Source: Rugamonas violacea
GTDB taxonomy: Bacteria > Pseudomonadota > Gammaproteobacteria > Burkholderiales > Burkholderiaceae_D
DNA length: 64,000 nt
Reading direction: 5' to 3'
Assembly (NCBI RefSeq): GCF_016461825.1
Contig: NZ_JAEMNU010000037.1
Location: forward strand, 114,034 to 178,033
Positions 1-64,000 of this stretch are shown piece after piece. Under the pieces are notes generated by a model. That model made no database searches. It saw nothing but the letters and a program-made list of their open reading frames with translations, and had not been told where the DNA came from. The translations under genes were made by a program, and so were the position numbers. Position 1 is the stretch's first letter; each line of letters opens with the position of its first letter.

Positions 1-1
1 G

Positions 2-739
2 GCCGGCCCGGCCGGCCGCGCCGCGCTGGCCGCCGCGCTGGCCGACAGCATGGACGGCGGCGCCGTCGACGCCTTCGGCTGGCCGGCCGGCGCCGCCGCG
101 CTGACCTTGGCCGACGGCAGCGCCGCCGAGGCGCTGGCGCTGGGCGCCCGCACGCTGGTCTGCGCGCGGCACGCCGACGGCGGCCGCAGCTATCTGCTCG
201 GCGCCGCCGTGGCCGCCGCCGGCGGCGCGCCGGCCGCCGCGCTGGCCGCCGACGCGGTGCGTTTCGCCTTCTGCGCTCACGCCGGGCAAGCGGGCCTGGC
301 CGCGCTGCTGGCCGCCGACACGCTGCTCTGTCCGTCGCGCGACACGCACAACCAGTTCTGCAGCAGCCTGCGCGCGTTGCGCGCGCCGCCGCTGGCCGCG
401 CCGGCCGACACCGCCGCGCTGCAGCTCGACGCGGCGGCGCTGGCGCAGTTCCTGCGCCGCCACCCCGACGCGCTGCTGGTCGACGTGCGCGAGCCCTACG
501 AGTACGCCGCCGCCGCGCCGGCCGGAGCGGGCGGGCGTGGCGCGCTGAGCGTGCCGCTGAGCCGGCTGGCGGCCCAGCTCGACGAGTGGTTGCGCGGCAC
601 GCCCCGGCCGCTGGTGTTCTTCTGCCGCAGCGGCAACCGCAGCGTCAAGGCGGCGCAGTGCCTGCGCCGGCTCGGCTACGCCCAGGCCTGGAACCTGAGC
701 GGCGGCCTGGCGCTGGCGCCGCTGGCCTGGGCCGCCTGA
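2..739 (+). CDS. Rhodanese-like domain protein, 3' part only
   Basis: The reading frame is open from the left edge to the stop at 737-739, so the true start lies outside the window. The last ~110 residues form a rhodanese (sulfurtransferase) domain: a LVDVREPYEY segment, then VPLSRL, then the active-site loop CRSGNRS whose Cys would carry the persulfide, and a C-terminal NLSGGLALAPL. The Ala-rich part before it (about 135 visible residues) has a DTHNQFC stretch but matches no family I can name. Rhodanese domains are often fused to sulfur-transfer enzymes such as MoeB-like proteins, so a fusion is plausible but not demonstrated. The rhodanese call is firm; the full function is unknown. Confidence 0.75.
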   Translation, partial: AGPAGRAALAAALADSMDGGAVDAFGWPAGAAALTLADGSAAEALALGARTLVCARHADGGRSYLLGAAVAAAGGAPAAALAADAVRFAFCAHAGQAGLAALLAADTLLCPSRDTHNQFCSSLRALRAPPLAAPADTAALQLDAAALAQFLRRHPDALLVDVREPYEYAAAAPAGAGGRGALSVPLSRLAAQLDEWLRGTPRPLVFFCRSGNRSVKAAQCLRRLGYAQAWNLSGGLALAPLAWAA

Positions 740-769
740 TCGCCTGATCGCCCGCGCATCGGCGCAGCC

Positions 770-793
770 GCGCACCCGCGCACCCGCGCACCC
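770..793. repeat. Three tandem copies of an 8-bp unit
   Basis: GCGCACCC is repeated three times head to tail just after the rhodanese gene. A 10-bp direct repeat AGCACCTGAG (795-804 and 811-820) follows. Function unknown; probably slippage-derived. Confidence 0.6.
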
Positions 794-825
794 TAGCACC
801 TGAGCCCCCGAGCACCTGAGTTCGC

Positions 826-849
826 GCCGCCGCGTTTTGGCGCGGCGGC
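826..849 (+). terminator. Hairpin downstream of the rhodanese gene
   Basis: A 9-bp perfect stem (GCCGCCGCG / CGCGGCGGC) with a TTTTGG loop lies in the gap between the rhodanese gene and the glucan synthase. No T tract follows on either strand, so intrinsic termination is only a possibility. The rest of the 740-993 gap shows no gene. Confidence 0.35.
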
Positions 850-993
850 AAGTGCGCGCTGTGTACGTCTGCGCACAGTGAGCTGCCGTGCGCCCCGCTA
901 CCATGCCTTGGAACATACTTTCCATCGCGTGGTTTGCGCGCCTGCCGGCGCGTCGGCGGCGCCGGCCCCGTGGGGGCAGACAGCGAGGTCATT

Positions 994-3900
994 TTGAAAC
1001 AACTCACCGCATTGCTCGCCTGGTGCAGCCCAGGTTTCCGCGAGGCGCGCTCCGGCGCCGTCCGCCCCGACGACGACGACGAGCTGCCGCTGCGCGCCGA
1101 GCTGTTCAGCGCGGCGCAAATGGCGGCCCACGGCAAGACCCTGGCCGGCCAGCACACGCTGCGCCGGCCGACCTTCTCCAGCCGCCGCGACCGCCTGCTG
1201 GCGCGGCTGGCCGAGAACGCCGAGCTGATCGGCGCCACCTGCGCCGAGCTGACCGCCGCCGTGACGGCCGGCCGGCAGGTGACGCCGGCCTCCGAGTGGC
1301 TGCTCGACAATTACTACCTGATCGAGGAGCAGATCCGCACCGCGCGGCGCCACCTGCCCAAGGGCTACAGCCGCCAGTTGCCAAGGCTGGGCGGCGCCGG
1401 CGTCGAGGGCTGCCCGCGCGTCTACAAGCTGGCGCTGGAGATCATCTCGCACGGCGACGGCCGGGTCGACCCGGAGAGCCTGCGCGGCTTCGTCGACGCC
1501 TACCAGGAGGGCGCCGCGCTCGAACTGGGCGAGCTGTGGGCGATCCCCATCATGCTGCGCCTGGCCCTGCTGGAGAACCTGCGGCGGGTCGCCGCGCGGG
1601 TCGCCGACAACCGCCGCCAGCGCGACCTGGCGGCCGACTGGGCCGAGCGGATGGGCCAGGTGGCCGAGCACAACGCCAGCGGCCTGATCCTGCTGGTGGC
1701 CGACATGGCGCGCTCCAACCCGCCCGTCACCAGCGCCTTCGTCGCCGAGCTGGCGCGCCGCCTGCAGGGGCAGAGCCAGGCGCTGACCCTGGCGCTGTCC
1801 TGGCTGGGCCACCGCCTGGCCGAGGGCGGCCTGACCATCGAGCAGCAGATCCAGAGCGAGATCCAGCAGCAGGCCGCCGAGCAGGTCTCGATCAGCAACA
1901 GCATCGGCAGCCTGCGCGTGCTCGGCAGCATGGACTGGCAGGAGTTCGTCGAGTCGATGAGCGTGGTCGAGCGCGAGTTGCGGCAGGACCCGGCCGAGGT
2001 GTATCCGCGCATGGACTTCGCCACCCGCGACCAGTACCGCCACGTCGTCGAGCGGCTGGCGCGGCGCTGCAGCCACAGCGAGGCCGAGGTGGCCGCCATG
2101 GCGCTGCGGCTGGCGCGGCTGCAGGCCGGCGGCGTCGACGCGCGCCACCACCACGTCGGCCACTACCTGGTCGGCACCGGCCAGCGCCTGCTGGCGCGCC
2201 AGTTGTGCGTGCGGCTGGCGCCCTGGCCGGCGCTGCAGGCGCGCGCCCGCGCCGCGCCGCTGGCCACCTACCTGGGCGCGACCGGCCTGCTGACCCTGGC
2301 CGTCGCGCTGCCGCTGCTGGCGCGCGCCGCCAGCGACGGCGCCCACGGCCCGGCGCTGGCCGCCCTGGCGCTGCTGGCGCCGGTCGCCGCCGCCCAGCTG
2401 GCGCTGGCCCTGGTCAACTGGGGCGCCACCCTGCTGACCCGGCCGCACCCGCTGCCGCGCATGGACCTGCGCGCCGGCGTGCCGGCCGGCGCGCGCAGCA
2501 TCGTCGTCGTGCCGACGCTGATCTACAGCGCCGACAACGTCGCCGCGCTGGGCGAGCAGATGGAGGTGCGCTACCTGGCCAACCGCGATCCGCAACTGCT
2601 GTTCTGCCTGCTGACCGACTACGCCGACGCCGCCGCCGAGAGCCTGCCCGGCGACGCCGCGCTGCTGGCCCAGGCCCGCCAGTGCGTGCGCGAGCTCAAC
2701 GCCCGCTACGCCGGCGCCGACGCGCCCGGCCCCTTCCTGCTGCTGCACCGGGCGCGCCGCTGGAACGCCCGCGAGGGCGTGTGGATGGGCCACGAGCGCA
2801 AGCGCGGCAAGCTGCTCGAACTGAACGGCTTCCTGCGCGGCCACGGCGGCGAGCACTTCGCCGCCGTCGAGGGCGAGGCGGCCGTGCTGGCCGCGCTGGG
2901 CACGGTCAAGTACGTCATCACGCTCGACACCGACACCCAGCTGCCGCGCGACGCCGCGCGCCAGTTCATCGCCGCCATGGAGCATCCGCTCAACGTCGCC
3001 CGTATCGATCCGCGCCGTGGCCGGGTGGTCGAGGGCTATGGCATTTTGCAGCCGCGCGTCTCGGCCAGCCTGCCCGGCGAGCGCGCCTCGCGCTACGAGA
3101 AGCTGTGCGGCGGCGAGTCGGGCATCGACCCCTACACGCGCACCGTCTCCGACGTCTACCAGGACGTGTTCTACGAGGGCTCCTTCATCGGCAAGGGCAT
3201 CTACGCGGTCGACGTGTTCGAGCAGGTGCTGGCGGCGCGCCTGCCCGACAACCGCATCCTCAGCCACGACCTGATCGAGGGCTGCTACCTGCGCGCCGGC
3301 CTGCTCAGCGACGCCCAGTTGTACGAGGCCTATCCGGCCCGCTACAGCGAGGACGTGGCGCGGCGCCAGCGCTGGATACGCGGCGACTGGCAGCTGTTGT
3401 CCTGGCTGCTGCCGCGCGTGCCGGCCGGGGTCGACGGCCGCAGCCGCGAGGCCAACCCGCTGTCGGCGCTGTCGCGCTGGAAGCTGTTCGACAACCTGCG
3501 CCGCAGCCTGGTGGCGCCGACCCTGCTGGCCCTGCTGCTGCTGGGCTGGGCCCTGCCCGGCCAGGCCTGGTTGTGGAGCGGCGCCGCGCTGGCGGTGATC
3601 TTCGGCCCCGGCCTGGTCGGCGCCCTGGTCGACCTCGACCGCAAGCCGGTCGAAACCCTGTGGCGCCAGCACCTGGCCGGTTCGCTGCGGCGCAGCGGCC
3701 TGCAGTTGTCGCACGCGCTGCTGCAACTGGTGTTCCTGCCCTACGAGGCCGCCTTCAGCCTGGACGCGGCGGCGCGCAGCGCCTGGCGCCTGCTGGTCAG
3801 CCGGCGCCACCTGCTGGAGTGGCGCGCCTCGGCGCTGGCCTCGGGCGCCGACGGCCTGGCCGCCAACTGGCGCGCCATGTGGTGCGCGCCGCTGCTGGCG

Positions 3901-6900
3901 CTGGGCGTCGGCGCCGCGCTGGCGCTGTGGCGGCCGGCCGCGCTGGCGCCCGCCGCCGCCTTCCTGCTGGCCTGGCTGGGCTCGCCGCTGGCGGCCTGGT
4001 GGATCAGCCGGCCGGCCGCCGCCGCGCCGGACCGCCTGTCGGCCGAGCAGCACCGCTTCCTGCGCCTGCTGGCGCGGCGCACCTGGGCCTTCTTCGAGGA
4101 CCACGTCGGCCCGGCCGACCACTGGCTGCCGCCCGACAACGTGCAGGAGCAGCCGCTGGCGGTGGTGGCGCACCGCACCTCGCCGACCAACATCGGCCTG
4201 GCCCTGCTGGCCAACCTGAGCGCCTACGACTTCGGCTTCGTCGGCGTCGGCACGCTGCTCGAGCGCAGCGAGCACACCCTGGCCAGCATGGCGCTGCTGG
4301 AGCGCCACCAGGGCCACCTGTACAACTGGTACGACACGCTGAGCCTGCAGCCGCTGCTGCCGATCTACATCTCCACCGTCGACAGCGGCAACCTGGCCGG
4401 CCATTTGCTGGTGCTGCAGGCCGGCCTGCTCGGCCTGCTCGAGCAGCCGCTGCTCGGCGCCCAGCTGTTCGACGGCATGGCCGTCACCGCCGCCGTGCTC
4501 GACGAGGCGCTGGCCGCCGCCGCCGCCGAACCCGGCCGCGGCCTGCCGGCGCCGCTGGGCGCCGCCGCCGCCGCGCTGCGCCAACACCTGGCCGCGGCGC
4601 CGCCGCCCGACCATCTGCCGGCGCTGCACGACTGGCTGGCGCGCGGCGCCGCCCTGGCCGAGGCGCTGCTGATCCACGTCGCCGGCCACGGCGACCCCGC
4701 CGCGCGCGACTGGGCCGCCGCGTTGGCGCACCAGTGCCGCGCCGCCCAGCGGGAGCTGGCCGAGCTGGCGCCCTGGTCGGCGTTGCCGGCCGACGCCGTG
4801 CTCGACGCCGCGCTGCTGCGCATGCCGACGCTGCGCGCGCTGGCCGGGTTGCAACCGGCCGCCGCCAGCGCCTCCGACCTGGCGCCCGACGAGCGCGCCC
4901 GCCAGCAGCAACTGGCCGAGCTGGTGGCGCTGGGCGGCGCCCGCGCCGTCAGCCGCATCGAGCGCATCGCCGCGCTGGCCGGCATGGCCCGCGCCCAGGC
5001 GCAGATGGACTACGCCTTCCTCTACAACCCCAGCACCAAGCTGCTGGCGATCGGCTACAGCGTCAGCGAGCGCCGCCTCGACGCCAGCTACTACGACCTG
5101 CTCGCCTCCGAGGTGCGGCTGGCCAGCTTCGTCGCCATCGCCCAGGGCCAACTGCCGCAGCAGCACTGGTTCGCGCTGGGGCGCCAGTTGTGCGTGGTCG
5201 GCGGCCGCCCGCTGCTGCTGTCGTGGAGCGGCTCGATGTTCGAATACCTGATGCCGCTGCTGGTCATGCCGAGCTATCCCAACACCCTGCTGACGCAGAC
5301 CTACCAGGCCGTGCTCGACGCGCAGATCGACTACGGCCGCCAGCGCGGCGTGCCGTGGGGCGTCTCCGAGTCCGGCTACAACACGGTCGACGCCAGCCTG
5401 AATTACCAGTACCGCGCCTTCGGCGTGCCCGGCCTGGGCCTCAAGCGCGGCCTGGCCGACGACCTGGTGGTGGCGCCCTACGCCTGCATGATGGGCTTGA
5501 TGGTGCGGCCCGAGGCGGCCTGCCAGAACCTGCAACGCATGGCCGCGCTGGGCTTGCTCGGCCGCTACGGCTTCTACGAGGCGATCGACTACACCGCCGC
5601 CCGCCTGCCGCGCGGCCACAGCGCCGCCGTGGTGCGCTCCTTCATGGTGCACCACCAGGGCATGGGCCTGCTGGCCATCGGCTACCTGCTGCACGACCGG
5701 CCGATGCAACGCCGCTTCGAGGCCGACGCCGAGTTGCGCGCCACCCTGCTGCTGCTGCAGGAGCGCATCCCGCAGGCCGGCGCCTTCCATGCCCAGCAGC
5801 AGGTCGAGGGCGAGCTGCGCAGCGGCTCGGCCGAACAGGCCGTGCCGCTGCGCGTGCTGACCCAGCCGAACACCTCGCTGCCCGAGACCCAGTTGTTGTC
5901 GAACGGCCGCTACCACGTCATGGTCAGCCACGCCGGCGGCGGGTCGAGCCGCTGGCGCGACCTGGCGGTGACGCGCTGGCGCGAGGACGGCACGCGCGAC
6001 CACTGGGGCAGTTTCTGCTACCTGCGCGACGTCGAGGACGGCGCCGTCTGGTCGACCACCTACCAGCCGACCCTGGCCGCGCCGCGCAAGTACGAGGTGA
6101 TCTTCTCCGAGGGCCGCGCCGAGTTCCGCCGCAGCGACCACGAGCTCGACCTGCACACCGAGATCGTCGTCTCGCCGGAGGACGACATCGAGCTGCGCCG
6201 CACCCGCATCACCAACAAGTCGGCGCGCCGCCGCGTCGTCGAGTTGACCAGCTACGCCGAGGTGGTGATGGCGCCGCCGGCGGCCGACGCCGCCCACCCG
6301 GCCTTCGGCAAGCTGTTCGTGCAGACCGAGATCCTGGCGCACGAGAACGCCATCCTGTGCGCGCGCCGGCCCCGTGGCAGGGACGAGGCGACGCCGACCA
6401 TGCTGCACCTGATGACGGTGCACGACGCCAGCGTCGCCGCCGTCTCGTTCGAAACCGACCGCGCCCGCTTCATCGGCCGTGGCCGCAGCACCATCGCGCC
6501 GCTGGCCATGCGGCGGGCCGGCCCGCTGGCCGGCGGCGCCGGTTCGGTGCTCGACCCGGTGGTGGCGATCCGCTACCGCATCGTGCTCGAACCGGACCAG
6601 AGCGCCACCGTCGACATCGTCAGCGGCGTGACCGACACGCGCGAGGCGGCGCTGCACCTGATCGACAAGTACCAGGACCGCCACCTGGCCGACCGCGTCT
6701 TCGAACTGGCCTGGACCCACAGCCAGGTGGTGCTGCGCCAGCTCAACGCCAGCGAGGCCGACGCCCAGCTCTACGCCCGCCTGGCCAGCACCGTCATCTA
6801 CCCCAACGCGCTGCTGCGCGCCGAGCCGGCCATCCTGCAGAAGAACCAGCGCGGCCAGTCCGGCCTGTGGGCCTACGCCATCTCCGGCGACCTGCCGATC

Positions 6901-9741
6901 GTGCTGCTGCAGATCCGCGACCCGGCCAACATCGAGCTGGCGCGCCAACTGGTGCAGGCGCACGCCTACTGGCGCCTGAAGGGCCTGGTGGTCGACCTGG
7001 TGATCTGGTACGAGGACCAGGCCGGCTACCGCCAGCTGCTGCACGAGCAGATCATGGGCCTGATCGCCTCCGGCCACGACGCCCAGGCGATCGACCGGCC
7101 GGGCGGCATCTTCGTGCGCCAGGCCGAGCAGATCGCCAACGAGGACCGCGTGCTGCTGCAGTCGGTGGCGCGGGTCATCATCAGCGACAGCCGCGGCACC
7201 CTGGCCGAGCAGATCAAGCGGCCCGCCGCGCCGACGCCGCGCCTGCCGCCGCCGCTGGGCGAGGGCCGCCCCGGCGGCGCCGCCCGCCCGGCCGAGCCGC
7301 CGCCCGCCGCCGATGTCGCCGCCGGCGCCGGCGCGCCGCTGCTCGACAACGGCGTCGGCGGCTTCTCGGCCGACGGCAGCGAGTACCTGATCCGCCACGG
7401 CGCCGGCCGGCGCACGCCGGCGCCGTGGTGCAACGTGCTGGCCAACGCCCAGTTCGGCAGCGTGGTGTCGGAGAGCGGCCAGGCCTACAGCTGGCACGAG
7501 AACGCCCACGAGTTCCGCCTGACGCCGTGGCACAACGACCCGGTCGGCGACGCCAGCGGCGAAGCCTTCTACCTGCGCGACGAGCACAGCGGCGAGGTCT
7601 GGTCGCCCACCGCGCTGCCGGCCGGCGGCGACGGCGAGTACCTGACCCGGCACGGCTTCGGCTACAGCGTGTTCGAGCACAGCGGGGGCGCCATCGCCAG
7701 CGAACTGACCACCTTCGTCGCCCTCGACGCGGCGCTCAAGTACAGCGTGCTGCGGCTGCGCAACGACGGCGCCCAGCCGCGCCGCCTGTCCGTCACCGGC
7801 TATGTCGAATGGGTGCTGGGCGACATGCGCAGCAAGTCCGGCATGCACATCATCACCGAGCGCGACGGCGCCAGCGGCGCGCTGTTCGCCCGCAACGCCT
7901 ACAACACCGAGTTCAGCGGCCGCGTCGCCTTCTTCCACGCCGACGCCGGCCTGGCCGCCGGCGCCAGCTTCAGCGCCGACCGCGCCGAGTTCATCGGCCG
8001 CAACGGCAGCCTGGCCGATCCGGCCGCGCTGCGCCGCACCCGCCTGTCGGGCCGGCTCGGCGCCGGCCTCGACGCCTGCGCCGCGCTGCAACTGCCCTGC
8101 GAGCTGGCGCCCGGCGAGGAACGCGAGTTCGTCTTCATGCTCGGCGTCGGCGGCCGCCGCAACGCCGACGCCGGCAGCATGGTGCAGCAGCACGGCAACG
8201 CCGCCGCCGCCGCCGCCGCGCTGGCCGCCGTGCGCGCCCACTGGGCCGCCACCCTTGGCGCCGTGCGCATCGCCACGCCCGAGCCGGCGCTCGACGTGCT
8301 GGTCAACGGCTGGCTGCTGTACCAGACCATCGCCTGCCGGCTGTGGGCGCGCAGCGGCTACTACCAGTCGGGCGGCGCCTTCGGCTTCCGCGACCAGCTG
8401 CAGGACGCCATGGCGGCGCTGCACAGCGCGCCGCAGCTGCTGCGCGAGCACCTGCTGCTGTGCGCCGGCCACCAGTTCATCGAGGGCGACGTGCAGCACT
8501 GGTGGCATCCGCCGTCCGACCGTGGCGTGCGCACGCACTGCTCGGACGACTACCTGTGGCTGCCGCTGGCGGCCTGCCGCTACGTCGCCGTGACCGGCGA
8601 CCTGGCCGTGCTCGACGAGACGGCGGCCTACCTGGAGGGCCGCGCCGTCAAGCCCGACGAGGACTCCTACTACGACCTGCCGAGCCGCTCGGCGCGCAGC
8701 GAGACGCTGTACCAGCACTGTGTGCGGGCGCTGCGCCACGGCCTGCGCTTCGGCGCCCACGGCCTGCCGCTGATCGGCTCCTGCGACTGGAACGACGGCA
8801 TGGACAAGGTCGGCGAGCACGGCAAGGGCGAGAGCGTCTGGCTGGCCTTCTTCCTGTACGAGGTGCTGCTGCGCTTCGCCGAGCTGGCCGAGCGGCGCCA
8901 GGACGGCGTTTTCGCCGCCGAGTGCCGGGTCGAGGCCAAGCGCCTGGCCGCCAGCGTCGAGGCGCACGCCTGGGACGGCCAGTGGTACCGCCGCGCCTAC
9001 TTCGACGACGGCACGCCGCTCGGCTCGCACGCCAACGCCGAGTGCCAGATCGATTCGATCTCGCAGAGCTGGGCGGTGCTGTCGGGCGCGGCCCAGCCGG
9101 CCCGCGCGCGCCAGGCGATGGAGCAGGTCGACGCCCGCCTGGTGCGGCGCGAGCACGGCCTGATCCAGCTGCTCGACCCGCCGTTCGACCGCGCCGAGCC
9201 CAACCCCGGCTACATCCGCGGCTATGTGCCGGGGGTGCGCGAGAACGGCGGCCAGTACACCCACGCCGCGATCTGGACGGTGATGGCCTTCGCCCGCCTC
9301 GGCGACAGCGAGCGGGCCTGGCAACTGCTGCGCATGATCAATCCGCTGAGCCATGCCGCCACGGCCGAGGGCTGCGCCCGCTACAAGGTCGAACCGTATG
9401 TGGTGACGGCCGACATCTACGCCGTGCCGCCCCACGTCGGCCGCGGTGGTTGGAGCTGGTACACCGGCTCGGCCGGCTGGATGTACCGCTTGATCGTCGA
9501 GGAGATGCTGGGGCTGACGCGGGCCGCCGGCCGCCTGTCGCTGGCGCCGCACCTGCCGGCCGATTGGGACGGCTTCGAGATGAGCTACCGCCACGGCGCG
9601 GCCGTCTACCGGATCGGTGTTAGCCGCGCCGGCGCCGGCGCGGTTGGCCTGAGCCTGGACGGCGTGGCCCAGCCGGACAATGGCTTCGCGCTGCTCGACG
9701 ACGGCGCCAGCCATGTGGTGGAGCTGCGCCTGGCGGGCTGA
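994..9741 (+). CDS. Cyclic beta-1,2-glucan synthase (GT84-glycoamylase-GH94)
   Basis: A very large inner-membrane enzyme (about 2,915 aa) of the NdvB/ChvB type, which uses UDP-glucose to build and cyclise beta-1,2-glucans for the periplasm. The GT84 transferase part has DTDTQ at residue 645 and a QRWIRGDWQ segment near 790, the usual processive-transferase motifs, with hydrophobic helices before and after it. A glycoamylase-like domain includes [11 protein letters not shown] near 1,456. The C-terminal third is a GH94 phosphorylase-like module with catalytic-type Asp in DWNDGMD (D2601) and an [11 protein letters not shown] segment. Length agrees with the family. No ATG fits the start: TTG at 994 follows GAGG (985-988) with good spacing; TTG at 934 is an in-frame alternative adding 20 residues. 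It stands alone, with no ndvA-like exporter beside it. Confidence 0.92.
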
Positions 9742-9788
9742 GGCGGCGCCCGGCGCCGCCGAAAAAACCGGCGCCGTGGACCTGGCGC
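9742..9788. repeat. Two adjacent GC-rich hairpins after the glucan synthase
   Basis: Directly after the stop codon lie an 8-bp stem (GGCGGCGC / GCGCCGCC, 9742-9760) and a second 8-bp stem (CCGGCGCC / GGCGCCGG). They are separated by an A run. They could protect or end the long transcript, but there is no plus-strand T tract. Confidence 0.45.
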
Positions 9789-9793
9789 CGGCG

Positions 9794-9831
9794 AAAAAAA
9801 ACCGGCGCCGCGTTTGCGGTGCCGGTTCTTT
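9794..9831 (-). terminator. Intrinsic terminator of the PEP-CTERM gene
   Basis: Read on the minus strand, an 11-bp stem (ACCGGCACCGC / GCGGCGCCGGT, one G-U pair, loop AAAC) runs straight into eight T residues. It sits downstream of the minus-strand gene ending at 9920. The plus strand has only a short T-rich tail, so bidirectional use is uncertain. Confidence 0.75.
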
Positions 9832-9919
9832 GTTCGGGGGGGCGGGGCTGCTGCCGGGGCGGCCTTGGCTTGAGTCCGGGTCGACCCCGGGTTGACGCCG
9901 GGTTGCGCCCGGATTGCGC

Positions 9920-10354
9920 TTATTCGACCACGCGGATCATGCGCCAGCGCGCGGTGGCGTTGTCGCGGCGGCGGCCGGCCAGCAGCAGGACGGCAATGCC
10001 GATCAGAAACATTGTGTATATCTCCGGCTCGGGGATGGGTTCCGCCAAGGGCTGCGCGTGGTGCGCCCGGGCTTGGGCGTTCAGTTCGGCGCGGCCGGCG
10101 CGCAAGGGCGCCGGCGCGGCGATGCCGGCGAGCGCGGCGCCGTCCAGCGTCAAGTCCAAGCCGCTTTGCAGCGCCACGAAATCGCGCAGATCGGCCTCTT
10201 CCAAACCTTCGAGCAGGGTGGGGGCCAGGGACTGGTCGATCCAGGCGGCCGGCATGGTCGATGCCGGCGCCTCGATACTGATGGTGGTGGCGCCGGCGGA
10301 GGCGCTCAGCCCCAGCATCAACGCCGCGATCGCCAGGGTGATCTGGACATTCAT
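9920..10354 (-). CDS. PEP-CTERM sorting domain protein, small
   Basis: A 144-aa secreted protein of unknown specific role. The N-terminus MNVQITLAIAALMLG...ASAGA is a signal peptide. The C-terminus has the exosortase signature: PIPEPE, a hydrophobic helix (IYTMFLIGIAVLLLAG) and an RRR cluster, here followed by an unusually long 13-residue tail. PEP-CTERM proteins are anchored or processed at the envelope by exosortase, and no exosortase gene is in the window. The start at 10354 was chosen because AAAGAGG lies five bases upstream; an in-frame ATG at 10387 would add 11 non-signal residues. The body (about 80 aa) matches no domain I recognise. Confidence 0.8.
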   Translation of the reverse strand: MNVQITLAIAALMLGLSASAGATTISIEAPASTMPAAWIDQSLAPTLLEGLEEADLRDFVALQSGLDLTLDGAALAGIAAPAPLRAGRAELNAQARAHHAQPLAEPIPEPEIYTMFLIGIAVLLLAGRRRDNATARWRMIRVVE

Positions 10355-10464
10355 GCAAACCTCTTTCATTGATTTCATACTTAACAAAGATGATATCTTA
10401 TCAATTTTTTGAGATCTGTGTGCGAACGCACATAAACGGACAGAAAAATAAACAAATTGGCAAG

Positions 10465-10480
10465 TTCCGGCGTGCCGGAA
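10465..10480 (-). terminator. Short hairpin after the GDT1-type exporter gene
   Basis: TTCCGGC / GCCGGAA forms a 7-bp stem with a 2-nt loop. On the minus strand it is followed by a T-rich stretch ending in TATTTTTC, so it could terminate the exporter transcript. The rest of the AT-rich gap (10355-10464) probably holds the PEP-CTERM gene promoter; no clear -35/-10 pair was assigned. Confidence 0.4.
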
Positions 10481-10485
10481 ATCGA

Positions 10486-11061
10486 CTAGAAACCCCAGCC
10501 GGCGCCCGCGCCCAGCAGCGTCGCCAGACCGAGCAGGGCGAACACGGCGGCCGCGATGCCGTGCACCAATTTCAGCGATATCCGCCCGGCGATGCGCTCG
10601 CCCAGGTAGACCGCCGGCACGTTGGCCAGCATCATGCCGACGGTGGTGCCGGCCACCACCGCCGCCAGGCTGTCGTAGCGCGCCGCCAGCGCCACCGTGG
10701 CGACCTGGGTCTTGTCGCCCATCTCGGCCATGAAGAAGGCGATCAGCGTGGTCAGGAACACGCCGTAGCCGGCCAGCTTGGTGTCGTCGTCGTCGAGCTT
10801 GTCGGGCACCAGGGTCCAGGCCGCCATCGCCAGGAAGGAGGCGCCCAGCACCCAGCGCAGCAGGTCCGGCCCCAGCAGGCCGGTGACCCAGCCGCCGACG
10901 GCGGCGGCGAAGGCGTGGTTGGCCACGGTGGCGACGAAGATCGCCAGCACGATCGGCAGGGGACGGCGGAATTTGGCGGCCAGCACGAAGGCCAGCAATT
11001 GGGTTTTGTCGCCGATTTCGGCGAGCGCGACGATGCCGCTAGAGACGAGGAAAGCTTCCAT
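10486..11061 (-). CDS. TMEM165/GDT1 (UPF0016) family cation exporter, Mn2+ type
   Basis: A 191-aa inner-membrane protein with about six hydrophobic helices in two homologous halves. Each half carries the family signature: EIGDKTQ near residue 15 and EMGDKTQ in the second half. GDT1/TMEM165 proteins exchange divalent cations (Mn2+, Ca2+) for protons; bacterial members downstream of yybP-ykoY riboswitches export manganese. The start MEAFLVSSG at 11061 is the usual family N-terminus although no good Shine-Dalgarno sequence is visible. The riboswitch upstream supports a role in Mn2+ efflux. Confidence 0.88.
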   Translation of the reverse strand: MEAFLVSSGIVALAEIGDKTQLLAFVLAAKFRRPLPIVLAIFVATVANHAFAAAVGGWVTGLLGPDLLRWVLGASFLAMAAWTLVPDKLDDDDTKLAGYGVFLTTLIAFFMAEMGDKTQVATVALAARYDSLAAVVAGTTVGMMLANVPAVYLGERIAGRISLKLVHGIAAAVFALLGLATLLGAGAGWGF

Positions 11062-11102
11062 GGGAGTGGTGTGGTACGCGGGCCGGACGGTTTACCAATG
11101 AT

Positions 11103-11250
11103 CCAGGGGCGGCTCCGGCCCATGCGGCCGCCCCTTGATCAGTGGTCTCGTCAAGTGGTTCACCATCTGCACCACGGCCTGCGGGCCGATTATGTTGATA
11201 CAGATTCCGCCGGACGGGCCGACGGACGACTACTCCCCAATGTTCAACCG
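11103..11250 (-). promoter_or_regulatory. yybP-ykoY manganese riboswitch with downstream hairpin
   Basis: On the minus strand, the leader of the exporter gene contains the conserved pieces of the yybP-ykoY class in order: GGGGAGTAG (complement of 11230-11238), then ATCAACATA (11191-11199), then GACGAGACCACT (about 11141-11152). A perfect 9-bp stem (AGGGGCGGC / GCCGCCCCT, 11105-11135) follows, as an expression platform would. There is no T run behind it, so control may be Rho-dependent or translational. The class binds Mn2+ and turns on exporters. Confidence 0.85.
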
Positions 11251-11364
11251 CGATGATACCGCAAGCCCGCCGCCCGGTCCAGCGTGCCCCTTGTGCTATT
11301 CTGCTCGGCGCCCCTGCCCTTGTCGGCAATCTTTTCTAATTGTTTATTTTTTGCGAAGACCACC

Positions 11365-13215
11365 ATGCCCTCACCGAATCCCCTGCGCCTCGCGCTGTGT
11401 CTGTTGCTCGGCCTCGCCGCCGGCGCGCAGGCCGACCCGCTCAGCTACGCCCGCTACGACCAGGTGCGCACCAGCGACCTGCACCTCGACCTGAAGGCCG
11501 ACTTCGCCAACAAGACGTTGAGCGGCTACGCCGAACTGAGCCTGAACTGGCTCGACAAGTCGGCGCGCAGCCTGGTGCTCGACACGCGCGACCTGAGCAT
11601 CGCCCGCGTCCAGGTGCTGGGCGCCAACGGCAAGTGGGCGCCGGCCTCCTACATGCTCGACAAGCTGGAGGCCGACAAGGGCCGCGCCCTGCGCATCGCC
11701 GTCGCCGCCCAGCCGCAGAAGGTGCGCATCTACTACCACACGGCGCCCGCCGCCGCCGCGCTGCAGTGGATGACGCCGCAGCAGACCATGTCGGGCAAGC
11801 GGCCCTTCATGTTCAGCCAGTCCGAGACCATCAACGCGCGCTCCTGGGCGCCGCTGCAGGACACCCCGGCGGTGCGCTTCACCTACAGCGCCCGCATCGA
11901 CGCGCCGGCCGGCCTGCGCGTGGTGATGAGCGCCGAGAACGACCAGAACGCCACCGGCGTCGGCGGCTGGAAGTTCCGCATGGCCCAACCGATCCCGGCC
12001 TACCTGCTGGCCATCGCCATCGGCGAGCTGGAGCTGCGCAAGCTGGGTCCGCGCTCGGCCGTCTACGCCGAGCCGGCCCGCATCGAAGCGGCCGCCTGGG
12101 AGCTGGCCGACACCGAGAAGATGATCGCCGCCGCCGAAAGCCTGTACGGTCCCTACCGCTGGGAGCGCTACGACATGATCGTGCTGCCGCCGTCCTTCCC
12201 CATCGGCGGCATGGAGAACCCGCGGCTGACCTTCCTGACGCCGACCATGATCGCCGGCGACCGCAGCCTGGTCGACCTGATCGCCCACGAGCTGGCCCAT
12301 TCCTGGTCCGGCAACCTGGTCACCAACGCCTCGTGGAAGCACTGGTGGCTCAACGAGGGCTTCACCACCTATGTCACCACGCGCATCGTCGAGAGCCTGT
12401 ACGGCGTCGACGTCGCCGAGATCGGCCTGCAGCTGGAGCAGGAGGAGCTGTTCGCCTCGCTGCCGGAGATCCCGCCGGCGCGCCAGGCGCTGATCAGCCG
12501 CGACCCCGACGAGCGGCCGGCCGCCACCTACACCGACGAGGGCCTGGCCTATCCGAAGGGCGCCTGGTTCCTGCGCACGCTCGAACAGCGCGCCGGCCGC
12601 GCCGTGTTCGACCCCTTCCTGCGCGGCTGGTTCGACCAGCACGCCTTCCAGTCGGCCACCACCGAGCAGTTCCTCGCCTACCTGCGCAAGAACCTGCTCG
12701 ACGGCCATCCCGAGCTGATGAGCGAGGCCGAGCTCGACGAGTGGCTGCACGGCGCCGGCGTGCCGGCCAGCGCCAAGCGCGCCGTCTCGCCGCGCCTGGC
12801 CGCCGTCGACGCCCAGCGCAACGCCTGGCTGAAGGGCGAACTGGCCACCAAGGACATCGACGCCAAGGCCTGGATCGCGCCCGAGTGGATGCACTTCCTC
12901 AACGACATCAGCGGCAAGGCCACGGCGGCCCAGCTGGCCGAGCTCGACCAGCAGTTCGCCCTGGGCAAAAGCGGCAACAACGAGATCGCCTACCGCTTCT
13001 ACCTGGCCTCGGTGAAGGCCGGCTACAACGTGCGCGAGCCGCTGGACAGCTTCCTGATGAGCGTGGGCCGGCAAAAATTCGTCGTGCCGCTGTACACCGC
13101 GCTGCTGAAGAAGCCGGACGACAAGGTCTGGGCCAAGGCGCTGTACGCCAAGGCGCGCGAACGCTACCACCCGGTGACCCAGGGTTCGGTCGACAAGCAG
13201 TTCGCCAAGAAGTAG
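11365..13215 (+). CDS. Exported M1-family metallo-aminopeptidase (LTA4H-like)
   Basis: A 616-aa zinc aminopeptidase of family M1, close to leukotriene A4 hydrolase-type bacterial enzymes. The substrate-binding GGMEN motif (IGGMENPRL) precedes the zinc site HELAHSW (HExxH at residue 308), and the third ligand Glu lies in WLNEGFTTY 18 residues later. The C-terminal ~180 residues fit the helical domain of LTA4H-like members. An N-terminal signal peptide (LRLALCLLLGLAAGAQA) predicts export, so it probably trims peptides in the periplasm. The ATG at 11365 starts this signal; an ATG-like start at 11284 would add 27 residues that break it. A monocistronic gene closed by a strong terminator. Confidence 0.9.
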   Translation: MPSPNPLRLALCLLLGLAAGAQADPLSYARYDQVRTSDLHLDLKADFANKTLSGYAELSLNWLDKSARSLVLDTRDLSIARVQVLGANGKWAPASYMLDKLEADKGRALRIAVAAQPQKVRIYYHTAPAAAALQWMTPQQTMSGKRPFMFSQSETINARSWAPLQDTPAVRFTYSARIDAPAGLRVVMSAENDQNATGVGGWKFRMAQPIPAYLLAIAIGELELRKLGPRSAVYAEPARIEAAAWELADTEKMIAAAESLYGPYRWERYDMIVLPPSFPIGGMENPRLTFLTPTMIAGDRSLVDLIAHELAHSWSGNLVTNASWKHWWLNEGFTTYVTTRIVESLYGVDVAEIGLQLEQEELFASLPEIPPARQALISRDPDERPAATYTDEGLAYPKGAWFLRTLEQRAGRAVFDPFLRGWFDQHAFQSATTEQFLAYLRKNLLDGHPELMSEAELDEWLHGAGVPASAKRAVSPRLAAVDAQRNAWLKGELATKDIDAKAWIAPEWMHFLNDISGKATAAQLAELDQQFALGKSGNNEIAYRFYLASVKAGYNVREPLDSFLMSVGRQKFVVPLYTALLKKPDDKVWAKALYAKARERYHPVTQGSVDKQFAKK

Positions 13216-13233
13216 GCGCGCCCCGGCGCGGGG

Positions 13234-13260
13234 CGGCGGACGGCGCCGCGCCGTCCGCCG
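13234..13260 (+). repeat. 12-bp perfect hairpin after the aminopeptidase gene
   Basis: CGGCGGACGGCG / CGCCGTCCGCCG with a 3-nt loop. It precedes the T-tailed terminator and probably stabilises the mRNA 3' end. Confidence 0.6.
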
Positions 13261-13272
13261 CAAGCAGAGCAG

Positions 13273-13300
13273 GCCAGTCCCGTCGGACTGGCTTTTTTTT
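13273..13300 (+). terminator. Intrinsic terminator of the aminopeptidase gene
   Basis: GCCAGTCC, loop CGTC, GGACTGGC, then eight T residues: a textbook Rho-independent terminator. Confidence 0.92.
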
Positions 13301-13435
13301 GTCCGCGCGTACCGCCTCGCGCTACCCCAAGTGGCATCCGATGGTGCTCCGCACAAATGACTGGAGTCTTGCCCGGTAAATTGCAACACTTTGTTTCCGG
13401 CGTGCTGAACGCCCCAAACGACAAGGAGGCAGGGC

Positions 13436-14335
13436 ATGACGGCGAGACAGGCGATGTGGCAACGCATGACGTTGCTCGGCACTTTGTGCTGCCTGGCCGG
13501 CTCGGCCCCGGCCGCGTCGACGCCGCTGTCGCCGGCCGTGCCGCCGCCGCCGCTCGACGCCGCCGTCGCTGGCGCCGGCATCCCCGCCGTCGAGGTCAGC
13601 GGCCTGGACGATCCGTCCGAGCGGCTGTACGGCAGGATGCTCAAGGGCATGGAGCTGTTCGAGCGCTACGCCCCCCGCATGCCCGGCATCACGCTGCGCT
13701 TCCGCCTGCTCGGCTTCCCCACCGACGCCTTGCGCAAGCCGCTGCGGCTGAGTCTGATCACCGAGCAGAGCAGCGTGCCGCTGGCGTTGGCCGACGACTT
13801 CAGCTTCACGCTGCCGCAGGACGCCGCGCTGGCCGCCGCCGGCGCCCGCCTGCGCGCCAACCGCCACGCCGGCAGTGTGCTGTGGTTCGCCGACGTGCGC
13901 TCGCCCGGCGTGGCGCCGGACACCCGCCGGCTGGGCGACCTGCGGCTCGAATGCAATATCGGCGTGGTCGGCCGGGTCGCCGACTTCCCCTCGACGCCGG
14001 CCAACCTGGCGCTGGCGGCGCTGGACAATCCCTGCGGCTGGCGCGGCACCCTGTTCCCCTTCCTGGCCGAGCGCGCCGTGTTCGGCGTCAACCTGGTCAA
14101 CGGCGCGCGCCACCAAAGCCTGTCCAGCGACATGTTGTACGGCGCCCAGTTGGGCACCGGCCCGCTGGCGCGCCTGTTGTACTCGGGGCGCGACTGGAGC
14201 CACTTGCGCGACCGCGCCTACCAGCTGCCGCTGTGGGACGACAGCTGGCCCGACGACACCGTCGTCACCTTTGAATACATGGACGACGGCCCGGCGCCGA
14301 CGGCGTCCGCTGCCGCAGCATCGCGCGCGCCCTGA
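13436..14335 (+). CDS. Secreted hypothetical protein
   Basis: A 299-aa protein I do not recognise. It starts with a basic, hydrophobic signal peptide (MTLLGTLCCLAGSAPAAS) that suggests export. The mature part has a Pro/Ala-rich N-terminal linker, then a mixed alpha/beta-looking body with a single GLDDPSERLYGRM stretch and two Cys (in LECNIG and DNPCGW) that could pair. The AAGGAGG seven bases before the ATG at 13436 is a strong ribosome binding site. The stop touches the next gene (lipoprotein), so the two are probably co-transcribed and may act together at the envelope. Confidence 0.7.
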   Translation: MTARQAMWQRMTLLGTLCCLAGSAPAASTPLSPAVPPPPLDAAVAGAGIPAVEVSGLDDPSERLYGRMLKGMELFERYAPRMPGITLRFRLLGFPTDALRKPLRLSLITEQSSVPLALADDFSFTLPQDAALAAAGARLRANRHAGSVLWFADVRSPGVAPDTRRLGDLRLECNIGVVGRVADFPSTPANLALAALDNPCGWRGTLFPFLAERAVFGVNLVNGARHQSLSSDMLYGAQLGTGPLARLLYSGRDWSHLRDRAYQLPLWDDSWPDDTVVTFEYMDDGPAPTASAAAASRAP

Positions 14336-14347
14336 ATGGAGTCGATT

Positions 14348-14710
14348 ATGATGAATATCCTGAGCCGATTGAGCTGGGCCATGTTGCTGCTGCTGGGCGG
14401 TTGCGCCGTGGTCGGCAACGGCGCCGTCAGCCGCATGAGCCGGGGCGAGATGGACCACGCCATCAAGGTCGGCCACAGCACCAAGGCCGACATCGCCGCC
14501 GCCTTCGGCGACTCGCACGTGTTCAAGTTCGACAGCGGCTACGAGATCTGGGTCTACCGCGACCAGCAGAGCGTGCCCACCTTCGTGCGCTACATCCCGA
14601 TCATCGGCACGGCCGCGCTGTTCGTGCCGGACCGCAGCCGCGAGCTGGTGCTGCTGTTCGGCAGCGACGGCGTGCTGCGCAAATACCGCCTGCACCAATC
14701 CCAGGGCTAA
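14348..14710 (+). CDS. Small lipoprotein, SmpA/OmlA (BamE-like) type
   Basis: A 120-aa lipoprotein. The N-terminus MMNILSRLSWAMLLLLGGC ends in a lipobox (LGGC, Cys19). The mature part reads like the SmpA/OmlA fold used by BamE: a helix with KVGHSTKADIAAAFGDSH, a Phe-rich strand, an aromatic WVYRDQ strand, and a last strand ending LRKYRL. It is too distant to call it BamE, which usually lies elsewhere. The ATG at 14348 has GGAG at 14339-14342; an in-frame ATG at 14336 abuts the upstream stop and has no spacing for this site. Confidence 0.7.
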   Translation: MMNILSRLSWAMLLLLGGCAVVGNGAVSRMSRGEMDHAIKVGHSTKADIAAAFGDSHVFKFDSGYEIWVYRDQQSVPTFVRYIPIIGTAALFVPDRSRELVLLFGSDGVLRKYRLHQSQG

Positions 14711-14727
14711 ACGGCCTCTGGATATGA

Positions 14728-16449
<1,722 letters not shown>

Positions 16450-16783
16450 GGCGGGAATTATTCTACAGTTTGCTTGGCGTGTTACCGGTAAACGTTTGCC
16501 CTCGCAAATCGTATTTTTCTAAATGGCAATATGCCACAAGACGGCCGCCGTGTCGCCCGGCATCTGACGGAGGTGGCCGGCGGCGCCACGATTGGCGCCG
16601 GCGCGGCGGCCATCGGTACAGGATTGGTCTGCTCGGCTGGCGTTGCGGTCTTGGATTGGCCTTTTAATTGCCGTGGTCGCGGCTGGCGAAGAAGTGGAGG
16701 CGCGCGCGGTGGTGCGGGAAGATGACCGGCTCGATCATCGGCTCCAGCCACGGTAACCGATCCGCGGGCGCCGAATCGGCGGC
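16450..16783. other. Intergenic region between diguanylate cyclase and aquaporin genes
   Basis: The 16450-16530 part is AT-richer and includes a perfect 10-bp palindrome TTACCGGTAA (16482-16491), likely promoter territory for the cyclase. A 64-codon ORF at 16531-16725 with a Gly/Ala stretch (GGATIGAGAAAIGTG) lacks a ribosome binding site and is not called. I see no other gene. Confidence 0.4.
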
Positions 16784-16831
16784 AAACTCGGCGATAAACT
16801 CGGCGATAAACTCGGCGATAAACTCGGCGCT
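16784..16831. repeat. Four tandem copies of a 12-bp unit
   Basis: AAACTCGGCGAT is present three times exactly plus a fourth with one change (GCT ending). Degenerate half units flank both ends. It lies downstream of the aquaporin gene in a non-coding gap. Confidence 0.8.
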
Positions 16832-16883
16832 AAACCGGCCGATCAAAGACAATAAAAAGACGATAAAAAGACAAAAAGGCAAT

Positions 16884-16917
16884 AAAAAGGCCGGGCGGCG
16901 CTGGCGCGCCCCCGGCC
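16884..16917 (-). terminator. Intrinsic terminator of the aquaporin gene
   Basis: On the minus strand GGCCGGG...CCCGGCC, extended internally by GGCGC/GCGCC around a TGGC-type loop, is followed by TTTTTATT. It sits about 30 bases after the aqpZ stop. Confidence 0.8.
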
Positions 16918-16948
16918 GTTCAAGCGGCGGCCGTCAGGCCGGCGCGGC

Positions 16949-17635
16949 TCAGTCCTTCGAGCCGATCACGCGGTAGATCAGGGCGCCGATCAGCGCGCCG
17001 GCGATCGGCGCGACCCAGAACAGCCACAGCTGGCTGGTGGCCCAGTCGCCGACATACAGCGCGACGCCGGTGCTGCGCGCCGGGTTGACCGAGGTGTTGG
17101 TGACCGGGATGCTGATCAGGTGGATCAGGGTCAGGCACAGGCCGATCGGCAGCGGCGCGAAGCCGGCCGGGGCGCGGCCGTCGGTGGCGCCGAGGATGAC
17201 CAGCAGGAACATCGCCGTCATCACCACTTCGGTGATCAGGGCGGCGGTCAGCGAGTAGCCGCCCGGCGAGTGCGCGCCGTAGCCGTTCGAGGCGAAGCCG
17301 CCGGCCAGGTCGAAGCCGGCCTTGCCGCTGGCGATCAGGTAGAGCACGCCGCCGGCGGCGATGCCGCCGAGCACCTGCGCGACGATGTAGGGCAGCAGCT
17401 TGTTGGCGGGGAAGCGGCCGCCGGCCCACAGGCCGATCGACACGGCCGGGTTCAGGTGGCAACCGGAGATGTGGCCGATGGCGTAGGCCATGGTCAGCAC
17501 GGTCAGGCCGAAGGCCAGCGAAACGCCCAGCAGGCCGATGCCGACGCCGGGGAAGGCGGCCGCCAGCACGGCGCTGCCGCAGCCGCCCAGCACCAGCCAG
17601 AAGGTACCAAAAAATTCAGCTCCGTATTGTTTCAT
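16949..17635 (-). CDS. aqpZ: Aquaporin Z
   Basis: A 228-aa inner-membrane water channel with six helices and two re-entrant loops. Both NPA boxes are intact: HLNPAV (Asn62) and SVNPARS. The selectivity-filter residues match water-specific AqpZ: Phe42, the His of [12 protein letters not shown] and the Arg after the second NPA, with the same 15-residue His-Arg spacing as in E. coli AqpZ. Length and N-terminus ([18 protein letters not shown]) agree with the family, which supports the start at 17635. A monocistronic gene with its own terminator; the ~390-bp AT-richer region upstream probably holds the promoter. Confidence 0.95.
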
Positions 17636-18025
17636 TGGGCTTGTTCCTATAGAAATGTTGTTGTTGAGATCGCATTGCTTTAATTATTACTTTGTAACGG
17701 TGGGAATGTACAGGCGACGGCCGAAAAAGTCCATACGCAAAGGCGGCGGGGCAGCGGGTTGCGCTCCTGCAACAGGGTGCCAGGGGCGTGGCACGGGGCG
17801 TCGGCGGCGGCGCATGTGTCGCGTGGAAATTATTTCTCTTTGGAAGTTATATACAGCGCCAGCGTGAACAACTCCAGCTACAATTGGCTTGCCAGCGAGT
17901 GCGCGGCGGAGCATTTCAAGGCTTTCCTTTCGCGCCGCGTTGGATCAGAATGGGTGGAGAAAATTTCGTAACGGCATGCCCGTTGGCGGCATGTCCCGGA
18001 TGGTTTTTTCGGGGGGCGGCGTCCA
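17636..18025. other. Divergent intergenic region, aqpZ / chemotaxis cluster
   Basis: No gene is supported here. The first 70 bp next to aqpZ are AT-rich. A 6-bp hairpin (GTGCCA / TGGCAC, 17777-17794) is present. I did not find a convincing sigma70 or sigma28 promoter by eye, although this gap must carry the promoter of the first receptor gene. Confidence 0.4.
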
Positions 18026-19186
18026 GTGAAAAATATCACCAGTCTCGGCAGCGCGATCCTGCTTCCCCTCGCCCTGGCGCTGGCCGGCGCCGTCGGCACG
18101 CTGGCGGCCGGCTGGGGCCACGCCGGCTGGCTGGCCTGGTTGTGGGCCGCGCTGCTGCTGGCCGCCGGCGCCGGCGCCGCGCGCCTGCTCGGCGCCGCCC
18201 GCGGCGCGCCGGACAGCATGATCGAGCGCTACCTGGAGGGCCGCGAGCAGTTCGGCGACGCCGTGCTGCCGGTCTGGAGCCGCCACCTGGAGTCCTCGCG
18301 CAGCCAGATGGAGGACGCCGTGGCCGAGCTGGCCGGGCGCTTCTCCTCCATCGTCGACAAGCTCGACAACACCCTGCACAACGCCGGCAGCGGCCAGCGG
18401 GGCCAGGACGGCCCCTCGCTGGCCGAGGTGTTCGGCCACAGCCAGAGCCAGCTCGGCTCGGTGGTCGCCTCGATGCAGTCGGCGATGCGCTCCAAGCAAA
18501 CCATGCTCGACCAGATCAAGCAGCTCGAGGCCTACACCCGCGAGCTGCGCGGCATGGCCGAGGGCGTCGCCAGCATCGCCGCCCAGACCAATCTGCTGGC
18601 CCTCAACGCGGCCATCGAGGCGGCCCGCGCCGGCCCGGCCGGGGCCGGCTTCGCGGTGGTCGCCACCGAGGTGCGCAACCTGTCGAACCGCTCGGCCGAA
18701 ACCGGCCGCAGCATCGCCGAGCGGGTCGGCCAGATCAGCCGCGCCATCCTCGCCGCCAGCCAGGCGGCCGAGCTGTCGAGCGAGCAGGAGAACGCCTCGC
18801 TGCACTCGGCCGAGGGCATGATCGCCAGCGTGCTGAACGACTTCCGCCAGGTCACCGACGCGCTGCAGCAGTCGACCGAATCGCTCAAGCAGGACAGCGT
18901 GGCGATCCAGGGCGAGGTCGGCGAGGCGCTGGTGCAACTGCAGTTCCAGGACCGGGTCAGCCAGGTGATGGCCCACGTGCGCGACAACATGGACCTGCTG
19001 CCGCAACTGCTGCGCGAGAACCGCGCCCGCTACGCCGACGGCGCCGGCCTCGAACCGCTGGCCGCCGCCGCCCTGCTGGGCGAGCTGGAAAAGACCTACG
19101 CGATGGCCGAGGAGCACGCCGTGCACCACGGCGGCAAGGCCCGGCCGATCGCCGCCGCCGCCGTCGACGAGGTGACGTTTTTCTAA
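18026..19186 (+). CDS. Methyl-accepting chemotaxis-type receptor, short
   Basis: A 386-aa membrane receptor heading the chemotaxis cluster. Two helices at ~8-28 and ~33-53 enclose almost no periplasmic loop, so it senses inside the membrane or cytoplasm or by partner proteins. The C-terminal half is an MCP signalling domain whose hairpin tip reads [20 protein letters not shown], the CheA/CheW contact site, followed by [16 protein letters not shown]. It is shorter than classic receptors and lacks the C-terminal CheR-tethering pentapeptide found on the two receptors downstream. The start is GTG at 18026. Only 12 bp separate it from cheY, so co-transcription is likely. Confidence 0.85.
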
Positions 19187-19198
19187 GGGGGGTAATGC

Positions 19199-19567
19199 AT
19201 GGCCAAGACAATCATGGTGGTCGACGATTCGGCTTCGCTGCGTCAGGTGGTGGGGATCGCGCTCAAGGGCGCCGGCTACGACGTGATCGAGGGGCGCGAC
19301 GGGGTCGACGCGCTGTCCAAATGCACCGGGCAGAAGATCCATCTGGTGGTGTGCGACGTCAACATGCCCAACATGGACGGCATCACCTTCGTCAAGGAGT
19401 TCAAGCAGTTGCCGCTGTACCGTTTCACGCCGGTGATCATGCTGACCACCGAGTCGCAGGAGAGCAAGAAGAAGGAGGGCCAGGCGGCCGGCGCCAAGGC
19501 CTGGGTGGTCAAGCCCTTCAAACCCGAGGTGCTGCTCGGCGCGGTGGCCAAGCTGGTGCTGCCCTAG
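19199..19567 (+). CDS. cheY: Chemotaxis response regulator CheY
   Basis: A 122-aa stand-alone receiver domain. The acid pocket DD (residues 9-10), phospho-acceptor Asp53 in VVCDVNMPNMDG, Thr83 and Lys105 in VKPF are all present, so it should be phosphorylated by the CheA encoded downstream. When phosphorylated, CheY-type proteins bind the flagellar motor or act as phosphate sinks. AAGGGGGG precedes the start. Confidence 0.92.
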   Translation: MAKTIMVVDDSASLRQVVGIALKGAGYDVIEGRDGVDALSKCTGQKIHLVVCDVNMPNMDGITFVKEFKQLPLYRFTPVIMLTTESQESKKKEGQAAGAKAWVVKPFKPEVLLGAVAKLVLP

Positions 19568-19643
19568 GCGGCGCGCGCCCGCGCGTCGCCGCAGGTGAGC
19601 CGCCGCCTTCGATCCGATCCACCCCACCCGCCACGGAGCCGCC

Positions 19644-19961
19644 ATGTCTGTCGATCCCAGCACCGCCGCCACCCGCCTCGCCATCGCCGGCGAGCTGACC
19701 ATCTACCGCGCCGCCGAGCTGAAGGGCGAGCTGATGCTGGCGCTGGCGCGCGCGCCGCTGCTCGAGCTCGACCTGTCGGCCGTCAGCGAGCTCGACACGG
19801 CCGGCCTGCAGGTGCTGATGCTGGCCAAGCAGCACGCCACCACGCTGGGCCACCAACTGCGCCTGGTCGGCCACAGCGCCGCCGTGCTGGAGATCTTCGA
19901 CATGCTGGACCTGGGCGGCTACTTCGGCGACGCCCTGCTGGTGTCCGCCGCCGCCCACTGA
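19644..19961 (+). CDS. STAS-domain protein (anti-sigma-factor-antagonist fold)
   Basis: A 105-aa single STAS domain, the SpoIIAA fold. STAS proteins bind serine kinases or, in some chemotaxis clusters, act as small adaptors. The phosphorylation-site position reads LDTAGLQVL, with Thr52 where many family members have Ser. It lies 76 bp after cheY and 41 bp before cheA in the same orientation, with GGAG before the ATG, so it is very likely co-expressed with the Che proteins. No kinase or phosphatase partner of the SpoIIAB/SpoIIE type is in the window. Confidence 0.85.
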   Translation: MSVDPSTAATRLAIAGELTIYRAAELKGELMLALARAPLLELDLSAVSELDTAGLQVLMLAKQHATTLGHQLRLVGHSAAVLEIFDMLDLGGYFGDALLVSAAAH

Positions 19962-20002
19962 TACCGCCGACGATACCGCCGACCTGCCTAGCGAGGTAAG
20001 CC

Positions 20003-22162
20003 ATGAACCTGGACCAAGCGCTGCAAACCTTCATCGTCGAGAGCCGCGAGCTGCTCGAGGAGATGGAGAACGCCCTGCTCAACGTCGACCTGGCCGGCGA
20101 CCAGGGCGAGGCGATCAACGCCATCTTCCGCGCCGCCCACACCATCAAGGGCTCGGCCGGGTTGTTCAGCCTGGACCACATCGTCGCCTTCACCCACGTC
20201 GTCGAGAGCCTGCTCGACGAGGTGCGCGACGGCCGCGTCGTGCTGGTCGACGAGATGATCGTGCTGCTGCTGTCCTGTTGCGACTACCTGTCCGGCCTGA
20301 TCGACGGCCTGGCCGCCGGCGTCACCGAGGCCGACCCGGCCAACGCCGCCGAGGACGCCGCCCTGGTGGCCCAGTTGCGCCGCCACATGAGCGCGCCCGG
20401 CGCCGGCCACGGGCCGGCCGCCGCCGGCGCCAGCCCGCTGGTCGAGGTGGCGCCGCCCGGCGTCGAACGCATGGGCGGCGAGTCCGGCGAGCGCGACCAC
20501 TGGCACATCTCGCTGCGCTTCGGCCGCGGCGTGCTGCAGAACGGCATGGACCCGATCGCCTTCCTGCGCTACCTGGCCAAGCTGGGCCGCATCGTCGGCA
20601 TCGCCACCGTCGACGCGCTGCCGCCGGCCGAGCAGATGGACGCCGAGCTGTGCTACCTGGGCTTCGAGATCGCCTTCGACAGCCAGGCCGACAAGGAGAC
20701 CATCGAGGCGGTCTTCGAATTCGTCCACGACGACTGCGTGATGCACATCCTGCCGCCGCACAGCCGGGTCTCGCGCTACGTCGAGCTGATCCGCACCCTG
20801 CCCGAGCAGGACGCCCGCCTGGGCGAGATCCTGGTGCGCTGCGGCAGCGTCACGGCGCGCGAGCTGGAGCAGGCGCTGGCCAGCCAGGACGCCGCCAGCG
20901 GCCAGATCGGCTCGATCCTGGTCGGCGCCGGCAACGTGCCGCCGGTGGTGGTCGAGGCGGCGCTGGCCAAGCAGAAGCAGGCCAGCGAGCAGAAGGCGCA
21001 GGAGAGCCGCTCGATCCGCGTCGACTCCGACAAGCTGGACCGCCTGATCGACCTGGTGGGCGAACTCATCATCGCCGGCGCGCGCGCCAACCTGATCGGC
21101 CAGCGCATCCACAACGTCGAGCTGCAGGAATGCACCTCGGTGCTGTCCGGCCTGGTCGAGGAGGTGCGCGACGCCGCCCTCGAACTGCGCATGGTCAAGA
21201 TCGGCGCCACCTTCAACCGCTTCCAGCGCGTCGTGCACGACGTCGCCCGCGAGCTGGGCAAGGACATCGGCCTGGCCGTCGACGGCGAGGACGCCGAACT
21301 CGACAAGACCGTCGTCGAGAAGATCGGCGACCCCTTGATGCACCTGGTGCGCAACGCCATGGACCACGGCATCGAGCCGGCCGAGCTGCGCCTGGCGCGC
21401 GGCAAGCCGGCCCGCGGCCTGATCTCGCTGAACGCCTTCCACGAATCGGGCAGCATCGTCATCGAGGTCAGCGACGACGGCGGCGGCCTGCAGAAGGAGC
21501 GCATCCTGGCCAAGGCGATCGAGCGCGGCCTGGTCGAGCCGGAGCGCAAGCTGTCCGACGGCGAGATCTACAACCTGATCTTCGAGGCCGGCTTCTCGAC
21601 CGCCGAAAAGATCACCAACCTGTCCGGCCGCGGGGTCGGCATGGACGTGGTCAAGCGCAACATCACGGCCCTGCGCGGCAGCGTCGAGGTCGACAGCAAG
21701 GAGGGCGCCGGCACCATCGTCACGGTGCGCCTGCCGCTGACCCTGGCCATCATCGACGGCTTCCTGGTGCAGGTCGGCGGCTCGGTGTTCGTCATCCCGC
21801 TCGACATGATCGAGGAGTGCATCGAGTATGCCGCCGAGCCGGGCCAGGACTACTGCAACCTGCGCGGCCAGGTGCTGCCCTTCATCCGCCTGCGCCAGTT
21901 GTTCGCGCTGGACGGCCAGCCGACGCGGCGCGAAAGCATCGTCGTGCTGAAGTTCGGCAACCAGCGCGCCGGCCTGGTGGTCGACACCCTGCTGGGCGAG
22001 TTCCAGACCGTCATCAAGCCGCTCAGCCCGATCTTCTCCGAAGTCAAATGCATCAGCGGCTCGACCATCCTGGGCAGCGGCGACGTCGCCCTGATCCTCG
22101 ACGTCGCCGCCTTGATGGGCCAGGTCGGCGGCAAGGGCGCGGCCCAGCTGGCCGCCGCCTGA
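20003..22162 (+). CDS. cheA: Chemotaxis histidine kinase CheA
   Basis: A 719-aa soluble kinase with the full CheA order. The N-terminal Hpt domain has the phospho-accepting His46 in AAHTIKGSAG. A middle linker/P2-like region follows, then a dimerisation helix pair (SIRVDSDKLDRLIDLVGEL), an ATP-binding HATPase domain with N-box RNAMDHGIE (~450), SDDGGGL and GRGVGMDVV, and a C-terminal CheW-like domain (~585-710). All catalytic motifs look intact. It couples receptors to CheY and CheB encoded beside it. Length is in the usual range. GAGG precedes the start. Confidence 0.95.
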   Translation: MNLDQALQTFIVESRELLEEMENALLNVDLAGDQGEAINAIFRAAHTIKGSAGLFSLDHIVAFTHVVESLLDEVRDGRVVLVDEMIVLLLSCCDYLSGLIDGLAAGVTEADPANAAEDAALVAQLRRHMSAPGAGHGPAAAGASPLVEVAPPGVERMGGESGERDHWHISLRFGRGVLQNGMDPIAFLRYLAKLGRIVGIATVDALPPAEQMDAELCYLGFEIAFDSQADKETIEAVFEFVHDDCVMHILPPHSRVSRYVELIRTLPEQDARLGEILVRCGSVTARELEQALASQDAASGQIGSILVGAGNVPPVVVEAALAKQKQASEQKAQESRSIRVDSDKLDRLIDLVGELIIAGARANLIGQRIHNVELQECTSVLSGLVEEVRDAALELRMVKIGATFNRFQRVVHDVARELGKDIGLAVDGEDAELDKTVVEKIGDPLMHLVRNAMDHGIEPAELRLARGKPARGLISLNAFHESGSIVIEVSDDGGGLQKERILAKAIERGLVEPERKLSDGEIYNLIFEAGFSTAEKITNLSGRGVGMDVVKRNITALRGSVEVDSKEGAGTIVTVRLPLTLAIIDGFLVQVGGSVFVIPLDMIEECIEYAAEPGQDYCNLRGQVLPFIRLRQLFALDGQPTRRESIVVLKFGNQRAGLVVDTLLGEFQTVIKPLSPIFSEVKCISGSTILGSGDVALILDVAALMGQVGGKGAAQLAAA

Positions 22163-22196
22163 GCCGGCCGCCTTTCAACCTTTCGTGGAGCGCCAG

Positions 22197-22739
22197 ATGA
22201 TCACAAGCACCGAGCACAGCGCCAGCCGCGCGCTGGTCGCCGCGGCGGCCGCCGCCGCCGCCGCGCTGCCCAGCCAGTTCCTCACTTTCATGCTGGGCGA
22301 GGAGCAGTTCGCCGTCGGCATCCTCAACATCAAGGAGATCATCGAGTACGGCAGCCTGGCCACCGTGCCGATGATGCCGAGCTGCGTGCGCGGCGTCATC
22401 AACCTGCGCGGCGCGGTGGTGCCGGTGCTCGACCTGTCGGCCCGCTTCGGCCGCGCCAGCAGCCCGGTCAGCAAGCGCAGCTGCATCGTCATCGTCGAGC
22501 TGGCCGACAGCCAACAGGGCAAGCAGGTGCTGGGCATGCTGGTCGACGCCGTCAACGCCGTGGTCGACATCGCCGCCGGCGACATCGAGCCGCCGCCGGC
22601 CTTCGGCACGCGCATCCGGCCCGACTTCATCGCCGGCATCGGCAAGGCCAACGGCCGCTTCGTCAGCCTGCTGTCGATCGAGCGCGTGCTGTCGGGCGAA
22701 GAAATCGTCGCGCTGGCCCGCGCCGCCGCCCAGCACTGA
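22197..22739 (+). CDS. cheW: Coupling protein CheW (first copy)
   Basis: A 180-aa CheW scaffold that links receptors to CheA. An Ala-rich N-terminal extension precedes a conserved CheW fold: [42 protein letters not shown] and GMLVDAVNAVVDI. The ATG at 22197 has GGAG six bases upstream; a GTG at 22185 would overlap that site and is less likely. A second cheW lies at 28195, so the cluster could feed two receptor assemblies. Confidence 0.93.
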   Translation: MITSTEHSASRALVAAAAAAAAALPSQFLTFMLGEEQFAVGILNIKEIIEYGSLATVPMMPSCVRGVINLRGAVVPVLDLSARFGRASSPVSKRSCIVIVELADSQQGKQVLGMLVDAVNAVVDIAAGDIEPPPAFGTRIRPDFIAGIGKANGRFVSLLSIERVLSGEEIVALARAAAQH

Positions 22740-22747
22740 GGCCCGGC

Positions 22748-23560
22748 ATGGCGATGATCACCCTGACCGACCGCGAGTTTTCGCAGTTCCAGCGCTTCAT
22801 CTACGAGGCGGCGGGGATCTTCATGGCCAACGGCAAGCAGGCGCTGGTCAGCGGCCGCCTGGCCAAGCGCCTGGCGCACTTCCAGCTGGCCAGCTACGGC
22901 GACTACCTGCAACTGCTGGAGAGCCGCCGCGAGCCGGCCGAGCTGCAGATGGCGGTCGACCTGCTGACCACCAACGAGACCTACTTCTTCCGCGAGCCCA
23001 AGCACTTCGCCCTGCTGCGCGAGCTGGCGCAGGCGGCCAAGGCGCAGCAGCGCGGCCTGCGCGTGTGGAGCGGCGCCTGCTCCAGCGGCGAGGAGCCCTA
23101 CAGCATCGCCATGGTGCTGGCCGAGGTGCTCGGCGAGGCGCCCTGGGAGGTGCTCGGCACCGACATCAGCAGCCGCGTGCTGGACAAGGCGCGCCGCGGC
23201 CACTACCCGATGGAGCGGGCCAGCCAGATGCCGCCGGCCTACCTGAAGCGCTACTGTCTGAAGGGCCAGGGCGGCGAGGCCGGCACCATGCTGGTCGAGC
23301 GCGCGCTGCGCGCCCGCGTCAGCTTCCAGCACCTCAACCTGGTGCAACCGCTGCCCAAGCTGGGCAGCTTCGACCTGATCTTCCTGCGCAACGTGATGAT
23401 CTACTTCGACCTGGCCACCAAGCGCGCCGTGGTGGCCCGCCTGCTGGCCCAGCTGCGCCCCGGCGGCCACTTCCTGATCGGCCACTCGGAGACGCTGAAC
23501 GACATCAGCGACGCGGTGCAGGCGGTGGCGCCGTCGATCTACCGCAAGCCGGCGTCATGA
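22748..23560 (+). CDS. cheR: Chemoreceptor methyltransferase CheR
   Basis: A 270-aa SAM-dependent enzyme that methylates receptor glutamates. A helical N-terminal domain ([14 protein letters not shown]) is followed by the methyltransferase domain with NETYFFRE, the SAM loop [13 protein letters not shown], and [14 protein letters not shown]. The beta-subdomain, which binds pentapeptide tails in CheR proteins, is present in the expected place; two receptors downstream carry such tails. Its last codons overlap cheD by four bases (ATGA), implying translational coupling. GAGG lies seven bases before the ATG. Confidence 0.94.
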
Positions 23561-24069
23561 GCGGCGGCCACAAGCTGATCGACGTGTTCCTGATGCCGGG
23601 CGACTGCTTCGTCGGCGACGAGCAGTACCGCGTGCGCACCCTGCTCGGCTCCTGCGTCTCGATCACGCTGTGGCATCCGGGCCGGCGCATCGGCGCCATG
23701 TCGCACTTCCTGCTGCCCGGCGTCAACCGCAAGGGCGACGACGGCCGTTCCGGCATGTACGGCGTCGACGCCATGAACTTCCTGCTGGCCGGCCTGGAGC
23801 GGCGCGGCGTGCCGCTGGCGCAGTGCCAGGGCAAGCTGTTCGGCGGCGGCGCGATGTTCCCGCGCAGCGCCAAGGTGCGCGACATCGGCACGCAGAACGG
23901 CGACTGCGCGCGCGAGCTGCTGCGCCAGCACGGCGTCGCGCTGGTGTCGGAGAGCCTGTTCGGCGAGGGCCACCGGCAGTTGATCTTCACCATCCGCAGC
24001 GGCGAGGTGCTGAGCCGCCAGGTGCCGCCCGATTTCGTGCTGCGCCGCCCGCACAAGGAGTCCGCATGA
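23557..24069 (+). CDS. cheD: Chemoreceptor glutamine deamidase CheD
   Basis: A 170-aa enzyme that deamidates receptor glutamines to glutamates and can interact with CheC/CheY systems. The catalytic Cys33 (LLGSCVSI) and His50 (MSHFLLPG) are present, along with the [12 protein letters not shown] and KLFGGGAMF segments of the family. It overlaps cheR upstream and cheB downstream by ATGA junctions, so the three are translated as a coupled block. No CheC or CheZ homologue is seen nearby. Confidence 0.94.
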
Positions 24070-25151
24070 GCATCGATGTGATGATCGTCGACGATTCGGC
24101 GGTGGTGCGCCAGGTGCTCAGCGGCCTGCTCAACGGCGCCCAGGGCATCGTCGTCACCCACGCCGTGGCCAACCCGTTGCTGGCGATGGAGCGCATGAAG
24201 ACGCAGTGGCCCGACGTCATCGTGCTCGACGTCGAGATGCCGCGCATGGACGGCATCACCTTCCTGCGCAAGATCATGGCCGAGCGGCCGACGCCGGTGG
24301 TGATCTGCTCGACCTTGACCGAGAAGGGCGCGCAGACCTCGATGGACGCGCTGGCCGCCGGCGCCGTGGCGATCATCACCAAGCCGCGCCTCGACCTCAA
24401 GCAGTTCCTGCACGACAGCGCCGACGAGCTGGTCTCGGCGGTGCGCGCGGCGGCCGGCGCCAACGTGCGCCGCCTGGCCGGGCGCGCGGCGGCGCCGCCG
24501 CCGCAGCCCACCGTCAAGCACAACGCCGACGTGATCCTGCCGCCGGCCGAGGGCCGGGCGATGACCCAGACCACCGAGCGGGTGGTGGCGCTGGGCACCT
24601 CGACCGGCGGCACCCAGGCGCTGGAGGAGGTGCTGACGGCGCTGCCGCGGGTCTGCCCCGGCATCGTCATCGTCCAGCACATGCCGGAGAAGTTCACCGC
24701 CGCCTTCGCCGCGCGGCTCGACAGCGTCTGCCAGATCAGCGTCAAGGAGGCCGCCAACAACGACCGGGTGGTGCCCGGCCGCGCCCTGATCGCGCCCGGC
24801 GGCAAGCACATGCTGTTGCGCCGCACCGGCGCCTACTACTTCGTCGAGGTGGTCGACGGCCCGCTGGTGAACCGCCACCGGCCCTCGGTCGACGTGTTGT
24901 TCCGCTCGGTGGCGCGCTGCGCCGGCGCCAACGCGCTGGGCGTCATCATGACCGGCATGGGCGACGACGGCGCCGCCGGCCTGCTCGAGATGCTCAAGGC
25001 CGGCGCCCGCACGGTGGCGCAGGACGAGGCCAGCTGCGTGGTCTACGGCATGCCCAAGGAGGCGGTCAAGCGCGGCGGCGTCGAGAAGAGCATGCCGCTC
25101 AACCTGATCCACCGCGAGATCCTGCAGCAGCTCGCCTCCTTTCTCAACTGA
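24066..25151 (+). CDS. cheB: Chemotaxis methylesterase/response regulator CheB
   Basis: A 361-aa two-domain enzyme. The receiver domain has DD (9-10), Asp55 in [11 protein letters not shown] and KPRL. After a Pro-rich linker, the methylesterase domain carries the catalytic triad Ser179 (GTSTGG), His205 (QHMP) and Asp301 (MGDDG), with the same spacing as in enteric CheB. It removes methyl groups from receptors when phosphorylated by CheA. Its ATG overlaps the cheD stop by four bases. Confidence 0.95.
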
Positions 25152-25163
25152 GCGGAACCGGCC

Positions 25164-26438
25164 ATGACCATCGACAGCTCCGTCCAGCCCGCCGCCGCCG
25201 GCCACGCCGCCGCCGCCCCCTGGCACGGCCAGAGCGTGCTGGTGGTCGAGGACAGCGCGGTGCAGCGGGCCCACCTGGTCGCCCTGCTGCGCGAGTTGGG
25301 CTTCGCCACCGTGCTCGAGGCGGCCGACGGCAACGAGGCGCTGCGCGTCATCGAGGGCGCCGGCGGCACGCCGCTGTTCCTGGTCTTGACCGACCTGGAG
25401 ATGCCGGGCATGGACGGCATCGAGCTGACCTGCCAGCTGCGCGAGCGGCGCCTGGTGCGCCACCTGATCGTCATCAGCGCGCGCGACCCGCGCCTGCTCG
25501 AAATCATCGAGAGCATGGGTTCGGAGGACGCCAGCTTCGGCCTGCTCGGCACCCTGCTCAAGCCGGTGCAGGCGGCCGCGCTGCAACAGCTGCTCGAGCT
25601 GACCGCGCGCGCGCCCGGCGGCCAGGCCCGCCCGCCCGACTTCGTGCCGACCCTGGCCGAGCTGGCGGCGGCGCTGGCGCGGCGCGAGTTCCTGCCGTAT
25701 TTCCAGCCCAAGGTGGCCATGGGCAGCGGCCAGCTGAAGGGCGTCGAGGCGCTGGCGCGCTGGCAGCATCCGCAGCGCGGCTTGCTGGCGCCGCTGTACT
25801 TCATCGGCCCGCTGGAGGGCAGCGCGCTGATGGCCGATTTCACCCTGGCCATCGTCGGCCAGGTGCTCGAGCGCATGCTGGCCTGGCGCGAGGCCGGCCT
25901 GCCGCCGCTCACCGTGTCGATCAACCTGTCGGCCGACAATCTGGCCGAGCGCGCCTTCATCGACCGCCTGACGGCGCTGGTGCTGGCCTCCGGCGTGGCG
26001 CCGGCGGCGCTGGTGTGGGAGGTCACCGAGACCAGCGTGATGCGCCAGCTGTCGCAGTCGCTGACCAACCTGGGGCGGTTGCGCCTGATGGGCTTCGGCC
26101 TGGCGATGGACGACTTCGGCATCGGCTATTCGTCGATGCAGCAGTTCGCCCGCTGCCCGTTCACCGAACTGAAGATCGACCGCGCCTTCGTGCACGGCGC
26201 GGCGCAGTGGCCGAACCGCCACGTCGTGCTGAAGAGCGCGCTCGAACTGGGCCAGCGCCTCGGCGTGCACACGGTGGCCGAGGGTGTCGAGAGCGAGGCC
26301 GACTGGCGTCTGCTGCGCGACCTCGGCTGCGACATGGCGCAGGGTTATCTGCTGGCGCGGCCGATGCCGGCCGAGGAGCTGCTCGGTTGGATGCGGCGCG
26401 ACCGCCGCCGCCTGCGCGAACTGGCCGGCAGCGCATGA
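25164..26438 (+). CDS. Response regulator with EAL c-di-GMP phosphodiesterase domain
   Basis: A 424-aa REC-EAL protein. The receiver domain has ED (29-30), acceptor Asp77 ([10 protein letters not shown]) and LLKP. The EAL domain starts near 165 and keeps the catalytic residues: EAL at 195-197, NLS, E in [21 protein letters not shown] and AEGVE, so it should hydrolyse c-di-GMP. It begins 12 bp after cheB, so a CheA-controlled lowering of c-di-GMP is plausible. The window's diguanylate cyclase (14728-16449) makes the opposite reaction but is not in this operon. Confidence 0.9.
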
Positions 26439-26505
26439 GTTGACGACGACGGCCGGCGCCGCTGGCGGCCGGACCATAAAGCAAGAACCACACTGGGGAG
26501 ACGAT

Positions 26506-28182
26506 ATGTTGAACAATCTAACGGTCAAGAGCAAAATCATCGGACTGATCGCGGTGGCCGTGCTGGCCTTGCTGGTGGTGGTGCTGATCGCCTTCCTCGG
26601 CATGCGCAAGCAGTCGGACATGCTTGAGGAGGTGGGGCGCAACCGCATGCCCTCGCTGCAAAGCCTGCAGACCATCAACGAGTCGAAGACGGCGCTGCGC
26701 TCGTCCAACCGGGCGGTCGATTCGATGGCGACCTACTTCAACGATCCCAAGGACGTCGCCCACGAGGTCAAGCGCAAGGCCGAGATCATGGCCGACCTGG
26801 AAAAGGCCTGGAAGGTCTACGATCCGCTGCCGCAGAGCGCCGAGGAGGCGGTGGTGTGGAAGCAGTTCGTCAAGGATTGGGAAGGCTGGAAACAGCGCGA
26901 CGCGCAAATTGTCGAACTGATGAACCGCATCGTCGCCGCCGATCCGGCCAAGCGCAAGGAACTGTTCGCCGCGCTGCACCAGGCCATCCTCGACAACCGG
27001 CCCGCCTTCCACGCCGTCGAGGAGGGGCTGGACAAGCTGGTGACGATGAACGCCAAGTACGGCGAGGACGCCGTCAAGGAGGCCGAGGCGGCGTCGGCCG
27101 GCGCGCTGCGCCAGATGTACATCGCCTCGGCCGCCGCGCTGGCGCTGCTGGTGGCGCTGGGCGCGGTGATCCTGGGCGGCATCCTGCGCCAGCTGGGCGG
27201 CGACCCGTCGTATGCCGCCGAGATCGTGCGCCTGGTGGCCGACGGCGACCTGACCGCCGACGTCGTCGTCAAGCCGGGCGACACCGGCAGCCTGCTGGCG
27301 GCGATGAAGAACATGATCGAGAAGCTATCCCACGTGGTGCAGGAGGTCAACAACGGCGCCGAGGCGCTGGCCAGCGCCTCCGAGGAGGTCAGCGCCACCG
27401 CCCAGTCGCTGTCGCAGGCGGCCAGCGAGCAGGCCGCCGGCACCGAGCAGACCAGCGCCTCGGTCGAGCAGATGACCGCCTCGATCTCGCAGAACACCGA
27501 GAACGCCAAGGTCACCGACGGCATCGCCAGCAAGGCGGCGCTGGAGGCGGCCGAGGGCGGCGACGCGGTGCGCTCGACGGTGGCGGCGATGCAGCAGATC
27601 GCCCGCAAGATCAGCATCATCGACGACATCGCCTACCAGACCAATCTGCTGGCGTTGAACGCGGCGATCGAGGCGGCGCGCGCCGGCGAGCACGGCAAGG
27701 GTTTCGCCGTGGTCGCCGCCGAGGTGCGCAAGCTGGCCGAGCGCAGCCAGGTGGCGGCGCAGGAGATCGAGCAGGTCGCCAGCAGCAGCGTCGAACTGGC
27801 CGAGAAGGCCGGCAAGCTGCTCGACGAGATGGTGCCCAACATCCGCCGCACCTCCAACCTGGTGCAGGAGATCACCGCCGCCTCGGAGGAGCAGTCGGCC
27901 GGCGTCGGCCAGATCAACGCCGCCGTCACCCAGCTCAGCCAGACCACCCAGCAGAACGCCTCCAGCTCGGAGGAGCTGGCCGCCACCGCCGAGGAAATGA
28001 GCGGCCAGGCCGAGCAGCTGCAGCAGACCATGTCCTTCTTCAAATTGATGGGCGCGCCGCGCAAGGCGCTGCCGCGGACGCCTGCGCGCGGCGGCAAGAA
28101 GGCCGCCGGCCCGGGGCAGGGCGGCCGCCGCCAGATGGCCGAGATGGGCGATCCGGACGAGTCGCATTTCGTCAAGTTTTAG
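26506..28182 (+). CDS. Methyl-accepting chemotaxis protein with C-terminal pentapeptide
   Basis: A 558-aa receptor. Helix ~11-33 and helix ~206-228 enclose a ~170-residue, mostly helical (four-helix-bundle-like) periplasmic sensor. A HAMP-like segment ([19 protein letters not shown]) leads to the signalling domain with tip [20 protein letters not shown] near 371. After a basic, Gly-rich linker the protein ends HFVKF, which fits the x-[HFYW]-x-x-[HFYW] consensus of CheR/CheB-tethering tails. ATG at 26506 follows GGGGAG by five bases. It is 12 bp from the next cheW. Confidence 0.92.
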
Positions 28183-28194
28183 GAGGGCTGCGGC

Positions 28195-28758
28195 ATGGGC
28201 GCTTTGCCGGTAGTGACGTCGGCCTCGCCGCAGGTGGCGGCGCAGTACCTGACCTTTTTGCTGGGGGCCGACATGTTCGCCATCGGCATCCTGGCGGTCA
28301 AGGAGATCATCGAGTACGGCGGCGTGACGGCGCTGCCGGGCATGCCGGCCTGTATCAGCGGCGTCATCAACCTGCGCGGCGCCGCCGTGCCGGTGCTCGA
28401 CCTGGCGCGCCGCCTCGACCGCGCGCCCGGTCCGGTGACCAAGCGCACCTGCATCATCGTGCTTGAGGTGGCGGCCGACGACGGCGCCTTCGTCATCGGC
28501 ATCCTGGTCGACGCGGTGCAGGCGGTGGTCGACATCGGCGCCGCCGACATCGAGCCGGCGCCCAGCTTCGGCGCCCAGGTGCGCGCCGAGCTGTTGCTGG
28601 GCATCGGCAAGATCGGCGGCCGCTTCGTCCTGCTGCTCGACGTGCAGCACGTCGTCGCCGGCAGCGAGATCGCCGCGCTGGCCGCCGCCGGCGGCGCGCC
28701 GCCGCCGCTCGACACGGAATTGGCCGCGCCGGCCGCGGCGGAACCGGCCGCGCCCTGA
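28195..28758 (+). CDS. cheW: Coupling protein CheW (second copy)
   Basis: A 187-aa CheW paralogue, clearly homologous to the one at 22197: [42 protein letters not shown] and [14 protein letters not shown]. It carries an Ala/Pro-rich tail (~25 residues) absent from the first copy. Being 12 bp behind a receptor gene, it probably couples that receptor or the next one. Confidence 0.92.
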
Positions 28759-29062
28759 GCCGACCCGGCCGCGCCAGGCCGCCAGGCCGCCGTGCGATCG
28801 CCCGGCGCGGCGCGCCGTGGACGCCGGCGCCGCTGCGATTGTCAACCCGGCCCAGGTGCTGGCCGACGCCGGCCGGCGCGCCCGCGCCGCCTCGCCGGCG
28901 GCATGCGCGGGCGCGGATGCGACAAGGTGGTTTTTGGGGAGAATTGCCGTCCATTATTACGGCACAATGGCTTCTGCTTGTCCCCGCGTTCCCCCCGCCG
29001 CCGCCGCGATCCGCAGGTCCGTCCTGCCGCCTTGCCTCGGCCGCCACCCTGAGGAGTTGGCC
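28759..29062. other. Intergenic region before the third receptor gene
   Basis: About 300 bp without a gene. It includes a 6-bp inverted repeat TGCCGT / ACGGCA (28945-28964) in an AT-richer patch. A weak sigma28-like arrangement (GTGGTTTT, 11-nt spacer, GCCGTCCA) overlaps it. GAGGAG at 29051-29056 is the ribosome binding site of the next gene. Confidence 0.4.
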
Positions 29063-30547
29063 ATGTTGAGACGGATGAAAATGGAGACCCGGCTGCAGCT
29101 GGGCCTGGGCACCATCGTGCTGTTGGTGGTGCTGCTCGGCGTGGTCGCCTTCGCCAAGCTGAACGCCTTGCAGGGCCACTGGGACGAGATCGAAAATGTC
29201 ACCATGGTGCGCAAGGACGCCGTGCTGGCCGTGGTGCGCGCCCACGGCGACGCCGTCCACCACTTCAAGAACTACGTCCTGCGCGGCGGCGACAGCGCCG
29301 CCAAGTTCCGCGCCGACCTGCTGGCCATCGACAAGGCGGTCGCCAGCTATCAGCTGCGTGGCGAGCTGAGCAACGATGAGCAGACCCAGTTGAACGAAAT
29401 TCGCAGCGGCAGCAAGGCCTATCTCGACAGCATGCTGGAGCTGGAGGCGCTGCGCGCCAAGGGCGCCGGCGTGGCCGAGCTGGACAAGGCGGCCAGGGGC
29501 GCCGACGCCGTCATCGCCGCCGCCAGCGACAAGCTGTTGCTGATCAACGCCGCCGAGACGCGCCACGAGTCGGAGCAGATGGGCAGCGTCGCCGAGTCGG
29601 CCAAGCGGCTGATCCTCGCCGTCGATGTCGCCATCGCCGTGGCCGGCTGCCTGCTGGCCTGGTGGTTGTCGCGCAGCCTGGGCCTGGTGGTGCGCGACGT
29701 GCAGCAGGTGGTGGCCCAGCTGGCCGGCGCCTCGCAGGAGGTCAGCGCCACCGCGCAAACATTGTCGCAGGCGTCCAGCGAGCAGGCCGCCAGCGTCGAG
29801 GAGACCAGCGCCTCGATCGAGCAGATGAGCGCCTCGATCGCCCAGAACGCCGAGAACGCCAAGCTGACCGAAGGCATGGCGACCCAGGCGGCGCAGGAGG
29901 CGGCGCGCGGCGGCGAGGTGGTCAAGGCGACGGCGGCGGCGATGCGGCAGATCGCGCTGAAGATCGGCATCATCGACGACATCGCCTACCAGACCAACCT
30001 GCTGGCGCTGAACGCCGCCATCGAGGCGGCCCGCGCCCACGAGCACGGCAAGGGCTTCGCCGTGGTCGCCGCCGAGGTGCGCAAGCTGGCCGAGCGCAGC
30101 CAGGTGGCGGCGCGCGAGATCGGCGAGGTGGCGGCCAACAGCGTGCAACTGGCCGAGCAGGCCGGCGTGCTGCTCGACGCCATCGTGCCGGCGATCCGCA
30201 AGACCTCCGACCTGGTGCAGGAGATCGCCGCCGCGTCGGAGGAGCAGTCGTCCGGTGTGCGGCAGATCAACAGCGCGGTCGGCCAGTTGAGCCAGACCAC
30301 CCAGCTCAACGCCGCCAGCTCGGAGGAGCTGGCCGCCACCGCCGAGGAGATGAGCGCCCAGGCCGAGCAGCTCGAACAGCTGATGCGCTTGTTCCGCCTG
30401 CACGTGGTCGAGGCGGCGCCGGCGCGCGCGTCGGTGCGGCCGACGGCGATCCGCGCCGGCCAGGCGCGGCGCGACACCCGGCCGGCGCGCAAGCTGGCCT
30501 TCGGCGCCGACGGCGGCCCGGACGAAAACCACTTCACCAAGTTCTAA
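29063..30547 (+). CDS. Methyl-accepting chemotaxis protein with C-terminal pentapeptide
   Basis: A 494-aa receptor. Helices ~11-32 and ~184-205 bracket a ~150-residue helical sensor. No clear HAMP segment lies between the second helix and the signalling domain, whose tip [20 protein letters not shown] is near 307. The last residues are HFTKF, matching the tail of the receptor at 26506 and the general CheR/CheB-tether consensus. The signalling halves of the two receptors are very similar, suggesting duplication with divergence of the sensor. GAGGAG precedes the ATG. It is the last gene of the cluster. Confidence 0.92.
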
Positions 30548-30564
30548 GCGCCCACGTAAACGCC

Positions 30565-30589
30565 GGAGGGAGGCGCGCGGCCTCCCTCC
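30565..30589 (+). terminator. Hairpin at the end of the chemotaxis cluster
   Basis: A 9-bp perfect stem GGAGGGAGG / CCTCCCTCC with a 7-nt loop lies between convergent genes. No T run follows on either strand, so it may be a weak bidirectional terminator or mRNA-end structure. Confidence 0.5.
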
Positions 30590-30615
30590 CGTTCATGCCG
30601 CGGCGCGCGCCGCGC

Positions 30616-31419
30616 TTACTGCTTGACGAACTTCAGCGTCATGCGGTCGCTCTCGCCGATCGCCGTGTAGCCGGCGCGGTTCTCGTCCTTGTTGGCGTAG
30701 GTCGGCGGCAGCGCCCAGACGCCGCTCTTGTGGTCGGCCTTGTCCTTGGGATTGGCGTTGATCTCCGACTTGGCCGCCAGCTTGAAGCCGGCCGCCTCGG
30801 CCAGGCCGATCACGTAACTCTCCGACATATAGCCGGTGCTGGCCGTGGCGTCCTGCTTCTGGCCGGCCGGCAGGCGGTGCTCGACCACGCCGAACACGCC
30901 GCCCGGTTTCAGGCTGGTGTGGACGCTGGCGAACAGCGCCTTCAGATTCTCCGGTCCGCTCGGAATCCAGTTGTGGATGTTGCGGAAGGTGAGCACCATG
31001 TCGGCGCTGCCGGCCGGCGCGAACTCGTACTTGCGCGGCGGCTCGAAGACGCCCAGTTGCACCTTGTTGAACACCGTCGGCCGCGCGTTCAGGCGGGTCA
31101 AAAAGCGCTCGGCGCCGCGCCGCGCGTCGGCGTCCGGCGAGGCCAGCTCGTTGCCGGCGGCGATCAGCTTGCCGCGTTCGCGCAGATACGGCGCCAGGAT
31201 CTCGGTGTACCAGCCGCCGCCCGGCGCCAGCTCGACCACCGTCATGTCCGGCTTGATGCCGAAGAAGGCCAGCGTTTCATACGGATGGCGGGCGCCGTCG
31301 CGCAGCGCGTTGGCCGGCGTGCGGTTCTCGCCGGCGATGGCGGCCTTCAGCGCATCGTCGGCCTGGGCCATGCCGGCCATGCCGCACAACAGGGCGCTGG
31401 CCAGTAGTAGTCGTTTCAT
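30616..31419 (-). CDS. Exported class I methyltransferase-like protein
   Basis: A 267-aa protein with a clear signal peptide (MKRLLLASALLCGMAGMAQA) and a mature domain with a SAM-methyltransferase outline: a VVELAPGGGWYTEIL loop like motif I, FRNIHNW, and LKPGGVFGVVEHR like the later motifs. Related proteins are annotated as predicted methyltransferases. Export to a compartment without known SAM is odd, so it may have lost or changed activity. The start at 31419 has AAGAGGAG upstream; a longer ORF start at 31467 would disrupt the signal. Convergent with the chemotaxis cluster. Confidence 0.82.
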   Translation of the reverse strand: MKRLLLASALLCGMAGMAQADDALKAAIAGENRTPANALRDGARHPYETLAFFGIKPDMTVVELAPGGGWYTEILAPYLRERGKLIAAGNELASPDADARRGAERFLTRLNARPTVFNKVQLGVFEPPRKYEFAPAGSADMVLTFRNIHNWIPSGPENLKALFASVHTSLKPGGVFGVVEHRLPAGQKQDATASTGYMSESYVIGLAEAAGFKLAAKSEINANPKDKADHKSGVWALPPTYANKDENRAGYTAIGESDRMTLKFVKQ

Positions 31420-31999
31420 GCAATGTCTCCTCTTGGTGGGTGGGATGCTGCGATGGGCGGGCGACACGGCGGCGGTCGCCCTGCGCGATCATCGGCCAAC
31501 TGCGCCGGCCGGTCAAGTGAATCCGCCGTGCCGCCGCGCTGTCGGGCGTCCGCCGTTCGGCCGCGCCGTTCGGCCACGCCGTTCGGCCGGCGCCGCCGAT
31601 AGTGTCCGGCTAGCGTACGCGGACACCCGGCGGACACTCTGCGGACACTTTTGCAAGAATTTCCCGGCACGGCGCGACACGGCGCGGCCGCCCGGCCGGA
31701 CCTCACGCCTGCGCTCTTCCCTGCCAGAATGCAAGTCGCTCCCGGGCTTGGCTCCCGGCTTTGGCGCCTGGGCCGGCTCCGCCGTTTCGTGGCATAAATA
31801 TTGCCTATCTCGTTTCTTATTTTGCTGGTAATGTTGCCCCTCATTACGCGATGTTGAGCTTCGGCGTGATGGCAAAACACCCGTAAGTTGTGGAACCAGC
31901 CAGTAGCACAAGCCGTGGCGCACAAGACCCGGCGGAACCGAGCAAGACCCCGCGTGCGGCCCGTCCGCAACCCGATGCGTGAGTTTTTTTGGAGATACT
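31420..31999. other. Long leader/promoter region of the TldD-MoxR cluster
   Basis: About 580 bp with no supported gene. Three near copies of CGCCGTTCGGCC occur at 31548-31585. An AT-rich patch at 31790-31850 probably carries the promoter for the large downstream operon, although no clean -35/-10 pair is assigned. GGAG at 31991-31994 is the ribosome binding site of the first gene. Confidence 0.4.
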
Positions 32000-33637
32000 A
32001 TGGAACGACGTGCATTTCTCAACATCAGTAGTTTGGCCCTGGGCAGCATGTTGCTGCCCGCCTTCGGACGCGCCATCGCGGCCGAGGAGCTGCTCAAGCC
32101 GGTGGCCCTGCAGTTCAAGAAAATGCTGGCCGACACCGCGTTGACGGCGGCCACCCAGGCCGGTGCCAGCTATTGCGACGTGCGCGTCGGCCGTTATCTG
32201 AACCAGTTCATCACCACCCGCGACCTGAACATCGAAAACGTCACCAACACCGAGTCGGCCGGGGTCGGCGTGCGCGTCATCGCCAACGGCGCCTACGGCT
32301 TCGCCGCCACCAACGACATGTCGCCCGACGGCGTGGCCGGCGCGGCGCGCCAGGCGGTGGCGATCGCCAAGGCCAACGCCAAATTGGGCGGCGAGCCGGT
32401 GCGCCTGGCGCCGGTGAGCGGCGTCGGCGAGGTGGCCTGGGCCACGCCGTACAAGAAGGATTGGCGCCAGGTCGCCATCAAGGAGAAGACCGAGTTGCTG
32501 ATCGCCGCCAACAAGGCCGGCATGGACGGCGGCGCCAGCTTCATGCAGTCGCTGCTGTTCCAGGTCAACCAGCAGAAGTACTTCGCCTCGACCGACGGCT
32601 CCTACATCGACCAGGACCTGCACCGCCTGTGGATGCCGGTGTTCGCCACCGCCGTCGACAAGACCAGCAACAAGTTCCGCTCGCGCCAGGGCTTGTCCTC
32701 GCCGGTCGGCATGGGCTACGAATACCTCGACGCGCGGCCGGAAGACAAGGTCAAGGCGGCCGGCGGCATCTGCACCCTGTACAAGAACTCCTACGACCTG
32801 ATCGAGGACGCCCGCGCCTGCGGCCAGCAGGCCAAGGCCAAGCTGAGCGCCAAGTCGGTCGAGCCGGGCAAGTACGACCTGGTGCTCAGCCCCGAGCACA
32901 TGTGGCTGACCATCCACGAGTCGGTCGGCCACCCGACGGAACTGGACCGCGTGCTCGGCTACGAGGCCAACTTCGCCGGCACCAGCTTCGCCACGCTGGA
33001 CAAATGGCAGAGCAAAAAATTCAAGTACGGCTCGGAGCTGGTCAACATCGTCGCCGACAAGACCACGCCGGGCTCGCTGGCCAACGTCGGCTACGACGAC
33101 GAGGGCGTGCAGTGCAAGCGCTGGGACATCATCAAGGACGGCATCCTGGTCAACTACCAGGCCACCCGCGACCAGGCCCACATCATCGGCGAGAGCGCCT
33201 CGCACGGCTGCTCCTACGCCGACAACTGGAGCAGCGTGCAGTTCCAGCGCATGCCCAATGTGTCTCTGCAGGCCGGCAAGAAGAAGCTGACCCCGGACGA
33301 GATGATCAAGGACGTCAAGAAGGGCATTTACATCGTCGGCGACGGCTCCTTCTCGATCGACCAGCAACGCTACAACTTCCAGTTCGGCGGCCAGCTGTTC
33401 TACGAGATCAAGGACGGCAAGATCGGTGCGCAATTGGAGGACGTGGCCTACCAGTCCAACACCCAGGAGTTCTGGAACGCCTGCACGGCGATCTGCGATG
33501 AGCGCGACTGGCGCATGGGCGGTTCCTTCTTCGACGGCAAGGGCCAGCCCAGCCAATCGAGCGTGGTGTCGCACGGTTCGAGCACCACCCGCTTCAACGG
33601 CATCAACGTCATCAACACCGCCCGCAAGATCGGCTAA
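32000..33637 (+). CDS. Tat-exported TldD-type metallopeptidase, copy 1
   Basis: A 545-aa TldD/PmbA-family protein. The N-terminus MERRAFLNIS is a twin-arginine motif followed by a hydrophobic stretch and an AIA-AEE type cleavage site, so export in folded form is predicted. The zinc site is intact: HESVGHPTELDR, with HExxxH starting at His306. A C-terminal CDERDWRMGGSFFDG-GQPS segment corresponds to the Cys-containing end of TldD. TldD-TldE pairs degrade unfolded peptides (microcin B17 leader, CcdA in E. coli) in the cytoplasm, so a Tat signal is unusual. ATG at 32000 has GGAG five bases upstream. It starts a ten-gene block. Confidence 0.88.
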   Translation: MERRAFLNISSLALGSMLLPAFGRAIAAEELLKPVALQFKKMLADTALTAATQAGASYCDVRVGRYLNQFITTRDLNIENVTNTESAGVGVRVIANGAYGFAATNDMSPDGVAGAARQAVAIAKANAKLGGEPVRLAPVSGVGEVAWATPYKKDWRQVAIKEKTELLIAANKAGMDGGASFMQSLLFQVNQQKYFASTDGSYIDQDLHRLWMPVFATAVDKTSNKFRSRQGLSSPVGMGYEYLDARPEDKVKAAGGICTLYKNSYDLIEDARACGQQAKAKLSAKSVEPGKYDLVLSPEHMWLTIHESVGHPTELDRVLGYEANFAGTSFATLDKWQSKKFKYGSELVNIVADKTTPGSLANVGYDDEGVQCKRWDIIKDGILVNYQATRDQAHIIGESASHGCSYADNWSSVQFQRMPNVSLQAGKKKLTPDEMIKDVKKGIYIVGDGSFSIDQQRYNFQFGGQLFYEIKDGKIGAQLEDVAYQSNTQEFWNACTAICDERDWRMGGSFFDGKGQPSQSSVVSHGSSTTRFNGINVINTARKIG

Positions 33638-33655
33638 GCCCTGGAGAGTTTCGCG

Positions 33656-34993
33656 ATGAAGAATCTGAATCAAGAAGAAGCGCAACGCATCTGCGCCAAA
33701 GTGCTGGCCTATTCCAAGGGCGACGAGTGCGAGGTCAAGCTGAACGGCAGCCGCAAGGGCAACATCCGCTACGCCCGCAACAGCGTCTCCACCGCCGGCC
33801 TGGTCGAGGACACCCAGTTGTCGGTCGCCGTCTCGTTCGGCAAGAAGCAGGGCGTGGCCACCATCAACGAGTTCGACGACAAGTCGCTGGAGAAGGCGGT
33901 GCGCCGCGCCGAGGACCTGGCCCGCCTGGCGCCGGAGAACCCGGAGTTCATGTCGACGCCGGGCAAGCAGGCCTTCAAGGCCAGCGCCACCTTCAGCGCC
34001 AGCACGGCGGCGATCGATCCCGAGTTCCGCGCCCAGGTGGCCGCCTATAGCATCGAGAACAGCCGCAAGAACCAGTTGGTGGCGGCCGGCTTCTTCGCCG
34101 ACACCACCGCCTTCGAGGCGATCGCCAATTCCAACGGCGTCTGGGGCTACCAGCAGGACACCTCGCTCGACTTCACCGTCACCGTGCGCACCGAGGACGG
34201 CCGCGGCTCCGGCTGGGCCAAGCGCAGCGCCGGCGACGTCGCCAAGTTCGACCCGCGCGAGGCCTCCAACGTGGCCATCGAGAAGGCGCTGCGCTCGGTC
34301 GAGGCGAAGGCGCTGGAGCCGGGCCGCTACACCGTGATCCTGGAGCCGGCGGCCACCTCCGACCTGCTCGGCTACATGTTCAGCGGCTTCGACGCGCGCC
34401 AGGCCGACGAGGGCCGCAGCTTCCTGTCGAAGAAGGGCGGCGGCAACCGCCTGGGCGAGAAGCTGTTCGACCAGCAGGTCAACGTCTGGGCCGACCCGTG
34501 GGACAAGGACGTCGCCGTGCTGCCGTGGGACAGCAACAGCATGCTGGCGCGCGAGCGCATGGACATCATCAAGAACGGCCGCGTCAGCGCGCTGGACTAC
34601 TCGCTGTTCTGGGCCAAGAAGCAGGGCAAGCGCGCCGTCGGCCAGCCGGGCAACATCATCATGGCCGGCTCCAACAAGTCGACCGCCGAGCTGATCGCCA
34701 ACACCAAGAAGGGCGTGCTGGTCACCCGCACCTGGTACATCCGCATGGTCGACCCGCAGTCGGTGCTGCTGACCGGGCTGACGCGCGACGGCACCTTCTA
34801 CATCGAGAACGGCAAGATCAAGCATCCGATCAAGAACTTCCGTTTCAACGAGAGTCCGGTCAGCATGCTCAACAACATCGACGAGTTGGGCCGGCCGGAG
34901 ATCGTCGCCGGCGACGAGTCCAGCTACCAGTTGCTGATCCCGGCGATGAAGGTGCGCGACTTCAACTTCACTTCGCTGTCCGACGCGGTGTAG
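33656..34993 (+). CDS. TldE/PmbA-like protein, copy 1
   Basis: A 445-aa protein of the TldE (PmbA) type, the non-metal half of TldD-TldE proteases; length matches PmbA. It shows RYARNSVSTAG near the N-terminus, FEAIANSNGVWGY, RTEDGRGSGW, LEPGRYTVILEPAA, and a C-terminal NESPVSMLNNIDELG. There is no HExxxH site. It begins 18 bp after the TldD-like gene and has no signal peptide, although its partner carries a Tat signal. It may ride out with the partner as a folded complex, a known Tat behaviour, or stay cytoplasmic. Confidence 0.87.
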   Translation: MKNLNQEEAQRICAKVLAYSKGDECEVKLNGSRKGNIRYARNSVSTAGLVEDTQLSVAVSFGKKQGVATINEFDDKSLEKAVRRAEDLARLAPENPEFMSTPGKQAFKASATFSASTAAIDPEFRAQVAAYSIENSRKNQLVAAGFFADTTAFEAIANSNGVWGYQQDTSLDFTVTVRTEDGRGSGWAKRSAGDVAKFDPREASNVAIEKALRSVEAKALEPGRYTVILEPAATSDLLGYMFSGFDARQADEGRSFLSKKGGGNRLGEKLFDQQVNVWADPWDKDVAVLPWDSNSMLARERMDIIKNGRVSALDYSLFWAKKQGKRAVGQPGNIIMAGSNKSTAELIANTKKGVLVTRTWYIRMVDPQSVLLTGLTRDGTFYIENGKIKHPIKNFRFNESPVSMLNNIDELGRPEIVAGDESSYQLLIPAMKVRDFNFTSLSDAV

Positions 34994-35040
34994 AAAACGG
35001 CGCGCCGGTGCGCCCGCACACCCCAGCGACGTAAAGCTGG

Positions 35041-35067
35041 GGACGGACCCGCTGGGTCCGTCCCCGG
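35041..35067. repeat. Palindromic element, copy 1
   Basis: A 12-bp perfect stem GGGGACGGACCC / GGGTCCGTCCCC with a GCT loop, followed by GGGTTTT. It is nested inside an outer 8-bp inverted repeat ACACCCCA (35020-35027) / TGGGGTGT (35079-35086). A second copy lies at 45499-45525. It may work as a terminator or mRNA-processing element between the two TldD/TldE pairs. Confidence 0.85.
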
Positions 35068-35148
35068 GTTTTGCCGTGGGGTGTAAGCAGCGCACCGGCC
35101 CGCCGGCAGCACCCCAAACACCCCAACAAATCAGCAACAGGAGTCAAA

Positions 35149-36786
35149 GTGGAACGACGTTCATTTCTCAAAATAAGTGCGGCGACGGGCGGCGCCATGC
35201 TGGTGCCGGTGTTCGGCAACGCCATCGCCGCCGAGGAGCTGCTCAAGCCGATGGAGGTGCGCTTCAAGAAGAGCCTGGCCGACGCCGCGCTGAACGCCGC
35301 CAGCAAGGCCGGCGCCAGCTACTGCGACGTGCGCATCGGCCGCTACATGAACCAGTTCATCACCACGCGTGAGCTGAACGTGGAAAATATCGTCAACACC
35401 GAATCGTCCGGCGTCGGCGTGCGCGTCATCGCCAACGGCGCCTACGGCTTCGCCGCCACCAACGACATGTCGGCCGACGGCGTGGCCGGCGCGGCGCGGT
35501 TGGCGGTGTCCATCGCCAAGGCCAACGCCAAGCTGGGCGGCGAGCCGGTGCGCCTGGCGCCGGTGAGCGGCGTCGGCGAGGTGGCCTGGGCCACGCCGTT
35601 CAAAAAGGATTGGCGCATGGTCGCCATCAAGGAGAAGGCCGAGCTGCTGATCGCCGCCAACAAGGCCGGCATGGACGCCGGCGCCAGCTTCATGCAGGCC
35701 ATGCTGTTCCAGGTCAACCAGCAGAAGTACTTCGCCTCCACCGACGGCTCCTACATCGACCAGGACATCCACCGCCTGTGGGCGCCGTTCACCGCCACCG
35801 CCGTCGACAAGGCCAGCAACCGTTTCCGCACCCGCGACGGCCTGTCCTCGCCGGCCAGCATGGGCTACGAGTTCTTCGACGCGCGGCCGGAGCACAAGCT
35901 GCGCGCCGCCGGCGGCGTCACCACCTTGTACCGCGGCGGCTACGACCTGGTGGAGGACGCCCGCGCCGCCGGCCGCCAGGCGCGCGAGAAGCTCGGCGCC
36001 AAGTCGGTCGAGCCGGGCAAGTACGACCTGGTGCTCAGCCCCGAGCACCTGTTCCTGACCATCCACGAGTCGGTCGGCCACGCCACCGAACTCGATCGCG
36101 TGCTCGGCTACGAGGCCAACTACGCCGGCACCAGCTTCGCCACGCTGGACAAGTGGCAGAGTAAAAAATTCAAGTACGGTTCGGAGCTGGTCAACGTGGT
36201 CGCCGACAAGACCACGCCCGGTTCGCTGGGCCACGTCGGCTACGACGACGAGGGCGTCGCCGCCAAGCGCTGGGACCTGATCAAGGACGGCATCCTGGTC
36301 AACTACCAGGCCACGCGCGACCAGGCCCACATCATCGGCGAGACGGCCTCGCACGGCTGCTCCTACGCCGACAGCTGGAGCAGCGTGCAGTTCCAGCGCA
36401 TGCCCAATGTGTCGCTGGCGGCCGGCAAGAAGCCGCTGACGCCGGACGAGATGGTCAAGGACGTCAAGAAGGGCATCTACATCCTCGGTCGCGGCTCGTT
36501 CTCGATCGACCAGCAGCGCTACAACTTCCAGTTCGGCGGCCAGTTGTACTACGAGATCAAGGACGGCAAGATCGGCGCGCCGTTGGAGGACGTGGCCTAC
36601 CAGTCGAACACCCAGGAGTTCTGGAACGCCTGCTCGGCGCTGTGCGACGAGCGCGATTGGCGCATGGGCGGCTCCTTCTTCGACGGCAAGGGCCAGCCCA
36701 GCCAAGTCAGCGCCGTGTCGCACGGGTCGAGCACCACGCGCTTCAACGCCATCAATGTGATCAACACCGCTCGCAAGATCGGCTAA
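35149..36786 (+). CDS. Tat-exported TldD-type metallopeptidase, copy 2
   Basis: A 545-aa paralogue of the gene at 32000, with exactly the same length. The Tat motif is closer to consensus (MERRSFLKIS). The zinc site is HESVGHATELDR with His306 at the same position as in copy 1, and the Cys-containing C-terminal segment is kept. Long blocks are identical between copies (for example KFKYGSELVN and YNFQFGGQL), while substitutions are spread out, as for an older duplication in which both copies stay under selection. The start is GTG at 35149 with AGGAG six bases upstream; no ATG fits. Confidence 0.88.
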   Translation: MERRSFLKISAATGGAMLVPVFGNAIAAEELLKPMEVRFKKSLADAALNAASKAGASYCDVRIGRYMNQFITTRELNVENIVNTESSGVGVRVIANGAYGFAATNDMSADGVAGAARLAVSIAKANAKLGGEPVRLAPVSGVGEVAWATPFKKDWRMVAIKEKAELLIAANKAGMDAGASFMQAMLFQVNQQKYFASTDGSYIDQDIHRLWAPFTATAVDKASNRFRTRDGLSSPASMGYEFFDARPEHKLRAAGGVTTLYRGGYDLVEDARAAGRQAREKLGAKSVEPGKYDLVLSPEHLFLTIHESVGHATELDRVLGYEANYAGTSFATLDKWQSKKFKYGSELVNVVADKTTPGSLGHVGYDDEGVAAKRWDLIKDGILVNYQATRDQAHIIGETASHGCSYADSWSSVQFQRMPNVSLAAGKKPLTPDEMVKDVKKGIYILGRGSFSIDQQRYNFQFGGQLYYEIKDGKIGAPLEDVAYQSNTQEFWNACSALCDERDWRMGGSFFDGKGQPSQVSAVSHGSSTTRFNAINVINTARKIG

Positions 36787-36794
36787 GGGACAAA

Positions 36795-38132
36795 ATGAAA
36801 CAGCTGAACCAGGAAGAAGCCAAACGTATCAGCGACAAGGTGATCGCCCTGTCGCGCGCCGACGAGTGCCGCGTCTCGATCAGCGGCAACCGCAACGGCA
36901 ATATCCGCTACGCCCGCAACAGCGTCTCCACCTCCGGCGTGGTGGACAACACCCAGCTCAGCGTCAGCGTCGCTTTCGGCAAGCGCCAGGGCACCGCCTC
37001 GGTCAACGAGTTCGACGACCAGTCGCTGGAAAAGGCGGTGCGCCGCGCCGAGGACGTGGCGCGGCTGGCGCCGGAGAATCCGGAGTTCCAGCCGGCCATC
37101 AAGCAGCAGCAGTACAAAGCCTCGTCGACCTATAGCGCGGCGACCGCCGCCATCGACCCGGACTTCCGCGCCGAGGTGGCGGCGCACAGCATCAACGCCG
37201 CGCGCAAGCACAATCTGGTGGCGGCCGGCTTCTTCTCCGACACCACCGGCTTCGAGGCGGTGGCCAATTCGAACGGCTTGTTCGGCTACCAGGAGTTGAG
37301 CAACCTGGGCTTCACCGTCACCACCCGCACCGAGGACGGCCGTGGCTCCGGCTGGGTCACCCGCTCGGCCAACGACGCCGCCAAGTTCGATGTGCGCGAG
37401 GCTTCGGCCGTGGCCATCGACAAGGCGCTGCGCTCGGTCGAGGCGAAGGCGCTGGAGCCGGGCCGCTACACGGTGATCCTGGAGCCGGCCGCGACGTCGG
37501 AGCTGATCGGCCGCATGTTCGGCGCCTTCGATGCGCGCCAGGCCGACGAAGGCCGCAGCTTCCTGTCGAAGAAGGGCGGCGGCAACCGCCTGGGCGAGAA
37601 GCTGTTCGACCAGCAGGTCAACGTCTGGGCCGACCCGTGGGACAAGGACGTGCCGGTGCTGGCCTGGGACGGCCAGTCGATGCTGCCGCGCGAGCGCACC
37701 AGCGTGATCAAGGACGGCCGCATCGAGGCGCTCGACTACAGCCTGTTCTGGGCCGCCAAGCAGGGCAAGCGCGCCAGCGGCCGGCATGGCAATATGATCA
37801 TGTCGGGCGGCGGCAAGTCGACCGAGGAGCTGATCGCCTCGACCAAGAAGGGCATCCTGGTGACCCGCACCTGGTACATCCGCCAAGTCGATCCGCAATC
37901 GCTGCTGCTGACCGGCTTGACGCGCGACGGCACCTTCTACATCGAGAACGGCAAGATCAAACACCCGGTGAAGAACTTCCGCTTCAACGAGAGCCCGGTG
38001 TCGATGCTCAACAACATCGAGGAGCTGGGCAAGCCGGTGGTGATCGGCGGCGACGAGGTGCGCTACCAGATGTTGATCCCGCCGATGAAGGTGCGCGACT
38101 TCAATTTCACCTCCTTGTCGGACGCGGTGTAG
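36795..38132 (+). CDS. TldE/PmbA-like protein, copy 2
   Basis: A 445-aa paralogue of the gene at 33656, again of identical length, without a metal motif or signal peptide. Shared blocks include RYARNSVSTS, DEGRSFLSKKGGGNRLG and KVRDFNFTSLSDAV. The gap to the preceding TldD-like gene is only 8 bp, and AAGGGA precedes the ATG. Together with copy 1, the two pairs (32000-34993 and 35149-38132) form a 3-kb tandem duplication, so two hetero-oligomers or mixed complexes could form. Confidence 0.87.
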   Translation: MKQLNQEEAKRISDKVIALSRADECRVSISGNRNGNIRYARNSVSTSGVVDNTQLSVSVAFGKRQGTASVNEFDDQSLEKAVRRAEDVARLAPENPEFQPAIKQQQYKASSTYSAATAAIDPDFRAEVAAHSINAARKHNLVAAGFFSDTTGFEAVANSNGLFGYQELSNLGFTVTTRTEDGRGSGWVTRSANDAAKFDVREASAVAIDKALRSVEAKALEPGRYTVILEPAATSELIGRMFGAFDARQADEGRSFLSKKGGGNRLGEKLFDQQVNVWADPWDKDVPVLAWDGQSMLPRERTSVIKDGRIEALDYSLFWAAKQGKRASGRHGNMIMSGGGKSTEELIASTKKGILVTRTWYIRQVDPQSLLLTGLTRDGTFYIENGKIKHPVKNFRFNESPVSMLNNIEELGKPVVIGGDEVRYQMLIPPMKVRDFNFTSLSDAV

Positions 38133-38139
38133 TTCGCCC

Positions 38140-38760
38140 ATGGCCAGCTACGACTTCTACTTCACGCGCCTGACCTACGAGTCGGGCGACTGGGACGTGG
38201 ATATCCGGATGCCGAGCAATGTGCTCAATTCCCTGGTCGAGTACACCACCCTGCGCGTCGATCCGGTGGAGCGGATCGTCGCGCTGTCCGACCCGAAGAT
38301 GCTGGAGGCGCCGTTCTGCTATTTCGCCGGCCACAAGCTGGTGCAGTTCAGCGCCGCCGAACGCAAGAACCTGGAGCGCTACGTCAAGGGCGGCGGTTTC
38401 CTTTTCGTCGACGACTGCAACCACGACATCGACGGCCTGTTTGCCAAGTCCTTCGAGGCCGAGCTGGCGCGCATCTTCGGCGCCAAGGCGCTGCACAAGA
38501 TCGCCAACAACCATCCGCTGTATTCGAGCTTCTTCCATTTCGACGGCCCGCCCAACACCAGCGTGGAGCTGAACGGCTGGGGCGACGACCTGGTGCACGA
38601 TTATCTGAAGGCGATCGAGGTGGGCGGCCGGTTGCGGCTTTTGTACAGCAACAAGGACTACGGTTGCGAGTGGGACTACGACTTCCGCAACAAGCGCTGG
38701 CTGGTCATCGATAACACCCGCTTCGCCGTCAACATCATTCAATACGCATTGGGAGCCTGA
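38140..38760 (+). CDS. DUF4159 family protein
   Basis: A 206-aa protein matching the DUF4159 type: FYFTRLTYESGDWDVD at the start, LERYVKGGGFLFVDDC in the centre and NKRWLVIDNTRFAVNII at the end. The domain is related to the glutamine-amidotransferase-like folds and is often fused to, or next to, BatA-like and MoxR genes. No signal peptide or membrane helix is seen. It begins 7 bp after the TldE-like gene and ends 2 bp before moxR, so it belongs to the same transcript. The biochemical role of the family is not known to me. Confidence 0.75.
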   Translation: MASYDFYFTRLTYESGDWDVDIRMPSNVLNSLVEYTTLRVDPVERIVALSDPKMLEAPFCYFAGHKLVQFSAAERKNLERYVKGGGFLFVDDCNHDIDGLFAKSFEAELARIFGAKALHKIANNHPLYSSFFHFDGPPNTSVELNGWGDDLVHDYLKAIEVGGRLRLLYSNKDYGCEWDYDFRNKRWLVIDNTRFAVNIIQYALGA

Positions 38761-38762
38761 TA

Positions 38763-39785
<1,023 letters not shown>

Positions 39786-39792
39786 GGGCGGC

Positions 39793-40686
39793 ATGCTGCA
39801 AACGTCGGCCCTGATGGCGCACGCCACCGATCTGAACCTGATCATCCGCCATGTGCTGGCCGGTCTCGGCCACGGCATGCACGCCGGCCGCGAGCGCGGC
39901 GCCGGCGTCGAGTTCTCCGAGTACCGCGCCTACGCGCCGGGCGACGAGTGGCGCCGGGTCGACTGGAAGCTGCTGGCGCGGGCCGACCGCTACTACGTGC
40001 GCGAGGCCGAACGCGACAGCCACGTCGCCGTCTGGCTGTGGCTGGACGCCAGCGCCTCGATGGCCGAGCCTAGCCGCCAGACGGCGGGGCTCGACAAGCT
40101 GTGGTACGCCCGCACCATGCTGGCCTGCCTGGCCGCCGTGGCGCAGCGCCAGGGCGACGCCTTCGGCCTGGTGGTGTGCGGCGGCGGCCGCGTCGAGTTC
40201 ACCCCGGCCGGGCGCGGACCGCGCCAGTTGCAGCGCGTGCTGGCGCAACTGGCCCGCGTCACGGCGCAGGGCGCGCTGCCGGACGAGGCGACCTTGCGCG
40301 CCAATCTGCACTTCGCCCGCGCCCCCAGCCTGATTTTCGCCGCCAGCGATTTCCTGGAGTGGCCGTCGCCGCTGAGCGAGGCGCTGCTGCGTCTGCGCCA
40401 TCTACAGCATGACGTGCGCGTCCTGGCGCTGCGCACCCAGGCCGAGGTGGACGCCAGCTTCAAGGCCGGCGCCGGCTACCGCGATCCGGAGCGGGCCGAC
40501 GGCCTGCACCGCATGGGCCAGGCCGAGCGCGAAGCCTACCGGCAGGCGCTGGCCAGCCACTTCGAGGCGATGGCCACCAGCTGCCGCCAGCACGACATCG
40601 TGCGCTGCGAGGCGCGCATCGAGCAGCCGCTGGCGCTGGTGCTGCGCAGTTGGGTGCAACTGGCGGGGGCGCGCGCAAGATGTTGA
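39793..40686 (+). CDS. DUF58 family protein, MoxR partner
   Basis: A 297-aa protein with the DUF58 core: [20 protein letters not shown], then [17 protein letters not shown], then a VWA-like strand with a metal-site motif DASAS (DxSxS). DUF58 proteins are regular partners of MoxR ATPases. The start at 39793 has AAGGGCGG upstream. It begins 7 bp after moxR and its 3' end overlaps the BatA-like gene by 7 bp, indicating tight coupling. Confidence 0.88.
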
Positions 40687-41789
40687 GTACTCAAGTGTTG
40701 TGGTGGCTGGCACTGCCCGTGCTGCTGCTGCCGATCTGGTGGCACCGGCAAAAGCGCCAGCGCCTGAAGGCCGAGCCGCTGGCCACCGCGCGCTTCCTGC
40801 CGGCCGCCGCGCCCGAACAACTGCGCGTGTGGCGTTGGCGCGAGCTGGTATTGCTGCTGCTGCGCTGCCTGCTGCTGCTGGCGCTGATCGCCTGGCTGGC
40901 CGCCACCGTGCTGCCGTGGCGCGGCGATACCGTATTGCTGGCGCGCGGCGTCGACCAGGTTTGGGCCGGGCAGCGCATCGCCGCCGCCGGCTTCGGCACC
41001 GCCCGCCGCGAGGAGATCGCCGCCGAGGCGCTGCCGCATCTGCTGTCCTGGCTGCGCCAGCACGAGTACCAATGGCGCGCCGACGCGCGCGTGCTGGTGC
41101 TGGCCGGCGTCGGTCAAGTCGCCATGCCGGCGCGCCTGCCGCGCTTCGGCCACGCGGTCCGACTGGAGCTGAAGCCGACATCGGCAATCGTGTCGCCGGA
41201 TGTCGCGGCCCGGGCCGATGCAGTCGCTTCGCCCGCCGCATCGACTTCCGGCGCGCCGGCCGTCGCCGTGGTCGAGCATCGTGTCGCGCTGGCCACCACG
41301 GCGGCGCACGCGCCGGCCTGGCAGGCGCTGTTCGCCGCCTTCAACGCCGGCGCGGACGGCCACTATGTGCTGACCGAAGAACCCGACGCCGCCACCGAAT
41401 TGATCGTCTGGGACCGGCCGCAGTTGCCGCCGCAGGGCTGGCACGCGCCGCTGTGGTGGTTCGGCGCCGGTCCGACACCGCCCGAGCTGGCCGGCGCCCC
41501 GGCGTTGGAGATCAACGGCATCACGCTGCGCTACGCCGACAGCGCGCGCGGCCGCTTGTGGGCCTCGGACGCCTGGCCGGCGCGCGACGCCGAGACGGCG
41601 CGCGCCATCTTCGCCACCTTGCATGCCTTGGACCGCGCCGCGCCGGAGTACCCGGCGCCGGCGCAGGCCTTCGCCGCCGAACGCGGCCTCGGCGTTCCGG
41701 TCGAGGCCAACCCCGCCGCCTGGCTCGGCTGGTTGTTGCTGGCCTTGTTTTCACTGGAACGGATATTCACCCATGCGCGACGCCGCTGA
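40680..41789 (+). CDS. BatA-type N-terminal domain membrane protein
   Basis: A 369-aa inner-membrane protein. The N-terminus (LWWLALPVLLLPIWWH...FLPAAAPEQLRVWRWRELVLLLLR) is the two-helix BatA/'aerotolerance' N-terminal domain. A long periplasmic part follows, without a recognised VWA domain, and a last helix AWLGWLLLALFSLERIF closes the protein. In related clusters this protein is the membrane anchor for MoxR/DUF58 systems. It overlaps the upstream gene by 7 bp and the downstream DUF4175 gene by 17 bp. Confidence 0.8.
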   Translation: MLSTQVLWWLALPVLLLPIWWHRQKRQRLKAEPLATARFLPAAAPEQLRVWRWRELVLLLLRCLLLLALIAWLAATVLPWRGDTVLLARGVDQVWAGQRIAAAGFGTARREEIAAEALPHLLSWLRQHEYQWRADARVLVLAGVGQVAMPARLPRFGHAVRLELKPTSAIVSPDVAARADAVASPAASTSGAPAVAVVEHRVALATTAAHAPAWQALFAAFNAGADGHYVLTEEPDAATELIVWDRPQLPPQGWHAPLWWFGAGPTPPELAGAPALEINGITLRYADSARGRLWASDAWPARDAETARAIFATLHALDRAAPEYPAPAQAFAAERGLGVPVEANPAAWLGWLLLALFSLERIFTHARRR

Positions 41790-43848
41790 TCTCCTGCGCG
41801 GCCGCTTGCGCCGCGCCGTGCTGCGCCGCCGCGCGCCGCTGTGGCTGGCCACGCTGCTGCCGCTGCTGGCCTGCGCGCTGTGCCTGCCCGCCGCGCGCCC
41901 CTACACGCTGGCCGCGCCGCCGCTGTGGGCTGTCTGGTTGCTGTGGGATCTGGCGCGCTGGCAGCGCCGTGTCGGCGCGCAGTGGGCCGCCTGGCTGGAC
42001 GCCGCCGTGCCCGCGCTGGAGGACAGCAGCGCGCTGCTGGCCGGCGCGGCCGAGACACCGATCGCCCGCCTGCAACAAGAACGCCTGCGCACCCGCCTGG
42101 CCGCAACCTTGGGACCGGACGAATACCGCGCCATCGCCCGCTTGCGCGCGCCCGTCGCCGCGCTGTCGGCGTGGCTACCCATGTTGCTGGCCTTGGCCGT
42201 GGCCGGCGCCGCCTGGGGCTGGCAGCAACGCCAGCTGACTGGCGCCGCCGGCGGCCATGCCGCCGCACCGGCCGCGCGCGCCATCGTCGACGGCGAGATC
42301 TACCTGCGCGTCGCGCCGCCGGCCTACACCGGCGTGGCCGCCTTCGAGACGGCCGCACGCGACATCGAGGTGCCGCAGTACGCCGACGTGCGCTGGTGCG
42401 TCAGGAACGCCGGCGGCGCGCAGCCGGTGGTGGAGCTGAGCGACGGCCAGGCGCTGCCGGTCGGCGCCGACTGCGCGCGCTGGCGCGCCGGCGAGTCGAT
42501 TTTCTGGCGCGCCCGGGGCAAGGCCGGCACGCGCTACAACGTGCGCGTGCGGCCCGACCAGGCGCCGCAGGTCAGCGTGGTGGCGCCGAACGAATTGATC
42601 ACCGTGCTGCCGGCCGACGCCGGCGGCGTGCAGTTGGAGCTGAGCGCGCGCGACGACTATGCCATCGTCCGCGCCAGCCTGCATATGACGCTGGCGCGCG
42701 GCAGCGGCGAGAACATCCGCTTCAGCGACCGCGAGGTGCCGCTGCCGGAGTCGGCCGATCCCAAGCTGCGCCACTGGCAGAAGCGCTGGACGCTGGCCGT
42801 GCTGGGCATGGAGCCGGGCGACGAGTTGTACTTCTTCGTGCGCGCCACCGACAACGCGCCCGAGCACGCCCACACCACGCAGTCGCCGACCTACACGCTG
42901 CGCCTGCCCGGCCCGGCCGCCGAGAGCCTCGATGCGACGGCGCTGCCGTCCATGGTCAAGCCGGAGAGCCTGCGCAGCCAGCGCCAGATCATCATGGACA
43001 CCGAGCAGTTGCTGGCCGACCTGCAGGCCAAGCCGAACCTGCCGCGCGCCACGCTGCGCGAACGCAGCGAATCGATCGCCGGCGACCAGGCGCAGCTGCG
43101 GCGCCGTTACGGCATGTTCCTCGGCGAGGAGTCCAGCCTGTTCGGCGACGAGCATGAGCACGAGCATGAGCACGAGCAGGAACACGGCGGCGGACATGCG
43201 GCCGAACACGGCGCGCCCAAGCGCGGCGCCGAGGCGGCCATCATCGCCGAATTCGGCCACGCCCACGACCAGGAGGACAACGCCACCATCTTCGACCCGG
43301 CCACCAAGGCGCTGCTCAAGCGCGCGCTGGCGGCGATGTGGGACGCCGAGAAATCGCTGCGCGCCATCACGCCGAAGTCGGCGCTGGCGCCCGAGTACAA
43401 GGCGCTGGCGGCGATCAAGGAATTGCAGCAGGCCGAGCGCGTGTATCTGCACCGCACCGCCTTCGTGCCGCCCGCGCTGAGGGAAGAGAAGCGCATGAGC
43501 GGCGACATGGTCGGTGCGCTCAGCTACAAGCGCGCCCAGGGCGGCGCCGCCGAGCCGGCGCCGGCCGAGGTGCGCGAACTGGTGCTGGCGCTGGCCGGCG
43601 ACGGCACGCTGCCCGCGCTGTGGAGCAAGTCGGCGCGCGAGATCATCGCCGCCCGCATCACCGACCAGGAACAGAAGCTGGCGGCGCAGCGCGCCGTGCA
43701 GGACGTCGCCGACGGCTGCGCCGCCTGCCGCGCCGTGCTGCGCGCCTGGTTGCGCGGCACGCTGGCCGAGGCGCCCGTGCGCCTGCAGGCGCAACCGCTG
43801 GCCGACACCCCATTCCGCCGCGCCTGGCGCGGCAAGGAGCAGCCATGA
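41773..43848 (+). CDS. DUF4175-type membrane protein with His-rich loop
   Basis: A 691-aa protein. Two hydrophobic helices lie near the N-terminus (~25-60) and one at ~137-155, then a large predicted periplasmic part: a beta-rich region with APPAYTG and RDDYAIVRASL, and a helical C-terminal region. This outline fits the DUF4175 family. Near residues 458-475 is a His/Glu-rich stretch, DEHEHEHEHEQEHGGGH, suited to bind metal. A CAAC motif (DGCAACRA) lies near the end. It overlaps the next gene by four bases (ATGA). Assignment to DUF4175 is from overall shape and context. Confidence 0.72.
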   Translation: MRDAADLLRGRLRRAVLRRRAPLWLATLLPLLACALCLPAARPYTLAAPPLWAVWLLWDLARWQRRVGAQWAAWLDAAVPALEDSSALLAGAAETPIARLQQERLRTRLAATLGPDEYRAIARLRAPVAALSAWLPMLLALAVAGAAWGWQQRQLTGAAGGHAAAPAARAIVDGEIYLRVAPPAYTGVAAFETAARDIEVPQYADVRWCVRNAGGAQPVVELSDGQALPVGADCARWRAGESIFWRARGKAGTRYNVRVRPDQAPQVSVVAPNELITVLPADAGGVQLELSARDDYAIVRASLHMTLARGSGENIRFSDREVPLPESADPKLRHWQKRWTLAVLGMEPGDELYFFVRATDNAPEHAHTTQSPTYTLRLPGPAAESLDATALPSMVKPESLRSQRQIIMDTEQLLADLQAKPNLPRATLRERSESIAGDQAQLRRRYGMFLGEESSLFGDEHEHEHEHEQEHGGGHAAEHGAPKRGAEAAIIAEFGHAHDQEDNATIFDPATKALLKRALAAMWDAEKSLRAITPKSALAPEYKALAAIKELQQAERVYLHRTAFVPPALREEKRMSGDMVGALSYKRAQGGAAEPAPAEVRELVLALAGDGTLPALWSKSAREIIAARITDQEQKLAAQRAVQDVADGCAACRAVLRAWLRGTLAEAPVRLQAQPLADTPFRRAWRGKEQP

Positions 43849-45470
43849 CGGCAACCCTGACCAGTCTGGCCGTGCTGGCCGCCGGCGCGCTCAGCGCGCT
43901 GTTCTACGCGCGCCGCCGACGATGGATCGAGACGGCACTGGTCGGCCTCGCCGGGTTGGCGCTGGCCGCCATGCTGGCCGGCCTGCGCCAGCCGGGTGGC
44001 GTCGCCGCCAACATCACACTGAGCACCGACGCCACCGGCAACGCCAGCGAGGCGGCGCTGTTGGCGGTGCCGCAGGCCGGCGCCATCGTGCTGCGCGGCG
44101 ACGGCCTGCGCGAGGCGCAATGGCGCGACCTGCCGGCCCGTCCGCTGCAATGGAAGCCGGCGGCCGACGCCGAGCTGCTGTGGCTGGACTTCCCGCGCAG
44201 CGTGGCGCTCGGCCGCATGTTCCAGTTCAGCGCGCGGCGCGGCCAGGCGCAAGTCGGCTGGCGTTTGCAGCTGCTGGCCGAGAACGGCCAACTGTTGGCC
44301 GAGGCGCGCGCCGCCGCCGCCACCGACAAGCTGTCGCTGCAATGGCTGCCGCCGCTGGCCGAGGCCATGCTGCTGCAGGCGCGCCTGCTCGACGGCGCCG
44401 GCAAGACCATCGCCGCCGGGCCGGTGCCGCTACAGGTGGTGGCCGCCGCGCCGCTGCAGGTGGTGGGGCGCTTCGACGCGCCGTCGTTCGACGTCCGCGC
44501 GCTGAACCAATTGCTGGCCGACGGCGACGCCGTGCTCGATTGGCAGCTCACCTTGGGCAAGGCCATCGCCCGCGGCGAGACGGCGCGCCTGCCAATGACG
44601 GCGCCGAATCTGCTGCTGGTCGATGCCGCCCATGTCGAGCATCTGAATCCCGCCGCGCGCGCCGCCCTGCTGGCCCAGGTGGGACAAGGTGCGCGCTTGC
44701 TGGTGCTGGGCGCGAACGCGACCGACGCCGGCTTGTGGCAGCGCGAATTCGGTCTGCGTTTGCGGGCGCAGTCGGCCACCACGGAGAAGGAGGAGATGCG
44801 CCAGTTCAGCATCAACGGCACGCCGCTGGCATTGACGCCGGCCGGCCTGAACCCGGACGCGCAGGCCGGCGCCGCCTGGACGGCGGCGGCGCGCGACGCC
44901 AAACAGCAAGCCTGGTTGTGGCAGCGCGACTGGCAGCGCGGCCGCGTGCTGTGGTTGGGTGTGGCCGACTGGCACCGCTACGTCATCAGCGCACCGCAGC
45001 CGCTGGCGCTGTGGTGGCAGCAGCTGCTCGACCAGACGGCGCTGCCGGCGACGCAGAAGAGCGCCTGGCGTCTGCCCGACCCGATGCCCGTGCCGGGCCT
45101 GCGCAGCGAGTTGTGCGGGCAGGGCTTCAAGCCGGGACAAGAGCTGCAACTGGAGGGGATGGCTACGCAGAGATGGCAGGCCCGCGCCGACCAGGCCGAT
45201 GCGGTCTGCGTGGCGCTGTGGCCGCGCGCGCCCGGCTGGCAGAAATTCGCCAGCGCCGGGCAGGAGGGAATGGAGTACATCTACGCCGCCGCCGCCTGGC
45301 CGGCCTGGCAGCGCGCGTTGCGGCGCGACGCCACCGCGCGCTACGCCGCGCGCAGCGAGGTGAAGCCGGTGACAGCCGCTACGATGAACGGCGTAGCCAT
45401 GCCGGCCGCGCCGTTCGCATTACTGTTCGCGCTCTGTATGCTGGTGCTGTGGTGGCGCGAGCAGCGCTAG
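43845..45470 (+). CDS. Large membrane protein of unknown function, end of MoxR cluster
   Basis: A 541-aa protein with two N-terminal helices (MTATLTSLAVLAAGALSALF and a second at ~27-47), a long extracytoplasmic region, and a C-terminal helix (FALLFALCMLVLWWREQR). The middle (LLLVDAAHVEHLNPAARAALL, then GARLLVLGANA) resembles a class I glutamine-amidotransferase-like Rossmann region as found in membrane partners of BatA/MoxR clusters, but no catalytic triad is visible. Its start overlaps the DUF4175 stop, so it is translated with it. I do not recognise a named family. Confidence 0.7.
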   Translation: MTATLTSLAVLAAGALSALFYARRRRWIETALVGLAGLALAAMLAGLRQPGGVAANITLSTDATGNASEAALLAVPQAGAIVLRGDGLREAQWRDLPARPLQWKPAADAELLWLDFPRSVALGRMFQFSARRGQAQVGWRLQLLAENGQLLAEARAAAATDKLSLQWLPPLAEAMLLQARLLDGAGKTIAAGPVPLQVVAAAPLQVVGRFDAPSFDVRALNQLLADGDAVLDWQLTLGKAIARGETARLPMTAPNLLLVDAAHVEHLNPAARAALLAQVGQGARLLVLGANATDAGLWQREFGLRLRAQSATTEKEEMRQFSINGTPLALTPAGLNPDAQAGAAWTAAARDAKQQAWLWQRDWQRGRVLWLGVADWHRYVISAPQPLALWWQQLLDQTALPATQKSAWRLPDPMPVPGLRSELCGQGFKPGQELQLEGMATQRWQARADQADAVCVALWPRAPGWQKFASAGQEGMEYIYAAAAWPAWQRALRRDATARYAARSEVKPVTAATMNGVAMPAAPFALLFALCMLVLWWREQR

Positions 45471-45498
45471 ATTGTCGGCAAACCCACAGGCGCAATCT

Positions 45499-45525
45499 GG
45501 GGTCGGACCCGCGGGGTCCGACCCC
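45499..45525. repeat. Palindromic element, copy 2
   Basis: A 12-bp perfect stem GGGGTCGGACCC / GGGTCCGACCCC with loop GCG, 28 bp after the last gene of the MoxR cluster. It matches the element at 35041 apart from the loop and one swapped base pair (A-T there, T-A here). A weak T-containing tail (CTCTTAG) follows. Possible terminator or REP-like element. Confidence 0.85.
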
Positions 45526-45612
45526 GGCTCTTAGCCCTTGGGTGGTTTTATGGCCGCCGGCGCCTCAACTCGGCGACCCCAACCCCGCTTGCCGATTTCG
45601 TTCGCGCCGGCG

Positions 45613-46305
45613 TTAGCCTTCGCTCCAGCGCCGCACGTAGTCCGGTACTTCCAGCGCGCAGGCCGGATCGGTCAACGGCGCCTGGCGGCTGCGCTCGAAC
45701 GGCAGCACGCCGGCCCAGACCGGCCACGCCATGTCCTCGGCGTCGTCGTTCGGCGCGCCGGCGCGCACCTTGCAGGCCGCTTCGTCGAGCGCGATGCGCA
45801 GCACCGTGGTGGCGGCGTATTCCTTGTCGTTGCCGGCGCGGACCTCGGCCTGGCGGCCCGGCAGCAGCTTGTCCATGAAGTTCTCCATGGTGCGGCGCTT
45901 GTGCGCCTCGTCGGTGACTTTCTCGAAGCGGCCGTAGATCATCACCGAGCGGTAGTTCATCGAATGGTTGAAGGCCGAACGCGCCATCACCAGGCCGTCG
46001 AGGTGGGTGATGGTGACGCAGATGTCCGACTCGACCAGGCGGCGCAGCATGCGGCTGCCGTTCGAGCCGTGCACATACAGGTGCCCGCCGTCGCGCCAGC
46101 AGGCGGTGGGGATGCAATGGCTGCCCTTGTCGTCGCTGAAGGCGATGTGGCACAGGTAGGCGTCGTCGACGATGGCGTGCACGCTGGCGGCGTCGTAGCG
46201 GGCGTTCTCGGCGACGCGGCGGACGCGGGTGCGCTCGCTCGGCGCGCCGGCGAAGGTGGTGGTGTCTGCGGGTGCTGCGGTGTCGGCTGCGACGGCTTCG
46301 GTCAT
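45613..46305 (-). CDS. Pyridoxamine 5'-phosphate oxidase-fold (flavin-binding) protein
   Basis: A 230-aa protein of the split-barrel FMN/PNPOx-like type. Motifs: HAIVDDAYLCHIAFSDD near the start of the fold, CIPTACWRDGGHLYVHGSNGSRM, CVTITHLDGLVMARSAF and YRSVMIYGRFEKV. Such proteins bind FMN, F420 or haem; the substrate is unknown. It is transcribed divergently from a MocR-type regulator, the usual arrangement for a target gene. The start at 46305 gives MTEAVAAD; an upstream ATG at 46347 is less likely. No strong ribosome binding site is visible. Confidence 0.82.
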   Translation of the reverse strand: MTEAVAADTAAPADTTTFAGAPSERTRVRRVAENARYDAASVHAIVDDAYLCHIAFSDDKGSHCIPTACWRDGGHLYVHGSNGSRMLRRLVESDICVTITHLDGLVMARSAFNHSMNYRSVMIYGRFEKVTDEAHKRRTMENFMDKLLPGRQAEVRAGNDKEYAATTVLRIALDEAACKVRAGAPNDDAEDMAWPVWAGVLPFERSRQAPLTDPACALEVPDYVRRWSEG

Positions 46306-46403
46306 GGTGGTGTCCAGGTGGGTGGATACAAAGGGTGAAGCAGGCAATATAATGGCCGGCTGGCTCTGTCGAAAGATCCAGGCCTATATCATTTTCTGGA
46401 GCC
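46306..46403. promoter_or_regulatory. Divergent control region, PNPOx-fold gene / MocR regulator
   Basis: A 98-bp gap between divergent genes. On the plus strand TATAAT lies at 46348-46353, a good -10 match, but only a poor -35 is seen 17 bp upstream. The MocR protein would be expected to bind here. Confidence 0.45.
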
Positions 46404-47912
46404 ATGAATGGAGCACGCCCCGTGGATTACGCCCTCTTGATCGCCACGTTCACCGAACAGCACCGCGCGCGCGGCTGGCCGCGCCAGCGCCTGCTGCACG
46501 AATGCCTGCGCGCGGCGATCCGCAGCGGCACGCTGGGCGCTGGCAGCCGCCTGGTGGCGACCCGCGCCCTCGCCGCCGAACTGGGCGTGGCGCGCAACAC
46601 CGTGCTGTACGCCTACGAGCAACTGGCCTGCGAGGGTTATGTCAGCACCGACCGGCGCGGCACCATCGTCGCCGCTCTGGCGCCGGAATTCGCCGCGCCG
46701 GCGGCGCCGGCGCCGCACGCCGAGTTGTCGCGCCGCGCGCGCGAGCTGCGGCCCATGTCCGGCATCGGCGACAGCATGCAGGCCTTCATGCCCGGCGTGC
46801 CGGCGCTGGAGCTGTTTCCGCTGGCGCTGTGGCGGCGCATGCTGGAGCGGGCCTGGCGCGGCCTCAGCGTGGCGCAGCTGAACTACGGCGAGCCGTGCGG
46901 CGAGGCGGCGCTGCGCGAGGCCATCGCCGACCACCTGCGCGCCTCGCGCGGCGTGGTGTGCGACGCCGGCCAGGTGTTCATCACCGACGGCACGCAGAGC
47001 AGTCTGGATCTGTGCGCCCGCGCCTTCGCCGACCATGGCGACACGGCCTGGCTGGAGTGCCCCGGCTACGGCGGCGCGCTGGCCGCCTTCCGCGCCGCCG
47101 GCCTGCGGGTGGAAGCCATCGCCGTCGACCAGGACGGCATCGCGCCGACGCCGCAGGACTGGGCGCGGCGGCCGCCCCGCCTGATCTACACCACACCGTC
47201 GCACCAGTATCCGACCGGCAGCGTGCTGAGTCTGCGCCGCCGGCTGGCGCTGATCGAGCAGGCGCGCGCGGCCGGCGCGCTGATCATCGAGGACGACTAC
47301 GACAGCGAATTCCGCCACGACGGTCCGCCGCTGTCGGCCATGCAGGGACTGGCGGCGGACGCGCCGGTGCTCTACCTGGGCACCTTCAGCAAGACCATGT
47401 TCCCCTCGCTGCGCATCGGTTTCGTGGTGGTGCCCAAGGGCTTGGCGCCGGCGTTGGCGGCGATGCGCGCGCAGTCGGCCGCGCGCGGCCGCGTCGCCGA
47501 GCAGCTGGCGCTGGCCGAGTTCCTGCGCAGCGGCCAGTTCGCCCTGCACCTGCGGCGCATGCGGCGGCTGTACCGGCAGCGGCGCGACGCGCTGGCGGCG
47601 GCCCTGACCGAGCATGTGGGGACGGTGGCGCTGGTGCACGGCGGCTCGGCCGGCATGCACCTGGCCTTGCGCTTCACCGACGCGGCCTTGTGCGACACGA
47701 CGATCGCCGCGCAGGCGCTGGAGTTGGGCATCGTGACGCACGCGCTGAGCGCGCACTGCAGCCATGCCGGCGAGGGCGGTTCGGATTGGCGGGGATTGAT
47801 GCTCGGCTACGCCCAGGTGCCGGCCGAGCGGATGGATGGATTGGTCAGGCAGTTGGCGACGCTGTTGCACCTGGCGGCCTACAGCGCCAAGCGACCGCGC
47901 CGCAGCGGTTAA
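46404..47912 (+). CDS. MocR-family (GntR-aminotransferase) transcriptional regulator
   Basis: A 502-aa fusion of an N-terminal GntR winged helix (residues ~25-95, with GSRLVATRALAAELGVARNTV) and a type I aminotransferase-like domain. The PLP-binding Lys330 sits in GTFSKTMFPSLRIGF; DDYDSEFRHDG carries the Asp that holds the PLP ring. MocR proteins such as PdxR sense pyridoxal phosphate or amino compounds and control a divergent gene, here the PNPOx-fold gene at 45613-46305. GTG at 46422 with GGAG eight bases upstream is a good alternative start that removes six residues. Confidence 0.9.
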   Translation: MNGARPVDYALLIATFTEQHRARGWPRQRLLHECLRAAIRSGTLGAGSRLVATRALAAELGVARNTVLYAYEQLACEGYVSTDRRGTIVAALAPEFAAPAAPAPHAELSRRARELRPMSGIGDSMQAFMPGVPALELFPLALWRRMLERAWRGLSVAQLNYGEPCGEAALREAIADHLRASRGVVCDAGQVFITDGTQSSLDLCARAFADHGDTAWLECPGYGGALAAFRAAGLRVEAIAVDQDGIAPTPQDWARRPPRLIYTTPSHQYPTGSVLSLRRRLALIEQARAAGALIIEDDYDSEFRHDGPPLSAMQGLAADAPVLYLGTFSKTMFPSLRIGFVVVPKGLAPALAAMRAQSAARGRVAEQLALAEFLRSGQFALHLRRMRRLYRQRRDALAAALTEHVGTVALVHGGSAGMHLALRFTDAALCDTTIAAQALELGIVTHALSAHCSHAGEGGSDWRGLMLGYAQVPAERMDGLVRQLATLLHLAAYSAKRPRRSG

Positions 47913-47959
47913 GGCTGCGGCGCGGGGGCACTACGCTACTACGGTGTTACGCCGGCAGC

Positions 47960-50425
47960 TTAGAACGCCGTGTCGGCGCGGATGTACATCGAGCGGCCGT
48001 TGACGCCGATCGGGCAGGTTTCCCAGCAGCGGGTGAAGCCGATCTTCTGGAGCGTGCCGCCGTTGGTCCATTCCGACGGCAAGGTGTTGAACACGTTGTT
48101 GGCGCCGACGCTGAGGAAGGTGCGCTTGCTGAAGGCGTAGCGCACCGAGGCGTCGACCAACCACTTGGCGTCCCAGGTGTGCAGCGGGCTGAAGTTCGAC
48201 GCCTGCACTTCGCCATAGTAGTTGGCGCGGGTGTTCAGGTTCCATGGACCGCTGGAATAGTCGGCCGCCACCACGTGGTGCTTGCGTGGCTGGCCGCGTT
48301 CGATCAGGGTCACTTGCGAGGCGTCGAACACCTGTTCGCCGGTCAGCACCGACGACGACGAGTGGCGCTTGGTGACTTCGGTCTTGTTGAAGCCCAGCTG
48401 GCCGGACAGCACCAGGGTCGACGCCGGCAGGCGGGTGGTGTGTTCCGCCACGATGTCCAGACCCCGGGTGCGGGTGTCGACGGCGTTGGTGAAGAACTGG
48501 GCCTGGCCCACTTTCAGCGGATTGAGGATGTTGGCGATCGGGCCGCCACCGGCCTCCGGCGCGATTTCGCTGGAGAACACGATGCGGTCCTTGATCTTGA
48601 TCTCATACGCGTCGACCGTCAGCGACATGTTCTTGGCCGGGCGCAGCACCATGCCGAGGCTGGCGCTGGTCGAGGTTTCCTCTTTCAGCGGTTTCAAACC
48701 GAACGCCTGGGTCACGGCGCTGCCTTGGCGCGCGGTCAGGGTTTCGGTCAGCACGCCGTTGTTCAAGTTGGTCGACACCGAGCTGTAGAACTCCTGCTGC
48801 ACGCTAGGCGCGCGGAAGCCGCTCGACAGGCTGCCGCGGAAGCCGACTTGCTTGGACGGGTCGAAACGGGCGCTCAGCTTGCCGGTGACGGTGCTGCCGA
48901 AGTCCGAATATTTTTCATAGCGCACGGCGCCGGCCAGCAGCAGCGTTTCGATCGGACGGTGTTCGGCGTCCAGGTAGAAGGCGATGTTGTGGCGGCCGCC
49001 GTCGACGGCGGTGCCCGGCGTATAGCCCGGGAAGCCCTGGATGCCGGAGGCGGCGGTCTTGCCGTCCTGGCCGACGATAGGGATCAGCGGATTGTTGGTG
49101 CGGCCGTATTGGTAGGACACCGGATCGCCCGCCAGGATCTGGAAGTTGTCGCTGCGGTATTCGAAGCCGGAGGCCAGGAACAGGCTGCTGTTCTCGCCGA
49201 ACTTGATCGGTCCCTTGATGTCGGCGTTGAAGGTGGTCTGGGTGAATTTGAGCTTGCCGGTGTCGGCTTCGCGCGGCGATTCGCCGTAGATGCCGCCCGG
49301 CGCGCCGGCTTTTGGCTCGTACCAGTAGCTGACGTTGATCGAGTTGCTTTCGTGGAAGTCCAACTCGCTCTCGCCGTGGTTGACGCTGACGTCGAGCTTC
49401 CAGTCGTTGGCCAGGTCGCGCCGGTAGCCGAAGGCGAACGAGGCATCCTTGACGGTGGTGTGGATGTTGGGCAGGTAGCCGTCGCCGCTGGTTTCGGACG
49501 GCACGGTGCGGCCGTCGCCCTGCGAGCGGTAGAAGCCGTAGGCGTCGCCCTTGCGGCGCGACACGCCGCCGAAGGCGTAGAACTCGCTGGCCTTGTCGAT
49601 CGGCAGCGCGGCGTTCCACCACAGGTAGGCGTCCTTGGCGTTGCTATCGCCGATGTGCTGGGTGACGCGGGGCGCGCCGGTCACGCGCAGCGAATCAGGG
49701 CCGGCGCGGTTGGTCTCGCCGCGCTTGCGCGCTTCGACGGTCAGGTTGATGAAGCCGCCGTCCTCGCCCAGGGCGAAGCCGGTGTTGGCGCTGCCGGCAT
49801 AGGTGTCGCCGTCGCCTTCGGAGGTGGTGCCGACGGTGCCGCTCAGGGTGGTCTCCTTGACCTGCGACTTGAGCACGATGTTGATCACGCCGGCGATGGC
49901 GTCGGAGCCGTATTGGGCGGCGGCGCCGTCGCGCAGCACCTCGATGTGGTGGATCGCGGCCAGCGGAATGGCATTGATGTCGGTGCCGGCCGAGCCGCGT
50001 CCGATGGTTTGCTGCACATTGACCAGCGCCTGCTGGTGGCGGCGCTTGCCGTTGACCAGCACCAGCACCTGGTCGGGGCCGAGCGAGCGCAGCGTGGCGG
50101 GACGGATGATGTCCGAGCCGTCGCTGATGAAAGTGGTCGAGAAGTTGAACGACGGGTCCAGCGTCTGCAGCAGCTTGCCCAGTTCCAGCGGTCCGGCGGT
50201 TTGCATGTCCTTCAGGCTGATCAGGCCGACCGGGGCCGAGGTGTCGAGCGCGGTCTTGGCCACCGAGCGCGAACCCAGCACGACGACGGTTTGTTCGGCG
50301 GGGGCGCTGTCGGCGGCGCTCTGCGCCCAGCTGTGGCCGGCGGCGAGCAGCAGGGCGGAAGCGATCAGGGTGCGGCGGAAGGGGAGGCGTTGCAGGGAAG
50401 CGGTGCTGCGGTGTGCTGTAGTCAT
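47960..50425 (-). CDS. TonB-dependent outer-membrane receptor
   Basis: An 821-aa outer-membrane receptor. A signal peptide (LIASALLLAAGHSWAQ) is followed by the plug domain: TVVVLGSRS, a RSLGPDQVLVLVNGKRR stretch, an IEVLRDGAAAQYGSDAIAGV segment typical for TonB plugs, then a 22-strand-type barrel region ending in a terminal Phe (IRADTAF), as outer-membrane barrels do. The FRAPSVQQEFYSS segment of the barrel is also typical. The ligand cannot be told; no siderophore or sugar genes are adjacent. No TonB/ExbB/ExbD genes are in the window. Confidence 0.93.
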   Translation of the reverse strand: MTTAHRSTASLQRLPFRRTLIASALLLAAGHSWAQSAADSAPAEQTVVVLGSRSVAKTALDTSAPVGLISLKDMQTAGPLELGKLLQTLDPSFNFSTTFISDGSDIIRPATLRSLGPDQVLVLVNGKRRHQQALVNVQQTIGRGSAGTDINAIPLAAIHHIEVLRDGAAAQYGSDAIAGVINIVLKSQVKETTLSGTVGTTSEGDGDTYAGSANTGFALGEDGGFINLTVEARKRGETNRAGPDSLRVTGAPRVTQHIGDSNAKDAYLWWNAALPIDKASEFYAFGGVSRRKGDAYGFYRSQGDGRTVPSETSGDGYLPNIHTTVKDASFAFGYRRDLANDWKLDVSVNHGESELDFHESNSINVSYWYEPKAGAPGGIYGESPREADTGKLKFTQTTFNADIKGPIKFGENSSLFLASGFEYRSDNFQILAGDPVSYQYGRTNNPLIPIVGQDGKTAASGIQGFPGYTPGTAVDGGRHNIAFYLDAEHRPIETLLLAGAVRYEKYSDFGSTVTGKLSARFDPSKQVGFRGSLSSGFRAPSVQQEFYSSVSTNLNNGVLTETLTARQGSAVTQAFGLKPLKEETSTSASLGMVLRPAKNMSLTVDAYEIKIKDRIVFSSEIAPEAGGGPIANILNPLKVGQAQFFTNAVDTRTRGLDIVAEHTTRLPASTLVLSGQLGFNKTEVTKRHSSSSVLTGEQVFDASQVTLIERGQPRKHHVVAADYSSGPWNLNTRANYYGEVQASNFSPLHTWDAKWLVDASVRYAFSKRTFLSVGANNVFNTLPSEWTNGGTLQKIGFTRCWETCPIGVNGRSMYIRADTAF

Positions 50426-50856
50426 GTGTCATTCTCTCGTATGGTTTTTATCTGAACATGCAGCCAATGGGTGACCGGCTTTGACGCTGAACGGGCAAGG
50501 GTGACTCGCCGCCGAGAAAATACTACAGTGCACAAATGGTGCCGGCAAAGGGCTTTGCGCCGGCTTCGTACCACAGTGTTGCATTATGTGCACCGGATGC
50601 AATATTGCGTGCTTTATGCGGGGAAATCCCTTACTCTGATCGACCGCCGGCCGGAAAGCAGAGGCCGCTTGGCGGCGGCGACAGGGTGCATTTATGCTAG
50701 TGTTGTGAGCGCGGCAACAGGCGTTGCCGCCGGTTCAGACGCGGCCGGCGCGCCCCGGCGCCGGCCGAAATTGGCCCGGTCGGTGCTTGGCCGCGGTTGG
50801 CCGATTTTGGCCGTTGCTGGCCGTTGCTGGCCGTGGTTGGCGCTGCTTGGCCGGCG
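50426..50856. other. Intergenic region upstream of the TonB receptor gene
   Basis: About 430 bp without a supported gene. It has a 10-bp palindrome GCAATATTGC (50599-50608), and a run of TTGGCCG / TGGCCGTTGC direct repeats at about 50780-50850. The part nearest 50426 should hold the receptor promoter; none is assigned. Confidence 0.4.
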
Positions 50857-51651
50857 CTATTGCTGGTCCAGCATCCACGACTTCAGTCCGTTGACCCAGG
50901 ACTTGGCGGGCAGGTTCATGCGCGTCTTGATGGCGCCGGCGCGCTCGTACAACAGGCTGAAGTCGAGCAGCGGCGAGTGCTTGAAGGCGAGCACGACGAT
51001 GTTGGCGTCGTGCACCTCGGGCAGCCAGACGACGGCGTCGAACACCTGCTCCATCGCCTGCAGGTTCTTGTCATAGTTGGGGAAGTCGCCGAACACATTG
51101 GTGGTCATGACGCCGTCGGCGCTCAGGCAGTCGTGGCAGGCCTGGTAGAACTCGGGCGAGTCGAGCACCGGGCCGCGCGCCTCCTCGTCGTACAGGTCGA
51201 CCTGCAGCACGTCGACGCTGCCGTGGTTGGCCGGGTCGAGCACGAAATCCATGGCGTTCATTTCGCGCACGTCGAGGCGGGCATCGTTGGGCGGCAGGCC
51301 GAACTGGGCGCGGCAGATCTCGATCACGTTGGGGTTGAGCTCGACGGCGGTGACCCGCGTCTCGGGCAGGCGGTGGTAGCAGAACTTGGTCAGCGCGGCG
51401 CTGCCCAGGCCGAGCTGGACGACGTGGCGCGGGCGCTCCTGGAACAACAACCACATCATCATCATCTGCACGTATTCGAGTTCGATGGCGTCCGGCTTGG
51501 CCAGGCGCATCGCGCCCTGGACCCAGGAGGTGCCCAGGTGGAGGAAGCGCACGCCCTGGAACTGGGTGGTGGTGGCCGGCGGGTGGCCCGGCTGGTCGTA
51601 GCGCGCGGCGCTGGCCGGCGCGGCGGCGGAGGAGGTGGATTTCTTGGGCAT
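50857..51651 (-). CDS. Spermidine synthase-like SAM-binding protein
   Basis: A 264-aa protein with the spermidine-synthase/methyltransferase fold. The nucleotide loop reads VVQLGLGSAALTKFCYHRLP, followed by VTAVELNPNVI, and a VDVLQVDLYDEEARGP segment where polyamine synthases have their acidic catalytic loop. Many betaproteobacteria carry such spermidine-synthase-like proteins without polyamine genes alongside, as here (no SAM decarboxylase seen). True aminopropyltransferase activity is therefore uncertain. The first ~30 residues are Ala/Pro-rich. Confidence 0.8.
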   Translation of the reverse strand: MPKKSTSSAAAPASAARYDQPGHPPATTTQFQGVRFLHLGTSWVQGAMRLAKPDAIELEYVQMMMMWLLFQERPRHVVQLGLGSAALTKFCYHRLPETRVTAVELNPNVIEICRAQFGLPPNDARLDVREMNAMDFVLDPANHGSVDVLQVDLYDEEARGPVLDSPEFYQACHDCLSADGVMTTNVFGDFPNYDKNLQAMEQVFDAVVWLPEVHDANIVVLAFKHSPLLDFSLLYERAGAIKTRMNLPAKSWVNGLKSWMLDQQ

Positions 51652-51682
51652 GGGCGTAGTTTACCAGCCGGCCCGGCGGCGC

Positions 51683-51708
51683 AAAAAAAAAGACGCCGGA
51701 GCGTCTTT
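51683..51708 (-). terminator. Intrinsic terminator of the second PEP-CTERM gene
   Basis: On the minus strand AGACGC, loop TCCG, GCGTCT, then eight or more T residues. It lies 25 bp after the PEP-CTERM stop and before the spermidine-synthase-like gene. Confidence 0.85.
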
Positions 51709-51732
51709 GGGGTCAAGCGCCGGGTGGCGCGT

Positions 51733-52257
51733 CTAGGAGGTTTGGCGGCGCCGCGCCAGGAAGGCCAGCACGCCCAGGCCGCCGAGCATCATGCCGTAGG
51801 TTTCCGGTTCGGGCACGGCCGTCACGTTGATGGTGCCGCCATACGAGGCCGTGACCGGCATGTCGGCATGCATCGACGGGTTGCCGGCCCAGCCGTGCAC
51901 GGTCAGCTGCAGCAGGCCGGACTCGCCGGCGCCCAGCACGCCGCCAAACTCATAGGTGCCGCCGAACAGCGAGACCAGGGTCAGCGGGGTGATGCCGATC
52001 CAGGCCTGCCACAGGTCGATGTTGGTGGTGTTGGCGCCTATCGTCACCAGGCTGGCATCGACCGTCGAGGGGCCGACGCCGGGGGTGAAGGTGATCACGT
52101 CCCAGAACTCACCCGAGAACACGTGCGTCAGGCCGAAGCCGGCGCTCTGCGACGGTGGCGCGCCGACCAAGGGTACGGTCGGTGTCAGGTTTTCCGCCAT
52201 AACGGTGGCGACAGGTGCCGCCAACATGGCGGCCAAGAGTAATGATTTTAGTTTCAT
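51733..52257 (-). CDS. PEP-CTERM protein, FxDxF-like type
   Basis: A 174-aa exported protein. Signal peptide MKLKSLLLAAMLAAPVATVMA, a beta-rich Gly/Thr body, and a C-terminal exosortase signal: VPEPETYGMMLGGLGVLAFLARRRQ in order (PEP, hydrophobic helix, Arg cluster). The FWDVITF stretch resembles the motif naming the FxDxF PEP-CTERM group. The role of the body is unknown; exosortase lies outside the window. The start at 52257 follows GGGGA by five bases; the frame stays open upstream but without signal-like sequence. The gap from 52258 to 52474 holds its AT-rich promoter region. Confidence 0.85.
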   Translation of the reverse strand: MKLKSLLLAAMLAAPVATVMAENLTPTVPLVGAPPSQSAGFGLTHVFSGEFWDVITFTPGVGPSTVDASLVTIGANTTNIDLWQAWIGITPLTLVSLFGGTYEFGGVLGAGESGLLQLTVHGWAGNPSMHADMPVTASYGGTINVTAVPEPETYGMMLGGLGVLAFLARRRQTS

Positions 52258-52474
52258 TTTTATCCCCGTGAGAGTGTTGCCCAACACTGAAAGCTCAGTG
52301 CCGGATTCCAAGTTACGCCGGAGGAAAATGCATGTCAATTCGCTATTTTCAAATCGATAGCGACATGGAAATAGCTTGTCGCTAAGACACGGGCTGAACC
52401 GTAGCGATAATTGCTTGAACGACAATGCTTGTTGTCAAATTAGGCAATAAAATGTCGAAAGAATAATTCCATGC

Positions 52475-53838
52475 CTAGTTGCAGGAAACCGACAACGGCA
52501 GGATCAGCGCCACCGTCAGGCCGCCGCCGTCGCGGTTGGCCAGGGTGATGCGGCCGCCGTGCGCCTCGGCGATCTCGCGCGCCAGCGCCAGGCCCAGGCC
52601 GGTGCCGCTGCGCTTGGTCGAGTAGAACGGCACCAGCGCGTTGGTCAGCACCGTCTCGCTCATGCCCGGGCCGCGGTCCTGCACCTCGATGCGCAGGCCG
52701 TCCTGCAGGCGGCGCACGGCGAGGCGCACGGCGCCGGCCGGCGAGCCCGACTCGTGGGCGTTCTTGAGCAGGTTGAGCAGGGCCTGTTCGAGCTGGGCGG
52801 CGTCGAAGGCGGCCGGCTCGGCCGGCGGGGCGGCGGCCAGCTCGAACTCGGCCTGGGCCGCCAGGTGGCCGATGAAGGCGCCCCAGTCCTGCCATTCCGG
52901 GCGTGGCGTCGGCAGCTTGGCGAAGCGGGCGTAGCCGAGGATGAAACTTTCCAGGTGGCGGGTGCGCTCCTCGATGGTGGCGAGGATTTGCGGCAGCCGC
53001 TCGGTCTGGCCACGGCGCACCAGCTCGGCGCCGGAGTGGGCCAGCGAGGTGAGCGGGGCGAGCGAGTTGTTCAGCTCGTGGCTGATGACGCGGATCACCT
53101 TCTTCCAAGTCTGCACCTCCTGCCGGCGCAGCTCCAGGGTCAGCTGGCGCAGCAGCAGCAGCTCGTGCTTGCGGCCGTTCAGGTTGAAGCTGCGCCGGGC
53201 CAGGTGGAAGACCTCCTCCTCGGCGTCGTCGCCGGCCCCGGCGCCGGTGGAGAACAGGCCGTCGCCGCCGCGCGCCAGCGCCTCGCTGAGGGCCGGCGCG
53301 GCCATCGCCAGCACGGCGTCGAGGCGGTGGCCCTCAAGTTTGCGGCCCTGGTTGAGCAACTGGCGGGCGGCGACGTTGGCGTACACCACCGGGCCGCCCT
53401 CGCTGACCAGCAGCATCGCCACCGGCGTGTTCTGCACCATGGTGTCGAGCAGCAGCTCGCGCTGCACCAGCTCCAGGCGCTGCTGGCGCAGCACGGCGCC
53501 GAGCGCGTTGTGGGCCGCCACCAGGTCGCTCAGCTCGTCGTTCTGCGGCCAGTACAGGCTGAACGAAAAGTCGCCGTCCTGGTAGCTGGTGACGGTGCCG
53601 GTCAGGGCGCGGAACAGCGACAGGATGGGCGCCAGCTGGGCGCGGATGGTGATGACGGCGAGCGGCAGCACGCACAGCAGGCACAGCGCCAGCACCAGGC
53701 CGGGCCGCAGCGGCAGCAGGCGGGTCAGCGCCAGCGCGATCAGGATGCCCAGGGTCAGCAAGGTGCCGACCAGCGCCGTCCAGCGCGTCAGCAGCGAGAG
53801 GCGGATGCCTTTCTGCTGGCGGTCCGTGCCGGCGGCCA

Positions 53839-53839
<1 letters not shown>
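52475..53839 (-). CDS. NtrY-like sensor histidine kinase
   Basis: A 454-aa kinase. Two membrane helices (~15-40 and ~48-70) are separated by a very short loop. A HAMP-like or linker part and a PAS-like region (MLLVSEGGPVVYANVAARQLL) follow. The HisKA box has His254 in VISHELNNSLAPLTS, and the HATPase has LLNLLKNAHES (N box), DRGPGMS and GTGLGLALAREI. This outline fits the NtrY type. The first bases overlap the stop of the regulator gene (TGATG), so the pair is translationally coupled; the regulator is an NtrC-like sigma54 activator. Confidence 0.9.
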
Positions 53840-55182
<1,343 letters not shown>

Positions 55183-55253
55183 GCGCTTAGAATAACATTG
55201 CCGGACCGCGAACGGTCTGGTGATTTCCCCCGGGGCTTGCGGGGCTTGGGGGC

Positions 55254-56492
55254 TCAGGCGCTGCGGGTGGCCAGCGCCGGCGAGGTGGAGGCGGCGCGCC
55301 AGGCCGGGCCGTAGACGGCGCCCAGGCCGAGCAGCCAGAACACGCCGGCGCCGGCCGCCAGGTAGCCGGCCGGCAGGCGCGCCATCTCCAGCTGGCTCAC
55401 CAGCAGCTGGTTCAGCGCCAGACCGAGCAGCACGCCGGCGGCCACGCCGACGCTGGTGATCATCACGTTCTCGATCAGGAAGTAGCGCAGGATGTCGACG
55501 CGGCGCGCGCCCAACGCGCGGCGCACGCCGATCTGCTTGCGCCGCTGCGTCACCCACAGGCTGGCCATGCCGACGATGCCGCTGGCGGTGACCAGCAGCA
55601 GCAGGGCGCTGACGGCGACCAGCATGCCGGACAGGCCGCGGTCGGCGCGGTAGCGGTCGGCGCGGACGTCGGCCAGGCTTTTCATGCGCACGATCACCGG
55701 CGTCGGCGCCGCCGCCGCGCGGGCCGCCGCCTCGGCCGCCCGCATGCTGCGCTCCAGCTGGCCCGGCTCGGCGCGCAGGGTGAAGTTGCTGTCGGTGCCG
55801 CCGGTGTAGCGGATCGGTGCGATGACGCAGATCTCGCCGTCGCCCTTGAGCTGGGCGCCCGGCGTTTGCAGCCGCTCGACCACGCCGACCACCTCGCTGG
55901 CGCTGGCCTTGGCGCCGGTGCCGAAGTACAGCGTCTTGCCCAGCGCGCTGGCGCTGTCGGGCCACAGCCGTTGCGCCAGCGCGTGCGTGACGATGACCAC
56001 CTTGGCGAACTCCTCGCTGGTGTCCTGGTCGACCTCGACCACGTCCTGCGGCGCGAAGTCGCGCCCCTCGCGCAGTTGCAGGCCCCAGGTCTTGAGCAGG
56101 CTGTCGGGCGTGCTGTACAGCGCCGCCGAGCCGTTGTTCTGCTCCTGCTCGCGCGTGGCGGCGATGCTGGTGTAACTGCCCGAGCGGGTCAGCGGCATCT
56201 GGCTGACGTTGGCCAGCGACAGCACGCCGGGCACGGCGCGCAGCGTGGCCGCCTCGCTCTTTTGCTCGGCCAGTTGCTGCTGGTGGCTGCCGGCCTTGAG
56301 GTGGCGGATCTGCAGCGAGAACACGTCGGCCTCGGCGGCCACGCCGCTGGGCCGCGCCGCCACCGCCTGGCGCACGCTGACGATGTGCAGGGCGTTGGCC
56401 AGGATGGCCAGGCTGAGCGCCACCTGCACGGCGACCAAAATGGCGCCGGTCTTCGAGCGCAGCAAGGCTGACAGGATGGGTCGGATTTCCAT
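55254..56492 (-). CDS. MacB/FtsX-type ABC transporter permease (second)
   Basis: A 412-aa permease of the MacB fold: one N-terminal helix (~18-38), a ~250-residue periplasmic domain, then three C-terminal helices with the FtsX-type segment QRRKQIGVRRALGARRVDILRYF in between. ATG at 56492 starts MEIRPILSALLRSK, the usual N-terminus; the open frame upstream belongs to no recognised sequence. Forms a pair with the permease at 56531. Confidence 0.86.
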   Translation of the reverse strand: MEIRPILSALLRSKTGAILVAVQVALSLAILANALHIVSVRQAVAARPSGVAAEADVFSLQIRHLKAGSHQQQLAEQKSEAATLRAVPGVLSLANVSQMPLTRSGSYTSIAATREQEQNNGSAALYSTPDSLLKTWGLQLREGRDFAPQDVVEVDQDTSEEFAKVVIVTHALAQRLWPDSASALGKTLYFGTGAKASASEVVGVVERLQTPGAQLKGDGEICVIAPIRYTGGTDSNFTLRAEPGQLERSMRAAEAAARAAAAPTPVIVRMKSLADVRADRYRADRGLSGMLVAVSALLLLVTASGIVGMASLWVTQRRKQIGVRRALGARRVDILRYFLIENVMITSVGVAAGVLLGLALNQLLVSQLEMARLPAGYLAAGAGVFWLLGLGAVYGPAWRAASTSPALATRSA

Positions 56493-56530
56493 GGGTTTGT
56501 CTTCGCGTTGAGGTAATGGGCTGATTGGGC

Positions 56531-57847
56531 TTATTGGGATTTGAGCTGCATCGCCGGCGTCACCTGGCAGGCGCGCCAGGTCGGCAGCAGGCCGGCCAGC
56601 ACGGCCGCCACCACCGCCAGGGCGAAAGTGGTGGCCAGCATGGTCCAGTCCATGTGGGCCACCACGGTCAGTTCCTTCGACTGGCGGGCGATCAGCGCCA
56701 ACGCGCCGAAGGCCAGCAGCAGGCCGAGCGCGCCGCCGGCCAGGCCGACCACGCTGGTCTCGATGAGGAACTGGCGGAAGATCTCGCGGCGCGAGGCGCC
56801 CAGCGCGCGGCGGATGCCGACTTCGGCGGCGCGCACGGAGAATTTGGCCAGCAGCAGGCCGATGGCGTTGACCAGGCATAGCAGCAGGAAGCCGAAGGCC
56901 AGCCAAGCGCTCAGCCGGTTGTCGTTGCCGACCACCTTGAGGAACTCCAGCCATTCCGTCACGTTGTACAGACGGTTCGGCGCGTTGCGTTGCAGCCGGC
57001 CCAGGCGGCGCTGCTCGGTCGCGTAGTTGTCCAGATAGCTCTGCAGCGCGGCGCGCCCGCCGGCCGCGCTCTCGAACCAGAACTGGATCCAGGTGCACTC
57101 CGAGTCGAGCAGGCCCTGGTAGCCGGGACTGGGCTGGTCCTTGCAGTTGGTGCTGCCGTGGTGCTCGCTCTGGTGGCGCAGCATGCTGGCGAAGGGGACG
57201 AAGAATTCCTCCTCGTCGCCGAAGGCGCTGCGGCCGCCGACGATGCGGTGGAAGCGCGGCACCACTTTCCAGCTTTCGAGCACGCCGCTGACCTGGAACT
57301 GGAAGCCCATCAGGTCGAGGCGCTGGCCGACCGGGTTGGCGCTGCCGTACAGCTTCTCGGCCAGCGCGCGGCTGAGCACGACGACGTCGGCGCCGGCGGC
57401 GTCGTCGGCCGGGCTCCAGCCCTGGCCGTAACGGAACGGCGCTTCGAACATGGCGAAGAAGTCGCTGGTCGGCGCCAGGCCGTAGACGGCGAAGGCGGCC
57501 AGGTCGGGCCGCGCCGGCGCCAGCGCCGCCGCCACGCCCATGATCGCGGTGCGCCGCTCGCCCTGGCCGCTGCGCAGGAAGTTGCTGGCGTCGCGGTAGC
57601 TGAGCTGGCGGTCCGTTTGTCGCGGGTCGCCGCCCGGCGTGTAGCCCTGCGCCGGGCCGTTGTCGACCAGCGGCACCAGCAGGCGCGCGCTCTTGTGCGG
57701 GATCGGGTCGCCGCCCATCACGTGCAGCACGGTCAGGGTGGCCACGCTGGCGGCCACGCCGATGGCCAGCGTCAGCACCATCAGCGCGGTCAGCGCCGGG
57801 TTGCGCCGCAGGCTGCGCAGGCCGAGTTGGAAGTAGTAGAGGAACAT
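56531..57847 (-). CDS. MacB/FtsX-type ABC transporter permease (first)
   Basis: A 438-aa permease of the same type as its downstream neighbour. The N-terminal helix (NPALTALMVLTLAIGVAAS) is preceded by a MacB-like LGLRSLRRNP. The periplasmic domain contains LAEKLYGSANPVGQ, and the C-terminal part has AAEVGIRRALGASRREIF and three helices. It overlaps little with the ATPase gene (9-bp gap). Two permeases with one ATPase suggest a heterodimeric exporter. Confidence 0.88.
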   Translation of the reverse strand: MFLYYFQLGLRSLRRNPALTALMVLTLAIGVAASVATLTVLHVMGGDPIPHKSARLLVPLVDNGPAQGYTPGGDPRQTDRQLSYRDASNFLRSGQGERRTAIMGVAAALAPARPDLAAFAVYGLAPTSDFFAMFEAPFRYGQGWSPADDAAGADVVVLSRALAEKLYGSANPVGQRLDLMGFQFQVSGVLESWKVVPRFHRIVGGRSAFGDEEEFFVPFASMLRHQSEHHGSTNCKDQPSPGYQGLLDSECTWIQFWFESAAGGRAALQSYLDNYATEQRRLGRLQRNAPNRLYNVTEWLEFLKVVGNDNRLSAWLAFGFLLLCLVNAIGLLLAKFSVRAAEVGIRRALGASRREIFRQFLIETSVVGLAGGALGLLLAFGALALIARQSKELTVVAHMDWTMLATTFALAVVAAVLAGLLPTWRACQVTPAMQLKSQ

Positions 57848-57856
57848 CGCCGCCCC

Positions 57857-58573
57857 TTATGCCGTGTGGAGGTTCGACTGGCCGTCGAACAGCGAGGCGC
57901 CGCGCCGCGCCAGGTCGGACACCTGGCCGTCGATGATGTGCACGTTGCGCTGCGAGCGCACGGCCAGCTCGGGATCGTGGGTGACCATCAGGATGGTGGT
58001 GCCCTGGGCGTTGATTTGTTCGAGCAGTTCCATCACGCCGCGCGCCATTTGGGTGTCGAGGTTGCCGGTCGGCTCGTCGGCCAGCAGCAGCTTGGGCGAG
58101 CCGGCCAGCGCGCGGGCGATCGCCACGCGCTGTTGCTGGCCGCCCGACAGCTCGGCCGGGTAGTGCCGCATGCGCGAGGCCAGGCCGACCTTGGCCAGCG
58201 CGTCCTCGATGCGCTCCTTGCGTTCGGCGCGGTTGAAGCCGCGGTAGCGCAGCGGCACGTCGACGTTGTCGAACAGGGACAGGTCGGGGATCAGGTTGAA
58301 GCCCTGGAAGATGAAGCCGAGCTTTTCGTTGCGCAGGCGCGAACGGGCGTTGTCGTCCATGCCGTTGACGTTGACGCCGTCGAGGATGTATTCGCCGTCG
58401 CTGAACTCTTCGAGCAGGCCGGCGATGTTGAGGAAGCTGGTCTTGCCCGAGCCGGACGGCCCGGTGACGGTGACGAATTCGCCGGCGCGCACCTCGATAT
58501 CGAAGCCGCGCAGGGCGTGCGTTTCGATCATCTGGGTGCGGTAGACTTTGCTCAGGTTGTGCATGCGCAGCAT
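57857..58573 (-). CDS. MacB/LolD-type ABC transporter ATP-binding protein
   Basis: A 238-aa ATPase. Walker A GPSGSGKTS, signature LSGGQQQRVAIARAL and Walker B LLLADEPTGNLD are all intact, followed by the H-loop His of MVTHDPE. Sequence features (GFDIEVRAGEFVTVTG, PTGNLD) are those of the MacB/LolD type that drive mechanotransmission rather than substrate translocation through the membrane. Genes on both sides encode the permeases and the periplasmic adaptor. Confidence 0.93.
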   Translation of the reverse strand: MLRMHNLSKVYRTQMIETHALRGFDIEVRAGEFVTVTGPSGSGKTSFLNIAGLLEEFSDGEYILDGVNVNGMDDNARSRLRNEKLGFIFQGFNLIPDLSLFDNVDVPLRYRGFNRAERKERIEDALAKVGLASRMRHYPAELSGGQQQRVAIARALAGSPKLLLADEPTGNLDTQMARGVMELLEQINAQGTTILMVTHDPELAVRSQRNVHIIDGQVSDLARRGASLFDGQSNLHTA

Positions 58574-58599
58574 GGCTTGCCTTTCGGGTCGGGTGGAAT

Positions 58600-58611
58600 G
58601 GGGGGGGGGGG
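58600..58611. repeat. Homopolymer of twelve G residues
   Basis: A 12-nt G run (C run in the transcript's coding orientation) lies in the 58-bp gap between the adaptor stop and the ATPase start. Tracts of this length are slippage-prone. Confidence 0.95.
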
Positions 58612-58631
58612 TGTGGCTTGGCCGGCCGGGC

Positions 58632-59900
58632 TTATTGGTGGATGGTGACGCGGGCGGCGTTCTCGAAGGCTTCGCTGCCGGCGATGACCACCTGGTCGCC
58701 CTGGCGCAGGCCGCCGGCGATCTCCACCGCCGCCACGCTGGTGGCGCCCAGTTTGACCGGCGTGCGCACGGCGACGCCGTCGCGCACCAGGTAGACGAAG
58801 CGGCCGCCCTCGGCCTCGACGAAGGGGCCGCGCGGCAGCAGCAGCACGCCCGGCTTCTCGTCGATCAACAGGCGCGCGCTGACGCGCTGGTTCTGCCGCA
58901 GTCCGGCCGGTTGGGCGCCGTTGAAGCGCACCCGTGCCAGCACCTGGTTCTTCACCACCTCGGGCGACAGCGCCGACAGGGTGCCGCCGGCCTGGATGGC
59001 GCCGGCGCTGATCTCGGCGCGCATGCCCAGGCCGATGTCGGCGACGTAGGTTTCCGGCACCTCCAGCTCGACCTCCAGCTTGGACAGGTCGACCAGCGTC
59101 ATCAAGGGCGCGTTGGCCTGCACCACGCTGCGGTTGGCCACCGACAGCGTGCCGATGAAACCGTCGACCGGCGCGCGCACGGTCAGCTCGTCGACGCGGC
59201 GCTGGGCGTTGGCCAGGGTCAGGCGTTGGCGGTCGAGCTGCTGCACCTTGGTGGTCAGCTCCAGCGCCACGTTGTCGCCCTCCAGCGCGGCGGCCTGCTC
59301 GGCGTGCTTGGCGCGGATCTCGGCCGAGTTGAGCGCGTCCTTGGCTTTTTGGAAGTCGATCTTGGCGATGATGCCGTCGTTGGCCACCGCCTGGTAGCGT
59401 TCCAGCACGCGCTGGGCCGACAGGCGCTCGATCTCGGCAACGTCGGCCTCGCGCCGCGCCAGCAGCTTCTGCTTGCGCGCCAAGATCTGCTGGCGCGCCA
59501 CCTCCGCTTCGAGCTGGGCGTAGCTGGACTGTTCGCGTTTGAGCGCGTCCGACAGGTCGGGCGACTCCAGCACGGCCAGCACGTCGCCCTTCTTGACGGT
59601 GTCGCCGGCCGAGGCCTTCAGCGTCACCGTGGCCGGCGTGGTGGCGTACAGCGTCGGGCTGACGGCGGCCACCACGCGGCCGTTGACGGCGGCGTCGCGC
59701 AGCAGCGTGCCACGGCTGACGGCGGCGATGCGCAAGCGCGCCGCGCTGACCGAGTGTTCGTTGCCGCGCCAGGCGCCGAGCAGCAGCACGCTCACGCCGG
59801 CCAGGGCGACGGCGGCGCCTGCCCACAGCAGGCGGCGTTTGTGGCGTTGCGCCGGCGGCTGGGTCAGCACGGCGTCTTGGTGGGAGGTGTCGCGGATCAT
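58632..59900 (-). CDS. HlyD/MacA-type periplasmic adaptor (membrane fusion protein)
   Basis: A 422-aa adaptor. One N-terminal helix (~23-43, RLLWAGAAVALAGVSVLLLGAW) anchors it. A lipoyl half (SAGDTVKKGDVLAVLES), a long coiled-coil hairpin (~110-225), the second lipoyl half (VRAPVDGFIGTLSV) and beta-barrel/membrane-proximal domains follow. It is the first gene of the export operon (adaptor-ATPase-permease-permease-regulator-kinase). No outer-membrane TolC-type gene is nearby; the cargo is unknown. Confidence 0.9.
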   Translation of the reverse strand: MIRDTSHQDAVLTQPPAQRHKRRLLWAGAAVALAGVSVLLLGAWRGNEHSVSAARLRIAAVSRGTLLRDAAVNGRVVAAVSPTLYATTPATVTLKASAGDTVKKGDVLAVLESPDLSDALKREQSSYAQLEAEVARQQILARKQKLLARREADVAEIERLSAQRVLERYQAVANDGIIAKIDFQKAKDALNSAEIRAKHAEQAAALEGDNVALELTTKVQQLDRQRLTLANAQRRVDELTVRAPVDGFIGTLSVANRSVVQANAPLMTLVDLSKLEVELEVPETYVADIGLGMRAEISAGAIQAGGTLSALSPEVVKNQVLARVRFNGAQPAGLRQNQRVSARLLIDEKPGVLLLPRGPFVEAEGGRFVYLVRDGVAVRTPVKLGATSVAAVEIAGGLRQGDQVVIAGSEAFENAARVTIHQ

Positions 59901-59977
59901 GGTGGCGGTGGTGGACGAGGATGTCGCTACCTATGCAGCTTTCGTGCCACCCCGGCGCGGCGGCCTAAGTGCTTGAT

Positions 59978-61333
59978 TCAGCTGGCTTTGCGCGCCGCCG
60001 GCGGGGCGGCGCTGTCCGCCGCGGTGTCCGCCGCCGTGTCCGCGCCGCGGCGGCGGACGGCCAGGGTCAGCAGCGCGGCGCAGAGGGCGGCGCCGGCCAT
60101 CACGCCGACGCCGACGCGCAGCGACCAGTTGACCGCCACCGCGCCGATCAGCGGCGGCCCGGCCAGCAGGCCGGCGTAACCGGCGCTGGCCACCATGGCG
60201 ATGCCGGCGGCGGCCGAGCTGCCGGTCCGCCCGGCGGCGCTGAAGATGGCCGGCACCACGTTCGACAGGCCCAGCCCGGCCAGCGCGTAGCCGGTCAGGA
60301 TGCTGGCGGTGGACGGCAGCGCGCCGGCCAGGCTCAGGCCCAAGGTGGCCAGCACGGCGCCGCCGACGATCACCTGCTGGCTGCCGAAGTGGCGCACCAC
60401 GCGGTCGCCCAGCAGGCGGCCCAGCACCATCGTGCAGGAGAAGGCGGCGAAGCCGGCGGCGGCCATCGCCGCCGTGGCGCCGGTGCTGGTCAGGTACAGG
60501 CCGCTCCAGTCGACCATCGCGCCCTCGACCAGGAAGCACAGCAGGGCGATCGCCGCCAGGCCGGCCACGGCCAGCTTGGCACGGCGCGCCGCCGCTGTTG
60601 CTGTTGCCGCTGCTGTTGCCACTGCTGCTGCCGCGTTGGCCGGGGCCATTGGACCGGCGCTGGCAGACACGGTCGTGGTGTCGGCCGTCGCCGCAGCCGC
60701 GCCCGCGCCGGCTGGCGCCGCTGTCGTCGTGCCGCTGCCGGCGCCATGCTGCGCCGGCGGCGTGTCGTTCGCGTCCGGGCCCAGTCGTCCGGCCGCCGTC
60801 GCCACCAGCGCGAGGACGATCAGCGCGGTCGGCAGCAGCAGCCAGGCGGTCGGCGTGTCGAAGTACAGCAGGGCGGCGCCGACGCCGGTGCCGGCCAGGC
60901 CGCCCAGGCTGAAGGCGGCGTGGAACGAAGACATGATGGCCGTGCCCCAGCGCCGCTCCACCGTGCTGGCGTGGGCGTTCATGGCGACGTCGAGCAGGCC
61001 GTTGGCGGCGCCCAGCAGCAGCGTGGCCAGCATCAGCAGCGGCAGGCTGCCGACCCACAGCGGCAGCGGCAGCAGCACGGCGAAGGCCAGGCCGGCCAGC
61101 CGGGTGGCGGCGGCAGTGCCGCCGACGCGCGGCACCAGCCGGCCGCACAGCGGCATGCAGCACACCGCTCCGGCGGCCAAGGTCAGCAGCGCCAGACTGA
61201 GGCTGGCGTCGGACAGGGCCAGTGCCTGCTTCAGCGGCGGGATCGCCGTGGCCCAGGCGCCGATGCCCAGGCCGTTGGCGAAGAAGACCATCAATGTGGC
61301 CCAGCGGGCTTGTTTGACTGCGGCTGCGTGCAT
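59978..61333 (-). CDS. MFS transporter with Ala/Thr-rich central loop
   Basis: A 451-aa protein with 12 predicted helices in two halves, of the major facilitator type (motif GRLVPRVGGTAAATR in loop 2-3, MNAHASTVERRWG). The two halves are joined by an unusually long low-complexity linker of about 55 residues, rich in Ala and Thr, and the C-terminus ends in imperfect ADTA repeats. The overall form resembles sugar/purine-like MFS members annotated as 'MFS transporter', but substrate is unknown. The gene is 27 bp behind the DeoR regulator gene, so co-regulation is likely. Confidence 0.86.
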   Translation of the reverse strand: MHAAAVKQARWATLMVFFANGLGIGAWATAIPPLKQALALSDASLSLALLTLAAGAVCCMPLCGRLVPRVGGTAAATRLAGLAFAVLLPLPLWVGSLPLLMLATLLLGAANGLLDVAMNAHASTVERRWGTAIMSSFHAAFSLGGLAGTGVGAALLYFDTPTAWLLLPTALIVLALVATAAGRLGPDANDTPPAQHGAGSGTTTAAPAGAGAAAATADTTTVSASAGPMAPANAAAAVATAAATATAAARRAKLAVAGLAAIALLCFLVEGAMVDWSGLYLTSTGATAAMAAAGFAAFSCTMVLGRLLGDRVVRHFGSQQVIVGGAVLATLGLSLAGALPSTASILTGYALAGLGLSNVVPAIFSAAGRTGSSAAAGIAMVASAGYAGLLAGPPLIGAVAVNWSLRVGVGVMAGAALCAALLTLAVRRRGADTAADTAADSAAPPAARKAS

Positions 61334-61360
61334 GCGTGCTTTCGGTGGAGGTGCGGGGGA

Positions 61361-62158
61361 TCAGGCGGCGTCGGCCACCCGCACCTGGGTCGCCTCGCCG
61401 TAGAAGCTGGCCAGGCGTGCCGGGTCGGCGTCGTGTTCGACCAGCAGATAGGCGATCTGGCGCATCGCCGCCACGTCGTAGGGCGCGCCGGTGCCGATCT
61501 TTTCGTTGGTGACGGCCACCGCGACGGCGTCGCTGGCGGCCACGGCGGCTTGCTTGAACTCGGCCTCCTCGAGGCTGAAGCCGCCGATGCCGCGTCGCGC
61601 GTCGACCGAGCAGGCGCCGAGGAAGCACAGGTCGGCGCGCAGGGCGGCGACATCGCGCACGGCGCGCGCGCCCAGGCTGGCGCCGGAGCGCCAATCGACC
61701 TGGCCGCCGATGACGATCAGCCCGATGCCCCGGCGCGGCGCCAGCAGCGCGGCGATGGCCGGTGAATTGGTCGCCACGCTCAGTCCCAGATTGTCCGGCA
61801 ATAGCTCGGCGATGGCGCCGTTGGTGGAGCCGGCGTCGATCAGCAGCAGTTGGCCCTGGCGCAGCAGGGGCAGGGCGGCGGCGGCCAGCGCCAGTTTGCG
61901 CGGGCGCGCCTGCTCTTGTCGCTGCACCAGCGGACCGGAGGCCGGCGACAGCGGCAGTACGCCGCCGTAGACGCGTTCGCACAGGCCGGCGGCGGCCAGC
62001 TCGCGCATGTCGCGCCGCACGGTGTCTTCGGAGATGCCGAACTCGCGCGCAAGCTCGGCGGCCAGCACGCGGCCGCCGCCGGCCAAGCGCTCGACGATCA
62101 GGCGTTGGCGTTCTTCGGGCAGGCGGACGGCGCTGATGGACGTGATGGAGGCGGACAT
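61361..62158 (-). CDS. DeoR/GlpR-family transcriptional regulator
   Basis: A 265-aa regulator. The N-terminal winged helix has RQRLIVERLAGGG and the DeoR signature AELAREFGISEDTVRRDMREL. The C-terminal sugar-phosphate-binding domain has LIDAGSTNGAIAELL, VATNSPAIA and FLGACSVDARRGIGG, ending VTNEKIG. Such regulators respond to phosphorylated sugars and usually control a neighbouring catabolic or transport gene, here the MFS transporter. The start at 62158 gives the normal length; upstream open frame is microsatellite-derived. No clear ribosome binding site is visible. Confidence 0.9.
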   Translation of the reverse strand: MSASITSISAVRLPEERQRLIVERLAGGGRVLAAELAREFGISEDTVRRDMRELAAAGLCERVYGGVLPLSPASGPLVQRQEQARPRKLALAAAALPLLRQGQLLLIDAGSTNGAIAELLPDNLGLSVATNSPAIAALLAPRRGIGLIVIGGQVDWRSGASLGARAVRDVAALRADLCFLGACSVDARRGIGGFSLEEAEFKQAAVAASDAVAVAVTNEKIGTGAPYDVAAMRQIAYLLVEHDADPARLASFYGEATQVRVADAA

Positions 62159-62171
62159 GGTGAAAAGAAAC

Positions 62172-62219
62172 GTGCAAATGGATGAATGTAATTGTGCATC
62201 AACGTGCATGAACATGCAA
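62172..62219 (-). promoter_or_regulatory. Phased TGCA repeats, candidate operator of the DeoR-type regulator
   Basis: TGCA occurs at 62173, 62195, 62205 and 62215, i.e. at 22-, 10- and 10-bp intervals. The unit GTGCATSAAC is repeated 2.5 times from 62194. This lies directly upstream of the regulator's start and on the same helix face, as expected for cooperative repressor binding. Confidence 0.5.
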
Positions 62220-62240
62220 GTCCGACTCAACCTGGTCCAA

Positions 62241-62290
62241 CCCGGCCCGGCCCGGCCCAATCCGGCCCAATCCGGCCCAATCCGGCCCGG
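62241..62290. repeat. Five tandem 10-bp units
   Basis: The unit YCCGGCCCRR is repeated five times (three of the type CCGGCCCAA). It directly precedes the 5-bp microsatellite. Confidence 0.8.
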
Positions 62291-62295
62291 CTTGG

Positions 62296-62360
62296 CCAAG
62301 CCAAGCCAAGCCAAGCCAAGCCAAGCCAAGCCAAGCCAAGCCAAGCCAAGCCAAGCCAAG
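62296..62360. repeat. CCAAG pentanucleotide microsatellite, 13 units
   Basis: CCAAG is repeated 13 times without interruption between the DeoR-type gene and the MutS-like gene. Unit length is not a multiple of three and it lies outside genes, so copy changes would alter spacing rather than a protein. Confidence 0.95.
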
Positions 62361-62505
62361 GCCGGGCCTGGCTGTTGTGGCAGGCGGGTTGGGAGCTGAT
62401 TTCTTGCTCGGTTTTCCGGTCCGGCTTTTGGTATGTTTCTTAGTCGCACTTGTTTATGTGGCAAGCGGTATCATCTTGACCCCACCGCACCACCATGGAA
62501 CCCGC

Positions 62506-64000
62506 ATGAATTCCTTGCCACGTTGGCGACACTCCTTGGGCGCCGCCGCCGGCCGCCTGATCGCGCTGCTGACGCCGGCCGGCCCGCCGCCGGCCGACTA
62601 TCCCTTCACCACCCACGACGTCGGCCTGTACCACCGCACCGTTTCGGCGACAGTGGCCGGCGCGGTCGACGAGCAGACTTGGCAGGAGATGCTGCTCGAA
62701 CAGTACAGCGCCCGGCTGGCGCCGGCCACCAGCATCATCGGCCAGCAGATCCTGCACCAGCGCTTGCGCGGCGTGGCCGACGATGGCGCAGGTGCCGAGG
62801 ATGGCGATGGCGATGGCGGCGCGGCGCGGCGGCGCGCGCTGAGTCAGGACGCGGCGCGCCAGGCCCGCCTGCAGCAATGTTGCGAGGGTCTGAGGCAAGC
62901 AGATGTCGAGATCAGTCAACAATTGTTTGGTCCGCCGGGCCGGCCGGCGCCGCGCTGGAGCGGCATGTTGCCTTGGCTGCCGTTGAGCTTCCTGCTGCTG
63001 GTGGGCGGCGGCCTGCTCAGCGGTTGGATGATGTTGTGGCTGGGCGCCGTTTTGGTCTGGCTGCTGCTGCTCGGCGTGCAGATGCGTTTCAGCGACGAGA
63101 TCGAGCAGTGGGAGCGCAAGCTGCGCACCATGCAGCAGCTGCTGCGTAGCCACGTCTTGCTGGCGCGGCTGGACGATCCGTTCACGGTCGTACTGCGCGA
63201 CGGCGCCGCGCGCGCCGGCAAAATCAACCGCGCCATCACCCGCTCGCCGCTCGACAACCTGCCCGGCGTGCGCGAATACAGCGACTGGCTGTGGTTGAAG
63301 AACGTGCGCCATTACTTCGCCAGCCGCGACACGGTGCTGCTGCATCTGGACTTCCTGCGCCAAAGCTTCCTGCTGGTGGGCCGGCTGGAGGCCGACCTGG
63401 CGCTGGCGCGCCACTTGGCCGCCACGCCGCAGCACTGCTGGATCGAGCCTGCCCCGGCGGCGGCAAGCGCGTCCGAGGGGCTGTCGTCGGCCATTGCGCC
63501 GGCCGCCGCAAGTGCCGCCGCAAGTGCCACCGCAAGCGCCACCGCAAGCGCCGCCGCAAGCGCCGCCGCGAGTCCGGCGGCGGCCGTTCCGGCGCCGCCG
63601 CGCCTGCGCTTCGAGCAGGTGGTGCATCCCCTGCTCGAACGCGCCGCGCCGCTCGACTTCGCGCTGGACGGCCGGGGCGCCTTCATCTCCGGCCAGAACG
63701 GCATCGGCAAGAGCACGCTGCTGCGCACGGTCGGCTTGAATTTGATCGTCGCGCGCGCCTTCGGCTTTTGCTACGCGCGCTCGGCCAGCGCGCCGGCGCT
63801 GCCGGTCTACTCCAGCATGCAGGGCGAGGACGCGCTGAGCAGCGGCGAGAGCCTGTACATCGCCGAGTTGCGCCGCGCCCGTGAGCTGCTGGCGCTGGCC
63901 GAGCGCGGCCCGGGCCTGTTCATCATCGACGAGATCTTCCGTGGCACCAATCACATCGAATCGATCTCGGCGGCGGCCGCCGTGCTGCACTCGCTGGCCG
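62506..64000 (+). CDS. Membrane-anchored MutS-like ATPase (5' part, cut by window end)
   Basis: Open from ATG 62506 to the window edge, at least 498 aa. Two adjacent membrane helices (~152-190: LPWLPLSFLLLVGGGLLSG and WMMLWLGAVLVWLLLLGV) are followed by a basic helical region and an in-frame repeat of about 24 residues made of AAAS/ATAS units (63502-63573). The C-terminal part is a MutS domain-V ATPase: Walker A GQNGIGKST at ~396, Q-loop SSMQGEDALSSGES, and Walker B FIIDEIFRGTNHIES at ~472, like MutS DEIGRGT. The mismatch-binding domain I of MutS is absent. Such proteins are annotated as MutS-related, of unknown role. It is divergent from the DeoR-type gene. Confidence 0.85.
   Translation, partial: MNSLPRWRHSLGAAAGRLIALLTPAGPPPADYPFTTHDVGLYHRTVSATVAGAVDEQTWQEMLLEQYSARLAPATSIIGQQILHQRLRGVADDGAGAEDGDGDGGAARRRALSQDAARQARLQQCCEGLRQADVEISQQLFGPPGRPAPRWSGMLPWLPLSFLLLVGGGLLSGWMMLWLGAVLVWLLLLGVQMRFSDEIEQWERKLRTMQQLLRSHVLLARLDDPFTVVLRDGAARAGKINRAITRSPLDNLPGVREYSDWLWLKNVRHYFASRDTVLLHLDFLRQSFLLVGRLEADLALARHLAATPQHCWIEPAPAAASASEGLSSAIAPAAASAAASATASATASAAASAAASPAAAVPAPPRLRFEQVVHPLLERAAPLDFALDGRGAFISGQNGIGKSTLLRTVGLNLIVARAFGFCYARSASAPALPVYSSMQGEDALSSGESLYIAELRRARELLALAERGPGLFIIDEIFRGTNHIESISAAAAVLHSLA
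63502..63573 (+). repeat. Six in-frame 12-bp repeat units inside the MutS-like gene
   Basis: Units of the form GCCRCCGCAAGY are repeated six times; each encodes Ala-Ala/Thr-Ala-Ser. Because the unit is a multiple of three, copy-number changes keep the frame and alter only linker length. Confidence 0.85.

Follow-up and report, generated by a model that had tools for sequence, protein, structure and literature searches.

The TldD/TldE gene cluster

The window, a stretch of 64,000 nucleotides from a Rugamonas-like soil bacterium, carries two successive pairs of TldD- and TldE-like genes followed by a run of neighbours on the same strand (Table 1). All four paired proteins scored above the curated cut-offs for the three PmbA_TldD Pfam domains, as do both subunits of E. 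coli TldD/TldE (PmbA) (PDB 5nj5), with which the pairs also share HExxxH in TldD only and the conserved active-site Glu, Asp and Lys; the genes of the putative heterodimer partners are adjacent in the window. Compared with the E. coli complex, the TldDs are ∼60 residues longer, carry a twin-arginine (Tat) signal and have Asp rather than Cys at the predicted third ligand position. The gene context also differs from that of canonical TldD and PmbA, and the NCBIfam equivalog models were not reached (68–82 of 513 bits for TldD, 55–56 of 438 bits for PmbA).

Table 1. Genes and signal peptides of the cluster, in window coordinates
Feature	Position	Strand	Remarks
TldD1, Tat-type TldD-like metallopeptidase, 545 aa	32000..33637	+	ATG behind GGAG; N-terminus MERRAFLNISSLALGSMLLPAFGRAIA-AEE; HESVGH; Asp replaces third-ligand Cys (predicted position)
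TldD1 twin-arginine signal peptide	32000..32083	+	MERRAFLN...AIA before AEE; conserved in 75/75 loci (best 80 of 263)
TldE1, TldE/PmbA-like partner, 445 aa	33656..34993	+	no signal peptide; no HExxxH (read from translation)
TldD2, second Tat-type TldD, 545 aa	35149..36786	+	GTG behind GGAG; N-terminus (V/M)ERRSFLKISAATGGAMLVPVFGNAIA-AEE; 84% identity to TldD1
TldD2 twin-arginine signal peptide	35149..35232	+	(V/M)ERRSFLK...AIA before AEE
TldE2, second TldE-like partner, 445 aa	36795..38132	+	no signal peptide; no HExxxH (read from translation)
DUF4159 protein, 206 aa	38140..38760	+	no signal in window copy
MoxR-family AAA+ ATPase	38763..39785	+	PF07726, E 2.3e-65
DUF58 protein	39793..40686	+	vWA/MIDAS-like by its DASAS sequence; membrane segments looked for, none seen
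BatA-like membrane protein	40683..41789	+	PF07584 20.9 bits, cut-off 25.9; counterpart in locus L144 47.9
Membrane protein related to the DUF4175 protein of L144	41773..43848	+	window copy itself without Pfam match
Membrane-anchored protein without family	43842..45470	+	last gene of run

The cluster was compared with 75 related loci, those kept by a collection scan from the best 80 of 263 confirmed stretches, and with 12 further genomes or regions, with relatives at 63–68% identity. The Tat-type TldD and TldE genes form a conserved cluster with genes for DUF4159, MoxR, DUF58 and membrane proteins, and DUF4159 was found by profile search in 75/75 loci (best 80 of 263). MoxR and DUF58 look cytoplasmic. 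DUF4159 has a signal peptide of its own in 11 of the 11 loci outside the Oxalobacteraceae, five of these with RR, and no signal was found on it in the Oxalobacteraceae loci; the neighbours are thus not uniformly signalled. In one locus (L106) an upstream GTG start of DUF4159 is possible and would add a hydrophobic stretch without RR, and its relative L107 has no such start. A structure model of DUF4159 (pLDDT 72.2, pTM 0.77) was GATase/ThuA-like and closest to 4i66 (Hoch_4089; E 1.1e-11), which a sequence profile also retrieved at 1.4e-11; the remaining fold matches, ThuA-like and glutamine amidotransferase-like, were at E 4e-3 or worse.

Twin-arginine signals on TldD and unsignalled TldE

An earlier note on this DNA had placed Tat-like N-termini on both TldDs and on neither TldE, and this was borne out, positions included. 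It had both TldDs begin with MERR; the motif [M/V]ERRxFL(N/K)IS, the hydrophobic stretch and the AIA-AEE site stood, while the start codon of TldD2 proved to be GTG. The rule used to score signals required RR no later than residue 35 and, after it, 13 residues that are hydrophobic and uncharged. The pattern was present at 150/150 TldD starts in the 75 loci (best 80 of 263) and at 0/7085 internal Met or Val positions of the same proteins; matches at TldD starts exceed chance. It was also present in 19/19 TldDs of the 12 further genomes, and the conservation in homologues that the earlier note had called for was thereby found. The pattern also occurs beyond this order and class, in members of the phylum at 63–68% identity, and TatC was present in the window's own genome and in 12/12 others.

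It is very improbable that these N-termini are a relic, or a chance RR-hydrophobic segment, on an ordinary cytoplasmic TldD/TldE pair. Such a reading would draw on the curated Tat models, which TldD2 approached from below the cut-off (PF10518, 21.2 bits against 22.7; TIGR01409, 15.5 bits against 16.7) and which gave no match to TldD1 at E ≤ 0.001. At E ≤ 1, PF10518 matched 7/21 TldDs and TIGR01409 8/21, and neither matched any of 14 TldEs among the families listed. These models are weaker evidence than the conservation of the pattern itself. Against a relic, R3, R4 and F6 were invariant across 57 aligned TldDs, and likewise across 21 that included the relatives at 63–68% identity, despite synonymous variation at the conserved arginines (five codons at R3, four at R4), and none of the 11 non-Tat TldDs in the comparison has the N-terminal extension.

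A loose AxA-type cleavage pattern was seen at residues 20–38 in 150/150 TldDs (best 80 of 263). This argues against an arrangement in which TldD is not released, either because its signal stays uncleaved and anchors it at the inner membrane or because the motif directs it to the Tat complex or a MoxR–membrane assembly without full export, with TldE joining on whatever side TldD faces. The BatA-like and other membrane proteins of the cluster would suit such an arrangement, which we consider decidedly unlikely.

Both TldEs of the window begin MK(N/Q)LNQEEA... and have no hydrophobic N-terminus. In the 75 loci (best 80 of 263), the pattern was found at 0/146 TldE starts (147 TldE frames, one start not located), and no signal was found at the 12/12 TldE starts located in the further genomes. 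Two of 55 possible upstream TldE starts gave a match, both in L044, and by eye the sequence there is that of the preceding TldD gene in another frame.

An aspartate in place of the metal-site cysteine

HE[SNA]VGH was found in 150/150 TldDs of the 75 loci (best 80 of 263), and no HExxxH was found in the TldE frames of L141–L153 or, on reading, in the TldEs of the window. The residue corresponding to E. coli Cys454 was Asp in 31/31 aligned Tat-type TldDs and Cys in 11/11 others, and the residues matching E. coli His262, Glu263, His267, Glu270, Asp272, Gly455 and Lys456 were kept in all 31. A direct, gapless profile comparison with three canonical sequences paired Asp512 with the Gly that follows the Cys, off by one residue; the Asp/Cys register follows from eight intermediates with CGKG/A(E/Q)P, which were taken as decisive over the direct comparison.

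A count over 202 distinct aligned frames gave 168 with Tat signal and Asp, 29 with Cys and no Tat signal, four with Asp and no Tat signal and one with a Tat signal and a gap. Among the odd frames, L087 and L105 have a plainly visible RR and fall below the hydrophobicity threshold of the rule, and L118, L121 and L122 are end-clipped and were matched by eye to complete copies in L145, L148 and L149, which have both features. At the predicted third ligand position, Asp is present in every readable Tat-type TldD, and Cys in 29/29 non-Tat proteins. The metal ligands would then be His, His and Asp in place of His, His and Cys.

Tat signal and Asp share a single origin on the tree, which counts as one event and not as a replicated association. 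The mature Tat-type TldDs retain other conserved cysteines, Cys404 and Cys495, which weakens the idea that the Asp serves solely to avoid oxidation. The exchange suggests a simple structural hypothesis on metal sites that leave the reducing cytoplasm. An AlphaFold2 model of TldD2, built from 57 close relatives, was unusable (mean pLDDT 37.5). The substitution is already published: a Gemmatimonas sp. TldD has Asp at the Cys454 position and is described as more thermolysin-like (PMC5810440), in a Discussion that mentions neither signal peptide, operon nor partner and draws no link to a Tat signal.

A plasmid search returned 50 records, each below 60% identity, and the TldDs of the two that were read (L164 and L165) were of the Cys type without Tat signal. 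Viral contigs searched with the alignment of Tat-type proteins gave 45 pattern matches and no relatives.

Proposed export of TldD with TldE and a possible part of the neighbours

TldD/TldE is a known peptidase whose closed chamber trims unfolded peptides, and in E. coli it is cytoplasmic, a word that the structure paper does not use in its main text. A canonical TldD and a PmbA, both unsignalled, are encoded separately in the genome of the window, and the TldEs of the window therefore need not serve a cytoplasmic TldD. Canonical pairs were present in 11 other genomes by the same family search, which in genome G161 (100% complete by marker estimate) retrieved only two Tat-type TldDs and one unsignalled TldE; querying G161 with canonical TldD and PmbA found no additional TldD or TldE. 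The unsignalled TldE of G161 thus appears to have only Tat-signalled partners.

TldE lay beside TldD in 75/75 loci (best 80 of 263) and in 12/12 further regions. L141, L145, L148 and L149 have two TldDs with one TldE, so that the two proteins are not always matched in number. This surplus of TldD genes in several loci, the lack of a signal on every TldE copy located and the active TldD homodimer of Sulfolobus cited in PMC5810440 would all be compatible with TldD being exported alone, as homodimer or monomer, with TldE remaining in the cytoplasm. We consider this unlikely, as TldE is retained beside TldD throughout, the TldE of G161 would be left without a partner, and E. coli TldD is reported to be active only with TldE, the TldD homodimer being unstable (PMC5810440). 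Of the two readings in the earlier note, a hitchhiking TldE or an exported TldD acting by itself, these points and the conservation of the N-terminal motif together favour the first.

The reading that we prefer, with a probability of about 65%, is that the pairs represent an envelope-directed branch of TldD/TldE, exported folded through Tat with TldE as hitchhiker. The recurrence in distant relatives of a Tat signal on TldD only, together with the changed metal-binding residue, makes it probable that both halves leave the cell interior as a unit. In the cytoplasm, TldD would fold, take up its metal and bind TldE, which has no signal; Tat would then translocate the folded complex through the inner membrane. 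Once its signal had been cleaved off at AIA-AEE, the chamber would work on unfolded peptides in the periplasm as a trimming enzyme. Tat export of unsignalled subunits along with a signalled one is described for HybOC and PaoABC (PMC4273604), which likewise have one signalled subunit beside one or more unsignalled ones. These are redox cofactor enzymes, whereas the pair in the window is a putative peptidase for which co-export is inferred; if the reading is true, it would be a Tat hitchhiker of the peptidase kind. A branch working outside the cytoplasm would meet a different substrate pool with a defined set of partners, and the question can be put to a direct test in genomes such as G161, which seem to lack a cytoplasmic copy.

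DUF4159, MoxR, DUF58 and the membrane proteins may be working partners of TldD/TldE, probably forming a cytoplasmic AAA+/vWA motor and a membrane bridge that would mature, load or feed the enzyme. The MoxR ATPase and the DUF58 protein with DASAS lie beside a putative metal enzyme, as a MoxR ATPase and its vWA-like partner adjoin a metal enzyme in maturation systems such as NorQD (PMC13036017); any action of theirs on TldD is hypothetical. The client enzyme differs from that of NorQD, and the window adds DUF4159, BatA-like and DUF4175-like proteins. A fuller picture, which we hold tentatively and regard as possible though doubtful, is of a chamber that trims peptides in the periplasm after being assembled in the cytoplasm and passed intact through Tat, with unsignalled TldE and, in the Oxalobacteraceae, where it has no signal of its own, DUF4159 as riders. 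Its thiolate ligand would have been exchanged for a carboxylate with the move outside, and a MoxR/vWA motor would mature or feed it across the inner membrane.

The Cys-to-Asp exchange, the DUF4159–MoxR–DUF58 context, the DUF4159 signal in other lineages and the separate canonical pair go beyond the earlier note. Searches of the openly licensed literature for TldD with twin-arginine, PmbA with Tat signal and modulator of DNA gyrase with twin-arginine gave nothing pertinent, and no paper on DUF4159 was found there. An uncharacterized operon of Stenotrophomonas maltophilia (NIPOLPBK_01784-01792) with two TldDs and a MoxR-like ATPase resembles the cluster by description only, its account mentioning neither a Tat signal nor the Asp (PMC7688217). 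Some genes of that operon were reported as down in biofilms across all isolates (PMC7688217).

Twin-arginine signals on TldD

The two TldD/TldE pairs of the window (Table) form a duplicated D-E unit with a spacing of ~3.1 kb, TldD1 and TldD2 being 84% identical. Each of the four proteins scored above cut-off for all three PmbA/TldD Pfam domains. TldD1 and TldD2 both start [M/V]ERR(A/S)FL(N/K)IS, followed by a hydrophobic stretch and AIA-AEE.

Table. Genes of the TldD/TldE region and its upstream flank (window coordinates)
Feature	Position	Strand	Remarks
Chemotaxis-like genes	26284-30547	+	just upstream
Divergent neighbour gene	30616-31467	-	Sec-like signal
TldD1 start	32000	+	ATG, GGAG in front
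TldE1 start	33656	+	no signal segment
TldD2 start	35149	+	GTG, GGAG in front
TldE2 start	36795	+	no signal segment

Conservation was assessed in 75 loci from the best 80 of 263 stretches confirmed in a collection scan, which are therefore close relatives; Rugamonas rubra was the closest named record among those 80 (97% identity). Two TldDs were present in each of the 75 loci, and all 150 carried both [MVL][EQ]RRxF and HE[SNA]VGH. A Tat rule (RR in the first 35 residues, then 13 uncharged, hydrophobic residues) identified 150/150 true TldD starts, 0/7085 internal Met/Val positions and 0/146 TldE starts in these loci. R3, R4 and F6 were invariant across 57 aligned TldDs and across 21 including relatives of 63-68% identity, and the Arg codons of the motif varied while the residues were constant. 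Curated Tat models gave only sub-cut-off scores with the Tat-type (signalled) TldDs and no match with TldE. In L072, from a metagenome-derived genome, the frame of the first TldE opens in out-of-frame sequence, as with a shifted start, representing an assembly error or a real break.

Twelve further genomes carrying Tat-type TldDs, from the family, class and phylum of the window, had a twin-arginine start on 19/19 TldDs and no signal on the 12 TldE frames with a located start; a second TldE in the L153 region, skipped by the start pattern, likewise had an N-terminus without a signal. The earlier note had proposed that both window TldDs carry twin-arginine signals and that their partners do not; the signals are real, the motif is kept in homologues, and TldE is without a signal wherever its start could be located.

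A phylum survey of 398 genomes gave matches in 34 (E<=1e-22), 13 of them (own included) with Tat-type TldDs above 770 bits; a class survey of 369 genomes, drawn by another route, gave four (E<=1e-60). Within the genus, both Tat-type TldDs were found in 20 of 25 genomes searched (own included). They were missing from G003, G005, G015, G019 and G021, where the cluster is thus dispensable or lost. TldD of some kind was present in 41/41 relatives.

Probable partnership of TldE with signalled TldD

The own genome encodes TatC and yielded six PmbA_TldD_1st matches. Four are the genes of the window and two are canonical, TldD on contig 56 and PmbA on contig 58; neither of these two coding frames begins with a twin-arginine signal. 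A single family search recovered canonical pairs in the 11 other genomes, and in G161 two Tat-type TldDs and one TldE, with nothing further. A canonical TldD query of G161 returned the same three places; a canonical PmbA query gave no match, an empty answer that by the tool's warning is no evidence in itself. Barring a gap in this draft assembly (260 contigs, 100% complete by markers), the G161 TldE therefore has Tat-signalled TldDs as its sole possible partners.

E. coli TldD is described as active only with TldE and as unstable as a homodimer (PMC5810440), and HybOC and PaoABC are known Tat hitchhikers (PMC4273604). Given this gene set, dependence and precedent, co-export appears to be the most economical reading, in which unsignalled TldE would be carried across by Tat together with signalled TldD.

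Aspartate in place of the third ligand cysteine

E. coli TldD binds metal through His262, His267 and Cys454 (PMC5810440). The Cys454 position was Asp in 150/150 Tat-type TldDs of the 75 loci (from the best 80 of 263 stretches). In an alignment with Cys-type (unsignalled) relatives, 31/31 Tat-type TldDs had Asp and 11/11 non-Tat TldDs had Cys. L152 and L164, the unsignalled relatives closest in sequence (~41-42% identity), have Cys. Among 202 distinct TldD frames, 168 were Tat with Asp, 29 non-Tat with Cys and five odd, comprising two detector misses and three cut sequences. On a tree of 36 sequences, Tat with Asp was a single change (98 SH-aLRT) at a node where, by the tool's warning, long branches meet; signal, Asp and gene context thus arise together on one branch as a single event. 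Replacement of Cys by Asp, as in Gemmatimonas, has already been described and would bring the site closer to that of thermolysin (PMC5810440); the tie to the Tat signal is new here. Mature Tat-type TldDs retain the conserved Cys404 and Cys495, so oxidation avoidance is not the whole story of Asp.

The conserved gene neighbourhood

DUF4159, MoxR and DUF58 genes lay 3' of TldD/TldE in 75/75 loci, with a BatA-like gene in 74 and a large membrane protein in 73 (loci from the best 80 of 263 stretches); the first three were also present in 12/12 further regions. At E<=1e-5, cluster neighbours were found in 0/10 regions around non-Tat TldDs (L152, L154-L160, L164, L165). The window DUF58 contains a DASAS sequence. 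The predicted DUF4159 structure resembles 4i66 and, weakly, ThuA/GATase folds. Outside Oxalobacteraceae, DUF4159 had an N-terminal signal-like extension in 11/11 loci, with RR in L145, L147, L148, L149 and L151; the remaining six have one Arg, compatible with either a Tat-like or a Sec signal. DUF4159 too thus points to the envelope in most lineages. Within Oxalobacteraceae it starts ~3 residues ahead of the domain, except in L106 (a possible upstream GTG with a hydrophobic stretch, no RR), and by sequence may either have turned cytoplasmic or also ride.

A Rhizobium operon whose loss reportedly alters cell envelope integrity is reported to include MoxR and DUF4159 genes. From gene order, MoxR may mature or feed TldD/E. 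MoxR ATPases with vWA proteins, such as NorQD, drive metal insertion (PMC13036017). A Stenotrophomonas operon of two TldDs and MoxR is termed not-yet-characterized in PMC7688217, some of its genes being down in biofilm. Taken together, the genes most likely encode a TldD/E heterodimer predicted to be exported by Tat and to use Asp as a metal ligand, within a conserved envelope cluster.

Gene order was D-E-D-E in most Oxalobacteraceae loci and D-E, D-D-E or D-E-D elsewhere. Two Tat-type TldDs and one TldE occurred in L141, L145, L148 and L149. The tree, which includes L141, L145 and L150 (L148 and L149 lie outside it), suggests that TldD was duplicated separately, without TldE. A Cys-type, unsignalled TldD/TldE pair on a P. 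aeruginosa plasmid (L165) adjoins ABC transporter, TonB/ExbB/ExbD and TonB-receptor genes, a different context on another TldD branch.

The divergent neighbour gene in the window matched nothing in Pfam (E<=0.001); its product begins MKRLLLASALLCGMAGMAQA-DDALK and continues, by eye, as a methyltransferase-like protein. Translations of the flank before it appear by eye to encode a CheW-like protein between two chemoreceptor-like proteins.
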